In this document: positions 1 to 64,000 of the stretch, piece after piece
Layout: each line of letters starts with the position of its first letter
Position numbering within the stretch: position 1 is the stretch's first letter
Origin: an uncultured Bacteroidales bacterium
Lineage (GTDB): Bacteria; Bacteroidota; Bacteroidia; Bacteroidales; F082
Direction: 5' to 3'
Length of the DNA: 64,000 nucleotides
Assembly: GCA_946185535.1 (NCBI GenBank)
Contig: CAMHJX010000012.1
Coordinates: 1-64,000 of the forward strand
Made by a program: the position numbers and the translations under genes
The notes under the pieces: generated by a model
Seen by the model: the letters and a program-made list of their open reading frames with translations, nothing else
Told to the model about the DNA's origin: nothing
Database searches by the model: none

Positions 1-99
1 CTCAACCACGCGAAGCCTTTGGCTTATTCCCACGGCAAGTATTATGGTCTTGGAGAGAAAATCGGCGGCTTCGGTTTCTCGGTGAAGAAAAAGAAATGA
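1..99 (+). CDS. 3' end of an unidentified protein (partial)
   Basis: An open frame runs from the first base of the window to a TGA at 97-99, giving a 32-residue C-terminus that ends in a run of lysines (GFSVKKKK). The beginning lies outside the window. I do not recognise the family. The basic tail and the short gap to a promoter-like sequence downstream are consistent with the end of a real gene, but there is too little protein to assign a function. Confidence 0.5.
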   Translation, partial: LNHAKPLAYSHGKYYGLGEKIGGFGFSVKKKK

Positions 100-105
100 T
101 TTATG

Positions 106-134
106 TTGCAGATTTCGAGAAAATTGTAACTTTG
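106..134 (+). promoter_or_regulatory. Bacteroidota-type promoter for the thioredoxin-like gene
   Basis: A -7 box TAACTTTG (127-134) fits TAnnTTTG. A TTG at 106-108 lies 18 bases upstream, as expected for the -33 element. The start codon of the next gene is about 30 bases downstream. Confidence 0.6.
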
Positions 135-164
135 CCATTGAAAGGGTTGTAAAACCATTTGAAC

Positions 165-1616
165 ATGAAAAAAGCATTATTCCTATTATCATTCCTCGCC
201 ATTAGTCTTGGATTGAAAGCCGAGTGTCCGCCTGAGGTTCAAGATTTTACTTTCACGGATTGTTATGGCGTTGAGTACAATCTGTTTGAATTGCTCGGCG
301 GTGAACAATATGTGCTGTTTCACTTTGTGACGAATACTAGTACGACTTCACAAACGACAACTTTCGTTAATACCTATCATCAGTTTGGGTGCAATGGACG
401 TGATCTTTTTTTTATGGAGGTTTTGCCGACAAAGAATGATTCTGTTTGTCGGTCATGGAAAGAGGACCAAAGCGTCGAATTTCCTGTGATTGGAATGGAT
501 GGCGGAGGTAACCAATTCTATTCAGATTACTCCAGTTGCATTTATTATTCGGGCAATAACGGTTATCTTTTGATTTGCCCAAATCATGAAATTTATCAGG
601 AACCATTGGGATATCACATTGGGGAAGAATTGGAGGCCTTCGGTTTCACTCCATCGAATTGCGAATGGAGTGACCATACTGCACCCACAAACCTCAATGC
701 TTCTTTGGTCGATGGACATTTCCGATTGTCTTGGTATGGTGTTGAAGGAGTATCGTATTATCATGTGTATTATAGGCGAAGGTCTTGGATGGATTACAAT
801 ATGATGGCGACAACGGCAGATACGTGTTATCAAGGTGTTTATATCCCATACGAAGATAATCACTATTATGCGGTTTCGTGTTTTGAGGATGGGTCAGAAT
901 ACATATCTGATACTGTTTCAATAGGCTTTGATGCTCCTGATTTCGTTGCGGTTGATTGCAATGGAAACGAAGTTCATTTGTACGATATTTTGGATAGCGG
1001 TCAATACGTGTTTATCGATTTCTTCCATTATACTTGTGGGCCATGCCGCGAGCTGATGCCTTTTGTAGAGGAGTCCTATTATTACTATGGTTGCAACGAC
1101 AAAGATGTGTTTTACATGGAAATCTCGTCAGATAATGCAAGCCTTTGTATGCAATGGATCGAAGAATTTGACGTGGAGTATCCTACAATCAGCAAGGAAG
1201 ATGGAGGGGGCGAGATACGTTCCGTCTATCGCATTCCCGGCGATCCTTTTTTTATGCTTATTGCCTCCGACCGCTCTATTGTATTGTCATCATGGTATAA
1301 CTTTGGCTTTGACGATTTTCAATCTATTGTAGATGCTTTTGCTCCGTTTGACATACAGGTTTATCAATGTTATCATGATGTGGAGGAAGAAAGCGAAGCG
1401 AATTACGAACTTTTCCCCAATCCCGCAGATACTTTTGTGAATCTCTCTGTGAAAGGCTCAAGTTTAGTACAAATCTATAATGCATTAGGACAACTGACGG
1501 ATTCGTTTGTTGTTGAGAATCAGCAAGTGAAGATGGAAACAGACAATTATCCCGAAGGGTTGTATTTCATTCAAGTGAATGGAAAAGCTTTTGGGAAGTT
1601 TGTGGTAAAGCACTGA
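165..1616 (+). CDS. T9SS-exported protein with two thioredoxin-like domains
   Basis: Secreted protein of 483 residues. I use the ATG at 165, which begins a clean signal peptide (MKKALFLLSFLAISLGLKA); an in-frame TTG at 159 is less likely. Two thioredoxin-like domains flank a fibronectin-III-like segment (about residues 170-255). The first domain, about residues 20-165, has lost the CxxC motif. The second, about 255-395, keeps an active-site C291-G-P-C294. The last 75 residues, starting near ELFPNPAD, are a type A T9SS sorting domain. The protein is therefore expected outside the outer membrane, where it could act as a thiol oxidoreductase. The redox role is inferred from the motif. The stop codon lies 2 bases before tilS. 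Confidence 0.8.
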   Translation: MKKALFLLSFLAISLGLKAECPPEVQDFTFTDCYGVEYNLFELLGGEQYVLFHFVTNTSTTSQTTTFVNTYHQFGCNGRDLFFMEVLPTKNDSVCRSWKEDQSVEFPVIGMDGGGNQFYSDYSSCIYYSGNNGYLLICPNHEIYQEPLGYHIGEELEAFGFTPSNCEWSDHTAPTNLNASLVDGHFRLSWYGVEGVSYYHVYYRRRSWMDYNMMATTADTCYQGVYIPYEDNHYYAVSCFEDGSEYISDTVSIGFDAPDFVAVDCNGNEVHLYDILDSGQYVFIDFFHYTCGPCRELMPFVEESYYYYGCNDKDVFYMEISSDNASLCMQWIEEFDVEYPTISKEDGGGEIRSVYRIPGDPFFMLIASDRSIVLSSWYNFGFDDFQSIVDAFAPFDIQVYQCYHDVEEESEANYELFPNPADTFVNLSVKGSSLVQIYNALGQLTDSFVVENQQVKMETDNYPEGLYFIQVNGKAFGKFVVKH

Positions 1617-1618
1617 CG

Positions 1619-3007
1619 ATGATTGACCAATTCAAGGCATATATTAATAGGTATAACTTGATTGCCAAGGGCGACAAACTCGTTCTAGCCCTCAGCGGCG
1701 GTATCGATTCCATGGTTTTGGCGGATTTGTTGCTGAAAGCCAAGGTGGAGTTTGTCGCGGCACACTGCAATTTCCATTTGCGCGGCCATGAGTCAGATGG
1801 TGATGATTGGTTTGTGCGCAAGTTTGCGGAAAATCGTGGAATACAGTGCTTTGTAAAGCATTTTGAAACCGAGAAATATGCTGCAAAATATGGCATTTCC
1901 ATTGAGATGGCAGCCCGAGACCTGCGTTATGCCTGGTTTGAGCAGTTGAGGCAGCAGTTGGGTTATGGCAAAATCGCCGTAGCCCATCATGCCGACGATC
2001 AAGCCGAAACTTTTTTCATCAACCTGTTGCGCGGCGCAGGCCTCAACGGACTGAAAGGCATGAAACCACAAAATGGTGTTATCATTCGTCCATTGCTGTG
2101 GGCTTCGCGAGAGCAAATCCGAAAGTATGCAGTTGAGAATCATATCGTTTGGCGGGAAGACCATACCAATGTAGAGTCGGTCTATCTACGCAATAGAATC
2201 CGCAACCAGTTATTGCCCGTTTTCGACGAACTGCAACCAAAGGCGCGGCAAGGTTTGTATAAGTCTTTGGAACATCTTGCCGCTGAAAATGAACTTTATC
2301 GGATGTTGTTGAAAGAGAAGCTGGCTCAGATTGTGGAACGAGATGGAGAGATTCAGAGGTTGCCTTATTCTGCAATATCACCTAGTGCTGTCGGCCCTTC
2401 GACCCTTCGAGGGGCCTCAGGGACCGCAGGCTCAGGGACCTTGGCTTTTACTTTCCAATTGCTTTTTGAATGGTTGCGCCAATATGGATTCAGCACCGAC
2501 CAATGCCACTTCATCTATGATGCCATCAGAACGGGTATTGGAAACCAATACTTTTCGCCTACGCATTGCGTAGTAATCGGTAGAGATGAACTGCAGCTCT
2601 CTGAAATAAAGGAGAAAACAGATGATGAAATCCAAATTGAAATAGGTGAGGAGGAAACCTTTTCGCCTGTTCATCTTCAGTTTTCAAAGTTGGAAAGAAC
2701 TGCCGATTTCATCATCAACAAATCATCCGATGTGGCGCAACTGGATTTTGACAAATTGAGATTTCCTTTGACCTTGCGGCATTGGCGGCATGCTGACCGT
2801 TTCCATCCTTTAGGCATGAAAGGATCCAAGCTGTTGAGTGATTTCTTTGTGGATCAGAAGTTTACGGAATACCAAAAACAAAATGTTTGGCTCTTGGTTT
2901 CCGCTGATGGCGAAATCCTTTGGGTGGTGGGCTACCGGATCGATGACCGTTTCAAGATTGTTAACGACACAAAGACCGTGTTTGAATGCAGATTAGGTCG
3001 TCATTGA
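1619..3007 (+). CDS. tilS: tRNA(Ile)-lysidine synthase
   Basis: TilS converts the wobble cytidine of tRNA-Ile(CAU) to lysidine with ATP and lysine, so that the tRNA reads AUA. The N-terminal PP-loop signature S26-G-G-I-D-S31 is intact, followed by the HCNFHLRG and HHADDQAETFFINLLRG motifs of the family. The C-terminal domain carries a typical LRHWRHADRFHPLGMKGSK segment. The 462-residue length is normal. Residues about 258-275, in the linker between the catalytic and C-terminal regions, are a low-complexity insertion encoded by a dispersed DNA repeat (see the repeat at 2391-2444). It follows the thioredoxin gene by 2 bases, so the two are probably co-transcribed. A terminator hairpin overlaps its stop. 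Confidence 0.95.
   Translation: MIDQFKAYINRYNLIAKGDKLVLALSGGIDSMVLADLLLKAKVEFVAAHCNFHLRGHESDGDDWFVRKFAENRGIQCFVKHFETEKYAAKYGISIEMAARDLRYAWFEQLRQQLGYGKIAVAHHADDQAETFFINLLRGAGLNGLKGMKPQNGVIIRPLLWASREQIRKYAVENHIVWREDHTNVESVYLRNRIRNQLLPVFDELQPKARQGLYKSLEHLAAENELYRMLLKEKLAQIVERDGEIQRLPYSAISPSAVGPSTLRGASGTAGSGTLAFTFQLLFEWLRQYGFSTDQCHFIYDAIRTGIGNQYFSPTHCVVIGRDELQLSEIKEKTDDEIQIEIGEEETFSPVHLQFSKLERTADFIINKSSDVAQLDFDKLRFPLTLRHWRHADRFHPLGMKGSKLLSDFFVDQKFTEYQKQNVWLLVSADGEILWVVGYRIDDRFKIVNDTKTVFECRLGRH
2391..2444 (+). repeat. In-frame dispersed repeat inside tilS
   Basis: GC-rich, partly self-complementary block containing CCCTTCGA twice and CTCAGGGACC twice. It encodes VGPSTLRGASGTAGSGTLA. It shares the TTCGA...GGCTCAGGG core and the reading frame with the repeats inside mvaD (44441-44467) and wecB (63221-63250). 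It looks like a compound copy, two overlapping units. Confidence 0.75.
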
Positions 3008-3021
3008 GAACGACCTTTTTT
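2995..3021 (+). terminator. Rho-independent terminator after tilS
   Basis: Seven-base stem AGGTCGT (2995-3001) / ACGACCT (3010-3016) followed by six Ts. The left arm covers the last codons of tilS and the stop codon lies in the loop. Confidence 0.75.
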
Positions 3022-3054
3022 GATCTTTGTTGGTAAAATTATGTTTTTTCTCGA

Positions 3055-3080
3055 TTGTGTTGTAAATCTTTTTATTTTTG
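3055..3080 (+). promoter_or_regulatory. Promoter of the dsbD operon
   Basis: -7 box TATTTTTG (3073-3080) with a TTG at 3055-3057 upstream. The 15-base spacing is slightly short. The predicted transcript would start about 45 bases before the dsbD ATG. Confidence 0.5.
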
Positions 3081-3129
3081 CACCTTAAATATTAAGTATC
3101 ATTGTTTGCAAACTAATTCTAAATCTCTT

Positions 3130-5178
3130 ATGAAACGATTTTTCTTTTGCCTGCTGTTGGCTTTTATCGCTGTTATGCCAATGCAGGTGCGTGCACAGAT
3201 TATCGAACCTGTCAAGTGGTCTATTGTAGTCCAAGACCTTAACGAGACGGAATTTGACATCGTGGCCACTGCCACTATCGACCCCGAGTATCACATCTAT
3301 TCCACTACGATGCCCGACTTGGGACCGCTTCCTACGGTGTTCGACATCAAGACCTCGGAGTTTTTTGAGGCGGTAGGTGAGGCCCGCGACCTTACCGATG
3401 TGCCTATGTTTTATGATGACATCTTTGAAGTGGAATACAAGCAGTTTGCTGGCACGGCGCAGTTTGCCCAGACCTTCCGTAAACTGAAGGACGGCAGTTT
3501 CCCCATCACGGGTGAAATCAATTACCAAGCCTGCAAGGATGGGCAGTGCGTCTCATTAACGGAAGATGTTGACCTTCAGTACGGAGTAATTGAAGCCGCT
3601 GAACCTGAGGCCAATGCAGGAACGAAATCCAATATCTGGAGCATGATTCTTGAAGCTATTTTGTGGGGCTTTGCCGCATTGTTGACCCCTTGCGTGTTCC
3701 CGATGATTCCTATGACCGTGTCATTCTTTATGCACGGCGAGGGCGAGAGCAAGGCACAAGGTCGTTTCAAGGCCTTTATGTACTTTGTATTTATTGTCGC
3801 CCTCTATACCTTGCCTATCGCCATCATCATCTTGGTGACTTGGCTTGTGGGCGGCAACAGCGTCACGGCCGATATCTTCAATTGGCTGGCCACGCACTGG
3901 CTGCCGAACATCATCTTCTTCTTGGTATTCATGATTTTCGCGGCCTCGTTCTTCGGTGCCTTCGAAATCACACTGGGCAGCAATATGGTGAACAAGAGCG
4001 ACAGCAAGCAAAACACCAAGAACCTTGGTGGTATCTTCTTCATGGCCTTGACACTGGTGTTAGTGTCATTCGCCTGCACGGGTCCCATTGTGGGTACGGT
4101 GCTTATCAAGTCGACCTCGGGCGAGTTCTGGGCACCCATCGTTACTATGTTTGCCTTCGCCGTGGCCTTCGCCCTTCCATTCGCCTTGTTTGCCTTCTTC
4201 CCGAACCTGTTGCAGCGTCTGCCCAAGAGCGGTGGCTGGCTCAACTCGGTGAAGGTGGTGCTGGGCTTCATCGAAGTCGCCTTGGGCTTTAAGTTTCTCA
4301 GTGTGGCTGACCAAACTTATCACTGGCACTTGCTCGACCGTGAGGTCTATCTCGGCATCTGGATTGTGTGCTTTGCCTTGTTAGGTCTCTACCTCCTCGG
4401 TAAGCTCCGTTTCAAAGGCGAAAAGGAAGTCAAGGAACTGGGCGTGTTCCGCTTGGTGCTCATCATCATCGACTTTGTCTTCGTCATTTATATGATCCCT
4501 GGCATGTGGGGCGCTCCTCTGAAGGCCCTCTCGGGTTATCTGCCGCCAAAGCAGACCCTTGACTTTGACCTCAATCGCATCATTGAGGAGAACAGCGAGA
4601 AGGTCATCGACTATGTGGATGCCAAGTTTGCCAATTTGGCTGTGGCACCTCAGGGTGAAGCACAAGCTGTGGCGACCTTCGACGAAGAGGTGAAATATGC
4701 CGATCTCTTCCATTTGGCCCATAACCTGAAAGGCTATTTCGACTACGACCAGGCCTTAGCCGCTGCAAAAGCCACAAACAAGCCGATTTTCATCGACTTC
4801 ACGGGTCACGGCTGCGTGAACTGCCGTGAGATGGAGGCAAATGTGTGGAGCGACCCGCGCGTGAAGGACATGCTGCGCAACGACTTCGTCATCTGCGCCT
4901 TGTATGTCGACGACAAGACCTCTCTGCCCGAAAGTGAATGGTACACCTCTACTTACGACGGTAAGGAGAAGAAGACCATAGGCCGCAAGTATGCCGACTT
5001 CCAAATCTCGAAATTCGGTACCAATGCTCAACCTTATTACTGCCTCATGGACCACAACGGCAACCTGCTGATGAAGCCTCGTGCCTACGACTTGGACAAG
5101 GACGCTTTTGTGGCTTTCTTGAAGGATGGCATTAAGAACTTCCAAGAAGGGACTTATTATCAGCATGTAATAGATTAA
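3130..5178 (+). CDS. dsbD: Thiol:disulfide interchange protein DsbD-like
   Basis: Carries electrons from cytoplasmic thioredoxin across the inner membrane to periplasmic thiol proteins. The start is the ATG at 3130, which opens a signal peptide (MKRFFFCLLLAFIAVMPMQVRAQ); an upstream in-frame ATG at 3055 lies in the promoter. Order: N-terminal DsbD-alpha-like domain (about residues 25-155, with a CKDGQC cysteine pair), a multi-helix transmembrane core with LLTPCVFPMIP and SFACTGPIVG cysteines, then a C-terminal thioredoxin domain with C562-V-N-C565. The 682-residue length fits the Bacteroidota form. First gene of a three-gene operon with a secreted Ntn-hydrolase and an M16 peptidase. Confidence 0.92.
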   Translation: MKRFFFCLLLAFIAVMPMQVRAQIIEPVKWSIVVQDLNETEFDIVATATIDPEYHIYSTTMPDLGPLPTVFDIKTSEFFEAVGEARDLTDVPMFYDDIFEVEYKQFAGTAQFAQTFRKLKDGSFPITGEINYQACKDGQCVSLTEDVDLQYGVIEAAEPEANAGTKSNIWSMILEAILWGFAALLTPCVFPMIPMTVSFFMHGEGESKAQGRFKAFMYFVFIVALYTLPIAIIILVTWLVGGNSVTADIFNWLATHWLPNIIFFLVFMIFAASFFGAFEITLGSNMVNKSDSKQNTKNLGGIFFMALTLVLVSFACTGPIVGTVLIKSTSGEFWAPIVTMFAFAVAFALPFALFAFFPNLLQRLPKSGGWLNSVKVVLGFIEVALGFKFLSVADQTYHWHLLDREVYLGIWIVCFALLGLYLLGKLRFKGEKEVKELGVFRLVLIIIDFVFVIYMIPGMWGAPLKALSGYLPPKQTLDFDLNRIIEENSEKVIDYVDAKFANLAVAPQGEAQAVATFDEEVKYADLFHLAHNLKGYFDYDQALAAAKATNKPIFIDFTGHGCVNCREMEANVWSDPRVKDMLRNDFVICALYVDDKTSLPESEWYTSTYDGKEKKTIGRKYADFQISKFGTNAQPYYCLMDHNGNLLMKPRAYDLDKDAFVAFLKDGIKNFQEGTYYQHVID

Positions 5179-5191
5179 AAACATACCAGCC

Positions 5192-6412
5192 ATGAAGAAG
5201 ATATTGATCTCTCTTGTGGTGCTGGCAGTTATGATGACCGAGGTGCAGCCAATGATGGCCTGCACCTCGGTCATTGTTTCTGGCCGTGTCACCAAAGATG
5301 GTCGCCCTATGATTTTCAAGCACCGCGATTCGAAGAGTGTACACAATATGATGATTGTCGTTCAGGGTCAGCGGTATCGTTATCTTGGCCTTGTGAACGC
5401 TGAGGATACGAAGCCTAATGACGTTTGGGGTGGCCACAATGAAGTCGGTTTCGGCATCATCAACACGGCAGCTTATAACCTCAATGGCAATGGAGGCGAT
5501 ACCGATGGTGATGGCATTTTCATCCGTAAGGCCTTGGAACTCTGTGCCTCATTGGAGGATTTTGAGCGTCTGCTCGATACGGTGAAGAAACCTATGGACA
5601 TCAACTCCAATTTTGCTGTGTTGGATGCCAAGGGCGGTTGCGCCTATTATGAGACGGGCAACTATAATTATGTGAAGTTCGATGTGAACGACCCTGCAGT
5701 GGCACCTGACGGCTATCTGATGCGAACCAATTTCGGCACAACAGGCAACCATAAGTTGGATCAAGGGGTGGAACGTTATCAAGCCATTACTGATTTCATG
5801 GCCGAGGCCAGTAAAGCGGGTCATCTCGAACACGATTATCTCATCACACACATCTCACGTTACTTGAAGCACGGGGTGACCAAGTTGGATATGTACGATT
5901 TTATGCCGGAGATGGAAAACGACACCTGCTTTTTTTCTTTCCACGACTACATCACACGCTATTCCACGGCATCGGTGGTGTTGGTGCAAGGTGTCAGACC
6001 AGATGAATCGCCACTCAACACTGTCAGTTGGACGATTATGGGCTGGCCTTTGACCACCATAGCCATGCCTTTGGTGCTATTGCCTTCGGGGAAACTGCCG
6101 ACACTCGTGACGGATGACGGCAAAGGCCATTCCCGACTGAATGAGATGGGTTTGGAGTTGAAGTCGCGCGTTTTCACTCTGAAGAAAGGCAACAACACTT
6201 CGTTTTATGGCAATCTTGCTCCGTTGATCAACAAACAAGGGACGGGAATCTTGCAGCAAATATTGCCAATTGAAGCAAAGGTGATGAGCCAAGGCGAAGA
6301 AGCCGTTGCAACGCTGCGGACAACTATGAATGCTCAAGCGATGGAAGCTTATTACGATTGGGTGGATGCCTATGTCGCGGAGCAATATAAAAGTAGGTTT
6401 GGAATCGAGTAA
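5192..6412 (+). CDS. Secreted Ntn-hydrolase, choloylglycine hydrolase/acyltransferase-like
   Basis: 406-residue protein with a signal peptide ending just before Cys24 (MMA|CTSVIVSG). In this superfamily (C45/C59/C69-like Ntn-hydrolases such as isopenicillin-N acyltransferase and carcinine hydrolase) an exposed N-terminal cysteine is the nucleophile, so signal peptide removal would itself produce the active site. Later motifs such as HRDSK, GFGIINTAAYN and MRTNFG fit the fold. It probably cleaves an amide bond in the periplasm or at the surface; the substrate cannot be read from the sequence. The cysteine could instead be a lipobox cysteine, but the strong Ntn motif favours catalysis. It lies 13 bases after dsbD. 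Confidence 0.75.
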   Translation: MKKILISLVVLAVMMTEVQPMMACTSVIVSGRVTKDGRPMIFKHRDSKSVHNMMIVVQGQRYRYLGLVNAEDTKPNDVWGGHNEVGFGIINTAAYNLNGNGGDTDGDGIFIRKALELCASLEDFERLLDTVKKPMDINSNFAVLDAKGGCAYYETGNYNYVKFDVNDPAVAPDGYLMRTNFGTTGNHKLDQGVERYQAITDFMAEASKAGHLEHDYLITHISRYLKHGVTKLDMYDFMPEMENDTCFFSFHDYITRYSTASVVLVQGVRPDESPLNTVSWTIMGWPLTTIAMPLVLLPSGKLPTLVTDDGKGHSRLNEMGLELKSRVFTLKKGNNTSFYGNLAPLINKQGTGILQQILPIEAKVMSQGEEAVATLRTTMNAQAMEAYYDWVDAYVAEQYKSRFGIE

Positions 6413-6430
6413 CAATTTAAATTCGTCAAA

Positions 6431-9298
6431 ATGAAAAAACTAACTATCCTGTTCCTCCTCCTAATAGGAGCATTGGTGTCTTACGCTCAAAGCGGAGACC
6501 TGAAAACCAAGACTTTCCATTTGGACAATGGATTGAAGGTGGTGATGTGTGAAGACCACTCGCAACCTGAGATTTATGGTGCCGTCTATGTCCATGCAGG
6601 CAGCAAGAATGACCCTGTGGAGGCCACAGGTATGGCACACTACTTTGAACATATCATGTTCAAGGGTACGGACCGAATCGGTACGACCAACTGGGAGGCT
6701 GAGAAGGTTTTTTTGGACAGCATCGACCTGATGTATGACAAGTTGCATGAGACCTTTGATATGGCTGAAAGACAAGCCATCCAACAGAAAATCAATGCTT
6801 TGTCACAAAAATCGGCAGACTATGCCATACCGAACGAGGTGGATGTCATCCTTACTCAGATGGGCGGCAGAGGCTTGAATGCGGGTACTGCCTATGATCA
6901 GACCATGTATTTCAACACCTTCCCCTCAAACCAACTCTCCAAGTGGATGGATGTGTATGTGGAGCGTTTTCGCAATCCTGTGTTTCGCCTGTTCCAGACG
7001 GAACTTGAGACGGTGTACGAGGAAAAGAACATGTATGGCGACAGCCCCATCAATGCATTTCAGGAGTATCTCTTCCATGAGACTTTCGGCGAGCATCCCT
7101 ATGGCCGTCCTATCGTTGGGTATACCGAGCATCTGAAGAACCCACAGACTAGTAAAATGCACGAGTTCTACAACACCTATTATGTGGCCAACAACATGAC
7201 GCTTATCCTCGTTGGCGACTTCGACATTGATGCGACGGAGTCTATGGTGGCCGAGAAGTTTGGCACATGGCGCAGCGGCGAATTGCCCAAGGAACCGACA
7301 TACAGCCTGCCGAAATTCAATGGTCCAACGGTGAAGGAAGTCAGAATGACCCCTGTCAAGATGGGAGCATTGGTGTTTCCTGGTGTAAAGAATTCCGACC
7401 CTGACATGATACCTCTGACTCTTGCCTGTACTGTTTTCGCCAATGGTGAGACTGGTTTGGCTGATAAACTGATGCTTGATGGTAAAGTCATGGCTGCGGT
7501 GCTGATGCCATTGTCGCTCGAGGATTATGGCGCAAACCTGATGTTGTATGTCCCGAAACTGTTGGGACAATCGCATGAGGATGCTGAGAACCTCATTTTC
7601 GGTTGTCTTGATCAATTGAAGAATGGCCAGTTCAGCGATGACCTCTTTGAGGCAATGCGTATGACCTTATTGAAGGAACGTCTGAAAGAGACGGAAAGTT
7701 TGGAGAGTTTGTCCAGCCTTTTCCTTGAACTGGAAATGGCAGGTCAGACCTATGAGGAGTATCAGGCTGAGACGGAACGACTGAAGAATATTACCAAGGC
7801 TGAAGTGGTGGCCGTCGCCAACAAGTATTTCGGCAACGATTATTTGGATGTGCGCTCCAAGATGGGCTTCCCAGCCAAGGATAAAGTCGACAAACCCAAT
7901 TGGAAACCCATTGAGGCCAAGAACACGGAAGCCAAGTCCGATTTTGCCAAAGCTATTGAAGCACAGCAGGTGCCCGAGGTGGAGCCTCAAGTCGTGAAAT
8001 TTGGCGAGGACGTGGTGATTACTGAAATTAACGACAGTTTCAAGTTGTACTCGACTACCAATCCGCGCAACAATATCTTTGATTTGCAATTGAGATTCAA
8101 TTATGGTACAAACAACGACCCAGACTTGAGCCGTGCCGTGCAATATTTGCAACTGCAAGGTACCAAAACGCAATCTCCTGAAGAATTTGCGCTTCAGTTG
8201 CAAAAGATGGGAGCATCCTTAGATTTCTCTACCTTTGACAATGCGTTTAGTGTACGTTTGACAGGCTTTGAGAAAGACCTGAACGCTATTTTGGCGTTGT
8301 GTAGTAGTAAATTGTGGAATCCCTCTAACGAAGAAAAATATATCCGGACCTTGGCGGAAGGAGAAAAGACCAACCTAAGTACCCAGAGTGAAGATGCCTC
8401 CACTTGGGCGCAAGCCGTGCGCGAGTATGCACTTTATGGCGACCAATCTACTTTCCTGAACCATATTACCTTGAAGGAGTGGGGCAAGAAGAGCGGTGAG
8501 GCCTTGCTGAATGAAGTTGCCGAGGCCTTGAAATACGATGGTTATGTGCTGTATAGTGGCAATACCCAACCTCAGTTGGTGGTTGACATGCTGAAAGCGA
8601 ACAATTTGGTGAAGCCTAATACCATCAAGGGAAAGGAGAAGGTTCGTGTGGAAAAGAAATATACAGAACCTCAGGTGTTTATCGCATCCAACAAGAAGTT
8701 CCGTCAAAGCAACATCTATTTCTATGTGCCAGGCGAAAAGCTGACTGCCAAAGATGAGGCGATGGCTTCACTGTTCAGCAAATACTTTGGAACGGATATG
8801 TATTCCATCATCTTCCAAGAAATCAGGGAATTCCGTTCCTTGGGCTATACGGCCTACGCCAACTATCGGTACGACTATTTGCAACGTAAGCCAGGCCATC
8901 TCTTTGGTTTCTTGGGTACGCAATCCGACAAGACCTTGGATGGCATGACCGCCTTTAAGGATTTGATTGTCAACATGCCAGTGCGCATGGAGAAATTCAA
9001 TGCCTCGAAGGAAGCCTTGCTGAAATCGAGGGCGAGTGATTATATCAGTTTCCGCTCCATGCCAGCGACAGTTCAAAACTGGATGAAGAAAGGTTACGAC
9101 CATGACCCACGCGCGGAAGTCACGGAACTCATCCGAAACGCTGGTTTTGAGGATGTTCAGAGTTTCTACAACCGTATGATCAAAGACCGCCCCGTGGTCA
9201 TCATGATGTCGGGCAACCAAAAGAAAATCGACAAAAAGGAACTGGGCAAGTTTGGCGCAGTGACCAAGCTGAAATACAAGCAAATCATCAAGGAGTGA
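6431..9298 (+). CDS. M16 family zinc metallopeptidase (pitrilysin-like, two halves)
   Basis: 955-residue insulinase-family protease with signal peptide MKKLTILFLLLIGALVSYAQ. The inverted zinc motif H70-Y-F-E-H74 and a downstream glutamate in ETVYEEKNM (about residue 190) form the metal site in the N-terminal half. The C-terminal half (from about residue 530) has the same fold without the motif, as expected for M16. The enzyme should act in the periplasm or outer envelope on peptides. Third gene of the dsbD operon, 18 bases after the Ntn-hydrolase and followed directly by a terminator. Confidence 0.9.
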   Translation: MKKLTILFLLLIGALVSYAQSGDLKTKTFHLDNGLKVVMCEDHSQPEIYGAVYVHAGSKNDPVEATGMAHYFEHIMFKGTDRIGTTNWEAEKVFLDSIDLMYDKLHETFDMAERQAIQQKINALSQKSADYAIPNEVDVILTQMGGRGLNAGTAYDQTMYFNTFPSNQLSKWMDVYVERFRNPVFRLFQTELETVYEEKNMYGDSPINAFQEYLFHETFGEHPYGRPIVGYTEHLKNPQTSKMHEFYNTYYVANNMTLILVGDFDIDATESMVAEKFGTWRSGELPKEPTYSLPKFNGPTVKEVRMTPVKMGALVFPGVKNSDPDMIPLTLACTVFANGETGLADKLMLDGKVMAAVLMPLSLEDYGANLMLYVPKLLGQSHEDAENLIFGCLDQLKNGQFSDDLFEAMRMTLLKERLKETESLESLSSLFLELEMAGQTYEEYQAETERLKNITKAEVVAVANKYFGNDYLDVRSKMGFPAKDKVDKPNWKPIEAKNTEAKSDFAKAIEAQQVPEVEPQVVKFGEDVVITEINDSFKLYSTTNPRNNIFDLQLRFNYGTNNDPDLSRAVQYLQLQGTKTQSPEEFALQLQKMGASLDFSTFDNAFSVRLTGFEKDLNAILALCSSKLWNPSNEEKYIRTLAEGEKTNLSTQSEDASTWAQAVREYALYGDQSTFLNHITLKEWGKKSGEALLNEVAEALKYDGYVLYSGNTQPQLVVDMLKANNLVKPNTIKGKEKVRVEKKYTEPQVFIASNKKFRQSNIYFYVPGEKLTAKDEAMASLFSKYFGTDMYSIIFQEIREFRSLGYTAYANYRYDYLQRKPGHLFGFLGTQSDKTLDGMTAFKDLIVNMPVRMEKFNASKEALLKSRASDYISFRSMPATVQNWMKKGYDHDPRAEVTELIRNAGFEDVQSFYNRMIKDRPVVIMMSGNQKKIDKKELGKFGAVTKLKYKQIIKE

Positions 9299-9305
9299 TG
9301 AAATG

Positions 9306-9342
9306 AAAAAGGAAGAGCCAACAGACTCTTCCTTTTTCTTTT
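9306..9342 (+). terminator. Rho-independent terminator after the M16 peptidase gene
   Basis: Twelve-base perfect stem AAAAAGGAAGAG (9306-9317) / CTCTTCCTTTTT (9326-9337) with an 8-base loop. Because the stem is A-rich on one side and T-rich on the other, it can also end the convergent M20 peptidase transcript. Confidence 0.85.
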
Positions 9343-9359
9343 TGTCGTGTTGCAAACAC

Positions 9360-10736
9360 TCATGCAATCTCTCCGCCTTTCGCGAAATGCTGATAGAAGG
9401 CGATGATGGTCTCGATGCCTTTGTAGAAGTGGTCGAGGCGGTAGTTCTCGTTGGGCGAGTGGATGGCGTCTTCGCCGAGGCCGAAGCCCATCAGGATGGA
9501 CTTGATGCCCAACACTTCCTCGAATCTGGCAATAATCGGGATGGAACCGCCCGAGCGCATCGGGATGGGCTGCTTGCCGTAGGTGTCCATGTAGGCGGCT
9601 TCAGCGGCTTTGTAGGCCGGCAGGTCGATGGGGCAGCCGTAGGCTTGTCCACCATGTAGCGGCGTGACTTTCACGGTGACATATTCGGGAGCGTTTTGCT
9701 CGAAATAGTCTTTTACCAACTCGGCAATCTTCTCGTGGTCTTGGTTAGGCACCAGACGGCACGAGAGCTTGGCATAGGCCTTCGAAGGCAGCACGGTCTT
9801 GGAGCCTTCGCCCGTGTAGCCACCCCACATGCCGCAGAGGTCGAAGGTGGGACGGATGCCCACTCTTTCGATTTTGGTGTAGCCATTTTCGCCACGCAAT
9901 GCCTTCACACCGACGCTGTTTTTGTAGTTTTCCTCGTTGTAAGGAGCCATGTTGAGCAACTCACGCTCACGGGGTGAGCTCTCGATGACATCGTCGTAGA
10001 AATGCGGGATGGTGATGTGGTTGTTCTCGTCCATGCACTTGGCAATCATCTCGCAGAGGGTGTTGAGCGGGTTGGCCACGCTGCCGCCGAAGAGGCCAGA
10101 GTGCAAGTCGGCGTTGGGGCCGGTGACTTCAATTTCCCAGTAGGCGAGACCGCGTAAGCCCGTGGTGATGCTCGGCACATCAGGACCAATCATTGAGGTG
10201 TCAGAGACGAGGATGATATCAGCCTTGACGAGGTCTTTGTAATCCACGACCCACTTGGAGAGGCTGCCCGAACCGATTTCCTCTTCACCTTCGAGCATGA
10301 ACTTCACGTTGCAGGGAAGGGTGTTGGTTTTCACCATGGTCTCGAAGGCCTTGGCGTGCATAAACGATTGTCCTTTATCATCGTCGGCGCCGCGAGCCCA
10401 AATCTTGCCGTCTTTGATGACAGGCTCAAACGGGTCAGTGTGCCACAGGTCGATGGGGTCGACGGGCATCACGTCGTAGTGACCGTAGACCAAGACGGTG
10501 GGCAGTTTCGGGTCGATGATTTTCTCACCATAGACGATAGGGTTGCCCTCAGTGGGCATCACCTCAGCCTTGTCGGCACCAGCCGCCAGGATGGCATCGC
10601 GCCAGTATTCGGCACAACGGATCATGTCCGGCTTGTGGGCTGATTCTGAACTAATGGAAGGAATTCTGATCAAGCCAAAGAGTTCCTCAAGGAAACGCTC
10701 CTTGTTGGCTTCAATGTAGTTGTTGGTGATTTGCAT
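9360..10736 (-). CDS. M20 family dipeptidase
   Basis: Cytosolic metallo-dipeptidase of the M20/CNDP type, 458 residues with no signal peptide. Metal and catalytic motifs are all present: VYGH86YD88VMPVD, GADDD(118-120)KG, the catalytic pair in EGE151E152EIGSGS, and the dimerisation-domain motif HSGLFGG. It probably hydrolyses dipeptides from protein breakdown, fitting an amino-acid-using anaerobe. It is convergent with the M16 peptidase gene and shares its bidirectional terminator. Confidence 0.9.
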   Translation of the reverse strand: MQITNNYIEANKERFLEELFGLIRIPSISSESAHKPDMIRCAEYWRDAILAAGADKAEVMPTEGNPIVYGEKIIDPKLPTVLVYGHYDVMPVDPIDLWHTDPFEPVIKDGKIWARGADDDKGQSFMHAKAFETMVKTNTLPCNVKFMLEGEEEIGSGSLSKWVVDYKDLVKADIILVSDTSMIGPDVPSITTGLRGLAYWEIEVTGPNADLHSGLFGGSVANPLNTLCEMIAKCMDENNHITIPHFYDDVIESSPRERELLNMAPYNEENYKNSVGVKALRGENGYTKIERVGIRPTFDLCGMWGGYTGEGSKTVLPSKAYAKLSCRLVPNQDHEKIAELVKDYFEQNAPEYVTVKVTPLHGGQAYGCPIDLPAYKAAEAAYMDTYGKQPIPMRSGGSIPIIARFEEVLGIKSILMGFGLGEDAIHSPNENYRLDHFYKGIETIIAFYQHFAKGGEIA

Positions 10737-10782
10737 AAGGATTCAAAATTTGAAATTCAAAGATTTAAGAATTCGTTCTGAG

Positions 10783-10847
10783 CCGCTTCGCGTCACTGCG
10801 AGCCGTCATTGCGAGGAACGAAGCAAACGAAGCAGTCCGGAATGCGG
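10783..10847. repeat. Dispersed GC-rich repeat upstream of the M20 gene
   Basis: Contains CGTCATTGCGAGGAACGAAG followed by GAAGCAGTCCGGAATGCGG, a pattern I recognise as a common intergenic repeat of many bacterial genomes. It lies in the predicted 5' untranslated region of the M20 gene, much more GC-rich than the flanking sequence. No coding role. Confidence 0.6.
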
Positions 10848-10851
10848 ATTG

Positions 10852-10859
10852 CAAAGATA
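10852..10859 (-). promoter_or_regulatory. -7 box for the M20 peptidase gene
   Basis: TATCTTTG on the minus strand, matching TAnnTTTG. No convincing -33 element. It would give a leader of about 110 bases containing the GC-rich repeat. Confidence 0.45.
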
Positions 10860-10890
10860 GTGATTTCTTTGGAAATCTTTCAGAAAAGCG

Positions 10891-10918
10891 TTGATTAAAC
10901 TGAAAATGTTTATCTTTG
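10891..10918 (+). promoter_or_regulatory. Promoter of the toxin-antitoxin pair
   Basis: TTG (10891-10893), a 17-base spacer, then TATCTTTG (10911-10918). A good match to the Bacteroidota promoter consensus. Confidence 0.65.
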
Positions 10919-10926
10919 CAGGGTAA

Positions 10927-10944
10927 AAGATGATAGTTTATCTT
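10927..10944 (+). promoter_or_regulatory. Possible operator of the toxin-antitoxin pair
   Basis: Imperfect palindrome AAGAT-N8-ATCTT just downstream of the predicted transcription start. Type II antitoxins usually repress their own promoter through such sites. The role is inferred from position and symmetry. Confidence 0.4.
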
Positions 10945-10973
10945 CCAGCTATTATAATATAGGAGAGTTTATT

Positions 10974-11174
10974 ATGGCAACCATCACATTAACCACGAAG
11001 AATCAGTTTGAGTATGATGCTGTTATTGCTTTTCTGAAAGCGTTGAAAATTAGATGTAAGATTTCTGATAATACGGCTAACAATGAGGCTTTGGAAATAG
11101 CTCAAAGTGTAGAAGGCGTAAAAAACGGAACAATTGCGACAAGACCGTTGTCAGTATTATTAAAGGAATTATGA
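10974..11174 (+). CDS. Small antitoxin-like protein (DUF2683-like)
   Basis: 66-residue protein beginning MATITLTTKNQFEYDAVIAF, resembling the small DUF2683-type partners of RelE/ParE toxins in Bacteroidota. Its stop overlaps the toxin start by four bases (ATGA), typical translational coupling. A strong Shine-Dalgarno AGGAGAG (10961-10967) precedes the start, unusual for this genome and suggestive of recent acquisition. It is expected to neutralise the toxin and repress the operon. Confidence 0.7.
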   Translation: MATITLTTKNQFEYDAVIAFLKALKIRCKISDNTANNEALEIAQSVEGVKNGTIATRPLSVLLKEL

Positions 11175-11506
11175 GTTATCAGATAGAAACAATTGCAAAA
11201 TTCGACAGGCAACTGAAAACTCTTGCAAAGAAGTATCCTTCTATCAAAGAAGATTTTTTGAAGTTGGTAGCTGAATTGTCAGAGAATCCTTTCTCGGGTA
11301 CTCTGCTTTTCAATGATGTGTACAAGATTAGGATGAAAATCACTTCAAAAGGTAAGGGCAAAAGCGGTGGAGCACGTGTTATCTATTTCAATTTGTTTGC
11401 TCAATCTGACTCGGATAAGGTAGTGTTGATTTCCATTTATGATAAAAGCGAGAAGGAAACTGTTAGCGACAAGGAGATAAAGAAAGCTTTGAAAGCGATT
11501 GGATAG
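11171..11506 (+). CDS. RelE/ParE-superfamily toxin
   Basis: 111-residue protein with the pattern of RelE/ParE toxins: an N-terminal helical part (KFDRQLKTLAKKYPSIKEDF), then strands with KIRMKITSKGKGKSGGARVI and VVLISIYDKSEKETV. The conserved arginine in GARVIYF and the C-terminal KAL helix fit the family. Whether it cuts mRNA or hits gyrase cannot be told. It is translationally coupled to the upstream antitoxin. Confidence 0.75.
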   Translation: MSYQIETIAKFDRQLKTLAKKYPSIKEDFLKLVAELSENPFSGTLLFNDVYKIRMKITSKGKGKSGGARVIYFNLFAQSDSDKVVLISIYDKSEKETVSDKEIKKALKAIG

Positions 11507-11816
11507 TAATCGTATTGATTATAAATAAACTAATGAATTAATTGGATATAAAGGAATAAACAACACTCTGACATATTAACCTCCTGAGCTTTACGCTCTT
11601 GTTCTCTCAACTGAAAACTCGACACTTTTAGATATGCATGAGAATGAGGCAATAAAGTTCACGCTGGATGGCGTGAATTTTTGCATTTATCTATGTATAT
11701 CGGAAGTCGAGTTCCGCAGTTGAAGGTAATGCAAAAGGTTTCACGCCTTTCTTATTGCTTTTTTGGGGAAGGATGAAAGCCGACAAACAAAGAAATCAAT
11801 CTAAAAACATCACTAT
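11507..11816. other. Intergenic region of 310 bases
   Basis: AT-rich spacer between the toxin and a T9SS gene. It holds one terminator-like hairpin at 11657-11682. A 29-codon open frame starts at the ATG at 11635, but its sequence is unremarkable and it runs through the hairpin, so I do not call it a gene. No clear TAnnTTTG box was found before the next gene. Confidence 0.6.
11657..11682 (+). terminator. Terminator-like hairpin
   Basis: Stem TTCACGC (11658-11664) / GCGTGAA (11671-11677) with a 6-base loop, followed by Ts. It lies about 150 bases after the toxin gene and could end that transcript. Confidence 0.5.
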
Positions 11817-13028
11817 ATGAGGAAGTTTTATACAATTTTGCTAACGTTGTTCACTGTGACCAGCGTAGCCGTGGCCCAGCCTGCCATGACCGGCAAAGGC
11901 TACATTGACAACAAATTGACAGAAGTTGACGCAAACTCTACATGTCAAGGTAACAGGACTTTAACGCCAGAGATCTATGCCATCTATGACGACGTTCATT
12001 TTCAACATCCGTCAACAGTGACATGTCCATTCTGGTATGTGTTCGGCACAACCGAGAATTACTCATGGTGGAAATGGGAACTGAATGGCCAAGAATTCGA
12101 TACGCCTGAGGTAGAATACGGCTTAGAACATCCAAATTACATAAAAGTCACTGTCGGCAATGACAATGGAGATACCGGCTCCGACTCAATTTGGTTCGAT
12201 GTAAAAGACCATTTCGAATACGACAGCATCATGCTAGAAGTTGATGAAAACGGGCACTCTTCGATTTTTATGAAATTTTCACCGCAAGAAGTCTTTGCAG
12301 TAACAATTCTTCGCAGCGACAACCATACAGATTGGCAACTTGTAGCGGGATTTCATAATTGGCATGGTGAACCAGTACCAGAAAACGGAGAAATTCAGCT
12401 TTCAGACCAAGATGTCGAATTCAACAACGATGAACAATGGACATACAATTTTAACATTTTGGACACATGCCGATACACTAGTATAGACATAAATATCCCT
12501 GGTATGTTCCTTGCTACAATTCAAGAGAATGATGAATGGATGTTAGACATGAAAACGACAATCAATCAATTCGGACCACTGAATGACTTCGAATATGTAT
12601 ATGTGGTATACACGATTGACCAATACGGCCAACGTCACCACTTTACAGATGAAAATGGCCCCGTAGTCCTACAGCAAAACGCCACTTCGTGGACAATCCC
12701 AGGCCCACATGTCGACCCATACTATCAGGTTGGTGTTGCGTTAGTACATGAAGATGGAAGCTATGAGATTCTATCTTTGTCAAAAAAGGTGGAAAATCCA
12801 TTATTAGATCCAACAGGTATCGAAGAAGATTCCCAAGCGTTTATGGTCTACCCTAATCCCGCCCAAGGCCGTTTCACGGTAGAAGGCACCGGAAAACTAA
12901 TGATTAGTAATATGTTCGGACAAACCATCCTGAACAAGGAAATCGACGGCAAAACGACCATTGAATTACCGCAAGGCCTGTATTTCGTGAAATTGGGCGG
13001 CGAAACGCGGAAAATCGTGGTGGAATAA
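11817..13028 (+). CDS. T9SS-exported protein of unknown function
   Basis: 403 residues with signal peptide MRKFYTILLTLFTVTSVAVA and a C-terminal T9SS sorting domain from about residue 340 (VYPNPAQGRF ... GLYFVKLGGETRKIVVE). The middle part is rich in aromatic and acidic residues and looks beta-sandwich-like (WWKWELNG, IKVTVGNDNGDTG, a PKD-like pattern near residues 75-125). No catalytic motif was seen. It is expected on the cell surface or released. Confidence 0.75.
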   Translation: MRKFYTILLTLFTVTSVAVAQPAMTGKGYIDNKLTEVDANSTCQGNRTLTPEIYAIYDDVHFQHPSTVTCPFWYVFGTTENYSWWKWELNGQEFDTPEVEYGLEHPNYIKVTVGNDNGDTGSDSIWFDVKDHFEYDSIMLEVDENGHSSIFMKFSPQEVFAVTILRSDNHTDWQLVAGFHNWHGEPVPENGEIQLSDQDVEFNNDEQWTYNFNILDTCRYTSIDINIPGMFLATIQENDEWMLDMKTTINQFGPLNDFEYVYVVYTIDQYGQRHHFTDENGPVVLQQNATSWTIPGPHVDPYYQVGVALVHEDGSYEILSLSKKVENPLLDPTGIEEDSQAFMVYPNPAQGRFTVEGTGKLMISNMFGQTILNKEIDGKTTIELPQGLYFVKLGGETRKIVVE

Positions 13029-13038
13029 TCGCGTCGGC

Positions 13039-13131
13039 CTGTAGGGCTGTCACATCGAGGCAGCCGCAACATCGAGGCAGCCGCATTGTGGGTTCCCATT
13101 TTGCGGCTGCCGTGGTACGACAGCCCTACAG
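13039..13131. repeat. Large inverted repeat with internal 17-base tandem duplication
   Basis: Outer arms CTGTAGGGCTGTC (13039-13051) and GACAGCCCTACAG (13119-13131) are perfect complements, and an inner GGCAGCCGCA pairs with TGCGGCTGCC (13102-13111). The left side carries ACATCGAGGCAGCCGCA twice in a row (13052-13068, 13069-13085). It resembles a small dispersed palindromic element. Confidence 0.7.
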
Positions 13132-13156
13132 CCCATCGTGGTGTGACAACCAACAA

Positions 13157-13189
13157 AAACCCTCCTACCAATAATCGGCAGGAGGGTTT
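13157..13189. terminator. Bidirectional terminator
   Basis: Ten-base perfect stem AAACCCTCCT (13157-13166) / AGGAGGGTTT (13180-13189) between the convergent T9SS gene and lpxH, which it can terminate on both strands. Confidence 0.75.
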
Positions 13190-13223
13190 CCATTTTTCAA
13201 CTGGTTTACAATTTGTCACCGTT

Positions 13224-13979
13224 TCAATCTTCTTCAAACCGTTTCAACTCCACTGTTTCTCCGTCAAACACCGCGTAGGTGAAATCATATATCCAATTTC
13301 CCACGACGGTGGTCAAGGCATGGTTGCCGGACTTGTATTGCATGGGCTTGTGCTGGTGGCCGAAGACGAAGAAGTCTATGGTTGGGTCAAGCAGGGCTTG
13401 CTCTTGGGCGTATTGGTACAGGCGCGTTTTTGGGATGTCATCGTAATAGCTGCGTTCCACCTCGTTCTTGAGTTTCTTCAGACGGTGGTTGTGCGACCAT
13501 TTTAAAGCCAAACCAATGCCAATATCAGGATGTAAATGTCTGAACAACCATTGGTTGAACTTGCACTCAAACACCTTTTTCAAGAACTTGTAGCCTTTGT
13601 CGCCAGGACCTCTGCCGTCGCCGTGAACCAAAAAGAATTTCTTGCCCTTGATGGTCTTGACGACAGGCTCACGGTGCATCTCAAGTCCGAGTTCATCGTG
13701 CAGGTAGCCGAAACTCCAAAGGTCGTGGTTGCCGATGAACATGTGGACAGGGATGCCGTTGTCCACGAATTCGGCCAACTTGCCTTGCAGCCTTACGAAA
13801 CCCTTGGGAATCACCGTCTTGTATTCGAACCAAAAGTCGAATAAGTCTCCCATCAGGTAAAGCTCCTCACAATTTGGACGGATACCATCAAGGAAGCGCA
13901 ACAGCTTGCGCTCGCGCTTTTGGCTGTCTTCGAGCGAAGGAATGCCCAGGTGGAAATCGGTGATGAAATAAACGGCCAT
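13224..13979 (-). CDS. lpxH: UDP-2,3-diacylglucosamine diphosphatase, LpxH-type
   Basis: Calcineurin-like phosphoesterase of 251 residues that removes UMP from UDP-2,3-diacylglucosamine in lipid A synthesis, at the inner face of the membrane. The metal motifs are all there: D8-F-H10, GD45LFD48, GN84H85D86, H119GDG and a C-terminal GHQHKP. It lies in one operon with lpxK, which supports the lipid A role; its start overlaps the punA stop by one base. Some Bacteroidota carry several LpxH-like enzymes, so the exact substrate is probable rather than proven. Confidence 0.85.
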   Translation of the reverse strand: MAVYFITDFHLGIPSLEDSQKRERKLLRFLDGIRPNCEELYLMGDLFDFWFEYKTVIPKGFVRLQGKLAEFVDNGIPVHMFIGNHDLWSFGYLHDELGLEMHREPVVKTIKGKKFFLVHGDGRGPGDKGYKFLKKVFECKFNQWLFRHLHPDIGIGLALKWSHNHRLKKLKNEVERSYYDDIPKTRLYQYAQEQALLDPTIDFFVFGHQHKPMQYKSGNHALTTVVGNWIYDFTYAVFDGETVELKRFEED

Positions 13980-14815
13980 CAGAACTTGATTTCGGCGCTG
14001 CGGCGGATAAGCTCGGTGATGAGGGTGATGAGCTTCGGCTCAACAGCATTCACGGCCTTGATGACTTCCTCGTGCGTGATGGTGATGGTGTGGTCTACGC
14101 CAAAGATGTTGCCCATGTCGGAAACAATAGATAGACCAAAGACGGGTAGGTTACCTTGTCTTGCAACGATGACCTCGGGTGTGGTCGACATGCCAATGGT
14201 GTCGGCGCCGATGATGCGGAAATAACGGCACTCGGCAGGGGTCTCATAAGTGGGGCCTGAGGTGGAACAATACACACCATGTTGTACCCAAATGCCTTTT
14301 TCCATGGCAATCTCATCAGCCAATTTGATGAGGCGTTTGTCGTATGGCTCGCTCATGTCGGGGAAACGTTCGCCGAAACGCTCGTCATGGGGACCAATCA
14401 GGGGATTGGGCATGGCGTGGATGTGGTCGTTGATGATCATGATATCACCCACGTGGAAGTTCGGGTTGAGTCCGCCCGCAGCATTGCTGAGGATAAGGAA
14501 TTGGATGCCCAACTGCATCATCATGCGGATGGGGAAGGCGACCTCGCTCATTGGATAGCCTTCGTAGTAGTGGAAACGGCCTTGCATGGCGATGACTTTA
14601 CGGCTAGCGATGGTGCCAAAAAGCAGTTGCCCCTGGTGACCTTTCACAGTGGAGACAGGGAAGTTCGGAATGTCCGAATAGGGAATGGCATATTCGACGT
14701 CGATGCCGCTGGCCAAGCCGCCTAAGCCAGAGCCTAACACAATGCCGACTTCGGGTTGAAAATCGTTGGTTTTCAATTTAATGTAACCAACAGTGTTAAG
14801 AATTCTCTCGTACAT
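13979..14815 (-). CDS. punA: Purine nucleoside phosphorylase (PNP type I)
   Basis: 278-residue trimeric-type PNP that splits inosine and guanosine with phosphate to base and ribose-1-phosphate in purine salvage. Family signatures: GSGLGGLA near the N-terminus, GRFHYYEGYP, LSNAAGGLNPNF, SGPTYETPAECR, IGMSTTPEVIVARQ. It sits between lpxK and lpxH: its start overlaps lpxK by 20 bases and its stop overlaps the lpxH start by one base (TGATG). Confidence 0.93.
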   Translation of the reverse strand: MYERILNTVGYIKLKTNDFQPEVGIVLGSGLGGLASGIDVEYAIPYSDIPNFPVSTVKGHQGQLLFGTIASRKVIAMQGRFHYYEGYPMSEVAFPIRMMMQLGIQFLILSNAAGGLNPNFHVGDIMIINDHIHAMPNPLIGPHDERFGERFPDMSEPYDKRLIKLADEIAMEKGIWVQHGVYCSTSGPTYETPAECRYFRIIGADTIGMSTTPEVIVARQGNLPVFGLSIVSDMGNIFGVDHTITITHEEVIKAVNAVEPKLITLITELIRRSAEIKF

Positions 14816-15833
14816 ATTTCAATATTTCTTCGTTAAACTTTTCTTCTTCATGGAAACGCACCGTGACGGGCAAATCGTATAGCGGAGTGCGTTCAAACTG
14901 ACAAAGATAAGGAGAATTTGTCAATCGCGAAGCATCTTTTTCCGTGGTGACAATGATTTTCTTTTCTCCGTCAAGCTTTTCAAACCAATCGAGAACGGCT
15001 TTCATGTCTTTTCCCTTATAGTCGTGATGGTCGCCAAAAGGCAGAAAATCAACGGCATGATAGCGCTTTTTCAGTTCTTCGACAAAGGGCTTGGGATTAC
15101 CGATGCCACAAAATGCAAAAGCACCATCTGCTTCTTCAGGGGAAAATGCTTTTGCCGCTTCGTTCAAAGGTTGCAAAGCCGCATGCTCCAAGTAGGAGAA
15201 ATACACTTTTTGGTTCTCTGAAGTGTTTAATTTGTTGGTTATCTGTTGCTTTTCTTGCTCGCTTAAATCTTTCGGAGCCTTGCTAATCACGATGATGTCG
15301 GCTCGCTTGGCCGCTGATCTCACATCGCGTAAAGTGCCGGCAGGGAAGAGGTAATCATCCATGTAAAGGCGCTGGTATTCCGTCAAGAGGATATTCAGTC
15401 CCGCGCTTATGCTTCGATGTTGGAAGGCATCGTCCAGAAGGACGACTTCGACTCCCTGCTCCCCAAACAGGTGCGTCACACCATCCACTCGATCTTCGTC
15501 CACCGCGACTTGAATCCCAGGGTATTTCTTGAAATAGAGCAACGGCTCGTCGCCCAAATCATTATAAGTGCTTGATGCTTCTGCGAGCTTGAAGCCTTTG
15601 GTTTGCCTGCCATAGCCACGGCTCAAGGTGGCCACAAGGTAATCATTCTTCAAAAGGCGGATGAGGTATTCGGTGTGCGGTGTTTTACCCGTCCCGCCAA
15701 GGTTGAGGTTGCCCACGCAAATCACAGGTTTCTCGAATCGCTTGGATTTCAAGATGTGCCAATCATATAATTTGTGCCTGATACTGAGCACAATATGGTA
15801 CAAAAGCGCTATGGGCAGCAGTAAAATTCTCAT
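14796..15833 (-). CDS. lpxK: Tetraacyldisaccharide 4'-kinase
   Basis: LpxK phosphorylates the tetraacyl-disaccharide 1-phosphate precursor at the 4' position to make lipid IVA at the inner membrane. I use the ATG at 15833, which opens an N-terminal membrane helix (MRILLLPIALLYHIVLSI); an in-frame TTG at 15845 is less likely. The Walker A motif GNLNLGGTGKT spans residues 41-51, followed by LSRGYGRQTKGF and LLDDAFQHR, all typical. 345 residues is normal. First gene of the lpxK-punA-lpxH operon. Confidence 0.93.
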   Translation of the reverse strand: MRILLLPIALLYHIVLSIRHKLYDWHILKSKRFEKPVICVGNLNLGGTGKTPHTEYLIRLLKNDYLVATLSRGYGRQTKGFKLAEASSTYNDLGDEPLLYFKKYPGIQVAVDEDRVDGVTHLFGEQGVEVVLLDDAFQHRSISAGLNILLTEYQRLYMDDYLFPAGTLRDVRSAAKRADIIVISKAPKDLSEQEKQQITNKLNTSENQKVYFSYLEHAALQPLNEAAKAFSPEEADGAFAFCGIGNPKPFVEELKKRYHAVDFLPFGDHHDYKGKDMKAVLDWFEKLDGEKKIIVTTEKDASRLTNSPYLCQFERTPLYDLPVTVRFHEEEKFNEEILKYVRENS

Positions 15834-15842
15834 TGTAGGGGT

Positions 15843-15850
15843 CAAAATTA
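15843..15850 (-). promoter_or_regulatory. -7 box upstream of lpxK
   Basis: TAATTTTG on the minus strand, about 10 bases before the lpxK ATG. A TTTG on the same strand (15875-15878) lies 24 bases upstream, a little far for a -33 element. Confidence 0.4.
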
Positions 15851-15889
15851 CGCAAAAATCTCTAATTTTACGGCCAAATTCATAAAAAA

Positions 15890-15973
15890 GACTTCGGGAC
15901 TATGAGACTGCGAGACTGCGGGACGGTATAGCCTCAAATTCTTGAAGTCCAATAGTCTCGAAGTCCCGTAGTC
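15890..15973. repeat. Inverted repeat between lpxK and nif3
   Basis: Arms GACTTCGGGACTATGAGACT (15890-15909) and AGTCTCGAAGTCCCGTAGTC (15954-15973) pair with few mismatches. The inner part repeats GAGACTGCGAGACTGCGGGAC. It fills most of the 150-base divergent intergenic space and is probably a dispersed palindromic element rather than a control site. Confidence 0.65.
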
Positions 15974-15983
15974 AACAAATACT

Positions 15984-16781
15984 ATGACCGTAAAAGACAT
16001 ATTGAACTGCATCACTGAGATTGCGCCGTTGCAATGGCAAGAGAGTTACGACAATGCGGGTCTTCAGGTTGGTAACCTTAATGCCGAAATCCATAAAGCC
16101 TTGATTTGCTTGGATATCACCGAAGAAATTGTGGATGAAGCCGTTGCCAAACAATGTGATCTCATCATCAGTCATCACCCGCTTATTTTCCGTGGTTTGA
16201 AGCATTTGACTCCTGAAACCTACATCGAACGTGCTGTAATGAAGGCTGTTAAGCATGATATCGCCATGATTTCTATGCATACTAATTTGGATAACAGTTA
16301 TTTGGGCGTGAGTCGAGTGCTGGCCGAACGCCTTGGTTTGGAAAACTTGCAATTTCTTCAACCCTCCGATTCGGAACCTGAGTTATGCGGTGCGGGTATG
16401 ATTGGTGAGTTTGCAATTCCGATGGAAGAAGTTGGTTTTCTTGAACTTGTTGCGAAAACCATTGATTCTCCGTGCCTGCGCCATTCAGCCTTGACGGGGA
16501 GAAAAATCCTTAAAGTGGCGCTTTGTGGTGGCTCGGGCACACCTTTCATGCCCAATGCCTTAAGGCTAAAAGCCGATGCCTACCTCACTGCCGACATCAA
16601 ATACCATGATTTCTTTGTTCCCGAAGGCAACATCTTGCTGGTCGATGGCGGACATTTCGAGACGGAACAGTTCACGAAAGACTTAATATGTGAGCTGATT
16701 AGGAAAAAATTTCCTACCTTTGCAGCCGAAATTGCCGAAACTAAGACGAATCCGGTGCACTATTTTGTAAAAAACAAGTAA
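15984..16781 (+). CDS. Nif3-like dinuclear metal centre protein
   Basis: 265-residue member of the NIF3/DUF34 family, forming toroidal hexamers with a two-metal site. The conserved motifs are present: SYDNAGLQVG, LIISH64H65PLIF, SMHTNLDN, and C-terminal DIKYHDFF and VDGGHFETEQF. This is the short form without the extra inserted domain. The biochemical role is unsettled; some databases label it GTP cyclohydrolase 1 type 2, a name I would not rely on. It precedes the zinc-ribbon gene by 7 bases, a pairing common in bacteria. Confidence 0.88.
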   Translation: MTVKDILNCITEIAPLQWQESYDNAGLQVGNLNAEIHKALICLDITEEIVDEAVAKQCDLIISHHPLIFRGLKHLTPETYIERAVMKAVKHDIAMISMHTNLDNSYLGVSRVLAERLGLENLQFLQPSDSEPELCGAGMIGEFAIPMEEVGFLELVAKTIDSPCLRHSALTGRKILKVALCGGSGTPFMPNALRLKADAYLTADIKYHDFFVPEGNILLVDGGHFETEQFTKDLICELIRKKFPTFAAEIAETKTNPVHYFVKNK

Positions 16782-16788
16782 TCACAAT

Positions 16789-17721
16789 ATGGCTAAGAAA
16801 GAAAACACAGAAGTTGCTGAGGTGACTGAAGTCGCTGAGGTAGAAGAAGTTAAGAAAACCAAAAAGACGACAAAGAAGTCAACAAAAGCCGAGCCCGAGG
16901 CTGAGGTGAAAGAGGAAGTTGCTGCTCCAACAGAGGAAGCTCCTGTTGAGAAGGAAGAAGCTCCGAAACCTGTTGACCCAGTTGAAGTGAGTGTGGAACA
17001 AAAGCTGGTTGCTCTTTACACCCTTCAGCAAGTTGATTCCAAGATTGATGAAATCAGGGCCTATCGCGGCAACCTGCCTTTGGAAATTCAGGACATTGAG
17101 GATGAAATCGCTGGCTTGGAGACCCGTATCACCAACTTCAAGGATGAAAGCAAGAAGCATCAGAAGGATATCTCGGACTACAAGATCAAGATTAAGGAGA
17201 CCGAGGCCCTGATTAAGAAATATGAGGAACAGCAGAACAATGTGCGCAACAATCGTGAGTATGATTCCTTAACGAAAGAAATCGAATATCAACAGTTGGA
17301 CAATCAGTTGTCGGAGAAACGTATCAAGGAGATTACGGCTAAGGACAATGATTTGGCAACGAAGGTGGCTGATGCACAAATGCGTCTTACTGAACTTAAG
17401 GCTTCGCTGAAGGAGAAGAAAGACGAGTTGCATTCGCTTGTGGAAGGCACTGAGAAGGAAGAAGAACAATTGTTGCAGCGTTCGGCCGACTGCGAGAAGT
17501 TGGTGGAAGACCGTTTGTTGGTTGCTTACAAGCGTATCCGTAAGAATGCCCGCAACGGTCTTGCCGTTGTCGGTATCTTCGACGAGGCTTGTGGCGGTTG
17601 CTTTAACCGTATCCCTCCCCAACACCAATTGGACATCTGCACGCACAAGAAGATCATCGTTTGCGAATATTGCGGTCGTATCCTTGTCGACAAGGGCATC
17701 ATCGCACAATACAACGCTTGA
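16789..17721 (+). CDS. Coiled-coil protein with C-terminal C4 zinc ribbon
   Basis: 310-residue cytoplasmic protein. Residues 1-70 are a charged Glu/Lys/Val-rich extension, residues 75-260 form a long coiled coil, and the C-terminus carries a CGGC...CEYC zinc ribbon (cysteines near 268-271 and 290-295). This is the family often annotated as a C4-type zinc-ribbon or putative nucleic-acid-binding protein, usually found next to nif3 as here. The acidic/basic N-terminal tail is longer than in most relatives. Function unknown. Confidence 0.82.
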   Translation: MAKKENTEVAEVTEVAEVEEVKKTKKTTKKSTKAEPEAEVKEEVAAPTEEAPVEKEEAPKPVDPVEVSVEQKLVALYTLQQVDSKIDEIRAYRGNLPLEIQDIEDEIAGLETRITNFKDESKKHQKDISDYKIKIKETEALIKKYEEQQNNVRNNREYDSLTKEIEYQQLDNQLSEKRIKEITAKDNDLATKVADAQMRLTELKASLKEKKDELHSLVEGTEKEEEQLLQRSADCEKLVEDRLLVAYKRIRKNARNGLAVVGIFDEACGGCFNRIPPQHQLDICTHKKIIVCEYCGRILVDKGIIAQYNA

Positions 17722-17744
17722 TACTGTTTCGTGACTATCATAAC

Positions 17745-17780
17745 AAAGGCTGCTCCTTCTTGATGAAAGAGCAGCCTTTT
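17745..17780 (+). terminator. Rho-independent terminator after the zinc-ribbon gene
   Basis: Eleven-base stem AAAGGCTGCTC (17745-17755) / GAGCAGCCTTT (17769-17779) then Ts. It also lies just past the convergent S41 gene and may serve both. Confidence 0.85.
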
Positions 17781-17799
17781 TCGTATTAGGTGATTTTTG

Positions 17800-18828
17800 T
17801 TATTGCGTAATCCAATCTGCTGCTGTCTCGATGATGTTGTCGATGCCTTGTGCGGCCAAATCGCGGTCGAGGAGGACGCGCACATCGGGCGGGACGCCGT
17901 TTTCATAGTTGCCGCCGTCGAGAGCGATGGTGCGGGTGATGCTGAAACGATAGCCCCAACCGTTCGGGAGGGTGCCACCGTTGGGCATACCCATGCCGCC
18001 GCCGCTGTAGTCACCGAACAACTTGACGTTGTCGTATGCTTGGGTGGCCACCGCAAAGAACGAAGTGGCGCTGAACGAGCCACGGTCGATCAGCACGGCT
18101 ACGGGCTTGGTGTAAGGCTTGTTGCCCAGCAGGCTGCTGTCGGCAGCGTACACAGTGCGGTAGTCGGTGAACTCATCGTGCTTTGGCCCCGACTTGATTT
18201 GTGACTTGAACAGTTCTTGCTTGTGGTTGTCGAAGATGCTGAGCAACTTGGTCATATTGGCAGAAGAGCCACCGCCGTTGTTGCGCAGGTCGAGGATCAA
18301 GCCTTTGCAGTTCTTGTAGCGATCTAGTACAAACAACAGGTCATCGTCGCTGATCTCGTTACTGAATGATGAATAACGGATGTATCCCACTTCACCATCA
18401 CGGATGAAGTTATGGGAGAGACTGCCGGTGGTGTAACTATAAGGCGTCAGATAGTTGGCGGACACGACTTTGGCATCCAATTGGCCGCCTTCCATCATCA
18501 GATAGAACAAGGAGTCGCTATGTGAGACGTTGAAACTGCTCCAAAGGTTGGTGTGACCGTCCTTCAAGGTGTTGATCATGGCAGCGCAGACGTTAAACAG
18601 ACTATCGTCGGACATGTCATCGTACACCTTGGAACGATAGACCTCGTGGATGGAATCCCAATCGACGCCCTTAATGTCGAAGAAGGCATACTGGGTGTCT
18701 ACTTTGTTCCAAAGGTATTCGAACACGTTGACTGGGTTGTTTGGTGCGTCCTGGTCGGAAACGATGCGCTCACAAGAGGCAAAAGCCAATGCCAGAAGGC
18801 AGAAAAGTATGGTGCGAATGTTTTTCAT
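17800..18828 (-). CDS. S41-family peptidase lipoprotein
   Basis: 342-residue lipoprotein with lipobox LAFASC (Cys19). The C-terminal two thirds match the S41 (C-terminal processing peptidase) fold: LILDLRNNGGGSSANM, then IDRGSFSATSFFAV with the candidate catalytic serine S253. The usual glutamate following the serine motif seems absent, so activity is not certain. No clear PDZ domain is seen. It probably acts in the periplasm, anchored to a membrane. It is 5 bases after an outer-membrane beta-barrel gene and likely in one operon with it. Confidence 0.8.
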   Translation of the reverse strand: MKNIRTILFCLLALAFASCERIVSDQDAPNNPVNVFEYLWNKVDTQYAFFDIKGVDWDSIHEVYRSKVYDDMSDDSLFNVCAAMINTLKDGHTNLWSSFNVSHSDSLFYLMMEGGQLDAKVVSANYLTPYSYTTGSLSHNFIRDGEVGYIRYSSFSNEISDDDLLFVLDRYKNCKGLILDLRNNGGGSSANMTKLLSIFDNHKQELFKSQIKSGPKHDEFTDYRTVYAADSSLLGNKPYTKPVAVLIDRGSFSATSFFAVATQAYDNVKLFGDYSGGGMGMPNGGTLPNGWGYRFSITRTIALDGGNYENGVPPDVRVLLDRDLAAQGIDNIIETAADWITQ

Positions 18829-18833
18829 AGCGA

Positions 18834-19634
18834 TTATTGTTTGAAGAGGTTGAACATGAATGTGGCGTTGAAGCTATGAAGGGCGTTGACGTAGTTGTAG
18901 ACGTCCTTGTTACCCGTAGTGATGAAATCCCAACGGTAGTTGAAATCAATGCAGTTGCCGTTCTTGAAATTGAGGCGTAGACCTAAGTCGGTGTTGCAGC
19001 CGGGGAAGAACTTGGCAAAGGTATGGTGCTGGGCAAAGAGCATCTCTATTGGTTCAGTCATTCCTATACCATCACCCACGTAGGAGAAATCGGGACGGTT
19101 GGCCGCGCCAACCAAAGGCAGGTTCACTTTTCCGTAGGCGGTCAGCCAGTTGTGTGTCTTGTCCTTGTTGTAGGCGAAGTCGAATTCGGTTTTCCAAACG
19201 AGGCCGACATTGCCGAAAAGCGAAAGGTTGGTCGAAGCATTTTGCAGGCCGGGGATAAGACGGATGTCGACAAAAGCATTGACATCGCCACCGACCCATT
19301 GGTGCCAGCGGCCGCTCTCCGAGTCGTGGACGCGATAGAGGAAGTCGTAGTTGACATTGTAGTCGAGGCAAGTGCCATCGGGGTTTTTCAAAGTGGTTTT
19401 AATGGAGCGAAACTCTAGATTTGTCTCATAGCGTTTCCATCCGTAGGTGACGCCAGAGGTTTGAATGTTTGAAGAGCCCATAATGAAGAAGGGAACCGTG
19501 CCGTTGTCGTAAGAACTGGCGACACCATAGCTACCTCCCATGTTCAGGTACAGGGCTCTATTAGGTCTGGTCTGGGCGAATGCACTGATGCCCATCATGA
19601 CACAAACCAAGAGAATCAAAGGTGCTTTTTTCAT
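18834..19634 (-). CDS. Outer-membrane beta-barrel-like protein, unknown function
   Basis: 266 residues with signal peptide MKKAPLILLVCVMMGISAFA. The mature part alternates hydrophobic and polar residues and ends with an aromatic strand (SFNATFMFNLFKQ), typical of an outer-membrane barrel. I do not recognise a named family. It lies between a second barrel-like gene and the S41 lipoprotein on the same strand. Confidence 0.65.
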   Translation of the reverse strand: MKKAPLILLVCVMMGISAFAQTRPNRALYLNMGGSYGVASSYDNGTVPFFIMGSSNIQTSGVTYGWKRYETNLEFRSIKTTLKNPDGTCLDYNVNYDFLYRVHDSESGRWHQWVGGDVNAFVDIRLIPGLQNASTNLSLFGNVGLVWKTEFDFAYNKDKTHNWLTAYGKVNLPLVGAANRPDFSYVGDGIGMTEPIEMLFAQHHTFAKFFPGCNTDLGLRLNFKNGNCIDFNYRWDFITTGNKDVYNYVNALHSFNATFMFNLFKQ

Positions 19635-19665
19635 TGATGAAAGATGTTAGGTTAAAAATTCGAGA

Positions 19666-20241
19666 TTATTTAAAATTGGCTAAGTTGAAGGCAATGCCAC
19701 CGTAGGCGGCATGGGCAGTGAATGTTGCATTGATTTCGAAATACTTGCAAGGAGCCACGGTAAGCACACCGCCATAGTTGAAATCGTTGCGATGCCAGGT
19801 CGAGTGATATTTGTGGTAAATGGACCGTTTTTCAGGATCGACACCGATGTTGTTGCCTTCCGTAATGCCTGTGGAAACACGACTCCAACCAATGAGAGGA
19901 GTGATAAACACATAGTCTTTGTAGATGGGGATTTGATAACCCACATTGATGACAAAGGCATCGTGGTCTTCCCAATTGTTTTGAACAACATGGCTGTCAT
20001 ACATGTGGTCTGGGGTGACATAAAGGAAGTCGGCATACACACCTAATATGTTGAGGCTGGTACCAAAACCCAAATCGGAAAGGCTTCTGTTAGAAATGTC
20101 ATTGACTCCATTGTACCCCACAAGACCAGTGTGGAAGCCGACAACGGCACGTTTCTGGTTTTCAGAGAAATTGAGCCACTGGGCTTTGGCGCTGAAGGTC
20201 ATCATAGTGAACAGCGCCACAAATAATGCTACTTTTTTCAT
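19666..20241 (-). CDS. Outer-membrane beta-barrel-like protein, unknown function
   Basis: 191 residues with signal peptide MKKVALFVALFTMMTFSAKA. Short alternating strands and several aromatic girdle residues suggest a small beta-barrel (GFHTGLVGYNGVNDISNRSL, YVFITPLIGWSRVS). No named family. It is the first of three minus-strand envelope genes, 31 bases before the next. Confidence 0.65.
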   Translation of the reverse strand: MKKVALFVALFTMMTFSAKAQWLNFSENQKRAVVGFHTGLVGYNGVNDISNRSLSDLGFGTSLNILGVYADFLYVTPDHMYDSHVVQNNWEDHDAFVINVGYQIPIYKDYVFITPLIGWSRVSTGITEGNNIGVDPEKRSIYHKYHSTWHRNDFNYGGVLTVAPCKYFEINATFTAHAAYGGIAFNLANFK

Positions 20242-20338
20242 GATTGAATTGATTGATTTAATTATTGTTACGTTAAGTTATAATAGACTATAGCAAAGGT
20301 TAGAACGGTTTTCCTCTTATTATGAGGATAATGAAGTG

Positions 20339-20365
20339 CAAAAATACAAAAAAAGTGTTTTGCAA
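20339..20365 (-). promoter_or_regulatory. Promoter of the three-gene envelope operon
   Basis: On the minus strand, TTG (20365-20363), a 16-base spacer, then TATTTTTG (20346-20339). The leader to the first gene would be about 90 bases. Confidence 0.45.
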
Positions 20366-20410
20366 TCATGCTAATTCAAGAAGGGTCTTTGTCCTTTGAA
20401 TATAAGACCA

Positions 20411-22000
20411 TTATTGTACGATTTTTGTTTCGGTAAGACCAACACCGTAAGGCATCAAAATCGATACTGTGATATTGTGTTGGGGCGCATTTTGAATCCA
20501 AGCTATTTCCACTGAATTGCTTTCGGAAGAGAGAATGACTCCTCCTTCGACTTTCCATCTGGCCTCCAAAGGATATGGTTTCACATAATAATGGTCGTTT
20601 GCTTTAATGATTTCGGGCTTTTGAGGGGCAACAATATCGTAGAAAAAGTCTGACATCATTTCTTGTATGACAAAGAAATTGTCGTTGAAGGCTTTGTTGT
20701 TATCCACATGAGGTGAGTGTTTGTAACCGCTAAAAGTGACTAAATGAGCCTTATGACCCAATTTAATGGCTCGATCTACAATGCACGATGATCCGAACAT
20801 GGGTTCAACCATGAGTGTGTTCAATGGACTAGCGATGCCGAAAGGATAGTCATAATTGTAAGGGACAATGTTGTCGGCATCGCCATGGAAGGCTAGAATC
20901 GGAATGTTTCGTCCATGGAGGAAGGTAGTATCTGGCATGGCACCCCACATGTCAATAATGCCCCTGATGCGGAAATTTGCCTTGATGGAATTGCCACAGG
21001 TGTCGATGTCACCGAGATCAGAACGAAGGAGGTCGCTGCGGGTATATTCAGGACGAGTCTCGTTGGTCATAAATGCGAGGTTGAGCGCGGTGATGGCTCC
21101 TGCACTTGCTCCACCCACGAAAATCATGGAAGTGTCTATGCCATATTCATCTTGATGAGAAACCAAAAAACGCATGGCGGCATTGGCATCCTGCACTGCA
21201 CGATAGCCTGCCCGACCAATACTGGTCATGGTGGGGAGGAAGCCAATCCTATAGTCAATAGAGGCTGCCACATAACCCTGCGAAGCTAGGTGGCGACACC
21301 AACTGGTAATTGATGCATCGTCTTTCGAACCGAAATAAAACGCACCACCGTGAACCAACATAACCAAAGGGTGTTTGGCCAAAGTGTCGTTTTGTGGTTG
21401 GAAAATGTCAAGATGGAGATCCAGCGGAATTTCGCTTATGGCATTAGTCATCCGGAAAATTTTGTCAGTGACATCGGTCTCGTCGCCCAATTCAGACCAA
21501 AAGCCCCGAACGTTGGCATAACATATGTCATTGATTTCCTCCACTGCGAACAGGGTGTCGTGATAGCGATTGTTTTCAAAGTTTTGAAAAGCAGGAGTTT
21601 CAAGTAAGTTAAACTGAAAATGGGATGTCCTAAACAAATTCAAACGTGCGTAGCCTACTGCATGTTGTCCATCCATAGATTTGATGCGTGGACGGAAAGT
21701 TTCCTTTTGGTTCTCGTAATAAAGGATTGCTTTGCGGCCTTTGGCTTCCAATTTAAAAGGAAGAGTGTCGGTCATGGTTTCTTCCCAAATCATATAATGC
21801 CCTTTGATATGCAGGCTATCACTGTATTCAATGAACACAAGGAAGTCAATGTCGTCAATGGTACTTGTGAAAACGGCCGGGGTTTCGATGATAGGGAAAA
21901 AGACCTTTTTCATAAACAGGCGCGGGTTAGGAATGCCATCGTTGCCAAAAAGATGGGCAGATAATAGAGACATGACTATGGTGATAATAAAGCGGCGCAT
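20411..22000 (-). CDS. Secreted alpha/beta-hydrolase (carboxylesterase/acetyl-esterase type)
   Basis: 529 residues, signal peptide MRRFIITIVMSLLSAHLFG. An N-terminal beta-rich domain (about residues 25-185) precedes an alpha/beta hydrolase domain with oxyanion motif H217-G-G, nucleophile G297-A-S299-A-G301, an acid in HGD374AD376 and the base in GYKH428. This suits a serine esterase, perhaps acting on acylated glycans or lipids. About 75 further residues after the catalytic core may form a small C-terminal beta domain. Substrate unknown. Confidence 0.8.
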   Translation of the reverse strand: MRRFIITIVMSLLSAHLFGNDGIPNPRLFMKKVFFPIIETPAVFTSTIDDIDFLVFIEYSDSLHIKGHYMIWEETMTDTLPFKLEAKGRKAILYYENQKETFRPRIKSMDGQHAVGYARLNLFRTSHFQFNLLETPAFQNFENNRYHDTLFAVEEINDICYANVRGFWSELGDETDVTDKIFRMTNAISEIPLDLHLDIFQPQNDTLAKHPLVMLVHGGAFYFGSKDDASITSWCRHLASQGYVAASIDYRIGFLPTMTSIGRAGYRAVQDANAAMRFLVSHQDEYGIDTSMIFVGGASAGAITALNLAFMTNETRPEYTRSDLLRSDLGDIDTCGNSIKANFRIRGIIDMWGAMPDTTFLHGRNIPILAFHGDADNIVPYNYDYPFGIASPLNTLMVEPMFGSSCIVDRAIKLGHKAHLVTFSGYKHSPHVDNNKAFNDNFFVIQEMMSDFFYDIVAPQKPEIIKANDHYYVKPYPLEARWKVEGGVILSSESNSVEIAWIQNAPQHNITVSILMPYGVGLTETKIVQ

Positions 22001-22045
22001 ATCAATATATATCTTTTAAAATAGTTGTCATACTAATTCGGGGTA

Positions 22046-22053
22046 CAAAAGTA
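22046..22053 (-). promoter_or_regulatory. -7 box upstream of the esterase gene
   Basis: TACTTTTG on the minus strand, 46 bases before the start codon. No good -33 match, so this is tentative. Confidence 0.35.
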
Positions 22054-22105
22054 CAAAAATGATGAAAATGGAAAATGAGAACCTGAAAAACCTACAAAAT
22101 ATGAA

Positions 22106-22137
22106 AGAATCCGCCCCGAATTATCAAGGCGGATTCT
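22106..22137 (-). terminator. Terminator at the end of the methylmalonyl-CoA decarboxylase operon
   Basis: Perfect ten-base stem AGAATCCGCC (22106-22115) / GGCGGATTCT (22128-22137) about 20 bases after the mmdB stop. The T-run downstream on the minus strand is weak. Confidence 0.65.
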
Positions 22138-22157
22138 AAAAATAATCAAGATGTAGA

Positions 22158-23900
22158 TCACATCATCAGGAACGACATCATCACACCAGCGGCAACTGCC
22201 GAGCCGATAACGCCGGAGACGTTGGGAGCCATGGCATGCATGAGCAAGTGGTTCGACGGGTCATACTTCTGACCTTCCACTTCGACGACGCGAGCGCTAT
22301 CCGGCACTGCCGAAACACCAGCGGCACCAATCATCGGGTTGATCTTCTCCTTCAGGAAGAGGTTCATGAATTTGGCACCCAGCAGTCCGCCAGCGGTGGC
22401 CACGCAGAACGAGGCAGCACCCAAGGCAAAGATCTTGATGGAGCTCGAGGTCAGGAACACGGAGGCCTGAGTGGAGGCACCTACGGTGAGACCCAAAACG
22501 ATGGTGACAATGTCGATCAACGGGTTGGAGGCGGTGTTCTGCAAACGCTTCACCACACCTGATTCCTTGATGATATTACCAAAGAACAGCATACCCAGCA
22601 GCGGCAGGGCAGTGGGGCTGATGAAGGTGGTCAGGATGAGGCCAACGATGGGGAACATGATCTTTTCGGTCTTGTTGACCATACGCGGGGCACCCATCTT
22701 GATGAGGCGTTCTTCCTTGGTAGTCAACAAACGGATGATAGGCGGTTGAATCACGGGCACCAAAGCCATGTAGGAATAAGCTGCAATGGCGATAGGTCCG
22801 ATGAGGTTGCGCGTGCCGTTCATGCCATTGGCCAGACGCGAAGACAGGAAGATGGCGGTAGGACCGTCGGCACCACCGATGATACCGATAGCGCCAGCCT
22901 CACGCAGGTTGAAGCCGAGATACAAGGCACCGATGAAGGTGATGAACACACCCAGCTGGGCGGCGGCACCGAGAATCATCAGTTTCGGGTTAGCGATGAG
23001 CGACGAGAAGTCGGTCATGGCGCCGATGCCCAAGAAAATCAAGGGAGGATACACACCTGAAGTCACACCGAAGTACAGGTAATTAAGCACACTGCCTTTT
23101 TGGTAAAGACCGGTCTGGAGGTTCAGTTCACCACTTTGGAACACGCTGGTCATCAAGCCTTTCACGCTTTCGATGTCGTTATTGACCAGGCCATAATCAG
23201 CCATGTTCAGATGCTCGACCGACTTGATGGCTTCACTCAACACCATGTGTTTGTCGCCTGGGTTGTCGCCGAAGACGGCTATCAACAAGGCCTTAGCCGT
23301 GTCTAAATCGAAATTGAGTGTGGCTGGATCTAGCGCTTGTAGATTGGCCATGGCATCGGCAAAAGTAACGCCAAAGCCTTGGAAGAATGGGATGTTACCC
23401 ACGATGATACCCGTGCCAATCGGGATAAGCAGCATAGGTTCAAACTCGAAGCGGATGGCCAGGAAGATGAAGAGGATACCCACTAAAATCATGATGATGT
23501 TGCCCAACTTGCAGTTTCTGAAGCCCGTAAGTAGCCAGAAGTTGCGCAGACCTTCGCTCAGACGGTCTTTGGTGGACATTTCCTTGACTTCTTCTTTAGC
23601 GGCCACATGATGTTTGGTGTTTTTTCCTTCCAATGTGGTCACACGTTGATTGAGGTTCTCGATTTGTTGACCCAATTCAACCGACTTTTGCTGTTCCGCG
23701 ACAATCGCGTCAGCCATCTCAGCCAACTGGGCGTTGCTTTCCTCGGCGGTCATTTCGCTCACCTGTTCTGTCTTGCCCAAGTCGGCTACCCTTTTGGCGA
23801 ACATCGGGTTGTTGACCACCACGAGGTTCAGCAACATCAGGAGCACCAAGGAGCCGAGGATGACCGCAGGTTTTCTGTAAATACTTTTCTTGCCTAACAT
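22158..23900 (-). CDS. mmdB: Na+-pumping decarboxylase beta subunit, N-terminally extended
   Basis: Membrane subunit that couples decarboxylation of the carboxybiotin carrier to Na+ export. The C-terminal 430 residues match OadB/MmdB: repeated membrane helices, GIIGGADGPTAIFLSSRLA and GLTVGASTQASVFLTSSSIKI. Unlike the usual 370-430-residue subunit, this one is 580 residues long. The extra N-terminus has one membrane helix (about residues 12-30) followed by a periplasmic coiled-coil-like stretch (about 45-95). Last gene of mce-mmdA-mmdD-mmdC-mmdB. Confidence 0.92.
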   Translation of the reverse strand: MLGKKSIYRKPAVILGSLVLLMLLNLVVVNNPMFAKRVADLGKTEQVSEMTAEESNAQLAEMADAIVAEQQKSVELGQQIENLNQRVTTLEGKNTKHHVAAKEEVKEMSTKDRLSEGLRNFWLLTGFRNCKLGNIIMILVGILFIFLAIRFEFEPMLLIPIGTGIIVGNIPFFQGFGVTFADAMANLQALDPATLNFDLDTAKALLIAVFGDNPGDKHMVLSEAIKSVEHLNMADYGLVNNDIESVKGLMTSVFQSGELNLQTGLYQKGSVLNYLYFGVTSGVYPPLIFLGIGAMTDFSSLIANPKLMILGAAAQLGVFITFIGALYLGFNLREAGAIGIIGGADGPTAIFLSSRLANGMNGTRNLIGPIAIAAYSYMALVPVIQPPIIRLLTTKEERLIKMGAPRMVNKTEKIMFPIVGLILTTFISPTALPLLGMLFFGNIIKESGVVKRLQNTASNPLIDIVTIVLGLTVGASTQASVFLTSSSIKIFALGAASFCVATAGGLLGAKFMNLFLKEKINPMIGAAGVSAVPDSARVVEVEGQKYDPSNHLLMHAMAPNVSGVIGSAVAAGVMMSFLMM

Positions 23901-23904
23901 GACC

Positions 23905-24342
23905 TTATCCGATTACGATTAAAGTATCACCTTGAAGCACATTGTCGCCCTGACGGCAGTTGATGGCGGTGATGGTACCGTCGGTCTCGGCCAGCAGGTT
24001 GTTTTCCATCTTCATGGCTTCGTACATGAGCAGCTTGTCGCCCTTCTTGACGGCGTCGCCTTGCTTGACGAAGATCTGCATGATGGTTCCGGGAAGCGGA
24101 GCGGCCATCTTGTAGCCTGCGCCACCGGCGGCGGCAGGTTTCGGAGCGGCACTCTGGGTAGGTGCGCTTGCGGCGGGCTTGGCAGCCGGACGGGCCACAG
24201 GAGCCACCACAGGAGCGGCCTGCTCTTCCATCTCCACTTGATATTCAGTGCCATTCACATTGACGGTGGCGATGTTGCCCTCAATGTTCTGGACTTCTAC
24301 TTCGTATGGTTTACCACTAATGGTGAATTTGAATTTTTTCAT
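23905..24342 (-). CDS. mmdC: Biotin carboxyl carrier subunit of methylmalonyl-CoA decarboxylase
   Basis: 145 residues: a short N-terminal domain, an Ala/Pro-rich linker (about residues 42-72) and a biotinyl domain with the modification site EAMK111MEN. The carrier swings carboxyl groups from MmdA to MmdB. It lies 4 bases upstream of mmdB. Confidence 0.92.
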   Translation of the reverse strand: MKKFKFTISGKPYEVEVQNIEGNIATVNVNGTEYQVEMEEQAAPVVAPVARPAAKPAASAPTQSAAPKPAAAGGAGYKMAAPLPGTIMQIFVKQGDAVKKGDKLLMYEAMKMENNLLAETDGTITAINCRQGDNVLQGDTLIVIG

Positions 24343-24353
24343 GATTGTTCGAT

Positions 24354-24731
24354 TTAACGTTTCCAGTGTCTAACTCCGTAATTCTTGTCGTTCCACGAGG
24401 TCTGCCGACGCTCGATGGTGATGACGTTGCTCTCCTCGTCGTGGAGGTTGGTCGTAAGGTACAGGGCCATACCGATGGCGGCTTGCACCTCAGCGGGGAT
24501 TTCGCCTTCAGCCAGCTTGGTGACAGGCTTCACCGTGGCAGGTTTCACCTCCTTCACCTCGTTCTTCTGGGCGTCTTTCTTCTTGAAATAGGAAGCCACG
24601 CCGCTAAAGATCATCGAAAGGATGGCGAGGGCGAGGATGACGATGAGGAATCCTGCGATGGTGACGATCCAGCCTTTGGTGTAGACCCAGTCTTCGTGAG
24701 CCAACAGTAATGTAAATTGTAACAGTTTCAT
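24354..24731 (-). CDS. mmdD: OadG-family small membrane subunit of the decarboxylase
   Basis: 125-residue protein with one membrane helix (GWIVTIAGFLIVILALAILS), a charged linker and a C-terminal segment that in this family holds the complex together. It matches OadG/MmdD by length, helix position and gene order between the alpha and carrier subunits. Confidence 0.85.
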   Translation of the reverse strand: MKLLQFTLLLAHEDWVYTKGWIVTIAGFLIVILALAILSMIFSGVASYFKKKDAQKNEVKEVKPATVKPVTKLAEGEIPAEVQAAIGMALYLTTNLHDEESNVITIERRQTSWNDKNYGVRHWKR

Positions 24732-24749
24732 CGTTTCAAGGATTTACGG

Positions 24750-26309
24750 TTACAGCGGGATGTTCGAATGTTTCTTCTCGGGGTTGGCGAGGCGCTTCGT
24801 CTCAAGCGTACGCAAGGCGCGGATGACACGGAAACGGGTGTTGCGCGGCTCGATCACGTCGTCGATGTAGCCAAACTTGGCGGCCTCATACGGGTTGGCG
24901 AACTTCTTGGTGTATTCATCCACCTTCTGGGCGACGAACTCGGCACGCTCCTCAGGATTGGTGATCTCGGCGATCTTCTTGCCATCGAGCACTTCAACGG
25001 CACCGCTGGCACCCATCACGGCGATTTCAGCCGACGGCCAAGCGTAGTTCACGTCGTTGCGCAGCTGCTTGCAGCCCATCACGAGGTGCGAACCACCGTA
25101 GGACTTACGCAGCGTGACGGTCACCTTCGGCACGGTCGATTCGCCGTAGGCGTACAGCAACTTGGCGCCGTGGACGATGATGCCGGCATATTCTTGGCCT
25201 GTGCCAGGCAGGAAGCCAGGAACGTCGACCAAGGTCACGATCGGGATGTTGAAGGCATCGCAGAAGCGCACGAAACGGGCGCCCTTGCGCGAAGCGTCGC
25301 AGTCCAACACACCAGCGAAGAAAGCCGGGTTGTTGGCCACGATACCGACCGACATGCCATCGAAGCGGGCGAAGCCGACGATGATGTTCTTGGCGTAGTT
25401 CTTGTGGATTTCGAGGAAGTCGCCATTGTCGACGATGGCCGTGATGATGTCGGCCACGTTGTAAGGCTTGTTCGGGTTATCAGGGATAATCTGGTTCAGA
25501 GCGTCTTCCATACGGTCGATGGGGTCGTTGCACTCTACCAGAGGGGCGTTCTCCATGTTGTTTTGCGGGATGAAGGAGAGCAGACGACGGATGAGACCGA
25601 GGCCTTCCTCTTCGCTCTCGACAGCGAAGTGGGCCACGCCCGACTTCTGGCTGTGGATGCGAGCGCCACCGAGGTCATCGGTGCTGACATCCTCACCGAT
25701 AACAGTCTTCACGACTTTCGGGCCAGTGAGGAACATGTAGCTGCCCACATTGGTCATGATGATAAAGTCGGTGAGTGCGGGAGAATACACGGCACCGCCG
25801 GCGCAGGGACCGAAGATAGCCGAAATCTGCGGGATGACACCCGAAGCGTTGATGTTGCGCTGGAAGATCTCAGCGTAGCCGGCGAGGGAACGTGAGCCTT
25901 CCTGGATACGGGCACCGCCCGAGTCGCAGATGCCGATGACGGGAGCGCCAACCTTCATGGCTTGGTCCATCACCTTGCAAATCTTGAGGGACATGGTCTC
26001 ACTCAAGGCACCGCCAAACACGGTGAAGTCTTGGGCGTAGACATAGACGACGCGGCCGTCGATGGTGCCGTGACCGGTGACGACGCCGTCGCCGAGGTAC
26101 TGTTGCTTGTCGAGACCGAAATCGACGGTGCGATGGGTCACGAACATGTCAGTCTCTTCGAAGCTGCCTTCGTCGAGCAGGATGGCGATACGCTCGCGTG
26201 CCGTCATCTTACCTTTGGCATGTTGGGAGTCGATGCGCTTCTGGCCACCGCCGAGACGGGCCTCGTTGCGCTTCTCCAACAATTCCTGGATTTTCTGTTC
26301 AATTAACAT
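24750..26309 (-). CDS. mmdA: Methylmalonyl-CoA decarboxylase alpha subunit (carboxyltransferase)
   Basis: 519-residue carboxyltransferase that moves the carboxyl group of (S)-methylmalonyl-CoA to biotin, giving propionyl-CoA. It has the two crotonase-like halves of the PCCB/MmdA family, with [49 protein letters not shown] and [14 protein letters not shown]. The adjacent epimerase and pump subunits point to methylmalonyl-CoA rather than oxaloacetate or glutaconyl-CoA. A propionyl-CoA carboxylase role is a lesser alternative. Confidence 0.92.
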
Positions 26310-26342
26310 AGTATTGTGTGTTATAATTATTACAATTTTTTC

Positions 26343-26426
26343 GCTGTCAGCTGTCAGCTATCAGCCGTCAGCAATGCGGCACTTAAGGCTGAAAGCTGAC
26401 TGCTGATTGCTGAAAGCCAATTGGCT
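26343..26426. repeat. CTGTCAGC-type repeat block between mce and mmdA
   Basis: The left part repeats CTGTCAGCTGTCAGCTATCAGC; the right part (26387-26418) carries the near-complementary GCTGAAAGCTGACTGCTGATTGC. Together they form a long imperfect hairpin in the mce-mmdA spacer, ending with palindrome AGCCAATTGGCT. It looks like a dispersed element within the operon and could affect mRNA stability. Confidence 0.65.
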
Positions 26427-26435
26427 TCTTGTATC

Positions 26436-26852
26436 TTACTTATTCTTGTTTTCGCACAGTTCGGTCAGCACGCCAAAGGTCGATTTCGGGTGCAGGAAGG
26501 CGATGCTCAAGCCCTCAGCGCCCGGACGCGGAGCCTGGTCGATGAGGCGGATGCCCAATCCCTTGGCTTCTTCAAGATGGCCTTCGATGTTCTCCACGGC
26601 AAAGGCGATATGGTGCATGCCACCGCGACCGTTGTTGTTCTCGATGAACTTGGCGATGGTACTTTCAGGGCTGGTGGGCTCCAAAAGCTCGATTTTGGTC
26701 TGGCCGCAGCGCAAGAAAGCGGTCTTCACTTTCTGGTCGGCGACTTCTTCGATGGCGTAGCACTTGGTGCCAAGCAATTTTTCAAAGAAAGGAATGGACT
26801 CGTCCAAGCTCGTGACAGCGATTCCAATGTGTTCAATGTGAGATGGTTGCAT
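26436..26852 (-). CDS. mce: Methylmalonyl-CoA epimerase
   Basis: 138-residue vicinal-oxygen-chelate fold enzyme that interconverts (R)- and (S)-methylmalonyl-CoA, supplying the decarboxylase. Typical motifs: HIEHIGIAVTSLDESIPFFE, GRGGMHHIAFAVEN, and C-terminal PKSTFGVLTELCE, with metal ligands in H-x-G-I, H-H and E. First gene of the propionate operon. Confidence 0.93.
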   Translation of the reverse strand: MQPSHIEHIGIAVTSLDESIPFFEKLLGTKCYAIEEVADQKVKTAFLRCGQTKIELLEPTSPESTIAKFIENNNGRGGMHHIAFAVENIEGHLEEAKGLGIRLIDQAPRPGAEGLSIAFLHPKSTFGVLTELCENKNK

Positions 26853-26902
26853 AATTTATTCGAATAATTTATGGTTAAAAATACGTATTTTGATATCGTG
26901 GG

Positions 26903-26934
26903 CAAAGGTACGACAAATTTTTGGGGATTTCAAA
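26903..26934 (-). promoter_or_regulatory. Promoter of the propionate (mce-mmd) operon
   Basis: On the minus strand, TTTG (26934-26931), a 20-base spacer, then TACCTTTG (26910-26903). A near-ideal match, with a leader of about 45 bases. Confidence 0.7.
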
Positions 26935-27015
26935 GGAAATGTTTGACCTCGACCTAATTATTTTTTGTCGTCAGCAAGGAGGCGAAACAGAAAGGCTTTT
27001 ATACTTAATTTATAC

Positions 27016-27969
27016 TTAATTTGATAATATACCAAGAGAATTGAGGTCGTTTGCAAAATCAGTGGAAAATCTGTCTGTCGCCTCTGGATTCATGTGAACT
27101 GAGACACAAAAATTCAAGGTGTCGTCGCACAAGGGGTAGTTTTCGGTATAATTCAAATACTTAAATCCATATTTCTGGGCAATGCTATCAAAATAGTGGT
27201 TTAGTTTATCCAAGTCACTCACTTTTTTGGTGGTTTGGGAATACACTGGGGAATTGACTAGCAACACGTATACACCATCTTTTTTGCACTCGTCAAGGTA
27301 TCTTTCAAACAAAGCAGTCGCCCTTTCATTCATCAATATATTAATGGAATCCATTGACGCTGCATTTGTTCCATTCCACTTTCCTCTCTCTGGACTAAAG
27401 CCTTTATATGTTGGCCTCTCTACATAATGCTTTATTCCCAAAAACTCAAGCAAGCCATCTTTGATCACCTTTTGATAGCCATTGTACCTGTACAACGGGC
27501 AATACAATTCCCAAAAGCCATACCCCAACTGCCTCAATTCTTTGCGCATGGTTTTATCATAAACTGTTGGGAAAAAGCGTTCGGAATCATGTTGGTGTCT
27601 GATGTCGTCTTCCATATTCAGAGTCATAAAATCAACTTGCTGGACGATTGTTTTTGGCGTTCCGTTATGCGCTTTATAGCAGTGGTATTCGGAAATTTGT
27701 GCATTAATGGCATAGCCTCCCAATCCCAAATCGTATGAATTAACATGACAAATGGAATCGATAATCCGTGGATTAAAATGCGAGAAACCTCTTGAATTAC
27801 CCATGATGAGCAAATCATAGTCCAAATTGTCTTTGAAAATCTCGTTGAACACCTGATATCTATAGCAATCCGTCCGACGAAGTCCCATGCTGATCATAAA
27901 GTCTAGTGCAATAGCTAAAGACAATACTAATAATCCGAATCCTAAAGACTTAATGATGAACTTACGCAT
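27016..27969 (-). CDS. Membrane-anchored SGNH-like protein, MBOAT partner 3
   Basis: 317 residues with one N-terminal membrane helix (IIKSLGFGLLVLSLAIALDF) and a large extracytoplasmic domain. SGNH-hydrolase-like blocks are seen: LLIMGNSRGFSHF (block I, Asn in place of Asp) and a C-terminal SVHMNPEATDRF with the block V histidine. In alginate and peptidoglycan O-acetylation such proteins (AlgJ/AlgX/PatB type) receive an acyl group from the MBOAT and pass it to a glycan. It follows its MBOAT by 3 bases. The protein diverges strongly from the other two partners and its DNA is AT-richer than the MBOAT genes. Confidence 0.65.
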   Translation of the reverse strand: MRKFIIKSLGFGLLVLSLAIALDFMISMGLRRTDCYRYQVFNEIFKDNLDYDLLIMGNSRGFSHFNPRIIDSICHVNSYDLGLGGYAINAQISEYHCYKAHNGTPKTIVQQVDFMTLNMEDDIRHQHDSERFFPTVYDKTMRKELRQLGYGFWELYCPLYRYNGYQKVIKDGLLEFLGIKHYVERPTYKGFSPERGKWNGTNAASMDSINILMNERATALFERYLDECKKDGVYVLLVNSPVYSQTTKKVSDLDKLNHYFDSIAQKYGFKYLNYTENYPLCDDTLNFCVSVHMNPEATDRFSTDFANDLNSLGILSN

Positions 27970-27972
27970 AAC

Positions 27973-29421
27973 TCAGAATTGGAAATATATGAAATTGGTG
28001 GCATGGCCTCCGAAGGCAAACAAGACAAACAGCAAGGCAAGATAGATTGACCATCTCAAATAGCTTTTTTTGATTGATGACAAGTCCAATATAAAAGGCT
28101 TGTCGCGCTGAATCCATTCCACAACAATTAACAATAAGATATTAAAGCCCAATGCTGTATAACCTTTCGCAGCAGGAAAGGTGAATAGACTACGATTACA
28201 TATTCCACATAGATACTCCCAAGTTTGTCCGATGCTTTCCGCCCTGAAGATAATCCATCCAATCACCGCCAAGAAGAAAGTCAAAAGCATTTGCCCGACC
28301 TCTTTGAGAGAAGGCAACCATCTTCCTTCAGCCACTTGATTTGTGTATTTGCGATTTTTGCCAGTCAAAATCAACGGCAAGAAAAGGATGGCGTGATAGG
28401 CTCCCCAAGCGATGAAGGTCCAATTGGCGCCATGCCAGAAGCCGCTCACAAGGAAGATGATGAAGGTGTTTCTGATGACCTTTGCTTTCGATACACGGCT
28501 TCCGCCCAATGGGATGTAGACATAATCTCGGAACCATGTCGTGAGCGAGATGTGCCACCTGCGCCAGAACTCAGCAATGTCCCTGCTGAAATACGGCACG
28601 TTGAAGTTGCGCATCAATTTGACACCGAACAACTTCGCCGTTCCGATGGCAATGTCTGAATAACCCGAGAAGTCGCCGTAGATTTGGAAAGTGAAAAAGA
28701 TAGCGGCAAGCAGCAAGGTGCTTCCTGTTTGCTCCGTGTAGGTCGAGAACACTAGGTCTACATACACCGCGCAGTTGTCGGCCACCACAATTTTCTTGAA
28801 CAGGCCCCATAGTATCTGTCGCATGCCATCGGCGGCGTTGTCGTAGTTGAATTCGCGCTTTTTCAGGAACTGCGGTAAGAGGTTCGTCGCGCGCTCGATA
28901 GGGCCGGCCACCAGTTGAGGGAAGAAGGAAATGAAAGCGAAGAAAGCCACGATGTCCTTGGTGGGCTCAATCTTGCCCCGAAAGACATCGATGGAGTAGG
29001 AAAGGGCTTGGAAGGTGTAGAAGGAGATGCCTACTGGGAGAATCACTTTCAGCAACAAGCCATCAGTGGAGATGTTGAATATTTCGGCAAACTCGGTGAC
29101 GAAGAAGTCGTAGTACTTGAATAATGCCAAAATACCAAGATTCAGCACGATATTCAGCCACATCCAGGTTTTGGCTTTTTTCTTCGAATCGGCATTTCCG
29201 ATGAGTATTCCGCTTCCCCAGGAACAGAAAGAAGTAAAAGCAATCAACAGCAAAAAACGCCAATCCCACCATCCGTAGAACACATAACTTGCCACCACAA
29301 CAAAGGCGTTTTGCAAACGCAACTGCCACTTCGACTTGCTGATGAAGCGGTCGAACACGAACCAATAGAGCAGGAAGACTATCGGCAAGAATATCGCGAA
29401 CTGGATGGAGTTGAAGAGCAT
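27973..29421 (-). CDS. MBOAT-family O-acyltransferase, copy 3
   Basis: 482-residue polytopic membrane O-acyltransferase (AlgI/DltB-like) that would carry acyl groups across the inner membrane. It contains RDIAEFWRRWHISLTTWFRDYVYIPLGG and the catalytic-histidine motif FWHGANWTF (about residue 329), and ends in NFIYFQF. The first 406 residues are about nine-tenths identical by eye to copy 2 (30343-31815), while the last 76 are unrelated. It abuts the upstream SGNH gene without a spacer. Confidence 0.92.
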   Translation of the reverse strand: MLFNSIQFAIFLPIVFLLYWFVFDRFISKSKWQLRLQNAFVVVASYVFYGWWDWRFLLLIAFTSFCSWGSGILIGNADSKKKAKTWMWLNIVLNLGILALFKYYDFFVTEFAEIFNISTDGLLLKVILPVGISFYTFQALSYSIDVFRGKIEPTKDIVAFFAFISFFPQLVAGPIERATNLLPQFLKKREFNYDNAADGMRQILWGLFKKIVVADNCAVYVDLVFSTYTEQTGSTLLLAAIFFTFQIYGDFSGYSDIAIGTAKLFGVKLMRNFNVPYFSRDIAEFWRRWHISLTTWFRDYVYIPLGGSRVSKAKVIRNTFIIFLVSGFWHGANWTFIAWGAYHAILFLPLILTGKNRKYTNQVAEGRWLPSLKEVGQMLLTFFLAVIGWIIFRAESIGQTWEYLCGICNRSLFTFPAAKGYTALGFNILLLIVVEWIQRDKPFILDLSSIKKSYLRWSIYLALLFVLFAFGGHATNFIYFQF

Positions 29422-30330
29422 TTATAATCCGAAATCTTTTTTTACACGCAAAGCAAACATATCGGCACCTACGGAATTCAGGTGGGAACTATTACGATAA
29501 ATTGAATCAGCACGATATTCTTCATCTTGTAGGTAATCCATGTATTCAACGGGATACTCTGAACGAACATCATCTATAATTCCATGCAAAATATCAAGGC
29601 CTTCCTGCCTGACGTTAGCAATGTATGATGCATGACAAGGAGGTGTAATGACAATAAAACGAACCTTGTGAAGATGACACAACCTTGCCATGTCTTTTAA
29701 ATACCCCGTGTATTCCGCTACTTGTTCTTTGGCGTATTCTAGGCGAAACACATTTGAGTCTACATTGTGTTCCAATTGCCAGTTAACAGATTGACCATCA
29801 ACACGCTCATAGCCTAATGAATCACATAATAGATTATTACCAATCAGGGTGCTAGGGTCAATAAAACCTCTATACAGGCCTAGCCAATGGTTTGAATTGT
29901 CATCGTATCGAATATGCATGTATTTCTCGTACATATACTTTTCATGTTCGTTGTTTTCATGCTCTTTATCGTCTGTTTTTGGGAAATGGTATGATTTAAA
30001 AAACGGAGGCTTATAGCCCATCCCAAAGATTACTTGTTTTAAATTGGGCATGTCGGCAATATACTTTTCCAACAATTTATCGTCATAATAAATCCATCGG
30101 GAAGAACTGGCCAAAGTAAAAGCCCCTTCTCCCATCAAGCTAGGGTTGATGGCATTTTCAATATAGGAATCCCCCAATAGCAAAGTTACCACTTTATGAC
30201 GACGGTTTTCCATATACCAATACTTGTATGAATAATTGTTGTCAACTTGTGACTGAAAGTACTCCACAATGCCGCAAAACACAAAAAAAGCAATACCTCC
30301 TATAGCTAAAGCCCCAAGAAACCGTTTCAT
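29422..30330 (-). CDS. Membrane-anchored SGNH-like protein, MBOAT partner 2
   Basis: 302 residues: an N-terminal membrane helix (FLGALAIGGIAFFVFCGIVEYF), then an SGNH-like domain with LLLGDSYIENAI (block I) and YRNSSHLNSVGADMF (block V histidine). It probably accepts an acyl group at the serine and transfers it to a surface polymer. It lies between MBOAT copies 2 and 3 in the same transcription unit. The sequence is not closely similar to the other two partners, suggesting different acceptors. Confidence 0.68.
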   Translation of the reverse strand: MKRFLGALAIGGIAFFVFCGIVEYFQSQVDNNYSYKYWYMENRRHKVVTLLLGDSYIENAINPSLMGEGAFTLASSSRWIYYDDKLLEKYIADMPNLKQVIFGMGYKPPFFKSYHFPKTDDKEHENNEHEKYMYEKYMHIRYDDNSNHWLGLYRGFIDPSTLIGNNLLCDSLGYERVDGQSVNWQLEHNVDSNVFRLEYAKEQVAEYTGYLKDMARLCHLHKVRFIVITPPCHASYIANVRQEGLDILHGIIDDVRSEYPVEYMDYLQDEEYRADSIYRNSSHLNSVGADMFALRVKKDFGL

Positions 30331-30342
30331 GGCATTTTTGTT

Positions 30343-31815
30343 TTAGAATTGAAAATAAATAAATTGAGCATGTTTTCCTCCATAAATCATTATCAAGATT
30401 AACAATATAGCATAGATTATAGGTCTAAGATATTTGTTACGAAGGAAGTACAATTTGTCTATTCCTTCAAATCCATGCTGTTTATTCCGCTGTAACCACT
30501 CAATAACCAGCATAATCACAACGAATAAATTCGTCAGCCGTAATTCTGTCAAGGTGAAAAACCGGTAGAATGCCCTCAGTGTACCAAACTGCATCATTCC
30601 GCATAAATACTCCCAAGCTTGCCCAATGCTTTCTGCCCTGAAAATGATCCACCCGAGCACCGCCAAGAAGAAAGTCAAAAACATTTGCCCAATCTCTTTG
30701 AGCGAAGGAAACCATCTTCCTTCAGCCACTTGGTTCGTGTATTTGCGGTTCTTTCCTGTCAATATCAACGGAAGGAATAAGATAGCATGGTAGGCTCCCC
30801 ACGCAATGAAGGTCCAGTTGGCGCCATGCCAGAAGCCGCTCACAAGGAAAATGATGAAGGTGTTTCTGATGACTTTTGCTTTCGATACACGGCTTCCGCC
30901 CAAGGGGATGTAGACATAATCTCGGAACCATGTCGTCAACGAGATGTGCCACCTGCGCCAGAACTCTGCGATGTCACGGCTGAAATATGGCACGTTGAAG
31001 TTGCGCATTAGTTTGATTCCGAAGAGCTTGGCCGTACCTATGGCGATGTCGGAATAACCAGAGAAGTCACCATAGATTTGGAAAGTGAAAAATATTGCTG
31101 CAAGGAGCAGGGTGCTTCCACTTTGTTCCGTATAGGTTGAGAATACTTTGTCGACAAAAACCGAGCAGTTGTCGGCTATCACCATTTTCTTGAACAGACC
31201 CCAAAGTATCTGCCACACTCCGTCAACAGCGGTGCTATAGTCAAACTTCCTTTTTTTCAAAAATTGAGGAAGTAAGTTTGTCGCCCGCTCGATAGGACCG
31301 GCAACCAATTGAGGGAAAAATGAAATGAATGCGAAGAAAGCCACGATGTCCTTGGTGGACTCAATCTTGCCTCGGTAGACGTCGATGGAGTAGGATAGGG
31401 CTTGGAAAGTGTAAAATGAGATGCCTACAGGGAGTATCACTTTCAACAATAAGCCATCCGTGGAGATGTTGAATAGCTCGGCAAACTCTGAGACGAAGAA
31501 GTCGTAGTATTTAAAAATGGCCAAAATGCCAAGGTTGAGGATGATATTCAGCCACATCCATGTCTTTGCCTTTTTCTTGGTCTCGGCTTTGCCTATCAGC
31601 AATCCACTGCCCCATGAGCAAAAAGAGGTAAAAGCAATCAACAACAGGAAACGCCAATCCCACCAGCCATAAAACACATAACTAGCAACCACCACGAATG
31701 CATTCTGCAAACGCAACTGCCACTTTGATCTGCTGATGAAGCGGTCGAACACAAACCAATAAAGTAAAAACACTATTGGTAGAAAAATAGCGAACTGTAT
31801 AGAGTTGAACAGCAT
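30343..31815 (-). CDS. MBOAT-family O-acyltransferase, copy 2
   Basis: 490-residue MBOAT protein with the same RRWHISLTTWFRDY and FWHGANWTF (about residue 329) motifs and C-terminal QFIYFQF. Residues 1-406 match copy 3 almost throughout; the last 84 residues differ completely. The tail is also AT-richer than the conserved part. The mosaic suggests a recent duplication in which the C-terminal end, adjacent to its SGNH partner gene, was exchanged. Confidence 0.92.
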   Translation of the reverse strand: MLFNSIQFAIFLPIVFLLYWFVFDRFISRSKWQLRLQNAFVVVASYVFYGWWDWRFLLLIAFTSFCSWGSGLLIGKAETKKKAKTWMWLNIILNLGILAIFKYYDFFVSEFAELFNISTDGLLLKVILPVGISFYTFQALSYSIDVYRGKIESTKDIVAFFAFISFFPQLVAGPIERATNLLPQFLKKRKFDYSTAVDGVWQILWGLFKKMVIADNCSVFVDKVFSTYTEQSGSTLLLAAIFFTFQIYGDFSGYSDIAIGTAKLFGIKLMRNFNVPYFSRDIAEFWRRWHISLTTWFRDYVYIPLGGSRVSKAKVIRNTFIIFLVSGFWHGANWTFIAWGAYHAILFLPLILTGKNRKYTNQVAEGRWFPSLKEIGQMFLTFFLAVLGWIIFRAESIGQAWEYLCGMMQFGTLRAFYRFFTLTELRLTNLFVVIMLVIEWLQRNKQHGFEGIDKLYFLRNKYLRPIIYAILLILIMIYGGKHAQFIYFQF

Positions 31816-31873
31816 TAATTCACAGTTTAAAATACAATCTCAACAAGGCAGGCGTTTTGAGTGAAATTGAATG

Positions 31874-31881
31874 CAAAAATA
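31874..31881 (-). promoter_or_regulatory. Possible internal promoter before MBOAT copy 2
   Basis: TATTTTTG on the minus strand in the only sizeable gap (91 bases) of the MBOAT/SGNH series. No well-spaced -33 element. Confidence 0.35.
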
Positions 31882-31906
31882 GGCAAAAAACCAATATGAT
31901 ACATAG

Positions 31907-32842
31907 CTAATTCATACAATAGTCTACTGCATACTGCAATTGCAATCCATCTCGTACAATATGCTCACCGAAATACCGGGCTCCTTTGGCATTTAAATGT
32001 TCCAAATCTCTGTAATACGTTGAATCAGGAACTTTAAAACGAGTGTATTCAGCTACCAGTGTACTATCCCCTAACTCCGAACAAATCAACTGCCGATATC
32101 CTTTATCGCTCACCATATCTGGGATTTTGTAAGTTGGAGTGTTGAAAATAATCAGTGTCTGTTGATGGGCATCACAATACTCTTTAATTTTACGGAGATT
32201 GTTAAGTTGGTATGTGAAATGAGTCTTAAGATATTCTTCGGAAAGTAAACCTTGGTCGCCATATTCCTTTGAACGCTCAATTGCTAAGTTGATATGATCG
32301 TATGCAATGGGATTATTGATTTCATTACTATTGTCAGCTTCATAACCTCCATCAACACCTTTGTAGGCATCAAAGTTATTATATGGAAAAGAAACAAGGA
32401 TGTATTCCCAATAATCCCTTAGATGTTTGAAGTTGTCAAAAAATACAGGATAGGTCAGCACATTTCTTTTTTCTTCTTTCCATTTTAAGAGCATCGTAGG
32501 CTTGTCCACCTCATCATAAAAATAGACCAAAGACAGCAAACCTGCAGAGAGAATGACGGTATCTGGTTTGTTTTCATTGAATTCGGTTGCCCATTTCAGA
32601 TTGTTCAGCGCTCCACCAAAGGTCATAGCTGATGCACAGAGATTTTTCGAATTAGGGATAATACTATCGTTCCAATCAGCCATTCCTACCGATCCTCCCA
32701 AAACAATGGTATGTATATCCTTGTCAAGGATGTTCCTTTCCATGATTCGCGGCGTTACTAGAATCCATGCTATCCGGATACAAGCAATAGCCAAGATGAG
32801 AAACAGCCAAAAAAAACAAAACAGTTTGATAAACCTTTTCAT
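31907..32842 (-). CDS. Membrane-anchored SGNH-like protein, MBOAT partner 1
   Basis: 312 residues from the ATG at 32842 (MKRFIKLF...), chosen because it matches the start of partner 2 and leaves 10 bases after the MBOAT stop; an ATG at 32848 is also possible. N-terminal membrane helix (LFCFFWLFLILAIACIRIAWI), block I VLGGSVGMADWND and block V RDLEHLNAKGARYFGEHI with the Asp-x-x-His pair. This partner keeps the full DxxH dyad, unlike the other two. Confidence 0.68.
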   Translation of the reverse strand: MKRFIKLFCFFWLFLILAIACIRIAWILVTPRIMERNILDKDIHTIVLGGSVGMADWNDSIIPNSKNLCASAMTFGGALNNLKWATEFNENKPDTVILSAGLLSLVYFYDEVDKPTMLLKWKEEKRNVLTYPVFFDNFKHLRDYWEYILVSFPYNNFDAYKGVDGGYEADNSNEINNPIAYDHINLAIERSKEYGDQGLLSEEYLKTHFTYQLNNLRKIKEYCDAHQQTLIIFNTPTYKIPDMVSDKGYRQLICSELGDSTLVAEYTRFKVPDSTYYRDLEHLNAKGARYFGEHIVRDGLQLQYAVDYCMN

Positions 32843-32852
32843 AGTCATTGAA

Positions 32853-34322
32853 TTAGAATTGGAAATAAACAAACTCTGCATTGGCACTCGCACTAAAAAT
32901 CACAATGGCCAAAGCCAGCAACATGTCGAGGAAGACAACCCTAAAGGTCTTGCTTGTGTAATCTTTAGACACACGTTGTATGGCAAATTCTTTGTTTCTG
33001 GTAAACCACTCCAAAATCAACAGTACCACAATAGCTAAGATGGAATACCACGAAAGCAATGAGAAAGGATTGACGAATGACCAATCTCCATTTATCATAC
33101 ATTTGAAAAGCCGGATGATGGATGGTACTCCAGCGGAGAAGATGATAATATGACCCAAAGCCATCAGGAGATGGGTTCCAATCATCCCTAAAAAGTCCTT
33201 AAACTGTATGCATCCCCATCGGCCAGGCTTGAGCTTTTTGTTCTTCCCAAACTTTCCACTGAGAATGAGCGGCAAGAACAGCAAACTGTGGTACACTCCG
33301 AATAAGACATAGGTCCAATTCGCCCCGTGCCACATGCCAATCACCACAAGGTTGATACTGATGGCAAGGAAGATTCCCAAATTGCCCCAATTGCGGAACC
33401 TGACATTGAGCGGCATGAATACATAGTCTGTGATCCAACCCGTTAGGGAAATATGCCAACGGCGCCAGTATTCTGACACGTTGCGTGCCAACAGCGGATG
33501 GTCAAAGTTCTTCGTGATGTTGAAGCCCAAAATCTTGCCCACGCCAATGGCCATGTTGGAGTATCCGTCAAAATCGGCATAGACTTGTATTGGCGATAAC
33601 AAGGCAGCGTAAATCAGGTACCAAGAGGTCTTTTCTGGATAAAGAGACCAAGCGCCATGCGTAATTACTGCTATACTGTCGGCTATGACCATCTTGGTGA
33701 AGATACCCCAAAGTATCTGCTGGCAGCCGTCCATGGCCAGGTTGTAGTTGAATTGGTGAGCTTGGCGCAACTGGGGAAGGAACTTTCCAGGACGGTCGAT
33801 AGGACCTGCCATGATGGTGGGGAAGAAGGCAATATAAGTGGCAAACTCCAGAAAGCTCTCGCTGGGCTGGATCTTCTCGCGATGGATCTCTATCACATAG
33901 CTGATGAGCTTGAAAGTGAAAAAGCTCACACCAACGGGAAGGACAATGTTCAGCGTGGACCAACTGACATGTAATCCAATGGCATTAAGTAGTTTAGCGA
34001 AAGAACCAGCAAAGAAGTTCAGGTACTTGAAATAGAACAAGAGCCCTATGCCCAACACGACACCTAAAGTGGTGAAGCGTGAGGCTGCTTTTGCATTGCC
34101 ACGGTCAATGGCCTTGCGGATGAATCCACCTAAAAACCAAAATGCCACTGTTATAGCCAATAGGATAGGAAGCATCTTCCAATCCACAAAGCCATAGAAG
34201 AAATAACTGGCAAGCAATAGCCATAGGTTCTGCCGGGTGTGACGCTGTCGCATCCACGGCAGGAAATAAACCAAGAAGACTACTGCAAAAAAGGCTAAGA
34301 ACCTAAAAGAGTTGATAACCAT
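32853..34322 (-). CDS. MBOAT-family O-acyltransferase, copy 1
   Basis: 489-residue MBOAT protein, a distant paralogue of copies 2 and 3. It has NVSEYWRRWHISLTGWITDYVFMPLN, the histidine motif MWHGANWTYVLFG (about residue 331) and C-terminal EFVYFQF. It lies 3 bases after the acyl carrier protein gene, which suggests that the carrier delivers the acyl group directly to this transporter, as D-alanyl carrier DltC does to DltB. Confidence 0.92.
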   Translation of the reverse strand: MVINSFRFLAFFAVVFLVYFLPWMRQRHTRQNLWLLLASYFFYGFVDWKMLPILLAITVAFWFLGGFIRKAIDRGNAKAASRFTTLGVVLGIGLLFYFKYLNFFAGSFAKLLNAIGLHVSWSTLNIVLPVGVSFFTFKLISYVIEIHREKIQPSESFLEFATYIAFFPTIMAGPIDRPGKFLPQLRQAHQFNYNLAMDGCQQILWGIFTKMVIADSIAVITHGAWSLYPEKTSWYLIYAALLSPIQVYADFDGYSNMAIGVGKILGFNITKNFDHPLLARNVSEYWRRWHISLTGWITDYVFMPLNVRFRNWGNLGIFLAISINLVVIGMWHGANWTYVLFGVYHSLLFLPLILSGKFGKNKKLKPGRWGCIQFKDFLGMIGTHLLMALGHIIIFSAGVPSIIRLFKCMINGDWSFVNPFSLLSWYSILAIVVLLILEWFTRNKEFAIQRVSKDYTSKTFRVVFLDMLLALAIVIFSASANAEFVYFQF

Positions 34323-34325
34323 CGA

Positions 34326-34568
34326 TTATTGCTTTTTGGCAATGATTGAATTCACCATCTCGCCCACATTGTTCCACTTCATGATCTCAAGAGAAGTGAA
34401 CTTGATTCCAAAGGCTTTTTCGATGGCCACAATCAACTGGATATGGCTCAGGGAGTCCCATTCCTCGATGTCGTCGGCAACGGAAGCATCAGTAAGGTGC
34501 ACCTCGTCTAAATCCAGCACGTCACAAAAGATTTCGTTGAGTTTTTCGTAAATTTCAGATCTTTCCAT
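34326..34568 (-). CDS. Dedicated acyl carrier protein
   Basis: 80-residue acidic helical carrier with the phosphopantetheine site EEWDS39LSHIQL. It is more divergent than the fatty-acid ACP and lies inside the FkbH/MBOAT cluster, so it is expected to carry a special short acyl group rather than fatty-acid chains. Confidence 0.88.
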   Translation of the reverse strand: MERSEIYEKLNEIFCDVLDLDEVHLTDASVADDIEEWDSLSHIQLIVAIEKAFGIKFTSLEIMKWNNVGEMVNSIIAKKQ

Positions 34569-34597
34569 AACTATTTAATATTTTGATTCTTATTCAT

Positions 34598-35563
34598 TTA
34601 TAACGATTGTAATTTGTATTTGATGTCTTCAGCAATCAATTCGGGCGAGAGCCTGTGCTGATGCATCACATAATCATAATCACCAGGCTTGGAGAAACGG
34701 TCTTTGACACCCAATTTCAAGAGTGGGGGATAGCCTCCCTCCTCAGCCAAAACGTCTGCAATGGCAGTGCCAAGACCGCCAACTATGTTGTGCTCTTCAG
34801 CCGATATGATCAACTTGCAGTTCTTGGCTTCTCTAACAGACTCGGTATCAAATGGTTTCAATGAATGGACATCCACAAGCCGTGTTTCTATGCCTTGTTG
34901 AGACAGGATTTCGGCGGCTTGGACGGAATAGCCAGTGCAAGCACCTGTGGTAAAGAGACAGACATCCTGACCTTCACGGAGTATATTGTTTTTGCCAATG
35001 GTAAACGGGCAAGTCTCATGATAAACCGTAGGAGCTTGCGAGCCCCCTGTGAGTCGGATGTAAACCGGACCTGGGCAATTTAATGCAGCCTCAAAGGCCA
35101 TGACGGCTTCGCCCGCATCTGCGGGAGACAAGACCGTCATTCCAGGAATCTGGCGCATGATGGCCAGGTCTTCTATGCAGTAGTGAGTGTTGCCAAAGTA
35201 TTGGAGATAGAAGCCTGAATTCAAACCGACAAGGATAACCTTGTTTTGCATATAGCCTAAATATTGGCGGTCCATCTCGTAGGCTCGCATAGTAATGAAG
35301 GCGGCTTGGGCAACGGCCACACATGTATAGCCTTCTGAGGCCATGCCAGCAGAAATGCCCACAAGGTTTTGCTCAGCTATGCCTAATTCGGTGAATTTTT
35401 CGGGGCTTTGATAAATAAAACGGTCAAGGCTGGCTGCCACCGACATGTCGGCGGAGAGCACTTGTACATTGGGATACTCCTCGATATGGTCAGGCAAATA
35501 CATCCCAAATATGGCCGCAGCCTGTCCGGAGCCAGCATATTGTTGAACATTCATATTAGCCAT
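34598..35563 (-). CDS. Transketolase-like, C-terminal subunit
   Basis: 321 residues covering the pyrimidine-binding and C-terminal domains of transketolase (ADMSVAASLDRFIYQSP, ELGIAEQNLVGISAGMA with the catalytic glutamate, RLTGGSQAPTVYHE, SAEEHNIVGGLGTAI). It pairs with the N-terminal subunit encoded just upstream (8-base overlap). Split transketolases of this kind are common in secondary or glycan pathways, where they move a two-carbon ketol unit. Confidence 0.88.
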   Translation of the reverse strand: MANMNVQQYAGSGQAAAIFGMYLPDHIEEYPNVQVLSADMSVAASLDRFIYQSPEKFTELGIAEQNLVGISAGMASEGYTCVAVAQAAFITMRAYEMDRQYLGYMQNKVILVGLNSGFYLQYFGNTHYCIEDLAIMRQIPGMTVLSPADAGEAVMAFEAALNCPGPVYIRLTGGSQAPTVYHETCPFTIGKNNILREGQDVCLFTTGACTGYSVQAAEILSQQGIETRLVDVHSLKPFDTESVREAKNCKLIISAEEHNIVGGLGTAIADVLAEEGGYPPLLKLGVKDRFSKPGDYDYVMHQHRLSPELIAEDIKYKLQSL

Positions 35564-36389
35564 TCTCTACCTCCTCTCCTAAATCTTTTAGCGCCTTTTG
35601 GTAACGGGCCTCGTTTAGGCTGCTGTGATGCCATTTGGCTTTGTTTTCGATAAATGAAACGCCTTTGCCCTTCACTGTTTCTGCTATGATGGCCATTGGA
35701 CGGCCGTTTGGCTGTTGACTAAAAGCGTCGTATAACTCACTCACAGAATGCCCATCTACCTGAATAACATCGAACCCAAAAGCTTTCAGTTTGTCTTCAA
35801 GCGGGGCGGTGTTCATCACTTCCTCGATAGTGCCATCGGCCTGAAGGTGATTGTGGTCTATGATGATGGTGAGATTGTCAAGACGGTTGTGTCCGGCAAA
35901 CATCAGTGCTTCCCAGATCAGGCCTTCATTCATTTCACCGTCTCCGATGAGGGTATATATATGGTTGTCAAGGCCTTTGCGCTTGCAGGCATGGGCAACG
36001 CCAACGGAATATGAGGTGCCAAGGCTTAGGCTGCCTCCAGAGAAATCCAAACCTCTCGATAAATTCCGTTTGGCATGGGCTACTATGTCACTACCGTTCT
36101 GCTCAAAAGAGTCGAGGTCTGCTTTGGTCATGATTCCGCATTCATACAAAGTGCAGTAGTGTGCCAAAGCGGCGTGACCCTTACTCAGGATGACCCTGTC
36201 ACGATGCTCCATATCGTTTTTGTCGAAGGAGACAAAGCAGGAATATAGTACTGCCAATATCTCAACAGGGGAGAGGCTGCCTCCAAAGTGGGCACCATTC
36301 TTGCCTGCCAAATATCCAGTGCGTATGATATCCACCCGAATCTTTTTGGCAAGCTGCTCCAATTGATTTGTTAACTCTTTGTCGATCAT
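35556..36389 (-). CDS. Transketolase-like, N-terminal subunit
   Basis: 277 residues forming the thiamine-diphosphate domain: HFGGSLSPVEILAVLY, SKGHAALAHY, TPP-binding GDGEMNEGLIWEALMFAGH...DHNHLQADG, and KGKGVSFIENKAKWHHS. It would form an alpha2beta2 enzyme with the next gene. The start overlaps the end of the MaoC gene by four bases (ATGA). Confidence 0.88.
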   Translation of the reverse strand: MIDKELTNQLEQLAKKIRVDIIRTGYLAGKNGAHFGGSLSPVEILAVLYSCFVSFDKNDMEHRDRVILSKGHAALAHYCTLYECGIMTKADLDSFEQNGSDIVAHAKRNLSRGLDFSGGSLSLGTSYSVGVAHACKRKGLDNHIYTLIGDGEMNEGLIWEALMFAGHNRLDNLTIIIDHNHLQADGTIEEVMNTAPLEDKLKAFGFDVIQVDGHSVSELYDAFSQQPNGRPMAIIAETVKGKGVSFIENKAKWHHSSLNEARYQKALKDLGEEVENG

Positions 36390-36808
36390 TTCAATAATCC
36401 TATCTGCACATGGCCTTTGGCGACAAGCTCGGGCTTGACGCCATCACTTATGCGCCTGAATTTTAGTTTAAACTCAATGATTCCAACAGCCTCGGAAACG
36501 GTATCCACTGTGGCCTCAAGGGCAATTTGGTCATTCAGAAACACGGGCTTGTGGAAACTGATGTCCTGACTCTGAATCATCACCTCCTTCGTCGGAAGCA
36601 GCATCCCCACAAAGTGGCTGATAAAGGCGTTCAAGATGTTGCCGTACATCACGCAATCGTTAAAGCCTTTGCTTTGGGCAAAAGCCACGTCGGTGTGTAA
36701 CGGGTTGAAGTCGCCACTGCATAACTGGAACGCATGGTACACTTCAGGAGTCACCTGATAAGTGTGTTCTATTTTCCCTGTTTGTTCTGCTAATTCGGCA
36801 ATTGTCAT
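36386..36808 (-). CDS. MaoC-like (R)-hydratase/dehydratase
   Basis: 140-residue hot-dog-fold protein with the hydratase-2 motif FQLCSGD33FNPLH38TDVAFA containing the catalytic Asp and His. Members hydrate or dehydrate enoyl/3-hydroxyacyl thioesters. Position between FkbH and transketolase genes suggests it works on an ACP-bound intermediate here; that is inference. Confidence 0.85.
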   Translation of the reverse strand: MTIAELAEQTGKIEHTYQVTPEVYHAFQLCSGDFNPLHTDVAFAQSKGFNDCVMYGNILNAFISHFVGMLLPTKEVMIQSQDISFHKPVFLNDQIALEATVDTVSEAVGIIEFKLKFRRISDGVKPELVAKGHVQIGLLK

Positions 36809-36811
36809 AAC

Positions 36812-38554
36812 TTATTCATTAGCAACAATAAAACACTCGCGCGGTTGATAGTTCTCCAAATCAAGTACCCATTGGGCAGTTGGGCTGCCCTCTATGGGTT
36901 TGAAACCAAGTTCTGGATAATGCAATGCCACCATGCCATTCTTAGGCGTTGGCAGGTATTCTCCTATGATTCGCTTGTATCCCTTTGACTTGGCAATCTC
37001 CACCATGGTGTTCAAAGTGAAATTCTCTACACCACGTTTCAATACCCTGCAGCTCATCAACCAAGTATCCACAAAGAGTGTTTCTTTGTCCTGCGGCTTC
37101 ATGATGATGACAGCGATCAAGCCATTGTCGCCAAACTTATCCTGTAAGGTGAAGCTCAGGTCAATCACTTCTGTATCCGATGCGAATGATTCGATGTCGG
37201 CATCAGTGTATCGGACAGTACGCAAATTAAACTGGTTACTCCTTTGGGTAAGTTGTGCGACACGGGGTGTGTTGAATTTGGTGAAACCGCTAACGACAGA
37301 AACCATATCCAAAGATTTGAGGAAGTCAGCTTCATTGGTGAAAGTCTTGCTCAGCGACACGCGTTGAGCCTCTACCTGATATTGCTTCGTGCGGTCTTTG
37401 TCGGCAGAACTGTAGCTGGCTGTCTCGAAAAGATTCAGCCCATAAAGGTATTCCAAGTAATCAGCAGGGTCTTCGGGCAACTCGGGCACGGTGATGCCTT
37501 TGATGTTTTCGCGTACAATATTCCGTTCGAAGGGGTTGTCATCCAAGAACACCATGCTATCAAAGCTGATGTTCAAAATGCTTTGAATGGTACGTATATT
37601 GTCGACTTTGGTCTCCCAATTGGCTTGGAACACAGCAATGTCGTCCAGCTTGAGCACCATGTCAGGATGCTTCTCAAAGGGTTCCTTTGCAGTCTCTTCA
37701 TTGTTCTTCGAGGCTACGCAAATGATAATACCACGCTGCTTGAGCTTCTTGACCCACATCTGGAACTCAGTGAAAGCCTTGCCAATGCCTAATCCATGAC
37801 CTAGCTGGATGCCTTCAAGTCCATCGTCGCCTATCACGCCACCCCATACCGTGTTGTCAAGGTCCAAAATGAGGCATTTCTTGAATTGTCCCTTCACGGC
37901 ACAGATGATGTCCATCACGCGACCTGCTACATAAGGCAAAACATCCATGCTTAACACCATTTCTGTGCTGGTGTAAACATTAGCGGCAAACATCGTATCA
38001 CGCCCCAACTTGTTTTGCAGCGCTGCAATATCGCAAATAAAGAGGTTGGGGTACTGTTGTGACAAATCCATCAGTCCACAATTCAACCGCCTCACTTGCC
38101 ATGTCAACGATTGTGGCACATGGTTGGCATAGCTGCCAAACACGGCATCGTCTATCTCAGGATAGTTGAAATAGATGATTTTTTTGCCTTCGAGGGCAGG
38201 GTTGGAACAGACGGAGGTAACGAAATTGAGTCGGTCCTCTGCCATAGTGGTCTGTTGTTCCGAACTGAGCATCGCGTGGTTTTCGCCAAGCTTGTGCGTA
38301 CTTTGAAACAATACGATAAAGTCCGCATTAAACTCATAGAATTCACTTGTTGGGTCAAGTAGTTCTCTCTCTATTTGATTGTATTCTGCCTCGTAAAGGT
38401 CGATATTATAGCCTCGCTCCACGCCGGTTCCTTGGATGGCTGTGGCAAGAAACTGCGTTGCTGTATCTCCCAGCAGAGCCACTTTTATCAAGGGAAGAGC
38501 ACTCAAGTCTGATTTCAACAGACGTTTCAGGGTTTTAAAGTCAGAAAATGGCAT
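36812..38554 (-). CDS. FkbH-like HAD-IIIC phosphatase / acyl-ACP loading protein
   Basis: 580 residues. The N-terminal 220 form the BF1531-like domain. The HAD motif CLILD231LDNTVWGGVIGDDG begins the catalytic core, followed by KNNEETAKEPFEKHP and VFLDDNPFERNIV. The C-terminal part (from about 400) resembles an acyltransferase-like (GNAT) domain. FkbH proteins take 1,3-bisphosphoglycerate and load a glyceryl group on an ACP in methoxymalonyl-ACP synthesis. By analogy this protein may load the carrier encoded at 34326. First gene of the cluster, 53 bases after gatD on the same strand. Confidence 0.85.
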   Translation of the reverse strand: MPFSDFKTLKRLLKSDLSALPLIKVALLGDTATQFLATAIQGTGVERGYNIDLYEAEYNQIERELLDPTSEFYEFNADFIVLFQSTHKLGENHAMLSSEQQTTMAEDRLNFVTSVCSNPALEGKKIIYFNYPEIDDAVFGSYANHVPQSLTWQVRRLNCGLMDLSQQYPNLFICDIAALQNKLGRDTMFAANVYTSTEMVLSMDVLPYVAGRVMDIICAVKGQFKKCLILDLDNTVWGGVIGDDGLEGIQLGHGLGIGKAFTEFQMWVKKLKQRGIIICVASKNNEETAKEPFEKHPDMVLKLDDIAVFQANWETKVDNIRTIQSILNISFDSMVFLDDNPFERNIVRENIKGITVPELPEDPADYLEYLYGLNLFETASYSSADKDRTKQYQVEAQRVSLSKTFTNEADFLKSLDMVSVVSGFTKFNTPRVAQLTQRSNQFNLRTVRYTDADIESFASDTEVIDLSFTLQDKFGDNGLIAVIIMKPQDKETLFVDTWLMSCRVLKRGVENFTLNTMVEIAKSKGYKRIIGEYLPTPKNGMVALHYPELGFKPIEGSPTAQWVLDLENYQPRECFIVANE

Positions 38555-38607
38555 GGTTTAATTACATTTTATATGAGTAGCAAATGTCGGACTTGTCGAC
38601 ACCTTTA

Positions 38608-39996
38608 TTATTTATGCACCTTACGGATAAACTCCTCCACCTCGGGCACTCCGCCTTGATAGACGAGGTAGCCGTTGTAAGGCTCTCTTGGGGTGATTTC
38701 GCTGTTGACTGGAGTGAGCATGATGTTCTTCACCTCTTCTCTGTCGTGCGTCTGACCCAAGGCCCAGCCCAACTTGATGTAGGCGGTCTCGGCGAGCATG
38801 TTGCCAGCGGGGATGATGCCTCTATCCATCAGGTCACGGCCAGTGTCGTAGACGAACATGTGGGCATAGCCCCAGATGGTCTGCACGGTCATGTACTGAT
38901 GCACACCCTTGTCGGTGGCACGCTGGATGGCGTCGAACATGCCACGGTTGACGTGACCCAAGCCCGTGCCGTCCCAAACGATGCCCTGATAGCCGTTGTC
39001 GACCAAGGCGTCAAGCACATCGGGCTTCATGCCAGGATAGTAGTAAAGGATGGCCACGCGGTCGTCGAAGGTCGGGATGATTTTCACGTCGCGGTCGTTG
39101 CGGCGGTGGTTGTAGACCTCCTTGATCGGCACAACTCCACGCTTGCGGTCGACTGTAGCGACAGGCGTGTCGCCGATGGTACGGAAGGTGGAACGATATG
39201 AGGAGTGCATCTTACGCACACGTGTGCCACGGTGCAGGAAGCCGTACTCATCGGAGGTGGGGCCAAACATGCAGACCATCACCTCTGCAACGTCACCGTG
39301 ACCGGCAGCGGTCATGGCATGCATCAGGTTCAAGGCGGCGTCGGATGACGGACGGTCTGACGAACGCTGCGAGCCGACCAACACAATCGGCACAGGCAGG
39401 TTCTGGCACATGAAGGTCAGGGCAGCGGCGGTGTGGGCCAGCGTGTCGGTGCCGTGGCCGATGACGATGCCGTCGATGCCGTTCTGGATTTCCTCGCCAA
39501 TCTTCTTGGCCAGGGCGATGTATTCCTTGGGCGACATGTTCTCGGAGAACACGGCAAACACCTTCTCGGTGTCGAGGTTGCAGATGTCGGCCAGCTCTGG
39601 CACGGCACCATACAACTCACCAGGTGAGAAGGCGGGAATCACAGCGCCGGTACGGTAGTCCAAACGCGAGGCGATGGTACCACCTGTGCCGAGCAGCTTC
39701 ACATGCGGAAGTCCCTCGGTATAAGGGAATTCCTTCTCGGGGATGTGGTAGTTGGCTTTCTTGTAGTCGGTCTCGACCATGCTCGTGATGGTGCTGATGT
39801 CGACGCCGATATTATAGCCTGTGTTGACCTTCATGACGATGTGTTGATCGTCTTGGAAGGCGGCGCGAGGCAGGATCGTGCCTTTGAAGAGGCCACCCGT
39901 GGTCTGGCACTCAGCCTGACTCCACACGCGGCAGTTATATTTCTTGAGCACCTCAAGAGAGGCACCCCAATATCCTTGGAAAAAATCTTCAGCCAT
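38608..39996 (-). CDS. gatD: Glutamyl-tRNA(Gln) amidotransferase subunit D (archaeal type)
   Basis: 462-residue asparaginase-like subunit that releases ammonia from glutamine or asparagine. The N-terminal about 90 residues form the small beta-barrel found in GatD but not in plain asparaginases. The catalytic motifs are TGGT107IASRLDYRTGAV (the YRTGAV extension is diagnostic of GatD), HGT183D184TL and GSQRSSDRPSSDA. It lies 8 bases after gatE. GatDE is regarded as archaea-specific, so its presence here is notable. A stand-alone asparaginase is unlikely given gatE. Confidence 0.9.
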   Translation of the reverse strand: MAEDFFQGYWGASLEVLKKYNCRVWSQAECQTTGGLFKGTILPRAAFQDDQHIVMKVNTGYNIGVDISTITSMVETDYKKANYHIPEKEFPYTEGLPHVKLLGTGGTIASRLDYRTGAVIPAFSPGELYGAVPELADICNLDTEKVFAVFSENMSPKEYIALAKKIGEEIQNGIDGIVIGHGTDTLAHTAAALTFMCQNLPVPIVLVGSQRSSDRPSSDAALNLMHAMTAAGHGDVAEVMVCMFGPTSDEYGFLHRGTRVRKMHSSYRSTFRTIGDTPVATVDRKRGVVPIKEVYNHRRNDRDVKIIPTFDDRVAILYYYPGMKPDVLDALVDNGYQGIVWDGTGLGHVNRGMFDAIQRATDKGVHQYMTVQTIWGYAHMFVYDTGRDLMDRGIIPAGNMLAETAYIKLGWALGQTHDREEVKNIMLTPVNSEITPREPYNGYLVYQGGVPEVEEFIRKVHK

Positions 39997-40004
39997 GTTC
40001 TTCT

Positions 40005-41951
40005 TTATTTGATGTTGTTAGCCAATTCTTTCATTTCGATGTTGCCCATCGCTTCCTTCATCTGACCCATGATCCAGTTCTGGCGGTCGAGGTCAGTGCA
40101 GGATTTCTTCTTGGGAGTGAAGCCTGCGCAGAGGTTGTCGAGCTTGGTCAAAAGGTCATCTTTAGCATAGCGCTTGAAGCCCATCTTGTTCAACACTTGC
40201 TCCATCGGCAACGATGCGTCTTCGACCAACGAAGGAGCCATGTTCCAAGCCAGACGATAATCCAGACCTTGCTCCTTCAGGAAAGCGAAGAGCTTGTACA
40301 AAGTCTCGCCGTTGAACTTCGAAGCGGGGTTCTTGCCCAGCAGGTGCTTCAGTCTCATGCCAACGAAGCGGCCCACGGTGCGGCCATCCACGCCAAGTTT
40401 CTCGACGGTCTCGGCCATGGCGGGGAACCAGTTCTTTGCGAAGATGTAACGGAAGCAGTCCTCCGGCACGTTCCACTCCTTGAGTTTGTAGTAACGGTCG
40501 ATGATCTCGGTAGGCATCTCGGCACGCATGGCCTTGATGAAAGCCGGGTCGAGCGGGATGGGAGCCGAGTCGGTGTCGGGATACATACGGTCGGCACCAG
40601 GCAGCACGCGCTCGAAGATGGTGATGCCGTTGCAGATGGCCTTACGGGTCTCCTTCGGCACGCCGTCGAAGGCCATGAGGCAACGCTCTTCGATGGTCTC
40701 GATGGCGGTAGGCATGTCGTTTTGCGGACCCCACACGAGGATGAGGGCATCCTCATCGGTGGCATGGACACGCTTGGCCAGCTTGTGCCATTGCGAATGG
40801 GTCAGCACAGGTTCCAGCATCTCGTCGTGGAGCATATTGGGGCGCTCGAGGCAGGCGATGACCTTCAGGCGGTCGGCGATTTCGTCGGCGAACATCTTGC
40901 CGGGTTGGGTGAAGTGCGAAAGCACGCCACGGAACTTCGGCAGCTTGACGAGTTTCAATGCACCACCTTTGGCCTTGTTGTCGAGGATGGGCAGGTAGTC
41001 GGTCGGGAACGACACATCGGCCACTTCCACCTTCCAGCCTTCCTTGCCGACCTCGCGGTTGAGGCGCTCTTGCAGCTGCACCAGCGACCACTGGCGGAAG
41101 CACTCGTTGTGCGACAATTCGGGAATCCACTTGGCATGTTGCACACCCTTCAACTCGATACGGGTACCACCCGTGCAGCTCACGTTGACATCTTGACGGC
41201 CTGCGCCCATGCCTGTGCGGACCAGACCCGTGCTGCGGCCGAGGAAGCGGATGTATTCGCAGGTCTCGCGCAGTTCGTCAGGGTTCTTGCAGTCGGGGTA
41301 GGTGACGGTCTCGATCAACGGCACGCCAAGACGGTCCGTCTGATAGATACGGCGGTGGCCGATGTCGCTGATCTCGCGGCAGGCGTCCTCCTCGATGCTC
41401 AGCTGGATGAGACGGATGTCCTTCTTCGGCAGCTTGAGCAGGCCTTCCACACCGACGATGGCGGTACGCTGGAAGCCCGTCGGGATGGAGCCGTCGAGGT
41501 ATTGTTTGCGGGTGATATGCACTTCGCCCACGATGTTCAGGTTCGAACGCAGGGCGATGATGATGGCGTTGTGCAAGGCCTCGCGGTTGATGGGGAACGG
41601 CGGGGTGTCGTCGATGTCGTAGGTGCAGGCGGTGCCGTTTTTGATGCGGTAGACGATTTCTTTCTTCGTCTTGAACTCCATCAAGGCCGTGCCGTCGTAT
41701 TCGCCTAACTCTGAAAGGGTTGGGCGCATGTGACGGATCAGCTCGGCATCATAGTCCTCAAACTTGTTGAATTGTCCTGCGGGACAGTGGCAAAACAGCT
41801 TCTCCTTGGTCTTGATCTGCTGGTGCACTTCCAGTCCCGACATGAAGCCTATGCGGTCATAGTCTTCCTGTGTGGCTTTCTTGCGCTCGACATAGCCGGC
41901 CTGTTGCTTGGTCAGCTCGTAGTTGGCGCGTGGGTCAAAGTTGGTGCTCAT
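40005..41951 (-). CDS. gatE: Glutamyl-tRNA(Gln) amidotransferase subunit E (archaeal type)
   Basis: 648-residue tRNA-binding kinase/transamidase subunit that activates Glu-tRNA(Gln) and converts it to Gln-tRNA(Gln) with ammonia from GatD. It begins like GatB/GatE (GFMSGLEVHQQIKTKEKLFC with HCPAG), followed by SIEEDACREI, DRLGVPLIETVT and GAGRQDVNVSC. Its length, the inserted AspRS-like (GAD) domain around residues 280-410 and the helical tail fit GatE rather than the shorter bacterial GatB. Its partner gatD follows directly. Confidence 0.9.
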   Translation of the reverse strand: MSTNFDPRANYELTKQQAGYVERKKATQEDYDRIGFMSGLEVHQQIKTKEKLFCHCPAGQFNKFEDYDAELIRHMRPTLSELGEYDGTALMEFKTKKEIVYRIKNGTACTYDIDDTPPFPINREALHNAIIIALRSNLNIVGEVHITRKQYLDGSIPTGFQRTAIVGVEGLLKLPKKDIRLIQLSIEEDACREISDIGHRRIYQTDRLGVPLIETVTYPDCKNPDELRETCEYIRFLGRSTGLVRTGMGAGRQDVNVSCTGGTRIELKGVQHAKWIPELSHNECFRQWSLVQLQERLNREVGKEGWKVEVADVSFPTDYLPILDNKAKGGALKLVKLPKFRGVLSHFTQPGKMFADEIADRLKVIACLERPNMLHDEMLEPVLTHSQWHKLAKRVHATDEDALILVWGPQNDMPTAIETIEERCLMAFDGVPKETRKAICNGITIFERVLPGADRMYPDTDSAPIPLDPAFIKAMRAEMPTEIIDRYYKLKEWNVPEDCFRYIFAKNWFPAMAETVEKLGVDGRTVGRFVGMRLKHLLGKNPASKFNGETLYKLFAFLKEQGLDYRLAWNMAPSLVEDASLPMEQVLNKMGFKRYAKDDLLTKLDNLCAGFTPKKKSCTDLDRQNWIMGQMKEAMGNIEMKELANNIK

Positions 41952-41998
41952 ATTTGTTGTTGAATTGTTGATCGTTGAATTGTTGAGTTGTTGTTCTG

Positions 41999-42015
41999 GC
42001 GGATTTGTAATCCGC
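41999..42015. repeat. GCGGATT hairpin repeat
   Basis: Perfect GCGGATT-TGT-AATCCGC hairpin in the 173-base spacer between the ABC transporter gene and gatE. Next to it (41955-41995) is a run of TTGTTGA-like direct repeats. Both resemble dispersed intergenic repeats; no promoter box for gatE was found. Confidence 0.55.
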
Positions 42016-42086
42016 GCTTCAAAAACAATCGGCTAAAATAGAAAATATTTGGATTGGTTGAGAAAAATTCGTTAGAAAAATGTATT

Positions 42087-42120
42087 AAAAAAGTAGAGAC
42101 GCGATCAATCGCGTCTCTAC
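42087..42120 (-). terminator. Terminator/dispersed hairpin after the ABC transporter gene
   Basis: Perfect 13-base stem GTAGAGACGCGAT (42093-42105) / ATCGCGTCTCTAC (42108-42120) with a 2-base loop and six Ts on the minus strand, 4 bases after the transporter stop. The same sequence type is a common dispersed hairpin in Bacteroidota, apparently used here as a terminator. Confidence 0.8.
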
Positions 42121-42124
42121 AGGA

Positions 42125-43921
42125 TTAATTGTTGTCTTCAATCGTCCGTGCAATCTTCTCAATGTTCAAGCTGCGTGCCGAAGCATCGATGATGTCCTTA
42201 TAGATACCACCTTTCTTGTAGATTTCGTCTGGGTCGCCCGACTCTTCCACATGGCCAGTCTTGAGGGCGTAAACCATTTCGCTGTCGATGATTTGTGAAA
42301 TGCTGTGCGAGATGATGATGACGGTGCGGTCTTTCTTGATGGCATCAAGGCTATTCTTGATTTGCTCGGTGGCGATGGCATCGAGGCTGGCAGTAGGTTC
42401 GTCAAGGAAGATGATGGGCGGGTTCTTGAGGAACATGCGCGCGATGGCGATGCGCTGCTGCTGACCACCAGAGAGGTCGGAAGCCTTGTTTTCGAACTGC
42501 TTCGGTAGCTCCATGATTTGGTCGTAGATGTACGATTTTTTGGCGGCTTCCACCACCTCCTCATGGGTGGCATTGGGATTGCCGTAAAGGATGTTTTCCT
42601 CAATGGTGCCGTCGAAAATGTGGTTCTTCTGCAACACGAGGCCGATGTTCTCACGCAGGAACTTGGTGTCGTATTCGCGCAAGTCGACGCCGTCAAGGGT
42701 AATAATACCCGTCTGCGGCTCGTAGAACTTGTCCAAGAGGTTCACAATGGTGCTCTTGCCCGCACCCGACAGACCCACCAATGCCGTGATCTTGTTTGGC
42801 TCAATGGTCATGTTCACATCGAAAAGGGCTTGGTTACCATTGGGATAGGTGAAATTGACATCTTTCATTTCGAACTTGCCGTGGATCTTTTCTGGCTTGT
42901 AGCTGCCTGATGGTTCCACTTCCTCTTCTGCGTCAAGGATACCGAAGAAGCCCTCGGCATAAATCAAAGCGTCGTTCACATCATCGAAGATACGCTGCAA
43001 CTGTGTGATGGGGGCGATGACGTTGCTGAACAGCATCACATGGTACATGATCTTACCGATAGTCATGCCTGGATAGTCTATTAATACAAGGTATGCCGTC
43101 AGGATGATGACCAACACCGTGCCGACCTGCTTCACAAAGCTCTTGACACCGTTGTAATAGAAAGCCACCTTTCGGGTTTTCATCTGGTTTTCAGTTACTT
43201 GGTTTTGTATATCAAGTTGCTTTTGACCTTCAATCTGCTCGCGGTTGAAGCTCTTGATGACATTGATGGAGTCGATGATGTTCTTGATGCCTTGGCTCTT
43301 GGTCTCCAAGTGCGACCGCATTTCGCGACGCCAGCCTTTGAGGCGGCGAGCCTGACGGTAGGTAATCCAGAAATAAATAGGAACAATGGCAAGAGCTACT
43401 AGTCCTACATAGACATTTGCCGCGAACATCAATATCAAAGCCAAAAGTGCGCTCGTGAACAGCGGCAATAGGTCGATGAAGAAGTTCTGCACCGTTCGTG
43501 ATAACGAACTGACACCTTGGTCGATACGGGCCTGGAGCTTACCCGTGGCGTTGTCGCCCGAGTTGAAGAAAGCCATCTTGAAAGTGAGCACCTTCTCGAT
43601 GACGCTTTGGGCCAAGTCGCGGCTGACATAGATACGCATCCGCTCTCCGAAATAGTTCTGCGCGAATGTGATGCCCGCCGAGAGTATTTCCTTGCCTAAT
43701 AGCACAGATGAAATTAGGATGACAATGTGTGCCGCCCGCTGACCCCAGCGCTCACCTGCTGTGACAAGGCCGTTCACTTCATCCACGGTCCAATCGAGGA
43801 CAATGGCATTGACCTGCGCCATCAGAGAACCAAGTAGGGTTAAGATCAAAGTGATGAAAACCAGCCATTTGTAAGGCTTTACGAAAGGGCTGACGTTTTT
43901 GAAGAGTTGAAATAGATTCAT
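42125..43921 (-). CDS. ABC exporter, fused permease and ATPase
   Basis: 598-residue half-transporter with six predicted membrane helices (residues 1-310) and a nucleotide-binding domain: Walker A GLSGAGKST (about 385), signature LSGGQQQR, Walker B IIFLDEPTASLD, H-loop ISHSIS. It likely works as a homodimer exporting a lipid or hydrophobic compound (MsbA-like); the substrate cannot be told. Divergent from mvaD. Confidence 0.9.
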   Translation of the reverse strand: MNLFQLFKNVSPFVKPYKWLVFITLILTLLGSLMAQVNAIVLDWTVDEVNGLVTAGERWGQRAAHIVILISSVLLGKEILSAGITFAQNYFGERMRIYVSRDLAQSVIEKVLTFKMAFFNSGDNATGKLQARIDQGVSSLSRTVQNFFIDLLPLFTSALLALILMFAANVYVGLVALAIVPIYFWITYRQARRLKGWRREMRSHLETKSQGIKNIIDSINVIKSFNREQIEGQKQLDIQNQVTENQMKTRKVAFYYNGVKSFVKQVGTVLVIILTAYLVLIDYPGMTIGKIMYHVMLFSNVIAPITQLQRIFDDVNDALIYAEGFFGILDAEEEVEPSGSYKPEKIHGKFEMKDVNFTYPNGNQALFDVNMTIEPNKITALVGLSGAGKSTIVNLLDKFYEPQTGIITLDGVDLREYDTKFLRENIGLVLQKNHIFDGTIEENILYGNPNATHEEVVEAAKKSYIYDQIMELPKQFENKASDLSGGQQQRIAIARMFLKNPPIIFLDEPTASLDAIATEQIKNSLDAIKKDRTVIIISHSISQIIDSEMVYALKTGHVEESGDPDEIYKKGGIYKDIIDASARSLNIEKIARTIEDNN

Positions 43922-43947
43922 GGAGTTTGCTATATATAATTAAGGTG

Positions 43948-43978
43948 CAAAAATAGGGATTTGGTTTTAAACTTCAAA
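43948..43978 (-). promoter_or_regulatory. Promoter of the ABC exporter gene
   Basis: On the minus strand, TTTG (43978-43975), a 19-base spacer, then TATTTTTG (43955-43948). Excellent consensus match 27 bases before the start codon. Confidence 0.7.
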
Positions 43979-43986
43979 TAAATCCT

Positions 43987-43994
43987 TATCTTCG
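43987..43994 (+). promoter_or_regulatory. Possible -7 box for the mevalonate operon
   Basis: TATCTTCG, one mismatch to TAnnTTTG, 20 bases before the mvaD ATG. A TTTG at 43960-43963 lies 23 bases upstream. Weak. Confidence 0.35.
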
Positions 43995-44014
43995 CAGCCT
44001 GAAACATATTGGAA

Positions 44015-45100
44015 ATGGAAAACAAATGGTTAAGCGAAGCCTTCAAAGGCGAGGTGCCAAGCGACTTTCAAGGCAAGGTGGGCTGGCAAAGTCCGTCGAA
44101 CATCGCTTTGGTGAAATATTGGGGTAAAAGAGGTAAGCAAATCCCTCAAAATCCATCGATTAGTTTTACCTTGTCGGAATGTCGTTCTGAGACATTCATC
44201 AGTTTTGAAAAAGCCGACCGTTTCGGATTCAGATTCTTCTTTGAGGGCAAGGAGAATTCCGCTTTCGGCACGAAAATCGAGAAGTTCCTGCTCGACAACC
44301 AAGCGTTTTTCACGTTCATCAACCAACTAAATCTGAAAGTCGAGAGCCGCAATACTTTCCCGCATTCCTCAGGCATTGCCTCGTCGGCTTCTTCGATGAG
44401 TGCTTTTGTGATGTGTTTGCTTGACATCGAATCCAAGTTGGTCGGCCCTTCGACAGGCTCAGGGTCCTTAGATTTATGCAAGGCTTCTTACCTCTCGCGA
44501 TTGGCCTCGGGTAGTGCGGCACGCTCGGTGTATCCAGAAATGGCACTTTGGGGGACAACGGACTGCTACAAAGATAGTTCTGATGAATATGCCGTTTCGT
44601 TGGCAGATGACATTCATTCCGTTTTCAAAACCTACCGCGACAGCATTTTGATTGTCAGCGGTGAACAAAAATCCGTTTCCAGTCGTGCTGGTCATGCCTT
44701 GATGGAAGGCAATCCCTATGCCTCGGCGCGTTATGTACAAGCGAACGATAACATTAAAACATTGCTTGCTGCCTTGAAATCGGGCGACTTGGACACCTTT
44801 ATTAATATAACGGAGTCGGAAGCCTTACAGCTTCACGCCTTGATGATGTGCTCCAACCCATCCTATATCTTGATGAAACCCAATACAATGAATCTTGTCA
44901 ACGAAATTCGGGAGTTTCGTCATGAAACCAATATCCCACTCTGTTTCACTTTGGATGCCGGCCCTAATGTGCATCTGCTCTATCCTGAAAGTGAAGTTGA
45001 AAAAGTGGAGTATTTCATCAAGAATGTTTTAGAGAAATATTGTGATCAAGGCCGTTGGATTGCCGATCAGGTGGGTGAGGGGCCGAAAAAACTACAGTGA
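44015..45100 (+). CDS. mvaD: Diphosphomevalonate decarboxylase
   Basis: 361 residues from the ATG at 44015 (an in-frame TTG at 44009 is unlikely). GHMP-fold enzyme making isopentenyl diphosphate from mevalonate diphosphate with ATP. Family motifs: SPSNIALVKYWGKRG, FPHSSGIASSASSMSAF, LASGSAARSVYPEMALW and TLDAGPNVHLLYP. Residues about 143-152 (VGPSTGSGSL) come from an inserted dispersed DNA repeat between two helices of the fold. The stop overlaps the next start by one base. Confidence 0.93.
   Translation: MENKWLSEAFKGEVPSDFQGKVGWQSPSNIALVKYWGKRGKQIPQNPSISFTLSECRSETFISFEKADRFGFRFFFEGKENSAFGTKIEKFLLDNQAFFTFINQLNLKVESRNTFPHSSGIASSASSMSAFVMCLLDIESKLVGPSTGSGSLDLCKASYLSRLASGSAARSVYPEMALWGTTDCYKDSSDEYAVSLADDIHSVFKTYRDSILIVSGEQKSVSSRAGHALMEGNPYASARYVQANDNIKTLLAALKSGDLDTFINITESEALQLHALMMCSNPSYILMKPNTMNLVNEIREFRHETNIPLCFTLDAGPNVHLLYPESEVEKVEYFIKNVLEKYCDQGRWIADQVGEGPKKLQ
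44441..44467 (+). repeat. In-frame dispersed repeat inside mvaD
   Basis: GTCGGCCCTTCGACAGGCTC followed by AGGGTCC. It contains the 13-base core TTCGACAGGCTCA (44449-44461) that is identical to the core in wecB and is read in the same frame as S-T-G-S. Confidence 0.8.
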
Positions 45101-46038
45101 TGAAAGAGCGTTATTATAGCAAGGTCATCCTTTTCGGTGAGTATTCAATGATTTTTGATGCCACTGCTTTGATGATTCCTTTGACCAAATTCTCGGCCCA
45201 GTGGCGTTTCGCCTCCCATTTGGATGCCAATGGGGGAGCGGCTTCCAATGCCAGTCTCAAACGGTTTGCAGATTATCTTTCGACTTTGGAAGATGTGAAA
45301 GATATTATTGATTTGCAGCGTTTTAATCATGATTTGCGTTACAATCTCTTTTTGGAGTCCAATGTGCCTTCGGGTTATGGTCTTGGCAGCTCTGGGACAT
45401 TAGTGGCTGCCGTTTATGATGGCTATACCAAGCAAAAGACCGATGATTTGCTGCAGTTGAAAACGCTGTTCGGCAAGATGGAAAGCTATTTCCATGGTAG
45501 CAGTTCGGGCATCGATCCACTGCAATGCTATGTGGGCAAGCCCTTCAAAATCACGCCTGAAGGTGCGCAGTTGCTTTCCAATGACTTCCTGCAAAAGGAT
45601 ATCCATATCTGTTTGATTGACACGAAGATTAAGAGCAACACCAAGCCTTTGGTGGACCACTTCAAGCGACAGCGCGAGGATGCCGCTTTTTTGAACCGTT
45701 TCCAAAGCGAGTATGTGCCTTGTGTGACCTCCTGTATTGATTCGATGGTTGCAGGTGATACCAACCTGTTTTTCAAGTTATTGAAGCATCTTGCTAAAGG
45801 CCAGTTGGAATTCCTTCGCCCGATGATTACGGAGAACACTTTGGACTTGTTTACCGCCAATTACGACTTCAACTTTGGTGTAAAGATCTCTGGCTCAGGT
45901 GGTGGCGGCTATGTGTTGGGCTTCACTGATGATGTTGACAAAACAAACAAATTGCTTGGCTTTGAAGGCATAGATTCCAATCGCGCAGGCTTTGCAAGGA
46001 ATGACATGCCTTCAAAGTTTGATGTTATTTGGCTCTAA
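45100..46038 (+). CDS. GHMP kinase, probable mevalonate kinase
   Basis: 312 residues from the ATG at 45100, which overlaps the mvaD stop. GHMP kinase signatures: KVILFGEYSMIF, the ATP loop PSGYGLGSSGTLVAAVYD (about residues 88-105), GSSSGIDPL, and KISGSGGGGYVLGF. Next to mvaD it is most likely mevalonate kinase; phosphomevalonate kinase is possible because the two are hard to separate without alignment. Confidence 0.82.
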   Translation: MKERYYSKVILFGEYSMIFDATALMIPLTKFSAQWRFASHLDANGGAASNASLKRFADYLSTLEDVKDIIDLQRFNHDLRYNLFLESNVPSGYGLGSSGTLVAAVYDGYTKQKTDDLLQLKTLFGKMESYFHGSSSGIDPLQCYVGKPFKITPEGAQLLSNDFLQKDIHICLIDTKIKSNTKPLVDHFKRQREDAAFLNRFQSEYVPCVTSCIDSMVAGDTNLFFKLLKHLAKGQLEFLRPMITENTLDLFTANYDFNFGVKISGSGGGGYVLGFTDDVDKTNKLLGFEGIDSNRAGFARNDMPSKFDVIWL

Positions 46039-46051
46039 ATTGCTATTTTTG
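46019..46051 (+). promoter_or_regulatory. Promoter before the GtrA-like gene
   Basis: TTG (46019-46021), 22-base spacer, TATTTTTG (46044-46051). The -7 box ends only 8 bases before the ATG, so the transcript would be almost leaderless. Confidence 0.5.
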
Positions 46052-46059
46052 CAGCCTCA

Positions 46060-46566
46060 ATGTCAGCCCTGAAAAACATAGAATCTTGGATTGAACGTAC
46101 TTTGACCTCGGTCATCGACTTTTTTTATCCACCATTCCGTAAGGTGATGAGCCTCGAACTGTTCCGCTATGGTGCCTGTGGTGGCCTAAACCTTGTCTTG
46201 GAGTGGGTGCTGTACTATGTTTTTTATCATTTCGTCTTCCACGGACAGGTGTTTGACCTCGGCTTCATTGCTTTCACGCCTCATATTGCCGCATTCGTGT
46301 TCAAGTTTCCCATCACTTTCCTCACAGGTTTCTGGATGGCAAGGCATATCAGTTTCTCTGGCTCCACGCTGAAGGGTAGGACACAAATTGTCAGGTATTT
46401 CCTTGTGACCATTGGCAATATCCTCATCAATTACTTTGGTCTGAAACTCTTCGTTGAAGTGTGGCATATTTGGCCGACCATCTCCTACATTATCATCTCT
46501 GTCATCTGCGTGACGTTCAGCTATTTGACGAACAAGTTCTATTCGTTTAGAAAAGAAAAGAAATAA
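46060..46566 (+). CDS. GtrA-family membrane protein
   Basis: 168 residues with four membrane helices in the GtrA pattern (FRYGACGGLNLVLEWVLYYVFY, FPITFLTGFWMARHISFSGS, FLVTIGNILINYFGLKL, ISYIIISVICVTFSYLTNKF-YSF). Members are thought to move polyprenyl-linked sugars across the membrane. The place after isoprenoid genes fits lipid-carrier work but proves nothing. Confidence 0.82.
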   Translation: MSALKNIESWIERTLTSVIDFFYPPFRKVMSLELFRYGACGGLNLVLEWVLYYVFYHFVFHGQVFDLGFIAFTPHIAAFVFKFPITFLTGFWMARHISFSGSTLKGRTQIVRYFLVTIGNILINYFGLKLFVEVWHIWPTISYIIISVICVTFSYLTNKFYSFRKEKK

Positions 46567-46575
46567 ATCGCCACA

Positions 46576-48282
46576 ATGAGAAAGTTCTTTCTTCTGATGC
46601 TCGCCTTCCTCTTTTTGAGCGCTAAGGCCCAAAGCAAAGACGAGGCTTTGCCTTTGCCGGATAGCTTAGCAGAACGGCTACAACAAAACCGGAAGGCCGA
46701 TGAGGCAAGGGCTGAGGCTTTGGATAAGGCAATTATGTTCTATGTGGATGAAAACAGGGTATTGGATGCCCAGCTTTATATTCGAGAATTGGAATCTTTG
46801 TCGGAAGAGTTGAAAGAGAATTATTGGAATGCTTTAAGCCTGTATTACAAAAGCCTATGTGCATATTCAAACTATGATTTCTCTGAGTTCTTGTCACTGA
46901 TAAATGAGTCTTTGCAAATGACGGAAATGCAACGTGACACGAAACGGACGCGCTTGCTGACCACTCGTATTTATTTGGCAAAAAGCGCTTTTTGCCTTCA
47001 TATCAATCGATTTGCCGAATGCAACGAATATATAGAAAGAGGTGTCAAATTGGCCGAGGACAACAGTTTTTCACAACTCAAGAACAAGCTTCTTAATAAT
47101 TACGGACTATTGTTGATGAGAATGGAAAAATATGAAGAAGCCATCATACAATTCAAGGCGTTGAATCCGTATGATGTGGAACGGACGGGCGTCTTGCTCA
47201 ATATCGCCGTCACCTTTGACCAATTGGAACAATATGACTCCGTTTTCTTCTATATTGACTCTCTTATACATTATGCCCAGGCAAATAGTGAAAGCAGTAT
47301 TGTAAGGGGCAACCTTAACAAGGCTTATGGGGTGAAAGCAGCATGTTACATGGAGTTGGAACGGTGGGACGATGCCATACATTGTTTAAGCCTTTCCAGT
47401 GAGATGTTGGAAGGATATGAAGATAAAAACTTGCTGGCTATCCATAACTTGCATTTGGCAAGGGCTTATTTTGGAAAAGGGGAGTATGAAAAGTCGCTTT
47501 CTGCCATACAAGAAAGCAGAGCCTTGTCAAGAGCAACCCAAAACATTGAAAACGAATGGCTTGCCGTCAAATTTGAATCTGATATTCTGGAGAATATGAA
47601 AGACTATGCGAGGGAAGTTGAAAACTTGCGCTACTTCATTGCTTTGTCGGATACTATCAACAACCGTGAAAAACTGGAGAAGATTCAGGAACAGAAGTAC
47701 CAACAAGAGGCACTGATGATAGAACAGCAATACCAGCTGCAACAACAGACTTCGCGCCAACGGCAACAGAACATCATCATATGGGCTTCTGTCATTGTGA
47801 TAGTTTCCATACTGATAGCCATACTTATCATGCTGAACAGGAAGCGTTTGGCGGCGGAATTAGAACTTCGTAACCGTGAAATTACAGCCAAGTCGATAGG
47901 CAAGATGCAAAGCAACGAGATGCTGAATGATGCTATAGGGAAATTATCCGAAATGGAGAAGCATCCTGAGAAAAACATATTGCCTGGCGTGATTCGTGAC
48001 CTGAAAATGCTTATTGACGCCGACACGAAGAAAGACTTTGATTTGCATTTCATTCAGATGCACCCTGATTTCTACGAAAGGCTTTTGGCAGACTTCCCCA
48101 AACTCACCCAAAATGAGCTTCGGCTTTGCGCTTTTGTCAAATCCAACCTCAACATCAAAGAAATAGCGGCCATTAATGGCATTTCGGCGGAATCGGTGAA
48201 GACGGCAAGAAAGCGTTTACGCAAATCTTTGAACTTGACGGGCGAAGATATTACGTTGTTGGAGTTTTTATCAAAATACTGA
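46576..48282 (+). CDS. TPR sensor-regulator with C-terminal LuxR-like helix-turn-helix
   Basis: 568 residues: signal peptide (MRKFFLLMLAFLFLSAKA), about eight TPR-like helical repeats (30-390), a coiled coil, one membrane helix (IIIWASVIVIVSILIAILIML, about residues 397-418), a second coiled coil and a C-terminal helix-turn-helix (LTQNELRLCAFVKSNLNIKE to TARKRLRKSLNL). Bacteroidota have many such one-protein membrane regulators that sense in the periplasm and bind DNA in the cytoplasm. The repeats at 48303-48362 just downstream may be its binding sites. Confidence 0.85.
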   Translation: MRKFFLLMLAFLFLSAKAQSKDEALPLPDSLAERLQQNRKADEARAEALDKAIMFYVDENRVLDAQLYIRELESLSEELKENYWNALSLYYKSLCAYSNYDFSEFLSLINESLQMTEMQRDTKRTRLLTTRIYLAKSAFCLHINRFAECNEYIERGVKLAEDNSFSQLKNKLLNNYGLLLMRMEKYEEAIIQFKALNPYDVERTGVLLNIAVTFDQLEQYDSVFFYIDSLIHYAQANSESSIVRGNLNKAYGVKAACYMELERWDDAIHCLSLSSEMLEGYEDKNLLAIHNLHLARAYFGKGEYEKSLSAIQESRALSRATQNIENEWLAVKFESDILENMKDYAREVENLRYFIALSDTINNREKLEKIQEQKYQQEALMIEQQYQLQQQTSRQRQQNIIIWASVIVIVSILIAILIMLNRKRLAAELELRNREITAKSIGKMQSNEMLNDAIGKLSEMEKHPEKNILPGVIRDLKMLIDADTKKDFDLHFIQMHPDFYERLLADFPKLTQNELRLCAFVKSNLNIKEIAAINGISAESVKTARKRLRKSLNLTGEDITLLEFLSKY

Positions 48283-48302
48283 TAACCATAGTATTACAAT
48301 AA

Positions 48303-48362
48303 TGTCCCCCGATTGTTCCCCTATTAATTGGGGTATGTCCCCGTTTTGCACGGCACAAAACG
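48303..48362. promoter_or_regulatory. Repeated TGTCCCC sites and palindromes upstream of a T9SS gene
   Basis: TGTCCCC occurs at 48304-48310 and 48336-48342 with TGTTCCCC between (48314-48321). A palindrome CCCC-N8-GGGG spans 48318-48333, and CGTTTTG (48342-48348) pairs with CAAAACG (48356-48362). The cluster directly precedes a good promoter and follows a DNA-binding regulator gene, so it is a candidate operator. Confidence 0.5.
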
Positions 48363-48363
48363 A

Positions 48364-48393
48364 TTGACAAGAATGTGAATCATGGTAAATTTG
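48364..48393 (+). promoter_or_regulatory. Promoter of the 735-residue T9SS gene
   Basis: TTG (48364-48366), 19-base spacer, TAAATTTG (48386-48393). Leader about 40 bases. The upstream TGTCCCC/palindrome cluster touches the -33 element. Confidence 0.7.
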
Positions 48394-48438
48394 CCGAAAA
48401 AAATGAACGTAATAATGTTGAACTTAAAAATTAAAAAA

Positions 48439-50646
48439 ATGAAAAAGTCATTCACTATCATTGCTGCGGTTGCTTTTTTCATGACAGCAACCGTCAACCT
48501 CAGCGCTCAGAGCCGTTGCATCTTGAAGAACGGAAATGGTTCGCAAAGTGTCTTTAGCTATTCTGATGGAATGAAGGCGTTGCAGCGCAATGACCACATG
48601 GTAACATTTGTCCCTAATGCCCCAGCGGTTCAAAAAACAAAAAATGTCACAACAACGCATACTTTGACGGTTTATCCGCCTTTGGATGGCAGTTGGGATT
48701 ATCTCGCAGTCACCGACGGAACTGATCGGGTAGGGGTGCTTTGGCAAGGTCAAGCCGATCAACTGACACTTGATTTGGAAGAAGGAACCTATCAAGTGTT
48801 GTCTGGTGGTTGTTTCTTTACCAATGTCAGTTTTTATGATTGCATTTGGGTTAGTGACCTGATTGTTCTAAACGATGATGTTGAAGTCCAGGTGGATTAT
48901 AACGAGTGCGTTTTTAATTTGAATGTAGACCTCGTCGACGAGAACGGCAATTCATTTGCTGGTTTAAGTTTCTACAATCTGACTTATCAAATCACCTTTG
49001 ATTGGTTTGATGGAGTGTGGACTACAACGACAGGCGTTTTCGCAGACGGTTATATGCAGCACCTACTCAATGTGAAGTACAACGGCTTTGATGAAAACAG
49101 TACTGTAAACCTGGCTGTTATGATGGAGCCGGGCAATCAAAAATCCTATTTCTTCAAAGGCTCTACAAGGGGTATGCATGAAAGCCCGACCTTTGTGGCC
49201 ACGGCAGAGGATTTGACCGTAATCCAAGAACGGTTTACACTCAACGGCGGCATTGGATCATCTTGCTTCTACCATAACGACGTGAAATCGATTTTCGATC
49301 CGAATGGCAATTGGCTAGTCAATGAGGGTTGGATTCCTGAACTTACCTTTGATCAAACCATACTTTACACTATCGTAAGCAATGCCTGGGTTGACAATTC
49401 CGGTAATTTTGAGTCGGGTTCCAAGATTCTTTTGATGCCAACGGTTTTTGAAGGGTATGATCCAAATAACAATAACTATCCAAGATATAAGGATTATATT
49501 ACCACGCCTTTCTATATCGATACTGAAGGAAATGTCGTTAGAGAAGCCAAACCCTTCTTTAGAGAAGGAACCAATTCGGCTAGTTGGCCTAATTATTTTC
49601 CTGAAACACCAGCTAGAACGATTCAATCTGAAGAAAAACCAACCTGTTTTGGTGAAAGAACGCCATTGGCCACCTATTATCCTGTGGCATTCAATGCCAA
49701 CAACACGCCACTCGGCCGAACCTTCTTCTCAGGAGGTTTCTTCTTCAGCGGAGAGCATAGCTGCGAACGTACTTGTGACTATGATTCCTATATCCATATC
49801 ACTGTTGATGGACAGGAATTCTATAACGACAGCATCTACAGATTCAATTTCGACGACGATGATTATTATGTTGAGCCAAGCAGTGTCATCGTTGAAGCCA
49901 ACAATGAGCATCTTACCGCTAATGAAGTCGATAAGGCTAATGTCACCCAAGTCGAATTCAACCTTGAAAGGAACGATGCCATGCCTCCTACTATGACCTT
50001 CCTTAGAGTACTTGACGATAAAGGTGATGAGAACATTTGGCTTGACAAACTGAGTCAGTCCACGCTCGTTTTCGGTTGCGGTGATTTCACACATCATTTT
50101 TCGGAGGAAGGAAACCGTTATGACCATCTTCTCTATGATGCCAAGCCAGATGTGGAGGTGCTTTACAGCTTGGATGGTGACCATTGGCAGCCGCTTGTCT
50201 TCGTCGAAGATGAGGGTCTTTTCCATGTGGATTATGGCAATGTCTTCGTTGCTGACCTTGCACAGATTGAAAGCCGTCCCCTTGACAAATGGGTATCACT
50301 GAAATTCTCTCTTATTGACGAGGCAGGCAACACTCAGACCCAAACACTCGAAAACGTATTCTTTGCTGGCGAACAGACGAGCGTTAACGAACAATCCAAT
50401 CTGAGCCATTCCGTTTACCCCAATCCCTTCACTAACGAGGTGAGGATTACCACAGCACAAGGTATGAACGGTATGGCTAATGTCCAAGTTTACAATGTGC
50501 TAGGCGAACAGGTTTACTGCAAGACTGTGAACTGCGCAGAAACCAAGGAATTCAGTATTGATGGTGGTGTATGGAAATCAGGAGTTTACTTCTACAGTAT
50601 TAGCACTGACCAGGCCAGATTGTATGGCAGAATTGTCAAAAAGTAA
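48439..50646 (+). CDS. T9SS-exported surface protein of unknown function
   Basis: 735 residues from the ATG at 48439, which opens signal peptide MKKSFTIIAAVAFFMTATVNLSA; an in-frame ATG at 48382 overlaps the promoter. The long mature part is beta-rich, without a recognised catalytic motif. It includes cysteine-containing stretches (ERTCDYDSYIHITVDGQEFY). The last 80 residues are a T9SS sorting domain (HSVYPNPFTNEVRI ... GVYFYSISTDQARLYGRIVKK). Probably controlled by the adjacent TPR/LuxR regulator. Confidence 0.78.
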   Translation: MKKSFTIIAAVAFFMTATVNLSAQSRCILKNGNGSQSVFSYSDGMKALQRNDHMVTFVPNAPAVQKTKNVTTTHTLTVYPPLDGSWDYLAVTDGTDRVGVLWQGQADQLTLDLEEGTYQVLSGGCFFTNVSFYDCIWVSDLIVLNDDVEVQVDYNECVFNLNVDLVDENGNSFAGLSFYNLTYQITFDWFDGVWTTTTGVFADGYMQHLLNVKYNGFDENSTVNLAVMMEPGNQKSYFFKGSTRGMHESPTFVATAEDLTVIQERFTLNGGIGSSCFYHNDVKSIFDPNGNWLVNEGWIPELTFDQTILYTIVSNAWVDNSGNFESGSKILLMPTVFEGYDPNNNNYPRYKDYITTPFYIDTEGNVVREAKPFFREGTNSASWPNYFPETPARTIQSEEKPTCFGERTPLATYYPVAFNANNTPLGRTFFSGGFFFSGEHSCERTCDYDSYIHITVDGQEFYNDSIYRFNFDDDDYYVEPSSVIVEANNEHLTANEVDKANVTQVEFNLERNDAMPPTMTFLRVLDDKGDENIWLDKLSQSTLVFGCGDFTHHFSEEGNRYDHLLYDAKPDVEVLYSLDGDHWQPLVFVEDEGLFHVDYGNVFVADLAQIESRPLDKWVSLKFSLIDEAGNTQTQTLENVFFAGEQTSVNEQSNLSHSVYPNPFTNEVRITTAQGMNGMANVQVYNVLGEQVYCKTVNCAETKEFSIDGGVWKSGVYFYSISTDQARLYGRIVKK

Positions 50647-50658
50647 TAGAATTGTCTT

Positions 50659-50691
50659 CAATTGTCGGACGAACAATTGTAAATGTTTTTT
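50659..50691 (+). terminator. Likely terminator after the T9SS gene
   Basis: CAATTGT (50659-50665) / ACAATTG (50673-50679) hairpin followed shortly by eight Ts. Confidence 0.6.
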
Positions 50692-50699
50692 TTGGGGTA

Positions 50700-50728
50700 A
50701 AAGAGTTCGGTAGGGTGCCGGACTCTTT
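50700..50728. terminator. Hairpin between converging genes
   Basis: AAAGAGTTCGG (50700-50710) pairs with GCCGGACTCTTT (50717-50728) with one mismatch. It sits just after the FadL-type gene stop on the minus strand; the following T-run is weak. Confidence 0.5.
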
Positions 50729-50732
50729 CCGT

Positions 50733-52184
50733 TTAGAATTTTACTTTGAGCGTGACGGCCACAAGGTTCCTGAATTGCTTTTGCGTGACGGGCTCTATGC
50801 CCAAATCTCCGGCATCGTAAAGGATGTGGTAGGATTGCCCGTAACTCAGTTCGTAGGCGAAGTCGAAGGTGGTGTCGAAGGAAACGGGCACGCTGATGCC
50901 GCATGAGGCTTTCTTGACACTGCCGCCTTTTTCACCCAGTCCGAAAGGACTTCCGTAGTAGGCTGCGCCCAATCTCAGATAGGAGTTGCCCAACGACCAC
51001 TCGCTGCCCAAACGGAAGTTGAAGGTTTTCCCGTAGGTGTCTTTAATGACTTCGTTGGTGGCGCTATAGTCGTAGTCGTTGGCCTTAAAACGCGCCGCCC
51101 CATAGTTGGTGTATTCCGCATCTAGGCTGACGATACCTTGTTCGCCAACGACAAATGCCATGCTGCCCACCCATTTCAAAGGCTTGATGAAGGTGTATTC
51201 GTAATGCGACTCAGGGCTGATGTATTTTCGGGTGATGCTGAGAATCTGTGATTCTGTCTCGGTTTGCCAAGTCTCATCAAAATTGTATAATGTAGGGGAG
51301 TGGAAGGCCGCTCCAAGACGGAGCCAAGGCGTGACATGATAGAGAAACCCTACTTTCAGATTGCCCCCCAAAGCGTTGCTGCTGAGGTCCTCCTTATAGT
51401 TCCATTGGTTAAACTCCGTGTGAGAACCTTCAACTTGGCTTTCCGTGAAGTTCTTTGTGCCCTCTCTTTTGATGTGAGCCAAGTTCACACTTATGCCAAT
51501 GAAGAGTTGGTCGAAGTAGTTAGCGCTGCCCGCAAAGGTCCATTCTTCCGAACGCCCCTTGAAGTCGTTCTCTTCGCCTTGCCAGATGTTGCCTTGAGGA
51601 ACAGGACTGCTGTAATACGGACCGATTTCGTCTTCGTAAAGGTCGATGAGATAAGTGCTCCAGGCTGGATAGATGTCGTATGGGAAGGCGTCTTTAAGCT
51701 CAAATTGGGAGTAGCCATCAATTTGGGCTAAATAAGAGTCAATCTTAGAACTGGTAGGGTTGATGCCCTTGCTCAAAGTGTGTATGTTGTAGTCGTTGGT
51801 GCGGGTGAGCCCGATGCCGAATTGTGTGGATCGCAGCGGGCGGAAGTTGCTTCTTTGCTTAGCGTTGACATAGCCAATGTTGGGAATGGACAGGCGCATC
51901 TTGTTGGCTCCGTTGCTTGTCCCGTAATAGGTGGACTGCTGGAAGTTATCCATAAGGCTGAGGGTGGTGGTGAACTCGTTGCTGCGGTAGATGCCCATCC
52001 CAGCTGGGTTGATGCAAATGGAGGTCATGTCGCCGCCTACTGCACCCATGGCGTTGCCCATACCAAGGGCTTTGGCCGTGCCTTGGTAGAAGGTTTGGGA
52101 AAAGATGCAAGCGTCGGCAGCGCCCTGTGCGAATGCAGCTATGATAGACAATAATGCTATGACTGTTGTGAGTGTCTTCTTCAT
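50733..52184 (-). CDS. OmpP1/FadL-type outer-membrane transport protein
   Basis: 483 residues with signal peptide MKKTLTTVIALLSIIAAFA. The mature N-terminus has the FadL-like plug pattern (AKALGMGNAMGAVGGDMTSICINPAGMG) and the remainder is a 14-strand-like barrel, ending in a C-terminal aromatic strand (FRNLVAVTLKVKF). Likely takes up hydrophobic compounds; PorV-like roles in T9SS are also possible for this superfamily but motif evidence is lacking. Confidence 0.82.
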   Translation of the reverse strand: MKKTLTTVIALLSIIAAFAQGAADACIFSQTFYQGTAKALGMGNAMGAVGGDMTSICINPAGMGIYRSNEFTTTLSLMDNFQQSTYYGTSNGANKMRLSIPNIGYVNAKQRSNFRPLRSTQFGIGLTRTNDYNIHTLSKGINPTSSKIDSYLAQIDGYSQFELKDAFPYDIYPAWSTYLIDLYEDEIGPYYSSPVPQGNIWQGEENDFKGRSEEWTFAGSANYFDQLFIGISVNLAHIKREGTKNFTESQVEGSHTEFNQWNYKEDLSSNALGGNLKVGFLYHVTPWLRLGAAFHSPTLYNFDETWQTETESQILSITRKYISPESHYEYTFIKPLKWVGSMAFVVGEQGIVSLDAEYTNYGAARFKANDYDYSATNEVIKDTYGKTFNFRLGSEWSLGNSYLRLGAAYYGSPFGLGEKGGSVKKASCGISVPVSFDTTFDFAYELSYGQSYHILYDAGDLGIEPVTQKQFRNLVAVTLKVKF

Positions 52185-52196
52185 GGTCGAAAGGAT

Positions 52197-52242
52197 AAAA
52201 AAAGACTACCTTGCGTTTCGGTCTGCAAAGGTAGTCTTTTTT
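52197..52242 (-). terminator. Terminator hairpin that also contains the -7 box of the FadL-type gene
   Basis: Nearly perfect stem AAAAAGACTACCTTGC / GCAAAGGTAGTCTTTTTT between the Ser-rich lipoprotein gene and the FadL-type gene, both on the minus strand. The GCAAAGGTAG arm reads TACCTTTG (52233-52226) on the minus strand, a consensus -7 box. One element may end the first transcript and start the next. Confidence 0.6.
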
Positions 52243-52268
52243 GTCAAATCTCACTTGCGGAAAGCAAA

Positions 52269-53549
52269 TTATCTTCTTCCACCGCCTGAGCCTCCACGGC
52301 TTCCGCCAGAGCTGTGGCTACTTGAACTTGAACTGTGGCTTGAGGAGCTTGAGCTCGAACCACGGCTTCCGCTACTGTAACTGCTGCCTGAACTACGGCT
52401 TGAGCTTGAAGAAGAACTTCTCGAAGGAGAGGCACTGCTTCTGTTGTAAGAGCTGCTTGAGGGGCTTGAACTGCTACTTCTGTTATAGCTGCTGCTGGAG
52501 CTTCTTCTGCTCGAGTCAGAGGAAGGACGTGATGAAGATGAGTTCGACGGACGCACATATTCTGAGCTGGAGCGTGAAGGACGGCTATTGTTGGGCGAGG
52601 TGTAGTTTTGGCGTTCACCGCTTTGGTTGCCAGGGCGGGCAACTTCCTTCTTGGCAGGGCGCTGAGGAGAGGAACTGCTGCCTACGGTGGGCCTGCCGCT
52701 CATTGTAGGACGACTCATGCTGCTTGAACTGCTACCTATGCGAGCCAAGGATGAACCGGCCGATGCTTGTGGACGGGCCGACATGCTGCCACTACGGCCA
52801 TTGCTGGGCAAGGCGTGGCTCATAGAGCCGGTGGAGTTGCCGTGTCTGACACTGGCCACATAACTGCTCAGACTGCTGCCGCCGATTCCGTTATTGTGAT
52901 GACCTCCGCCATGGTGCCAATCACCGTGATAGTGGTAGTGATGCGGGTGATGCCAGTAATAGTGGCTATAATAGCCCCAACCATAAGACCAGTAAGGATC
53001 CCAGCCCCAGTAGCTATAGTAGTAAGGATAACCCCAATACCAGTTCCAGCTCCAATAGCTGCTCCAATAGGGACGATAGCTCCATCCATAATAGTAGGTC
53101 GGGTAGTAGTCCCAATAGAAAGGATCGTAACTGTTCACATAGACGTAGGTGTTACCGCCGCCGTCGTAGGTGTAGTAGTCGTCATAATAGTCTCTTGTCG
53201 AGGAAGCCTGCGTGCCGAAACGCTTGATGCGTGTGGCAAAGTCGGCATCGTAATATGTCTCTGTGGTGGTGTACACCACGCCGTTGGTGTCGGTCACCGT
53301 CTCCGTGGTCTGGTAAACGGGGTCGGCATTGTTGACGTAATTTTTGCTGTCGGAATAATAGGCCTGATAGTCATATTCCGAGTTGCTGCTGATGCTTGGG
53401 CTCACATATGAGCCGTTACCTCTGGTCATCTGGCCACCAGTATTGCCGTAAGGCGAATAGTAGGTGTCGTCTTTGGCTGTCTGGCGATTTGCCGAGCAGC
53501 CGACGAAGGCCATTAAGGCAATGATGGGAATGAATCTTAACGCTTTCAT
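52269..53549 (-). CDS. Tyr/Trp/His-rich and Ser-rich lipoprotein of unknown function
   Basis: 426 residues with lipobox ALMAFVGC (Cys18). Residues about 50-130 are polar and Tyr-rich, residues about 140-225 are extremely rich in Tyr, Trp, Gly and His (e.g. YYHWHHPHHYHYHGDWHHGG), and the last 120 residues are mostly serine with arginine and proline. No enzyme motif. A histidine-rich centre suggests possible metal binding; the Ser-rich tail looks disordered and extended from the cell surface. Similar low-complexity lipoproteins occur in other Bacteroidota. Confidence 0.7.
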   Translation of the reverse strand: MKALRFIPIIALMAFVGCSANRQTAKDDTYYSPYGNTGGQMTRGNGSYVSPSISSNSEYDYQAYYSDSKNYVNNADPVYQTTETVTDTNGVVYTTTETYYDADFATRIKRFGTQASSTRDYYDDYYTYDGGGNTYVYVNSYDPFYWDYYPTYYYGWSYRPYWSSYWSWNWYWGYPYYYSYWGWDPYWSYGWGYYSHYYWHHPHHYHYHGDWHHGGGHHNNGIGGSSLSSYVASVRHGNSTGSMSHALPSNGRSGSMSARPQASAGSSLARIGSSSSSMSRPTMSGRPTVGSSSSPQRPAKKEVARPGNQSGERQNYTSPNNSRPSRSSSEYVRPSNSSSSRPSSDSSRRSSSSSYNRSSSSSPSSSSYNRSSASPSRSSSSSSSRSSGSSYSSGSRGSSSSSSSHSSSSSSHSSGGSRGGSGGGRR

Positions 53550-53652
53550 TGTATTGAATGGTTTATTTGTTTGTCTAATAGGTATAGTTATTCGTCAAAT
53601 AATATACAAATTTCATACCAAAATTCATTTTTCTCATGATTATTTTTTGGTT

Positions 53653-54477
53653 TTATAATCTGAAAACTCGGCCTTCGCTAGGGCAGTCTTCGACGACCTG
53701 AGGATTGCCCTTATAATACACGTTTCCAATGCTATAGAGCCATACTGTGAGCTTGGTTCGAGCCCAAACATAGGCATCATTGGTGGAATGCGACTGCACC
53801 CTAACGAAGTTGGAGTTGAGATTTTCGGCGTGGATCACCCCATAGCTTCTCATGATAATCTCGGTGTATTCTGCAAGGCCTTTTAAAGTCACGAATGAAG
53901 TGCCGTTGCCGAAGTTGCTTTTCACTACGTCGCAGTCTAGAGTGAGGTCAATGTCACCGCAACCTTCGTTGATGTTCAGGTTGAAACTTTGTATCCAAGA
54001 GGTTTCGATATCCCAAATGGTGTCGATGCTTGTCTCGGTTGTGTCGATGCTCATCCCAATCGTGTCAATGCTCTTCTCAAACATTCCCTTGATGGAGTCG
54101 GAACAGCGCAGGTCGCCAACTGAGGCGAAATTGATCAGCCGCAAGCTGTCGTAATATACGGTCAGGTCAATACTATAGTCGTAGCTGCGCAGCCAGTTGT
54201 AGTCATTCTCGTTTTTGATGTACAAAGTGTCGCCGTCAAATTCAGTGGTGATTTTTTCAATGAGATTCTTCGGGCAAGTCAGTTCCAAGCGTGGATGACT
54301 GTCGTGTACCAGCTTGACATTCACATTGTTGTACATCGAAATGGCGACGAAACGATGACCCAATTCACGCTGTTCGGTGATGGGTTCGCCATTGCTGAAC
54401 AGGGTGTCGACCTTGCTGCACGATGCTACCATTAGACTAACGAGGAAAAATAGGATTGCGACGGTGTTTCTTTTCAT
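53653..54477 (-). CDS. GIN-domain (DUF2807) lipoprotein
   Basis: 274 residues with lipobox SLMVASC (Cys20). The mature part shows the DUF2807/GIN pattern of short beta-helix-like strands: FVAISMYNNVNVKLVHDSHP, IEKITTEFDGDTLYIKNEND, INEGCGDIDLTLDCDVVKSN. An unusual stretch repeats SIDTI/SIDTT four times (about residues 135-155). Likely a surface or periplasmic adhesin-like protein. The start overlaps the upstream gene by 41 bases. Confidence 0.8.
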   Translation of the reverse strand: MKRNTVAILFFLVSLMVASCSKVDTLFSNGEPITEQRELGHRFVAISMYNNVNVKLVHDSHPRLELTCPKNLIEKITTEFDGDTLYIKNENDYNWLRSYDYSIDLTVYYDSLRLINFASVGDLRCSDSIKGMFEKSIDTIGMSIDTTETSIDTIWDIETSWIQSFNLNINEGCGDIDLTLDCDVVKSNFGNGTSFVTLKGLAEYTEIIMRSYGVIHAENLNSNFVRVQSHSTNDAYVWARTKLTVWLYSIGNVYYKGNPQVVEDCPSEGRVFRL

Positions 54478-55633
54478 AACGTGGTAAGTAGTATTTGTGC
54501 TGGATGTGATAGCCTATGCCGAAACTGATGAAATCGGCCTTGATGTCGTAAGTGGTGAAAGCAAGCGTGGCAAACAGGTTGTCGTTGAAATAATATCGTG
54601 CCGCGACTTTCTGGTAAAATAGCATCCCGAATGTGGGTGAATTGAGCGGTACATTGTTGCGTAACCCGACATTGAACATAAAGCTGACACGGTCGAGCAT
54701 CATCTCGTAGGCGAGCAGGAAGCCGGGTTTCAGATAAATATCCCAGTCGGGCTTGGTAATCTTGTCGGAATAGTCGTAAACCAATTCAAGGCCAAGGCCG
54801 AGACGGTCGCGTTCGGTGATTTGGAACATGAAGTTGGCGGCAGGATTGTGGACAAAGAAGTATTGGTGTGTGCCGTATTGTTGGCTCATGTCCTTGAACC
54901 CGAGAGTATATTGGTAGTCCGTGACGAAGTGCCGTTTGCCGTCGAACTCGAAGAGGTAGTTTTTGGTGCGTAGTTTCTTGTCAATGTGTGCTTTAGGCGG
55001 AGCCAAATACCATGACAATCCGCTGGCCACACTTAAAATGTTGATACCCATGTTGGGCGAGCGTGTGGCTCCGTTCGAGAAATGGGTCAAGCCTGCCGAG
55101 GTTACCCAATGCAGTCGGTCGATGATGCGTTGGCGGTATTCGATCGACAGGTTGATGGCAGCGTTCACATGCGAGCCAATGGCGTAATTGTGGAAATTCT
55201 CTTTCGGGTCAAACTTGTTGGTGAGATACGACACGCCTACACCCAGTTTGAAGGTCAGCCTGCTGTTCTCTCCTGGGATGATGGGAAAGTTGATGAAAGG
55301 GTAGAGGGCGAACACCTTGCCCAATTCGGCAGAGATTTCGTCGTTGCCAAAACCCGAATAGTAGAAGGTAAACCCAATGGAAGGGTAGTTGTGAAGCACT
55401 TCCCAACGGTTTTCGCCGTAGGTATTGCGGTGCAACGAGAACTCGTAGGCGGGCGTATGTCTGCTGTAACGACCTAAGGCTGAGTGGTATTGGTCGTTTT
55501 GGAAGTACATGTAACCATAGTGCATCCGCGCCTCAATCTCATAGTTGCGGTGGCTCAATTGTGCATTCGTTGCTTTCCCTATTAATAATAAGGTAAGCAG
55601 CACGAAAAAGATATGGCTTTTTTGTCTTTCCAT
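54437..55633 (-). CDS. Acyloxyacyl hydrolase / PagL-like lipid A deacylase
   Basis: 398-residue outer-membrane protein with signal peptide (HIFFVLLTLLLIGKATNAQ). The lipid A 3-O-deacylase motif is present as GLTHFSNGATRSPNMGIN, supplying the His and Ser of the PagL catalytic site. The N-terminal 230 residues form the PagL-like part; the remaining 170 are an extra barrel-like region. It would trim acyl chains from lipid A at the outer membrane. Confidence 0.78.
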   Translation of the reverse strand: MERQKSHIFFVLLTLLLIGKATNAQLSHRNYEIEARMHYGYMYFQNDQYHSALGRYSRHTPAYEFSLHRNTYGENRWEVLHNYPSIGFTFYYSGFGNDEISAELGKVFALYPFINFPIIPGENSRLTFKLGVGVSYLTNKFDPKENFHNYAIGSHVNAAINLSIEYRQRIIDRLHWVTSAGLTHFSNGATRSPNMGINILSVASGLSWYLAPPKAHIDKKLRTKNYLFEFDGKRHFVTDYQYTLGFKDMSQQYGTHQYFFVHNPAANFMFQITERDRLGLGLELVYDYSDKITKPDWDIYLKPGFLLAYEMMLDRVSFMFNVGLRNNVPLNSPTFGMLFYQKVAARYYFNDNLFATLAFTTYDIKADFISFGIGYHIQHKYYLPRYEKKHRRNPIFPR

Positions 55634-55641
55634 TGGGGCTG

Positions 55642-55649
55642 CAAAGGTA
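55642..55649 (-). promoter_or_regulatory. -7 box of the PagL-like gene
   Basis: TACCTTTG on the minus strand, 9 bases before the ATG, implying an almost leaderless transcript. No clear -33. Confidence 0.45.
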
Positions 55650-55670
55650 CAAAAAACAATGATAACAGAT

Positions 55671-55801
55671 AGATTCCCTTCGGGAATGGAGTGCCATTAT
55701 TATTGTTAACTGCGGCGGCTTCAAATGTTTATGATCCGTCAGCTTTACAAACCGCCGCTTTTCACATCAGACACAAACTCCATTCCCGCGAGCGGGAATC
55801 T
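55671..55801. repeat. Palindromic element, copy A, upstream of mazG
   Basis: 131-base element whose ends are inverted (AGATTCCC at the left, GGGAATCT at the right). It contains the tetraloop-like hairpin ATTCCC-TTCG-GGAAT, an internal GCGGCGG / CCGCCGC pair and a right-hand ATTCCCGC...GCGGGAAT hairpin. Copy B (56626-56754) lies on the other side of mazG with the same layout but a different interior sequence. Confidence 0.75.
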
Positions 55802-55821
55802 CAACTTACAATATTATTCCG

Positions 55822-55829
55822 TACCTTTG
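55822..55829 (+). promoter_or_regulatory. -7 box of mazG
   Basis: TACCTTTG, 20 bases before the mazG ATG. The -33 position falls at the edge of palindromic element A and shows no TTG. Confidence 0.5.
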
Positions 55830-55849
55830 CACCTTCAAATAATGATATT

Positions 55850-56620
55850 ATGGACGAAAGATTATCCGCTTTCAAGCGACTATTGGATATCATGGATGCA
55901 GTTCGCGCGGGCTGCCCTTGGGACAGCACCCAAACCATTCAAAGCCTGCGCCATCTCACCATCGAAGAGACCTACGAACTCAGCCAAGCCATCCTCAACG
56001 ATGACCTCAACGAGGTAAAGAAGGAACTCGGCGACCTCATGCTGCATCTCGTTTTCTATGCCAAGATAGGGCAGGAGCAGGGTGCCTTCGACATCGCCGA
56101 CGTGCTCAACGGCATTTGCGACAAGATGATTGTGCGTCATCCGCATATCTTTGGCAATGAGCATGTTGAGAACGCCGAGCAGGTAGAGCAAAACTGGGAG
56201 AAAATCAAGTTGGAACGCGAGCACAACCGCAGTGTGTTAGGCGGCGTGCCTGAAGGCTTGCCTTCGTTGTTGAAGGCTTATCGTATGCACCAAAAAACTG
56301 CGGGTGTGGGTTTCCGTTGGCCCGATGCTGAACAGGCTTGGCAGAAAGTGGAGGAGGAGAAGGCCGAGCTTTTTGCCGAGCTTCAAAAGCCCGACAACAC
56401 GGAGCGTATCGAGGAGGAATACGGCGACTTGCTTTTCGCCTTGGCGGCTTACGGCATCTATATTGGTGTGAATCCCGACGATGCCCTCGAAAAGACCAAC
56501 AAAAAGTTCCGTGAGCGTTTCGCTCATGTTGAACAGAAAGCTCGCGAGCAAGGCAAGGGCGTGCAGCACCTCACTCTCGAGGAGATGATTGCCTATTGGA
56601 AAGAAGCAAAAACACAATAA
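55850..56620 (+). CDS. mazG: Nucleoside triphosphate pyrophosphohydrolase MazG
   Basis: 256 residues from the ATG at 55850, which follows a -7 box; an in-frame upstream extension to 55691 runs through a palindromic repeat and is rejected. Two MazG all-alpha domains: LRHLTIEETYELSQAIL...EVKKELGDLMLHLVFYA carries the ExxE...ExxD metal motif, and EEEKAELFAEL...EEEYGDLLFALAAYG repeats it in the C-terminal half. Hydrolyses (d)NTPs to monophosphates as house-cleaning. Confidence 0.93.
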   Translation: MDERLSAFKRLLDIMDAVRAGCPWDSTQTIQSLRHLTIEETYELSQAILNDDLNEVKKELGDLMLHLVFYAKIGQEQGAFDIADVLNGICDKMIVRHPHIFGNEHVENAEQVEQNWEKIKLEREHNRSVLGGVPEGLPSLLKAYRMHQKTAGVGFRWPDAEQAWQKVEEEKAELFAELQKPDNTERIEEEYGDLLFALAAYGIYIGVNPDDALEKTNKKFRERFAHVEQKAREQGKGVQHLTLEEMIAYWKEAKTQ

Positions 56621-56625
56621 ACTGG

Positions 56626-56754
56626 AGATTCCCTTCGGGAATGGAGTGTCGGTATTTTGTTAAACAGCGGCGGCATAACGTGTTGACATGTTGTTGGCTC
56701 TTCATGCCGCCGCTATATACCACGCAACGATGCTTCCATTCCCGCATGGAATCT
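56626..56754. repeat. Palindromic element, copy B, downstream of mazG
   Basis: 129 bases, same architecture as copy A: AGATTCCCTTCGGGAATGGA start, GCGGCGGC / GCCGCCGC pair in the middle and CCATTCCCGCATGGAATCT end. The arms are conserved between copies while the loops are not, the pattern expected for a structure-selected mobile element. Confidence 0.75.
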
Positions 56755-56807
56755 AAACTATTAAACTCTAAACTCTCAACTCTAAACTAAAAAAATCCCC
56801 ATCCATG

Positions 56808-56836
56808 TTGCAGCAAACAAAAAATGGTTATATTTG
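56808..56836 (+). promoter_or_regulatory. Promoter of the 829-residue T9SS gene
   Basis: TTG (56808-56810), 18-base spacer, TATATTTG (56829-56836). Leader about 60 bases. Upstream, 56760-56790 is a run of AAACTCTAAACTCTCAACTC direct repeats. Confidence 0.7.
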
Positions 56837-56901
56837 CAGCGTGTTTTCGAGAAGCATTTAATCAAATCAACTCACTTAATACTAACTAAAATTTCAAAAA
56901 A

Positions 56902-59391
56902 ATGAAAAAAGTATCTTTACTCATTGCGATGATTGCCTTTGCTTTTGGCAATGCTTTTGCACAGATGAGCTATGATTTCAACGATGGCGTCGCTGGCGCT
57001 AAGATCGCTGAGACTTATGGTATGCCTTGGACCACATGGACCAACCATCCTGGCGGTTCTGAAGACGGTGTTTTTGATGAGGCTGGTGGCTCCATGGCCG
57101 CCCACTTCACCTATGGCAACGACCAAATCCTTTACCTTGGCGACCACGAAGTAGGTGTTTACGACCTTGAGTTCGACGCTTATGTTCCCCAAGGCAAGAA
57201 TGGTTACTTCAATGTGTTGCACCACTTTGATGGCAACAACAGTGACAACTGCATTTGGGCTATTCAGGTCTACATGCATGAGACCAACGACGGTCAGAAC
57301 TCAACCCAAGCTCCTGGCCATGGCACTGTACACGCTGGTAGCAATGGTACTTGCGACCTGCCTTGTGTTTACGACGAATGGATGCACTTCCGCGTTCATG
57401 TCGATGCCGACAACGATGTTGCCCAGTTGTACTTCAATGTGGTTGGTCAAGCTGAAGAACTCTATGCTGAATGGCAGTGGAGCTTGGACAGCTTTGGTGA
57501 GAACACCACCAACCGTATCCTCGGTGCTATGGACTTCTTCCCGCCTGAGAATGCCGCTACTTCCGAGTACTACATCGACAACCTCACCGTTACGCTGCAG
57601 AGCAATGACGAGATCTTGATTTTAGATCCCTTCGAGGAGTACACCGTGGGCAACAAGATTGCTGTTGAAGCCATTGCTGCCGGTCACGATTGGTGGACCA
57701 CTTGGAGCAACGCTGCTGGTAGCAGTGAAGACGGCGTTGTTGCTGAATTCGATGGCACCCAGTGTGGCCACCTCACCTATGGCAACGACCAAGTCCTCCT
57801 CCTCGGCGACGAAGAGAACGGTAACTACGACCTCGAGTTCGATATCCTTGTCCCCCAAGGCAAGAATGGCTACTTCAACATCCTGCACCATTTTGATGGC
57901 AGCAACAGCGACAACTGTGTTTGGGCTATGCAGTGCTATCTCCATATGACCAACGATGGTCAGAATTCGACCCAAGCCCCTGGCCACGGCACCATCCACG
58001 CTGGTAGCAATGGCACAGCTGATGTAGCTTGCGTCTATGATGCTTGGATGCACTTCCGCTTGAATGTCGATACTGATACCGACATGGCTCGCTATTACTA
58101 TACCGCTCCTGGCGAAGAAGAAGTTCTTGTTTGTGAATGGCAATGGAGTTTGGATAGCTTCGGTGAGCAAGCCGACCGTGTTCTTGGTGCCATGGACTTT
58201 TTCCCGCCTCAAAATGCCGCCAACTCTGAGTATTATCTCGACAACTTCAGCTTCAAGAAGATCGGTGGCGAAAGCGCTCCTGCATTGACGGTGAGTTCGG
58301 AAACTATTTATCAAGAGCTTGATGTGGATGATATTGCAACGCAAACATTTGTCATCACGAACGATGGCAACTCCATTGGCGATTGGGAAGGCTATGTCGA
58401 TTTCGGTCATGGCGAAGGTGGCTCACAACAAGAAGAAATGTACTATGACAATGGTGAACCTACCAACCTCACGGGTCTTCAGACTGCCAACTACATTGAG
58501 ATTGCCAATAAGTTCCCTGTTTCTTCCTATGGCGGCGCAGTGATGGGAACCAAGCTGAAGAGCGTTAAGTATTTCGTCGCAGAAGACTCGAATGGCGTTT
58601 TAGGCTTTACAGGCGACCTTACCTTGCGTGCCTATAAGGTGAATGCTTCCGGCACTCCTGGTGAACTTCTTGCTGAAGTTGTCATCCCTGAAAACCAAAT
58701 TGTACGTAATGACTGGAATACCGGCACCTTTGCAGAAGACATTTGGTTGACTGGTTACGATGTGTTTGTTTCCGCTGGTTTCCAACAGATTGAAAATGAA
58801 GGTTACCCTGTCGTATTCGACAATGGTACTATGACTCCTGGTGTCAGGTATCTGCAAGTTGGCGGTGGCGGTTCATGGTCGTTGGTTGACGACATTTGGG
58901 ACAGCAATTACAACTTCTGCCTCCGCGCTGTTTGCGAAGGTACTCCAATTCCCGGTAGCTGGGTCACGATGGACAAGCACTTTGGCTCCTTACTCGGTGG
59001 CACCGAAGAGGAAATCACCTTCACGTTCAACACCATTGGCATGAACGACGGAGAAGAGTATCATGCCAACCTGCTCATTACCACCAACGATGTTGAAAAT
59101 CCTGAATTCAACATCCCGGTTACTTTGCATGTTGGCATCACTGGCGTTGAGGAGACTGCCAATCAACTTGCCAGCATCTATCCTAACCCCGCCGCTTCGC
59201 AGGTCACCCTCGAAGGCGAGAACCTGAACAGCGTGGCCATCTACAATGTGGCTGGTCAGCTTGTCCGCGTGGTGAAGCTCAACAACATGGTCAACAACAT
59301 CGACATGAATGTTGAGGCTGGTGTCTACTTCTTCAGCATCTACGACAACAATGGCCGCAACAGCGTCCAACGCGTTGTCATCGTGAAGTAA
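56902..59391 (+). CDS. T9SS-exported protein with two tandem lectin-like domains
   Basis: 829 residues, signal peptide MKKVSLLIAMIAFAFGNAFA. Two tandem copies of a roughly 210-residue domain (about 21-232 and 245-455) share FTYGNDQ/LTYGNDQ, VPQGKNGYFN, LHHFDG, NDGQNSTQAPGHGT and EWQWSLDSFGE. The aromatic-rich beta pattern looks like a concanavalin/LamG-type fold. A middle region (460-700) resembles Ig-like cell-surface repeats, and the end (from SIYPNPAASQVTL) is a T9SS sorting domain. Perhaps a glycan-binding surface protein; no catalytic residues seen. Confidence 0.8.
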   Translation: MKKVSLLIAMIAFAFGNAFAQMSYDFNDGVAGAKIAETYGMPWTTWTNHPGGSEDGVFDEAGGSMAAHFTYGNDQILYLGDHEVGVYDLEFDAYVPQGKNGYFNVLHHFDGNNSDNCIWAIQVYMHETNDGQNSTQAPGHGTVHAGSNGTCDLPCVYDEWMHFRVHVDADNDVAQLYFNVVGQAEELYAEWQWSLDSFGENTTNRILGAMDFFPPENAATSEYYIDNLTVTLQSNDEILILDPFEEYTVGNKIAVEAIAAGHDWWTTWSNAAGSSEDGVVAEFDGTQCGHLTYGNDQVLLLGDEENGNYDLEFDILVPQGKNGYFNILHHFDGSNSDNCVWAMQCYLHMTNDGQNSTQAPGHGTIHAGSNGTADVACVYDAWMHFRLNVDTDTDMARYYYTAPGEEEVLVCEWQWSLDSFGEQADRVLGAMDFFPPQNAANSEYYLDNFSFKKIGGESAPALTVSSETIYQELDVDDIATQTFVITNDGNSIGDWEGYVDFGHGEGGSQQEEMYYDNGEPTNLTGLQTANYIEIANKFPVSSYGGAVMGTKLKSVKYFVAEDSNGVLGFTGDLTLRAYKVNASGTPGELLAEVVIPENQIVRNDWNTGTFAEDIWLTGYDVFVSAGFQQIENEGYPVVFDNGTMTPGVRYLQVGGGGSWSLVDDIWDSNYNFCLRAVCEGTPIPGSWVTMDKHFGSLLGGTEEEITFTFNTIGMNDGEEYHANLLITTNDVENPEFNIPVTLHVGITGVEETANQLASIYPNPAASQVTLEGENLNSVAIYNVAGQLVRVVKLNNMVNNIDMNVEAGVYFFSIYDNNGRNSVQRVVIVK

Positions 59392-59413
59392 TCAATCCAT
59401 ATTGGATTGGATG

Positions 59414-59446
59414 AAAAAAACCGCTCCGTTTGGGGCGGTTTTTTTT
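59414..59446 (+). terminator. Rho-independent terminator after the 829-residue T9SS gene
   Basis: Stem AAAACCGC / GCGGTTTT around a short loop, followed by eight or more Ts. Confidence 0.9.
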
Positions 59447-59483
59447 GTTTTTTTTGTTTGTTTTGCCTGCCGGGGTTTGTATT

Positions 59484-59608
59484 AATCCCCCTGCCCCCTT
59501 TTTAAAGGGGGAGCCTACCGGATGCAGACTATTCAGACCCAAGTTTTATGTCGCTTCGCGCCGCGTCGCTTTGCGCCTCCCCCTTTGCAAAGGGGGGCAG
59601 GGGGGATT
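59484..59608. repeat. Long inverted repeat AATCCCCCTGCCCCCTTT
   Basis: AATCCCCCTGCCCCCTTT (from 59484) pairs with AAAGGGGGGCAGGGGGGATT (ending 59608). Each arm also forms its own hairpin (CCCCCTTTTTAAAGGGGG on the left, CCCCCTTTGCAAAGGGGG on the right). A dispersed-element look. Confidence 0.7.
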
Positions 59609-59738
59609 CCGAAGACCCGCTTCGCGCCATGTATTCACAGGAATTCCGAAGACCCGCTTCGCGCCATGTATTCACAGGAATTCCGAAGCCCCGCTTCGCG
59701 CCATGTATTAACAAGGATTCAACGCCCCGCTTCGCGCT
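59604..59738 (+). repeat. 37-base tandem repeat, about 3.6 units
   Basis: Units at 59604-59640, 59641-59677, 59678-59714 and a partial fourth from 59715. Each contains GAATTCCGAAGACCCGCTTC then GCGCCATGTATTCACAG, with few differences. Units follow each other without spacers. The last partial unit reaches the DUF559 stop codon. Confidence 0.85.
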
Positions 59739-60174
59739 AATGTTCCTTCTTAGGAAACTGCTCCATAATCCCCATAGCCACCATCTCAGCATCTCTTCTC
59801 ACATCACTATCCTTAACCCTAATCACTGTCAGACCGATGGCTTGCATCTGCCTGTCCCTTTCGGCATCCCGCTCTTGTGCCTCGGCTGTGAAATGTGAGG
59901 CTCCATCAATCTCGATGACCAATTTAAGCTCATAGCAAAAGAAATCGGCAATATAATTCAAAATTGGCCTTTGGCGAAGAAAGAGATATCCCGTCTTCTT
60001 CCCCTTCAAGCACTTCCAAAGCAGGGCCTCCGAAATCTGCCCATGGCTCCGCAAATCCCTGCTGAACTGCTTCAGCCTTGGATTGTAGGGATAAAAGTTC
60101 GGGCCAAACAGCATCCCCTCGGGGTTAATGCCGTTCTGCCAAAGGTGTTCTGGCGTGATATCTTTGATGTTCAT
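59737..60174 (-). CDS. DUF559 (Vsr/endonuclease-like) protein
   Basis: 145 residues from the ATG at 60174, which overlaps the trmH stop (ATGA); longer upstream starts run inside trmH. DUF559 core: RDLRSHGQISEALLWKCLKG, FLRQRPILNYIADFFCYELKLVIEIDGASH, ending with ERDAERDRQMQAIGLTVIRV. The D...E-x-D pattern is that of the restriction-endonuclease-like fold. Function in cells is unknown. The N-terminal 40 residues are an extra segment. The 3' end abuts a tandem repeat. Confidence 0.85.
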   Translation of the reverse strand: MNIKDITPEHLWQNGINPEGMLFGPNFYPYNPRLKQFSRDLRSHGQISEALLWKCLKGKKTGYLFLRQRPILNYIADFFCYELKLVIEIDGASHFTAEAQERDAERDRQMQAIGLTVIRVKDSDVRRDAEMVAMGIMEQFPKKEH

Positions 60175-60908
60175 GGCCTTGTCATTTCTGCCATCAGGAT
60201 GGCACCAGCCACGGCGGCGTTGAGCGACTCGGTTGCGCTGCCACCTACTCGCGGGATGGTGATGGGATGCGTGATGCAAGGCAACACCTCTTTGCGGATG
60301 CCGTGCGACTCGCTCCCGATGACAATGATACCTTCGGGCTTCCCCTTCATTTCGAACAGGTTTTCCCCTTCGAGTAAGGCACCGTAAATGGCCTTGCTGT
60401 CGCTTTTCGCTTTTTGCAAAAATACCTGCAACTCAGTCTTCCAAACCTTCACTCTGAACAGTGAACCCATGGTGGCTTGCACCACTTTCGGATTCCAAAG
60501 CTCGACACAGTCTGAACTGCACACCACATCATGGATGCCAAACCATTCGGCAGTACGGATAAGTGTGCCCATGTTGCCCGGGTTAGCGATGCCGTCCAAA
60601 GCGAGGACAATCCGCGAGGAGATTTTGATTTCATCCTGTTTGGGAATCCTTACCACGGCGAGGATGCCCGGAGGCGTGTCCTGACCGCTCATCTGCTGCA
60701 TCTGTACATCACTGACAATTTCAGCTTCAGCGAAGGCGGGATAATCGGTGAGGAAAGCCTCGGTGGCATAGAGTCCAACCATCTCAAAGTTGGAATGGAG
60801 CAATTCTTCCGTCATCTTGCGTCCTTCCACAACGAAGAGGCCAAGCTCCTTGCGGAATTTTTGTTGGCGGAGTGATGCAATTTGTTTTATGGTGTTTTTT
60901 GTGAGCAT
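60171..60908 (-). CDS. TrmH/SpoU-family RNA 2'-O-methyltransferase
   Basis: 245 residues from the ATG at 60908 (MLTKNTIKQIASLRQQKFR). SPOUT knot motifs: LALDGIANPGNMGTLIRTAEWFG, VIGSESHGI, and IPRVGGSATESLNAAVAGAILMAE. It methylates a ribose in rRNA or tRNA; target not predictable. Translation-coupled to the DUF559 gene downstream. Confidence 0.9.
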   Translation of the reverse strand: MLTKNTIKQIASLRQQKFRKELGLFVVEGRKMTEELLHSNFEMVGLYATEAFLTDYPAFAEAEIVSDVQMQQMSGQDTPPGILAVVRIPKQDEIKISSRIVLALDGIANPGNMGTLIRTAEWFGIHDVVCSSDCVELWNPKVVQATMGSLFRVKVWKTELQVFLQKAKSDSKAIYGALLEGENLFEMKGKPEGIIVIGSESHGIRKEVLPCITHPITIPRVGGSATESLNAAVAGAILMAEMTRP

Positions 60909-60914
60909 GTTGCG

Positions 60915-60922
60915 CAAAAGTA
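60915..60922 (-). promoter_or_regulatory. Possible -7 box of the trmH-like gene
   Basis: TACTTTTG on the minus strand ending 6 bases before the ATG; would give a leaderless transcript. No -33 match, and it lies next to the rplI terminator. Confidence 0.3.
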
Positions 60923-60923
60923 C

Positions 60924-60955
60924 AAAAAAAGGCCGTCCCACAGGGGAGACAGCCC
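60924..60955 (-). terminator. Terminator of the rpsF-rpsR-rplI operon
   Basis: GGCCGTCCC (60931-60939) pairs with GGGGAGACAGCC (60943-60954) with a T-rich run on the minus strand (60924-60930). Confidence 0.7.
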
Positions 60956-60980
60956 AAAAACATGAAAAAGTTTGTTTTTC

Positions 60981-61430
60981 TTATTCAGCGAAAACGTTGA
61001 AGTCGATGTCAACAGCCACTTCCTTGTGGAGTTTAATCTTGGCGGTGTAGTCGCCCACTTCCTTGATGGCGTCTTCGTTGAGGACGATGTGCTTGCGGTC
61101 CACTTCGATGCCGGTGGCTTCCTTGATGGCGTTGGCAATCATGATGGTGTTGACCGAGCCGAAAATCTTACCCGTGGCAGCAGCCTTGGCGGGGATTTGC
61201 AGCTTCAAGCCTTCCAGAGCCTTGGCTTTCTCAGTGGCTTCGTCCTTGATCTTTTGTTCCTTGTGAGCCTGCTGGCGCATTTCTTCGGCCAAGATCTTGC
61301 GGTTGCGCTCAGTGGCGAGGATAGCCAGACCTTGCGGGATGAGGAAATTGCGGCCGTAGCCGGGCTTCACGGTGACGATGTCGTTCTTATATCCTAAGTT
61401 GGTGACGTCTTGTTTCAGAATGATATCCAT
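60981..61430 (-). CDS. rplI: 50S ribosomal protein bL9
   Basis: 149 residues with the bL9 signature (MDIILKQDVTNLGYKNDIV, VKPGYGRNFLIPQGLA), a long central helix and C-terminal rRNA-binding domain. It has a strong Shine-Dalgarno, AAGGAGGA on the minus strand (61444-61437), 6 bases before the ATG, rare in this genome. Third gene of rpsF-rpsR-rplI. Confidence 0.97.
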   Translation of the reverse strand: MDIILKQDVTNLGYKNDIVTVKPGYGRNFLIPQGLAILATERNRKILAEEMRQQAHKEQKIKDEATEKAKALEGLKLQIPAKAAATGKIFGSVNTIMIANAIKEATGIEVDRKHIVLNEDAIKEVGDYTAKIKLHKEVAVDIDFNVFAE

Positions 61431-61436
61431 GTGTTG

Positions 61437-61444
61437 TCCTCCTT
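61437..61444 (-). promoter_or_regulatory. Strong Shine-Dalgarno of rplI
   Basis: AAGGAGGA on the minus strand with ideal 6-base spacing to the ATG. Other genes of the operon (rpsF, rpsR) lack such a site. Confidence 0.8.
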
Positions 61445-61448
61445 CAAA

Positions 61449-61724
61449 TTATTTCAAACAATCTGCTACGAATGGCATCAGGGCGAGGTGGCGGGCACGC
61501 TTGACGGCTTGGGCAACCTTGCGCTGGTATTTCGTTGAAGTGCCGGTGATGCGGCGGGGCAGGATCTTACCCTGCTCGTTGACGAACTTCAGCAAGAAGT
61601 CGGCATCTTTGTAATCGATGTACTTGATACGGTTCTTCTTGAAGCGGCAGTATTTCTTTCTCTTGGTATCGACTGCAATGGGAGTCAGATATTTGATGTC
61701 GTTGTTGTTGTTCACTTGTGCCAT
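61449..61724 (-). CDS. rpsR: 30S ribosomal protein bS18
   Basis: 91 residues with the bS18 pattern [40 protein letters not shown] and [20 protein letters not shown]. It binds bS6 on the 30S platform. Between rpsF and rplI. Confidence 0.97.
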
Positions 61725-61750
61725 TTTTCTTCTTTTTTAATTGTTCGACA

Positions 61751-62107
61751 TTAGGCCTGAGCTTCTTCAGCGGCGGCTTCGGCTTTCTTGTTACGTTTCT
61801 TCTCGTTGTAGGCAATAGCGTGCTTGTCGAGTTTCACAGTGAGGAAACGCAAAATGCGTTCGTCACGCTTCAGCTCGGTTTCGACATCGGCGATTACATT
61901 ACCCTCGGCCTTGTACTCAATGAGTTGGTAAAAGCCCGTGGACTTCTTTTGGATAGGATAGGCAAGCTTGCGCATGCCCCAGTTCTCTTCATGAACAATC
62001 TCTGCACCAGCATTGGTCAGATGATCTTCATACTTCTTTACCGCTTCCTTCATCTGTTCGTCAGACAAAACGGGAGTTAAAATGAAAACGGTTTCGTACT
62101 GATTCAT
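61751..62107 (-). CDS. rpsF: 30S ribosomal protein bS6
   Basis: 118 residues: [20 protein letters not shown] start and [20 protein letters not shown] core, with a Lys/Ala-rich tail ([16 protein letters not shown]). First gene of the ribosomal operon. Confidence 0.97.
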
Positions 62108-62164
62108 AACTGTTTGATTGTTAAATGATTAAATTGATATTAGTGTTTGCTTAATTAGCGGGTG

Positions 62165-62194
62165 CAAAGGTACGTTTTTTTTCTTAATCTACAA
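62165..62194 (-). promoter_or_regulatory. Promoter of rpsF-rpsR-rplI
   Basis: On the minus strand, TTG (62194-62192), 19-base spacer, TACCTTTG (62172-62165). Leader about 50 bases. A near-perfect consensus promoter. Confidence 0.75.
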
Positions 62195-62198
62195 TACT

Positions 62199-62513
62199 TT
62201 AGTTGAAAAAAAAGTTATTTTGCATAGCCAACAGGACAACGCCTACGGCAAATGTGGTCTCTATGATTACAAAAGCTATAGTTGTTCCTATTGAAAAACC
62301 ACGACTGACAATGAAAGGTTTGGTTTTGATGATATTTTTCCATCTTCCCGATTTGCCAAAATACCTTTCGAATAATAATCCGCAACCCATAATAATAGCT
62401 AAGCCAATAATTATTGACCATTTACCAGTCAAAGGAATCATTGAGATCATGACCAAGAGAGCAATTCCCACGGATAGGAAAAAGCCTATGCTAAAAGCAG
62501 CATTAAAACTCAT
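62199..62513 (-). CDS. Small membrane protein, unknown function
   Basis: 104 residues with three hydrophobic segments (about 4-25, 32-48, 74-98) and a basic loop (RYFGKSGRWKNIIKTKP). An overlapping plus-strand frame lacks such order, so the minus frame is preferred. No family recognised. It lies between wecB and the rpsF promoter on the same strand. Confidence 0.6.
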   Translation of the reverse strand: MSFNAAFSIGFFLSVGIALLVMISMIPLTGKWSIIIGLAIIMGCGLLFERYFGKSGRWKNIIKTKPFIVSRGFSIGTTIAFVIIETTFAVGVVLLAMQNNFFFN

Positions 62514-62572
62514 AAGAACCTAAGTAAAAAGGCCATCTTCGGTAAAAATTGTAAAAATGATAAAATAAGACA

Positions 62573-63754
62573 TCAAGGAGTTTCATACTTATTATATTTT
62601 TGTTGAAGCATCACGTTCAAAATGAACTCTGCTGCATGGCCATCACCGAAGATTTCGGGGAACACAGTCGGCGGGTTGTCCTTGAAATGAGCCCAAGCCT
62701 GCATGATGCGGTTTTCGTCGGCATCGGCAAGAATGGCATTTCCCGTCTGCACGATTTCCACCCATTCGGTCTCGGGTCTGAGGATGATGCAGGGCTTCTT
62801 GAAGAAATAGGACTCCTTTTGCACACCGCCTGAGTCGGTCATCACCAATTGGGCGTGACGCTCAAGGGCGATAATCTCTAAGAAAGAAACAGGCGGGATC
62901 AGAATGATATTCGGGCTGTTGAAAACCTGCTCCTGAAGTTTCTCTTCAATATTGGTTTTCAAGAGTTTGGAAGTCCTTGGGTGTAAGGGCAACACGACTC
63001 GACATTCCCTTGATAGACGGATTATGGCACTGAAAATGGCGCTGAGGCGTTCGGGTTGGTCGGTGTTGCTGTCGCGGTGGATAGTGGCCAAAATGAAAGG
63101 CTTACCTTTCAGCTCCAAACGCTGTATGATTTCGGTCTTTTCTTTGGCAATGTTGGCAAAATGCAGACTGTTGTCGTACATGATGTCGCCGCAATGGTAG
63201 ACCTTAGGATTGTCGATGGTCGGGACTGCGGTCGTTGAGCCTGTCGAAACGCCGCCTTCATCGATAGGAAACCCTTCCCGTTTCAGGTTATCCAATCCAG
63301 CCTTGGTAGGCGTGAAGAGCAGGGTGGAGCAGTGGTCGCACACGATGCGGTTGATTTCCTCAGGCATGCTTTTGTTGAACGAGCGCAGTCCTGCTTCGAT
63401 ATGGACGATGGGCACATGGATTTTGGAGGCGGCCACGGAACCAGCAAGGGTGGAGTTGGTGTCGCCGTACAGCACGATGAAGTCGGGTTGTTCCTTTATT
63501 AATATAGCTTCAATGCCTTCGATCATTCGGGCTGTCTGTACGCCGTGTGAGGCAGAGCCGACATGGAGGTTGTAGTCGGGACGCGGGATTTGCAGTTCGT
63601 CGAAAAACACTTGCGACATATTGTCGTCATAATGTTGCCCAGTGTGGACGATGACTTCTTGAATGCGGTCGGCATAATGGTTACGGATGGCGCGGCTCAA
63701 TGCGGCTGCCTTGATGATTTGGGGTCGAGCCCCGATGATGGTGACAAGTTTCAT
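62573..63754 (-). CDS. wecB: UDP-N-acetylglucosamine 2-epimerase (non-hydrolysing)
   Basis: 393 residues from the ATG at 63754 (MKLVTIIGARPQIIKAA); an in-frame TTG at 63772 is rejected. It makes UDP-ManNAc for surface polysaccharides. Family motifs: VHTGQHYDDNMS, GDTNSTLAGSVAASK, VHIEAGLRSFNKSMPEEINR, and TDSGGVQKESYF. Residues about 169-178 (VSTGSTTAV) are an insertion encoded by a dispersed DNA repeat between the two Rossmann domains. Confidence 0.94.
   Translation of the reverse strand: MKLVTIIGARPQIIKAAALSRAIRNHYADRIQEVIVHTGQHYDDNMSQVFFDELQIPRPDYNLHVGSASHGVQTARMIEGIEAILIKEQPDFIVLYGDTNSTLAGSVAASKIHVPIVHIEAGLRSFNKSMPEEINRIVCDHCSTLLFTPTKAGLDNLKREGFPIDEGGVSTGSTTAVPTIDNPKVYHCGDIMYDNSLHFANIAKEKTEIIQRLELKGKPFILATIHRDSNTDQPERLSAIFSAIIRLSRECRVVLPLHPRTSKLLKTNIEEKLQEQVFNSPNIILIPPVSFLEIIALERHAQLVMTDSGGVQKESYFFKKPCIILRPETEWVEIVQTGNAILADADENRIMQAWAHFKDNPPTVFPEIFGDGHAAEFILNVMLQQKYNKYETP
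63221..63250 (-). repeat. In-frame dispersed repeat inside wecB
   Basis: Read in gene sense: GTTTCGACAGGCTCAACGAC then CGCAGTCCCG. The core TTCGACAGGCTCA is identical to that in mvaD and read in the same frame (S-T-G-S), and ACCGCAG also occurs in the tilS copy. Confidence 0.8.
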
Positions 63755-63768
63755 GGGTGTGCGTTGTT

Positions 63769-64000
63769 TCAAAAGGTCATTTCTCCATGGTCGCGGAAGC
63801 TGTAGTAGCGTTCGTTGCCAATAATGATATGGTCGATGACGGTGATGTCTAAGAGTTTGCCAGCGGCTACCAGCTTCTTGGTCAGTTGCCGGTCGTCTTC
63901 ACTGGGGCGCGGGTTGCCCGAAGGGTGGTTGTGTCCCAAAACGAGACAGGTGGCTCCTAGGTTTAAGGCGTTCTTGAAGATAAGTTTCGGATCGGCAATG
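63769..64000 (-). CDS. radC: RadC-like JAB-domain protein (partial, 5' end outside window)
   Basis: The last 76 residues of RadC are encoded before the window ends. The MPN/JAB metal motif is complete: LVLGHNHPSGNPRPSEDD, followed by LDITVIDHIIIG. Metal-dependent hydrolase fold, role in DNA repair unproven in general. The stop lies 14 bases upstream of the wecB start. Confidence 0.92.
   Translation of the reverse strand, partial: IADPKLIFKNALNLGATCLVLGHNHPSGNPRPSEDDRQLTKKLVAAGKLLDITVIDHIIIGNERYYSFRDHGEMTF

Follow-up and report, generated by a model that had tools for sequence, protein, structure and literature searches.

In the Dlt pathway of teichoic acid D-alanylation (DltA, DltC, DltB, DltX and DltD), an MBOAT protein draws on a private carrier-protein donor, the acyl group is shuttled by the tyrosine of an FxYxxF motif, and an SGNH protein is the last enzyme (PMC12148441). 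This hexapeptide has been demonstrated to act as an acyl-tyrosine shuttle in PatA and, according to the same paper, does so in DltX too. Glyceryl and lactyl groups occur on bacterial exopolysaccharides (PMC4432689, PMC9737242), and the excerpts of these two sources name no pathway that activates them. For DUF1574-like SGNH proteins, the relevant section of a 2022 review gives no known activity (PMC9487903). No description of a system combining FkbH, an acyl carrier protein (ACP), MBOAT and SGNH proteins was found among the literature matches listed, most subscription papers and all patents lying outside the coverage of the search; only two papers of the literature searched contain both FkbH and MBOAT, and cyanobacterial peptides are the subject of their abstracts.

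An operon with this combination of genes was analyzed in a 64,000-nucleotide stretch of DNA from an uncultured Bacteroidales bacterium (hereafter, the window). We propose, with moderate confidence, that it encodes a Dlt-like pathway in which a carrier protein supplies the acyl groups that are attached to an extracytoplasmic polymer, this grade covering the proposal as a whole, including the individual enzymatic steps outlined below.

Gene content and layout of the operon

Eleven tightly packed ORFs with zero internal stops occupy positions 27016–38554 on the minus strand. The first encodes an FkbH-like acyl-activating protein (36812–38554; 580 aa) comprising FkbH_N and HAD-IIIC/FkbH domains, with a DLDNT motif at residue 231; its scores against TIGR01686 (288.4 bits; cut-off 146.65) and PF21211 (288.7 bits; cut-off 27) place it in the family, and its sole PDB match, 3slr, is Bacteroides fragilis BF1531, deposited as uncharacterized. 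It is followed by a MaoC-type hydratase/dehydratase (36386–36808; 140 aa; PF01575, 54.4 bits), which carries the GDFNPLH motif and has as its nearest PDB match 1iq6, an R-specific enoyl-CoA hydratase; by the N-terminal (TkN, 35556–36389; 277 aa; PF00456, 118.5 bits) and C-terminal (TkC, 34598–35563; 321 aa; PF02779, PF02780) halves of a split transketolase-like TPP enzyme; and by a dedicated ACP (34326–34568; 80 aa; PF00550, 37.6 bits; DSL at 38; best PDB match 2lml, a putative ACP). Three MBOAT/SGNH pairs complete the operon: MBOAT_A (32853–34322; PF03062, 58.7 bits) with SGNH_A (31907–32893), MBOAT_B (30343–31815; PF03062, 105.6 bits) with SGNH_B (29422–30330), and MBOAT_C (27973–29421) with SGNH_C (27016–27969). 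The family scan took in ten of the eleven proteins and left out MBOAT_C, which is 82% identical to MBOAT_B.

Between the longest ORFs, the gaps in gene order are 3, -4, -8, 29, 3, -41, 91, 12, 0 and 3 bases. The -41 value stems from the longest SGNH_A ORF, which has a GTG start; the likely start is the internal ATG at 32848 (residue 16), leaving a gap of 4 bases, and from this start the spacing given in the initial annotation (-8 to 29 bases with one 91-base gap) is correct. ORF prediction, domain scans and, for the SGNH proteins, motifs and relatives also bore out its inventory of eleven packed same-strand genes with FkbH, MaoC, a split transketolase-like pair, an ACP and three MBOAT/SGNH pairs. 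Its statement that all key motifs are intact stands for FkbH, ACP, MaoC, the TPP enzyme, the MBOATs and the block V H(L/M)N of all three SGNH partners, and fails at the D-x-x-H motif, whose Asp is gone in SGNH_B and SGNH_C. Promoter and terminator predictions numbered 29 and 10, compared with averages of 23.3 and 11.6 in shuffled sequence, and were uninformative. No glycosyltransferase was recognized beside the operon when the window ORF list was inspected by eye.

Conservation of the core and its tailoring genes

Among the 80 closest FkbH loci, an ACP was present in 75 and an MBOAT in 73 (within 4.5 kb), with the FkbH HAD motif in 80 of 80, the DSx motif in 75 of 75 ACPs and FxYxxF in all 76 complete MBOATs. 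An even draw across the order yielded an ACP in 15 and an MBOAT in 14 of 17 fetched loci, one of which (L176) duplicates a member of the 80 (L095), so that the total of 97 loci comprises 96 distinct ones; in three loci of this draw (L180, L181 and L186), the MBOAT is not adjacent to the ACP and groups with non-ACP MBOATs. The FkbH, ACP and MBOAT genes occur together in Prevotella (ruminant Prevotella included), Mucilaginibacter, Flavobacterium and Dysgonomonas, as well as in other genera, and the core was also found on one alphaproteobacterial plasmid (L141). The dedicated FkbH–ACP supply beside MBOAT/SGNH genes that had been predicted for this locus is thus conserved across Bacteroidota, and because relatives keep the core genes together, a chance gene cluster was rejected.

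The tailoring genes that adjoin FkbH and ACP are exchangeable: a locus may have MaoC with SDR, a VOC gene, a methyltransferase gene or, in rare cases, the split transketolase (bit cut-offs in the locus survey: SDR, 120; VOC, 45; methyltransferase, 100). In the 80 closest loci, MaoC is accompanied by an SDR in 18 of 20 cases, a count that includes L026 and L044; one of the two exceptions, L020, ends 661 bases after FkbH, and L090 has an SDR and no MaoC. MaoC and SDR are the enzymes expected for conversion of glyceryl to lactyl. The window operon has no SDR, and the 13 SDR matches across the genome, the best of them 33% identical, include no clear candidate; the glyceryl-to-lactyl route is therefore incomplete here. 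The gene directly downstream of the operon (26436–26852) was considered as a VOC tailoring gene and rejected as a methylmalonyl-CoA epimerase (154 bits; equivalog cut-off 115); decarboxylase-like genes come next.

Of the 80 closest loci, only 4 contain the split transketolase, and 2 of these belong to the window's own lineage; one further locus (L134) also has it. The predicted co-occurrence of FkbH, ACP, split transketolase and MBOAT accordingly held for the other three, which recur together, and the suggestion that the split enzyme belongs to the conserved core, or forms its heart, was rejected. The TPP motif (GDG...N) and the proton-transfer residues of transketolase are present, including the Glu366 equivalent and, in TkN, four His that match His residues of the human enzyme in the alignment. 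At the equivalents of R318, S345, H416, D424 and R474 (human numbering), which we take to be the phosphate- and hydroxyl-binding residues of transketolase, TkC has A, A, N, F and G. Across the ten TkC clade members compared (L101 was omitted, as the ORF picked there was not a transketolase), the R318, H416, D424 and R474 equivalents are kept in none and that of S345 in one (L069), and a second split transketolase in the window's genome retains all five. The clade also occurs in places without FkbH, in the company of ACPs, SDRs and AMP-ligases, with LuxE and LuxC in one case and KASIII in another. Judged by these residues, the evidence argues against the split pair being an ordinary sugar-phosphate transketolase.

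MBOAT lineages and SGNH partners

All three MBOATs have the conserved His within WHGANWT and end, as initially annotated, in YFQF (FVYFQF in MBOAT_A, FIYFQF in MBOAT_B and MBOAT_C). Far from being a peculiarity of the locus, this ending is the known acyl-shuttle hexapeptide (PMC12148441) found throughout the relatives. In a tree of MBOATs (proteins below 431 or above 559 aa omitted; identical pairs L095/L176 and L116/L193 included), MBOAT_A falls in a 75-row clade (SH-aLRT 100) made up of 71 ACP-adjacent rows, three other FkbH-locus rows and its own, with none of the 32 rows lacking an ACP. At 15 diagnostic columns, derived with five mixed-clade rows omitted from the non-ACP set, MBOAT_A has 13 clade letters and misses two, and the ACP-dependent DltB has seven, versus one of the other set. 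By sequence, MBOAT_A is thus a member of a clade confined to FkbH loci. There are exceptions to the signature, as some ACP-adjacent MBOATs fall outside the clade (L089, L098 and L083) or are poor in its letters (L119, 1 of 15; the plasmid locus L141, 2 of 15). MBOAT_B and MBOAT_C, with two clade letters each, belong to another lineage, grouping with a mixture of sequences that includes MBOATs from ACP-less places, and may use ordinary acyl-CoA. The initial reading in which one pathway feeds three modules is accordingly supported only in part, most clearly for MBOAT_A, and the tree and the diagnostic columns led us to treat it as a rival explanation.

No Pfam match at E ≤ 0.01 was obtained for SGNH_A, SGNH_B or SGNH_C, and a search of solved structures with the SGNH_C profile gave a best E of 0.55; the designation SGNH-like rests on motifs and relatives. 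The catalytic-type Ser (GGS, GDS and GNS, respectively) and His are kept in all three, and the Asp of D-x-x-H is present in SGNH_A only (DLEH, within DLEHLN); SGNH_B has Asn at this place (NSSH) and SGNH_C has Val (VSVH). A profile match (98.6%) connects SGNH_A to the SGNH_C family. In a relative, the orthologues of MBOAT_B and MBOAT_C are 91–98% identical over residues 1–400 and 80–93% over the rest, and those of their SGNH partners 84–88%.

Proposed pathway, rival explanations and known systems

That a single hydroxyacyl-ACP feeds all three MBOAT/SGNH pairs, which would then differ in acceptor only, is possible and on balance doubtful. The single tight operon speaks for it, as does the pattern of divergence, with MBOAT_B and MBOAT_C 93% identical over residues 1–400 and 37% over the rest and their SGNH partners 18% identical, while the orthologues in a relative stay close throughout, suggestive of one core with changed acceptor parts. 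Furthermore, of the 93 partners compared, those most similar to SGNH_B accompany ACP-type MBOATs (23 of 25 matches), a fourth module of this type is present in a close relative, and the AU test did not reject a tree in which MBOAT_B, MBOAT_C and two rows of the relative L021 are placed with the ACP clade (p 0.401). However, the MBOAT_B and MBOAT_C cores are nearest to the L187 MBOAT (79–80%), whose genome has no FkbH match at E ≤ 1e-60, and have the L187 letters at the diagnostic columns (2 of 15), and SGNH_C scores 159 bits with the partner from L187, compared with 120 for the protein of L084 and 111 for the best match within the set of 93 partners, 36 of which it matched. We consider it improbable that the split transketolase has a metabolic role in giving triose to FkbH, with plain glyceryl or lactyl as the product: transketolase can yield glyceraldehyde 3-phosphate, from which 1,3-bisphosphoglycerate is made, but the loss of the sugar-phosphate residues nearly throughout the TkC clade, the second split enzyme that retains them and the occurrence of the clade without FkbH all count against such a role.

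An ordinary O-acetylation cluster, with FkbH, ACP and the other enzymes as chance neighbors of separate function, would be in keeping with the use of acetyl-CoA by PatA and, in the authors' model, of acetyl-CoA or acyl-CoA by other MBOAT/SGNH pairs (PMC12148441), and with the lack of an ACP in the stretches retrieved around five other MBOATs of the window's genome; given that FkbH, ACP and MBOAT stand together in most of the 97 loci (96 distinct) and in several genera, it has very little probability. Hardly more credible is a small-molecule (secondary metabolite) pathway with the MBOATs as tailoring or export enzymes: FkbH is best known, in the excerpted literature, from polyketide and peptide antibiotics, but no PKS or NRPS was recognized by eye in the window ORF list, several relatives adjoin genes read as glycosyltransferases or other glycan genes (few of them family-scanned), and the MBOAT/SGNH pairs studied so far act on polymers, as described in PMC12148441.

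In the Dlt-like pathway that we favor, FkbH would load a glyceryl unit, probably from D-1,3-bisphosphoglycerate, onto the private ACP, standing in, by analogy, for the adenylating enzyme of the Dlt pathway. From what is known of the respective families, MaoC would strip the 3-hydroxyl from glyceryl-ACP to give 2-hydroxyacryloyl- or pyruvoyl-ACP, and the split TPP enzyme, its sugar-phosphate site gone, would act on an acceptor without phosphate, whether bound to the ACP or not; candidate acyl groups are glyceryl, lactyl or a TPP-extended hydroxyacyl. MBOAT_A would take the acyl group from ACP onto the Tyr in its C-terminal FVYFQF and pass it on to SGNH_A, which would esterify a surface glycan. 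MBOAT_B/SGNH_B and MBOAT_C/SGNH_C would be companion pairs with MBOAT cores from another lineage, and, judging from their sequences, the group they attach is more likely an ordinary one, namely acetyl from CoA. Their targets would be the same polymer or related ones, and the divergent MBOAT C-terminal part together with the SGNH partner would determine which acceptor is used.

A broader and more speculative reading, which we hold to be unlikely, is a widespread modular surface code drawn from glycolysis, with FkbH-made ACP-hydroxyacyl groups, exchangeable cassettes, export by ACP-type MBOAT/SGNH pairs and donor-core swaps. MaoC and SDR would then yield lactyl, VOC a mirror-image glyceryl and methyltransferase an O-methylglyceryl group; the TPP enzyme would add a ketol unit to ACP-bound pyruvoyl, giving a longer, branched hydroxyacyl; and in the window, a CoA-type MBOAT core swapped in before an ACP-type SGNH would bring two acyl groups into competition for acceptors of a related kind.

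If the favored Dlt-like pathway is correct, the FkbH–ACP–MBOAT–SGNH route would supply an activating pathway for the glyceryl and lactyl groups of exopolysaccharides and make surface decoration dependent on how much of a glycolytic intermediate is available. It would also carry the Dlt logic past amino acids, to acids derived from glycolysis and to Gram-negative bacteria, including ruminant Prevotella, and point to a function for DUF1574-like SGNH proteins and for the 3slr protein. The residues separating ACP-linked from other MBOATs offer a direct way to study how members of the superfamily choose their donor.

Among known systems, the BryA loading module of bryostatin (FkbH-DH-KR to D-lactyl-ACP) presumably shares the enzyme logic of FkbH, MaoC and SDR in the relatives, but the enzymes here are stand-alone and in an MBOAT context, and the window has no SDR. 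Tetronate and methoxymalonyl loading likewise employs FkbH, a stand-alone ACP and tailoring enzymes acting on glyceryl-ACP (PMC7489565); the unit there enters a polyketide, whereas here it apparently goes to an MBOAT. Gellan carries a glyceryl group on a bacterial polysaccharide, with L-glyceryl and acetyl on one glucose, and the excerpts of that source name no gene for glyceryl transfer (PMC9737242), so the link to the present system is solely a prediction. PatA/PatB and AlgI/AlgX O-acetylation resembles the operon in pairing an MBOAT that has a C-terminal FxYxxF, as shown for PatA, with an SGNH partner, and differs in that PatA uses acetyl-CoA (PMC12148441) and in having no ACP or FkbH; MBOAT_B and MBOAT_C may be of this kind. 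With the Dlt pathway, the operon would share the private carrier-protein donor, to judge from its sequence, the MBOAT, the shuttle Tyr and the final SGNH enzyme. It differs from Dlt in having FkbH and no DltA (AMP-binding matches in 0 of the 10 scanned proteins), in MBOAT scores below the DltB equivalog cut-off (TIGR04091: MBOAT_A, 168 bits; MBOAT_B, 171; cut-off, 375), in a shuttle motif fused to the MBOAT in place of DltX, and in the tailoring enzymes beside its ACP.

The operon and its recurrent core

Eleven minus-strand genes span positions 27016-38554 of the window, as the initial annotation had described, in the order FkbH, MaoC, the two halves of a split transketolase-like TPP enzyme (TkN and TkC, N- and C-terminal), ACP, MBOAT_A/SGNH_A, MBOAT_B/SGNH_B and MBOAT_C/SGNH_C. 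Pfam and NCBIfam confirmed the families for the 10 of 11 operon proteins scanned; the one omitted, MBOAT_C, is 82% identical to MBOAT_B. The window is part of contig 12 of a 3.67-Mb assembly (86 contigs, 93% complete), and its closest named relatives are the Bacteroidia/Bacteroidales MAGs RUG11691 and RUG245 (RUG presumably denoting rumen), with FkbH 97-98% identical.

Upstream of the operon, on the same strand, lie gatD (38608-39996, minus) and gatE (40005-41951, minus), of a type regarded as archaeal. Both exceed the cut-offs of archaeal equivalog models (TIGR02153, 498 bits against 324; TIGR00134, 378 against 319.55), yet the host genome is Bacteroidales; GatE falls slightly under the cut-off of a second model (432.5 against 456 bits). 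The same pair precedes FkbH in two loci of the window's own lineage, L020 and L021. Downstream of the operon are a methylmalonyl-CoA epimerase gene and then decarboxylase-like genes. Adjacent plus-strand genes at 44009-46038 are diphosphomevalonate decarboxylase-like (155 bits) and mevalonate kinase-like (85 bits), each under its equivalog cut-off (171 and 163, respectively).

Searching genome contigs of bacteria and archaea with FkbH yielded 287 relatives, of which the best-scoring 80, and thus the closest, were examined. An ACP lies within 4.5 kb of FkbH in 75 of these 80 loci and an MBOAT in 73; where at least 4 kb of downstream sequence is present, the counts are 68/70 and 66/70. The HAD motif is found in all 80 FkbH proteins, DSx in 75/75 ACPs and an FxYxxF end on 76/76 complete MBOATs. 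In 393 genomes sampled evenly across the order, FkbH was detected at E ≤ 1e-180 in 18, including the window's genome, giving 18 places besides the window's own: 17 fetched together, with ACP in 15 and MBOAT in 14, and one more (L134) with both. One of the 17, L176, duplicates L095 from the closest 80, and another, L178, has neither gene; in L180, L181 and L186, the MBOAT lies some kb away from the ACP and groups with non-ACP MBOATs in the tree. The set also occurs outside Bacteroidota: on a plasmid of Rhodobacteraceae SC52, genes for ACP, FkbH and MBOAT adjoin one another and those for a hypothetical protein and a VOC protein. The core system is genuine and recurs, and we found no description of it in the open-licence full-text literature, among the matches listed.

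Within the window's family, FkbH matches at E ≤ 1e-60 occur in 17 of 173 genomes, a count that takes in the window's own. Only four of the other matches exceed 50% identity, at 56 to 98%, and among these the one in genome G076 is partial and carries an in-frame stop; the rest reach 34-41%. Because close matches are so few in the family and FkbH-ACP-MBOAT loci recur, the operon itself is patchy and its core widespread.

At about 8386-10991 of G076 contig 1 (L117), the FkbH relative, 79% identical over residues 18-284 and interrupted by one in-frame stop, has beside it only short SGNH-like remains, apparently a decaying copy in the window's genus. FkbH relatives also occur in 40 Sinorhizobium plasmid records; in the one neighbourhood inspected (L140, pSymB of S. 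meliloti 1021; 34% identity), an MBOAT-like gene (128 bits) begins about 3 kb upstream.

Tailoring genes and the split transketolase-like enzyme

Across the 80 closest and 17 order loci (97, of which 96 are different), 40 have none of MaoC, SDR, VOC, methyltransferase or transketolase, and 33 of these 40 have both ACP and MBOAT. VOC is the sole tailoring gene in 22/97 loci, and MaoC plus SDR alone occur in 18 (19 with L026 counted). Pfam scans of one or two representatives per kind identified Glyoxalase_4 (VOC), Methyltransf_23, adh_short (SDRs) and MaoC_dehydratas. Of the 80 closest loci, 20 have MaoC, and 18 of these 20 also have SDR; the two without it are L020, where the sequence ends early, and L021, both of the window's own lineage, in which the split transketolase is there in place of SDR. 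MaoC, SDR and transketolase stand together in L044, L069 and L134. In the bryostatin loading module, FkbH acts with a dehydratase and a reductase that turn glyceryl into lactyl, which suggests by analogy the same conversion where FkbH accompanies these two enzymes. Since VOC proteins include methylmalonyl-CoA epimerase, the VOC protein may plausibly epimerize glyceryl-ACP.

The transketolase occurs at seven places in six of the 393 order genomes (E ≤ 1e-72, window included). One, L134 (genome G523, contig 4), adjoins FkbH, MaoC, SDR, ACP and MBOAT; the remaining five have an AMP-binding protein at 5/5 and ACP plus SDR at 4/5, the sequence of one (L137) starting inside TkN and so showing only the genes that follow. 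SDR-TkN-TkC with ACP and AMP-ligase characterizes L135, L136, L138 and L139, with no FkbH in the stretch fetched, and by gene content these would represent a second ACP pathway using the same kind of TPP pair. Pfam searches of selected genes added LuxE and LuxC proteins in L136 and a KASIII protein in L135. In L069 (Hoylesella marshii, 9950-16009), the gene after FkbH-MaoC-TkN-TkC-SDR-ACP encodes an acyltransferase-3 protein (PF01757, 72.7 bits) and not an MBOAT, so an ACP of this type may also serve a second family of membrane acyltransferases.

Ten aligned TkC sequences of the window's transketolase clade were compared, in human numbering, at the residues that bind substrate phosphate and hydroxyls in the human enzyme. 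The equivalents of R318, H416, D424 and R474 are kept in 0/10, the R318 column being less sure because L136 and L137 have Arg close by, and that of S345 in 1/10 (L069). The window genome's other split transketolase keeps all five, R474 if an offset of one column is allowed. Four TkN histidines and the TPP glutamate are retained. Judged by these residues, the pair is not an ordinary transketolase, and the partner of the operon's TPP enzyme probably lacks a phosphate and is probably bound to an ACP.

Two probable MBOAT lineages and apparent exchange of module parts

In a tree of 133 MBOAT rows (131 different), sampled unevenly in that most non-ACP rows stem from a search with MBOAT_C, MBOAT_A falls in a 75-row group (SH-aLRT 100). 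This group comprises 71 ACP-adjacent rows, three others from FkbH loci and MBOAT_A itself; the 32 rows taken from short stretches where no ACP was found all lie elsewhere. MBOAT_B and MBOAT_C belong to a 16-row mixed group (SH-aLRT 92), five of its rows coming from such stretches; leaving aside the operon's own relative, their nearest neighbor is L187, from a genome of the window's genus (G110) in which no FkbH match reaches E ≤ 1e-60. At 15 columns conserved on both sides (ACP clade versus other), the letter of the ACP clade stands at 13 in MBOAT_A and at two each in MBOAT_B, MBOAT_C and L187; DltB of PDB 6bug has it at seven and the other letter at one. The three modules would therefore comprise two MBOAT lineages, A apart from B and C, although a tree holding B, C and two L021 rows with the ACP clade was not rejected by the AU test (p 0.401). 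Adjacency and clade also part elsewhere: the ACP-adjacent MBOATs of L089, L098 and L083 are placed outside the clade, and those of L119 and L141 have few of its letters. Of the earlier proposal that one pathway feeds three exporters, the part concerning MBOAT_A is the better supported and that concerning B and C less likely; this idea and that of a C2 unit are weaker than the core claim.

Three more MBOAT genes stand in an array elsewhere in the window's genome (L111, contig 40, 6507-15674); their neighbors are long (~440-590 aa), the stretch fetched yielded no ACP, and in the tree these MBOATs group with non-ACP ones.

The window's three SGNH proteins have no Pfam match at E ≤ 0.01, and SGNH_B has a weak NCBIfam match (TIGR02171, 31 bits) far under the cut-off. 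In a 23-member SGNH_C alignment, G-x-S and H-x-N are invariant and, at E ≤ 1, DUF1574 matches 14 members and Lipase_GDSL_2 seven, the window's SGNH_C being matched by neither; DUF1574 is listed among SGNH families without known activity in a 2022 review (PMC9487903). Profiles of SGNH_A and SGNH_C match mutually (98.6% probability), and the catalytic Asp is absent from its usual place in SGNH_B and SGNH_C.

Modules B, C and an extra, fourth one that a relative (L127) carries between them are 86-93% identical over MBOAT residues 1-400, 34-39% over the remaining ~85 residues and 17-21% in their SGNH partners, versus 91-98%, 80-93% and 84-88%, respectively, for orthologues in the relative. The MBOAT_B core is closest to L187, and the best matches of its C-terminal part and SGNH_B are ACP-type pairs of Prevotella (for the C-terminal part 60.1 bits, with L187 second at 58.9). 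SGNH_C scores highest with the partner of L187 (159 bits), followed by an L084 protein (120 bits) and the top one (111 bits) of its 36 matches in the 93 tested partners, a set that excludes those of separately fetched non-ACP MBOATs. As core and shuttle-plus-SGNH part differ in closest relatives and identity, they seem to recombine; the core would choose the donor and the rest of the module the acceptor.

Comparison with Dlt and PatA

According to PMC12148441, PatA acetylates the Tyr of its own C-terminal hexapeptide, DltX bears the same FXYXXF, and the Dlt donor is a carrier protein, other MBOAT/SGNH pathways there having none. The MBOAT ends FVYFQF and FIYFQF match this motif, and by uniting a carrier protein with a shuttle motif fused to the MBOAT, the operon's system would be a hybrid of the two known types. 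The system is not a member of Dlt, since no adenylating enzyme is found among the scanned operon genes and its scanned MBOATs score under the cut-off of the DltB model; its core would nevertheless work like Dlt, with FkbH in place as the loading enzyme.
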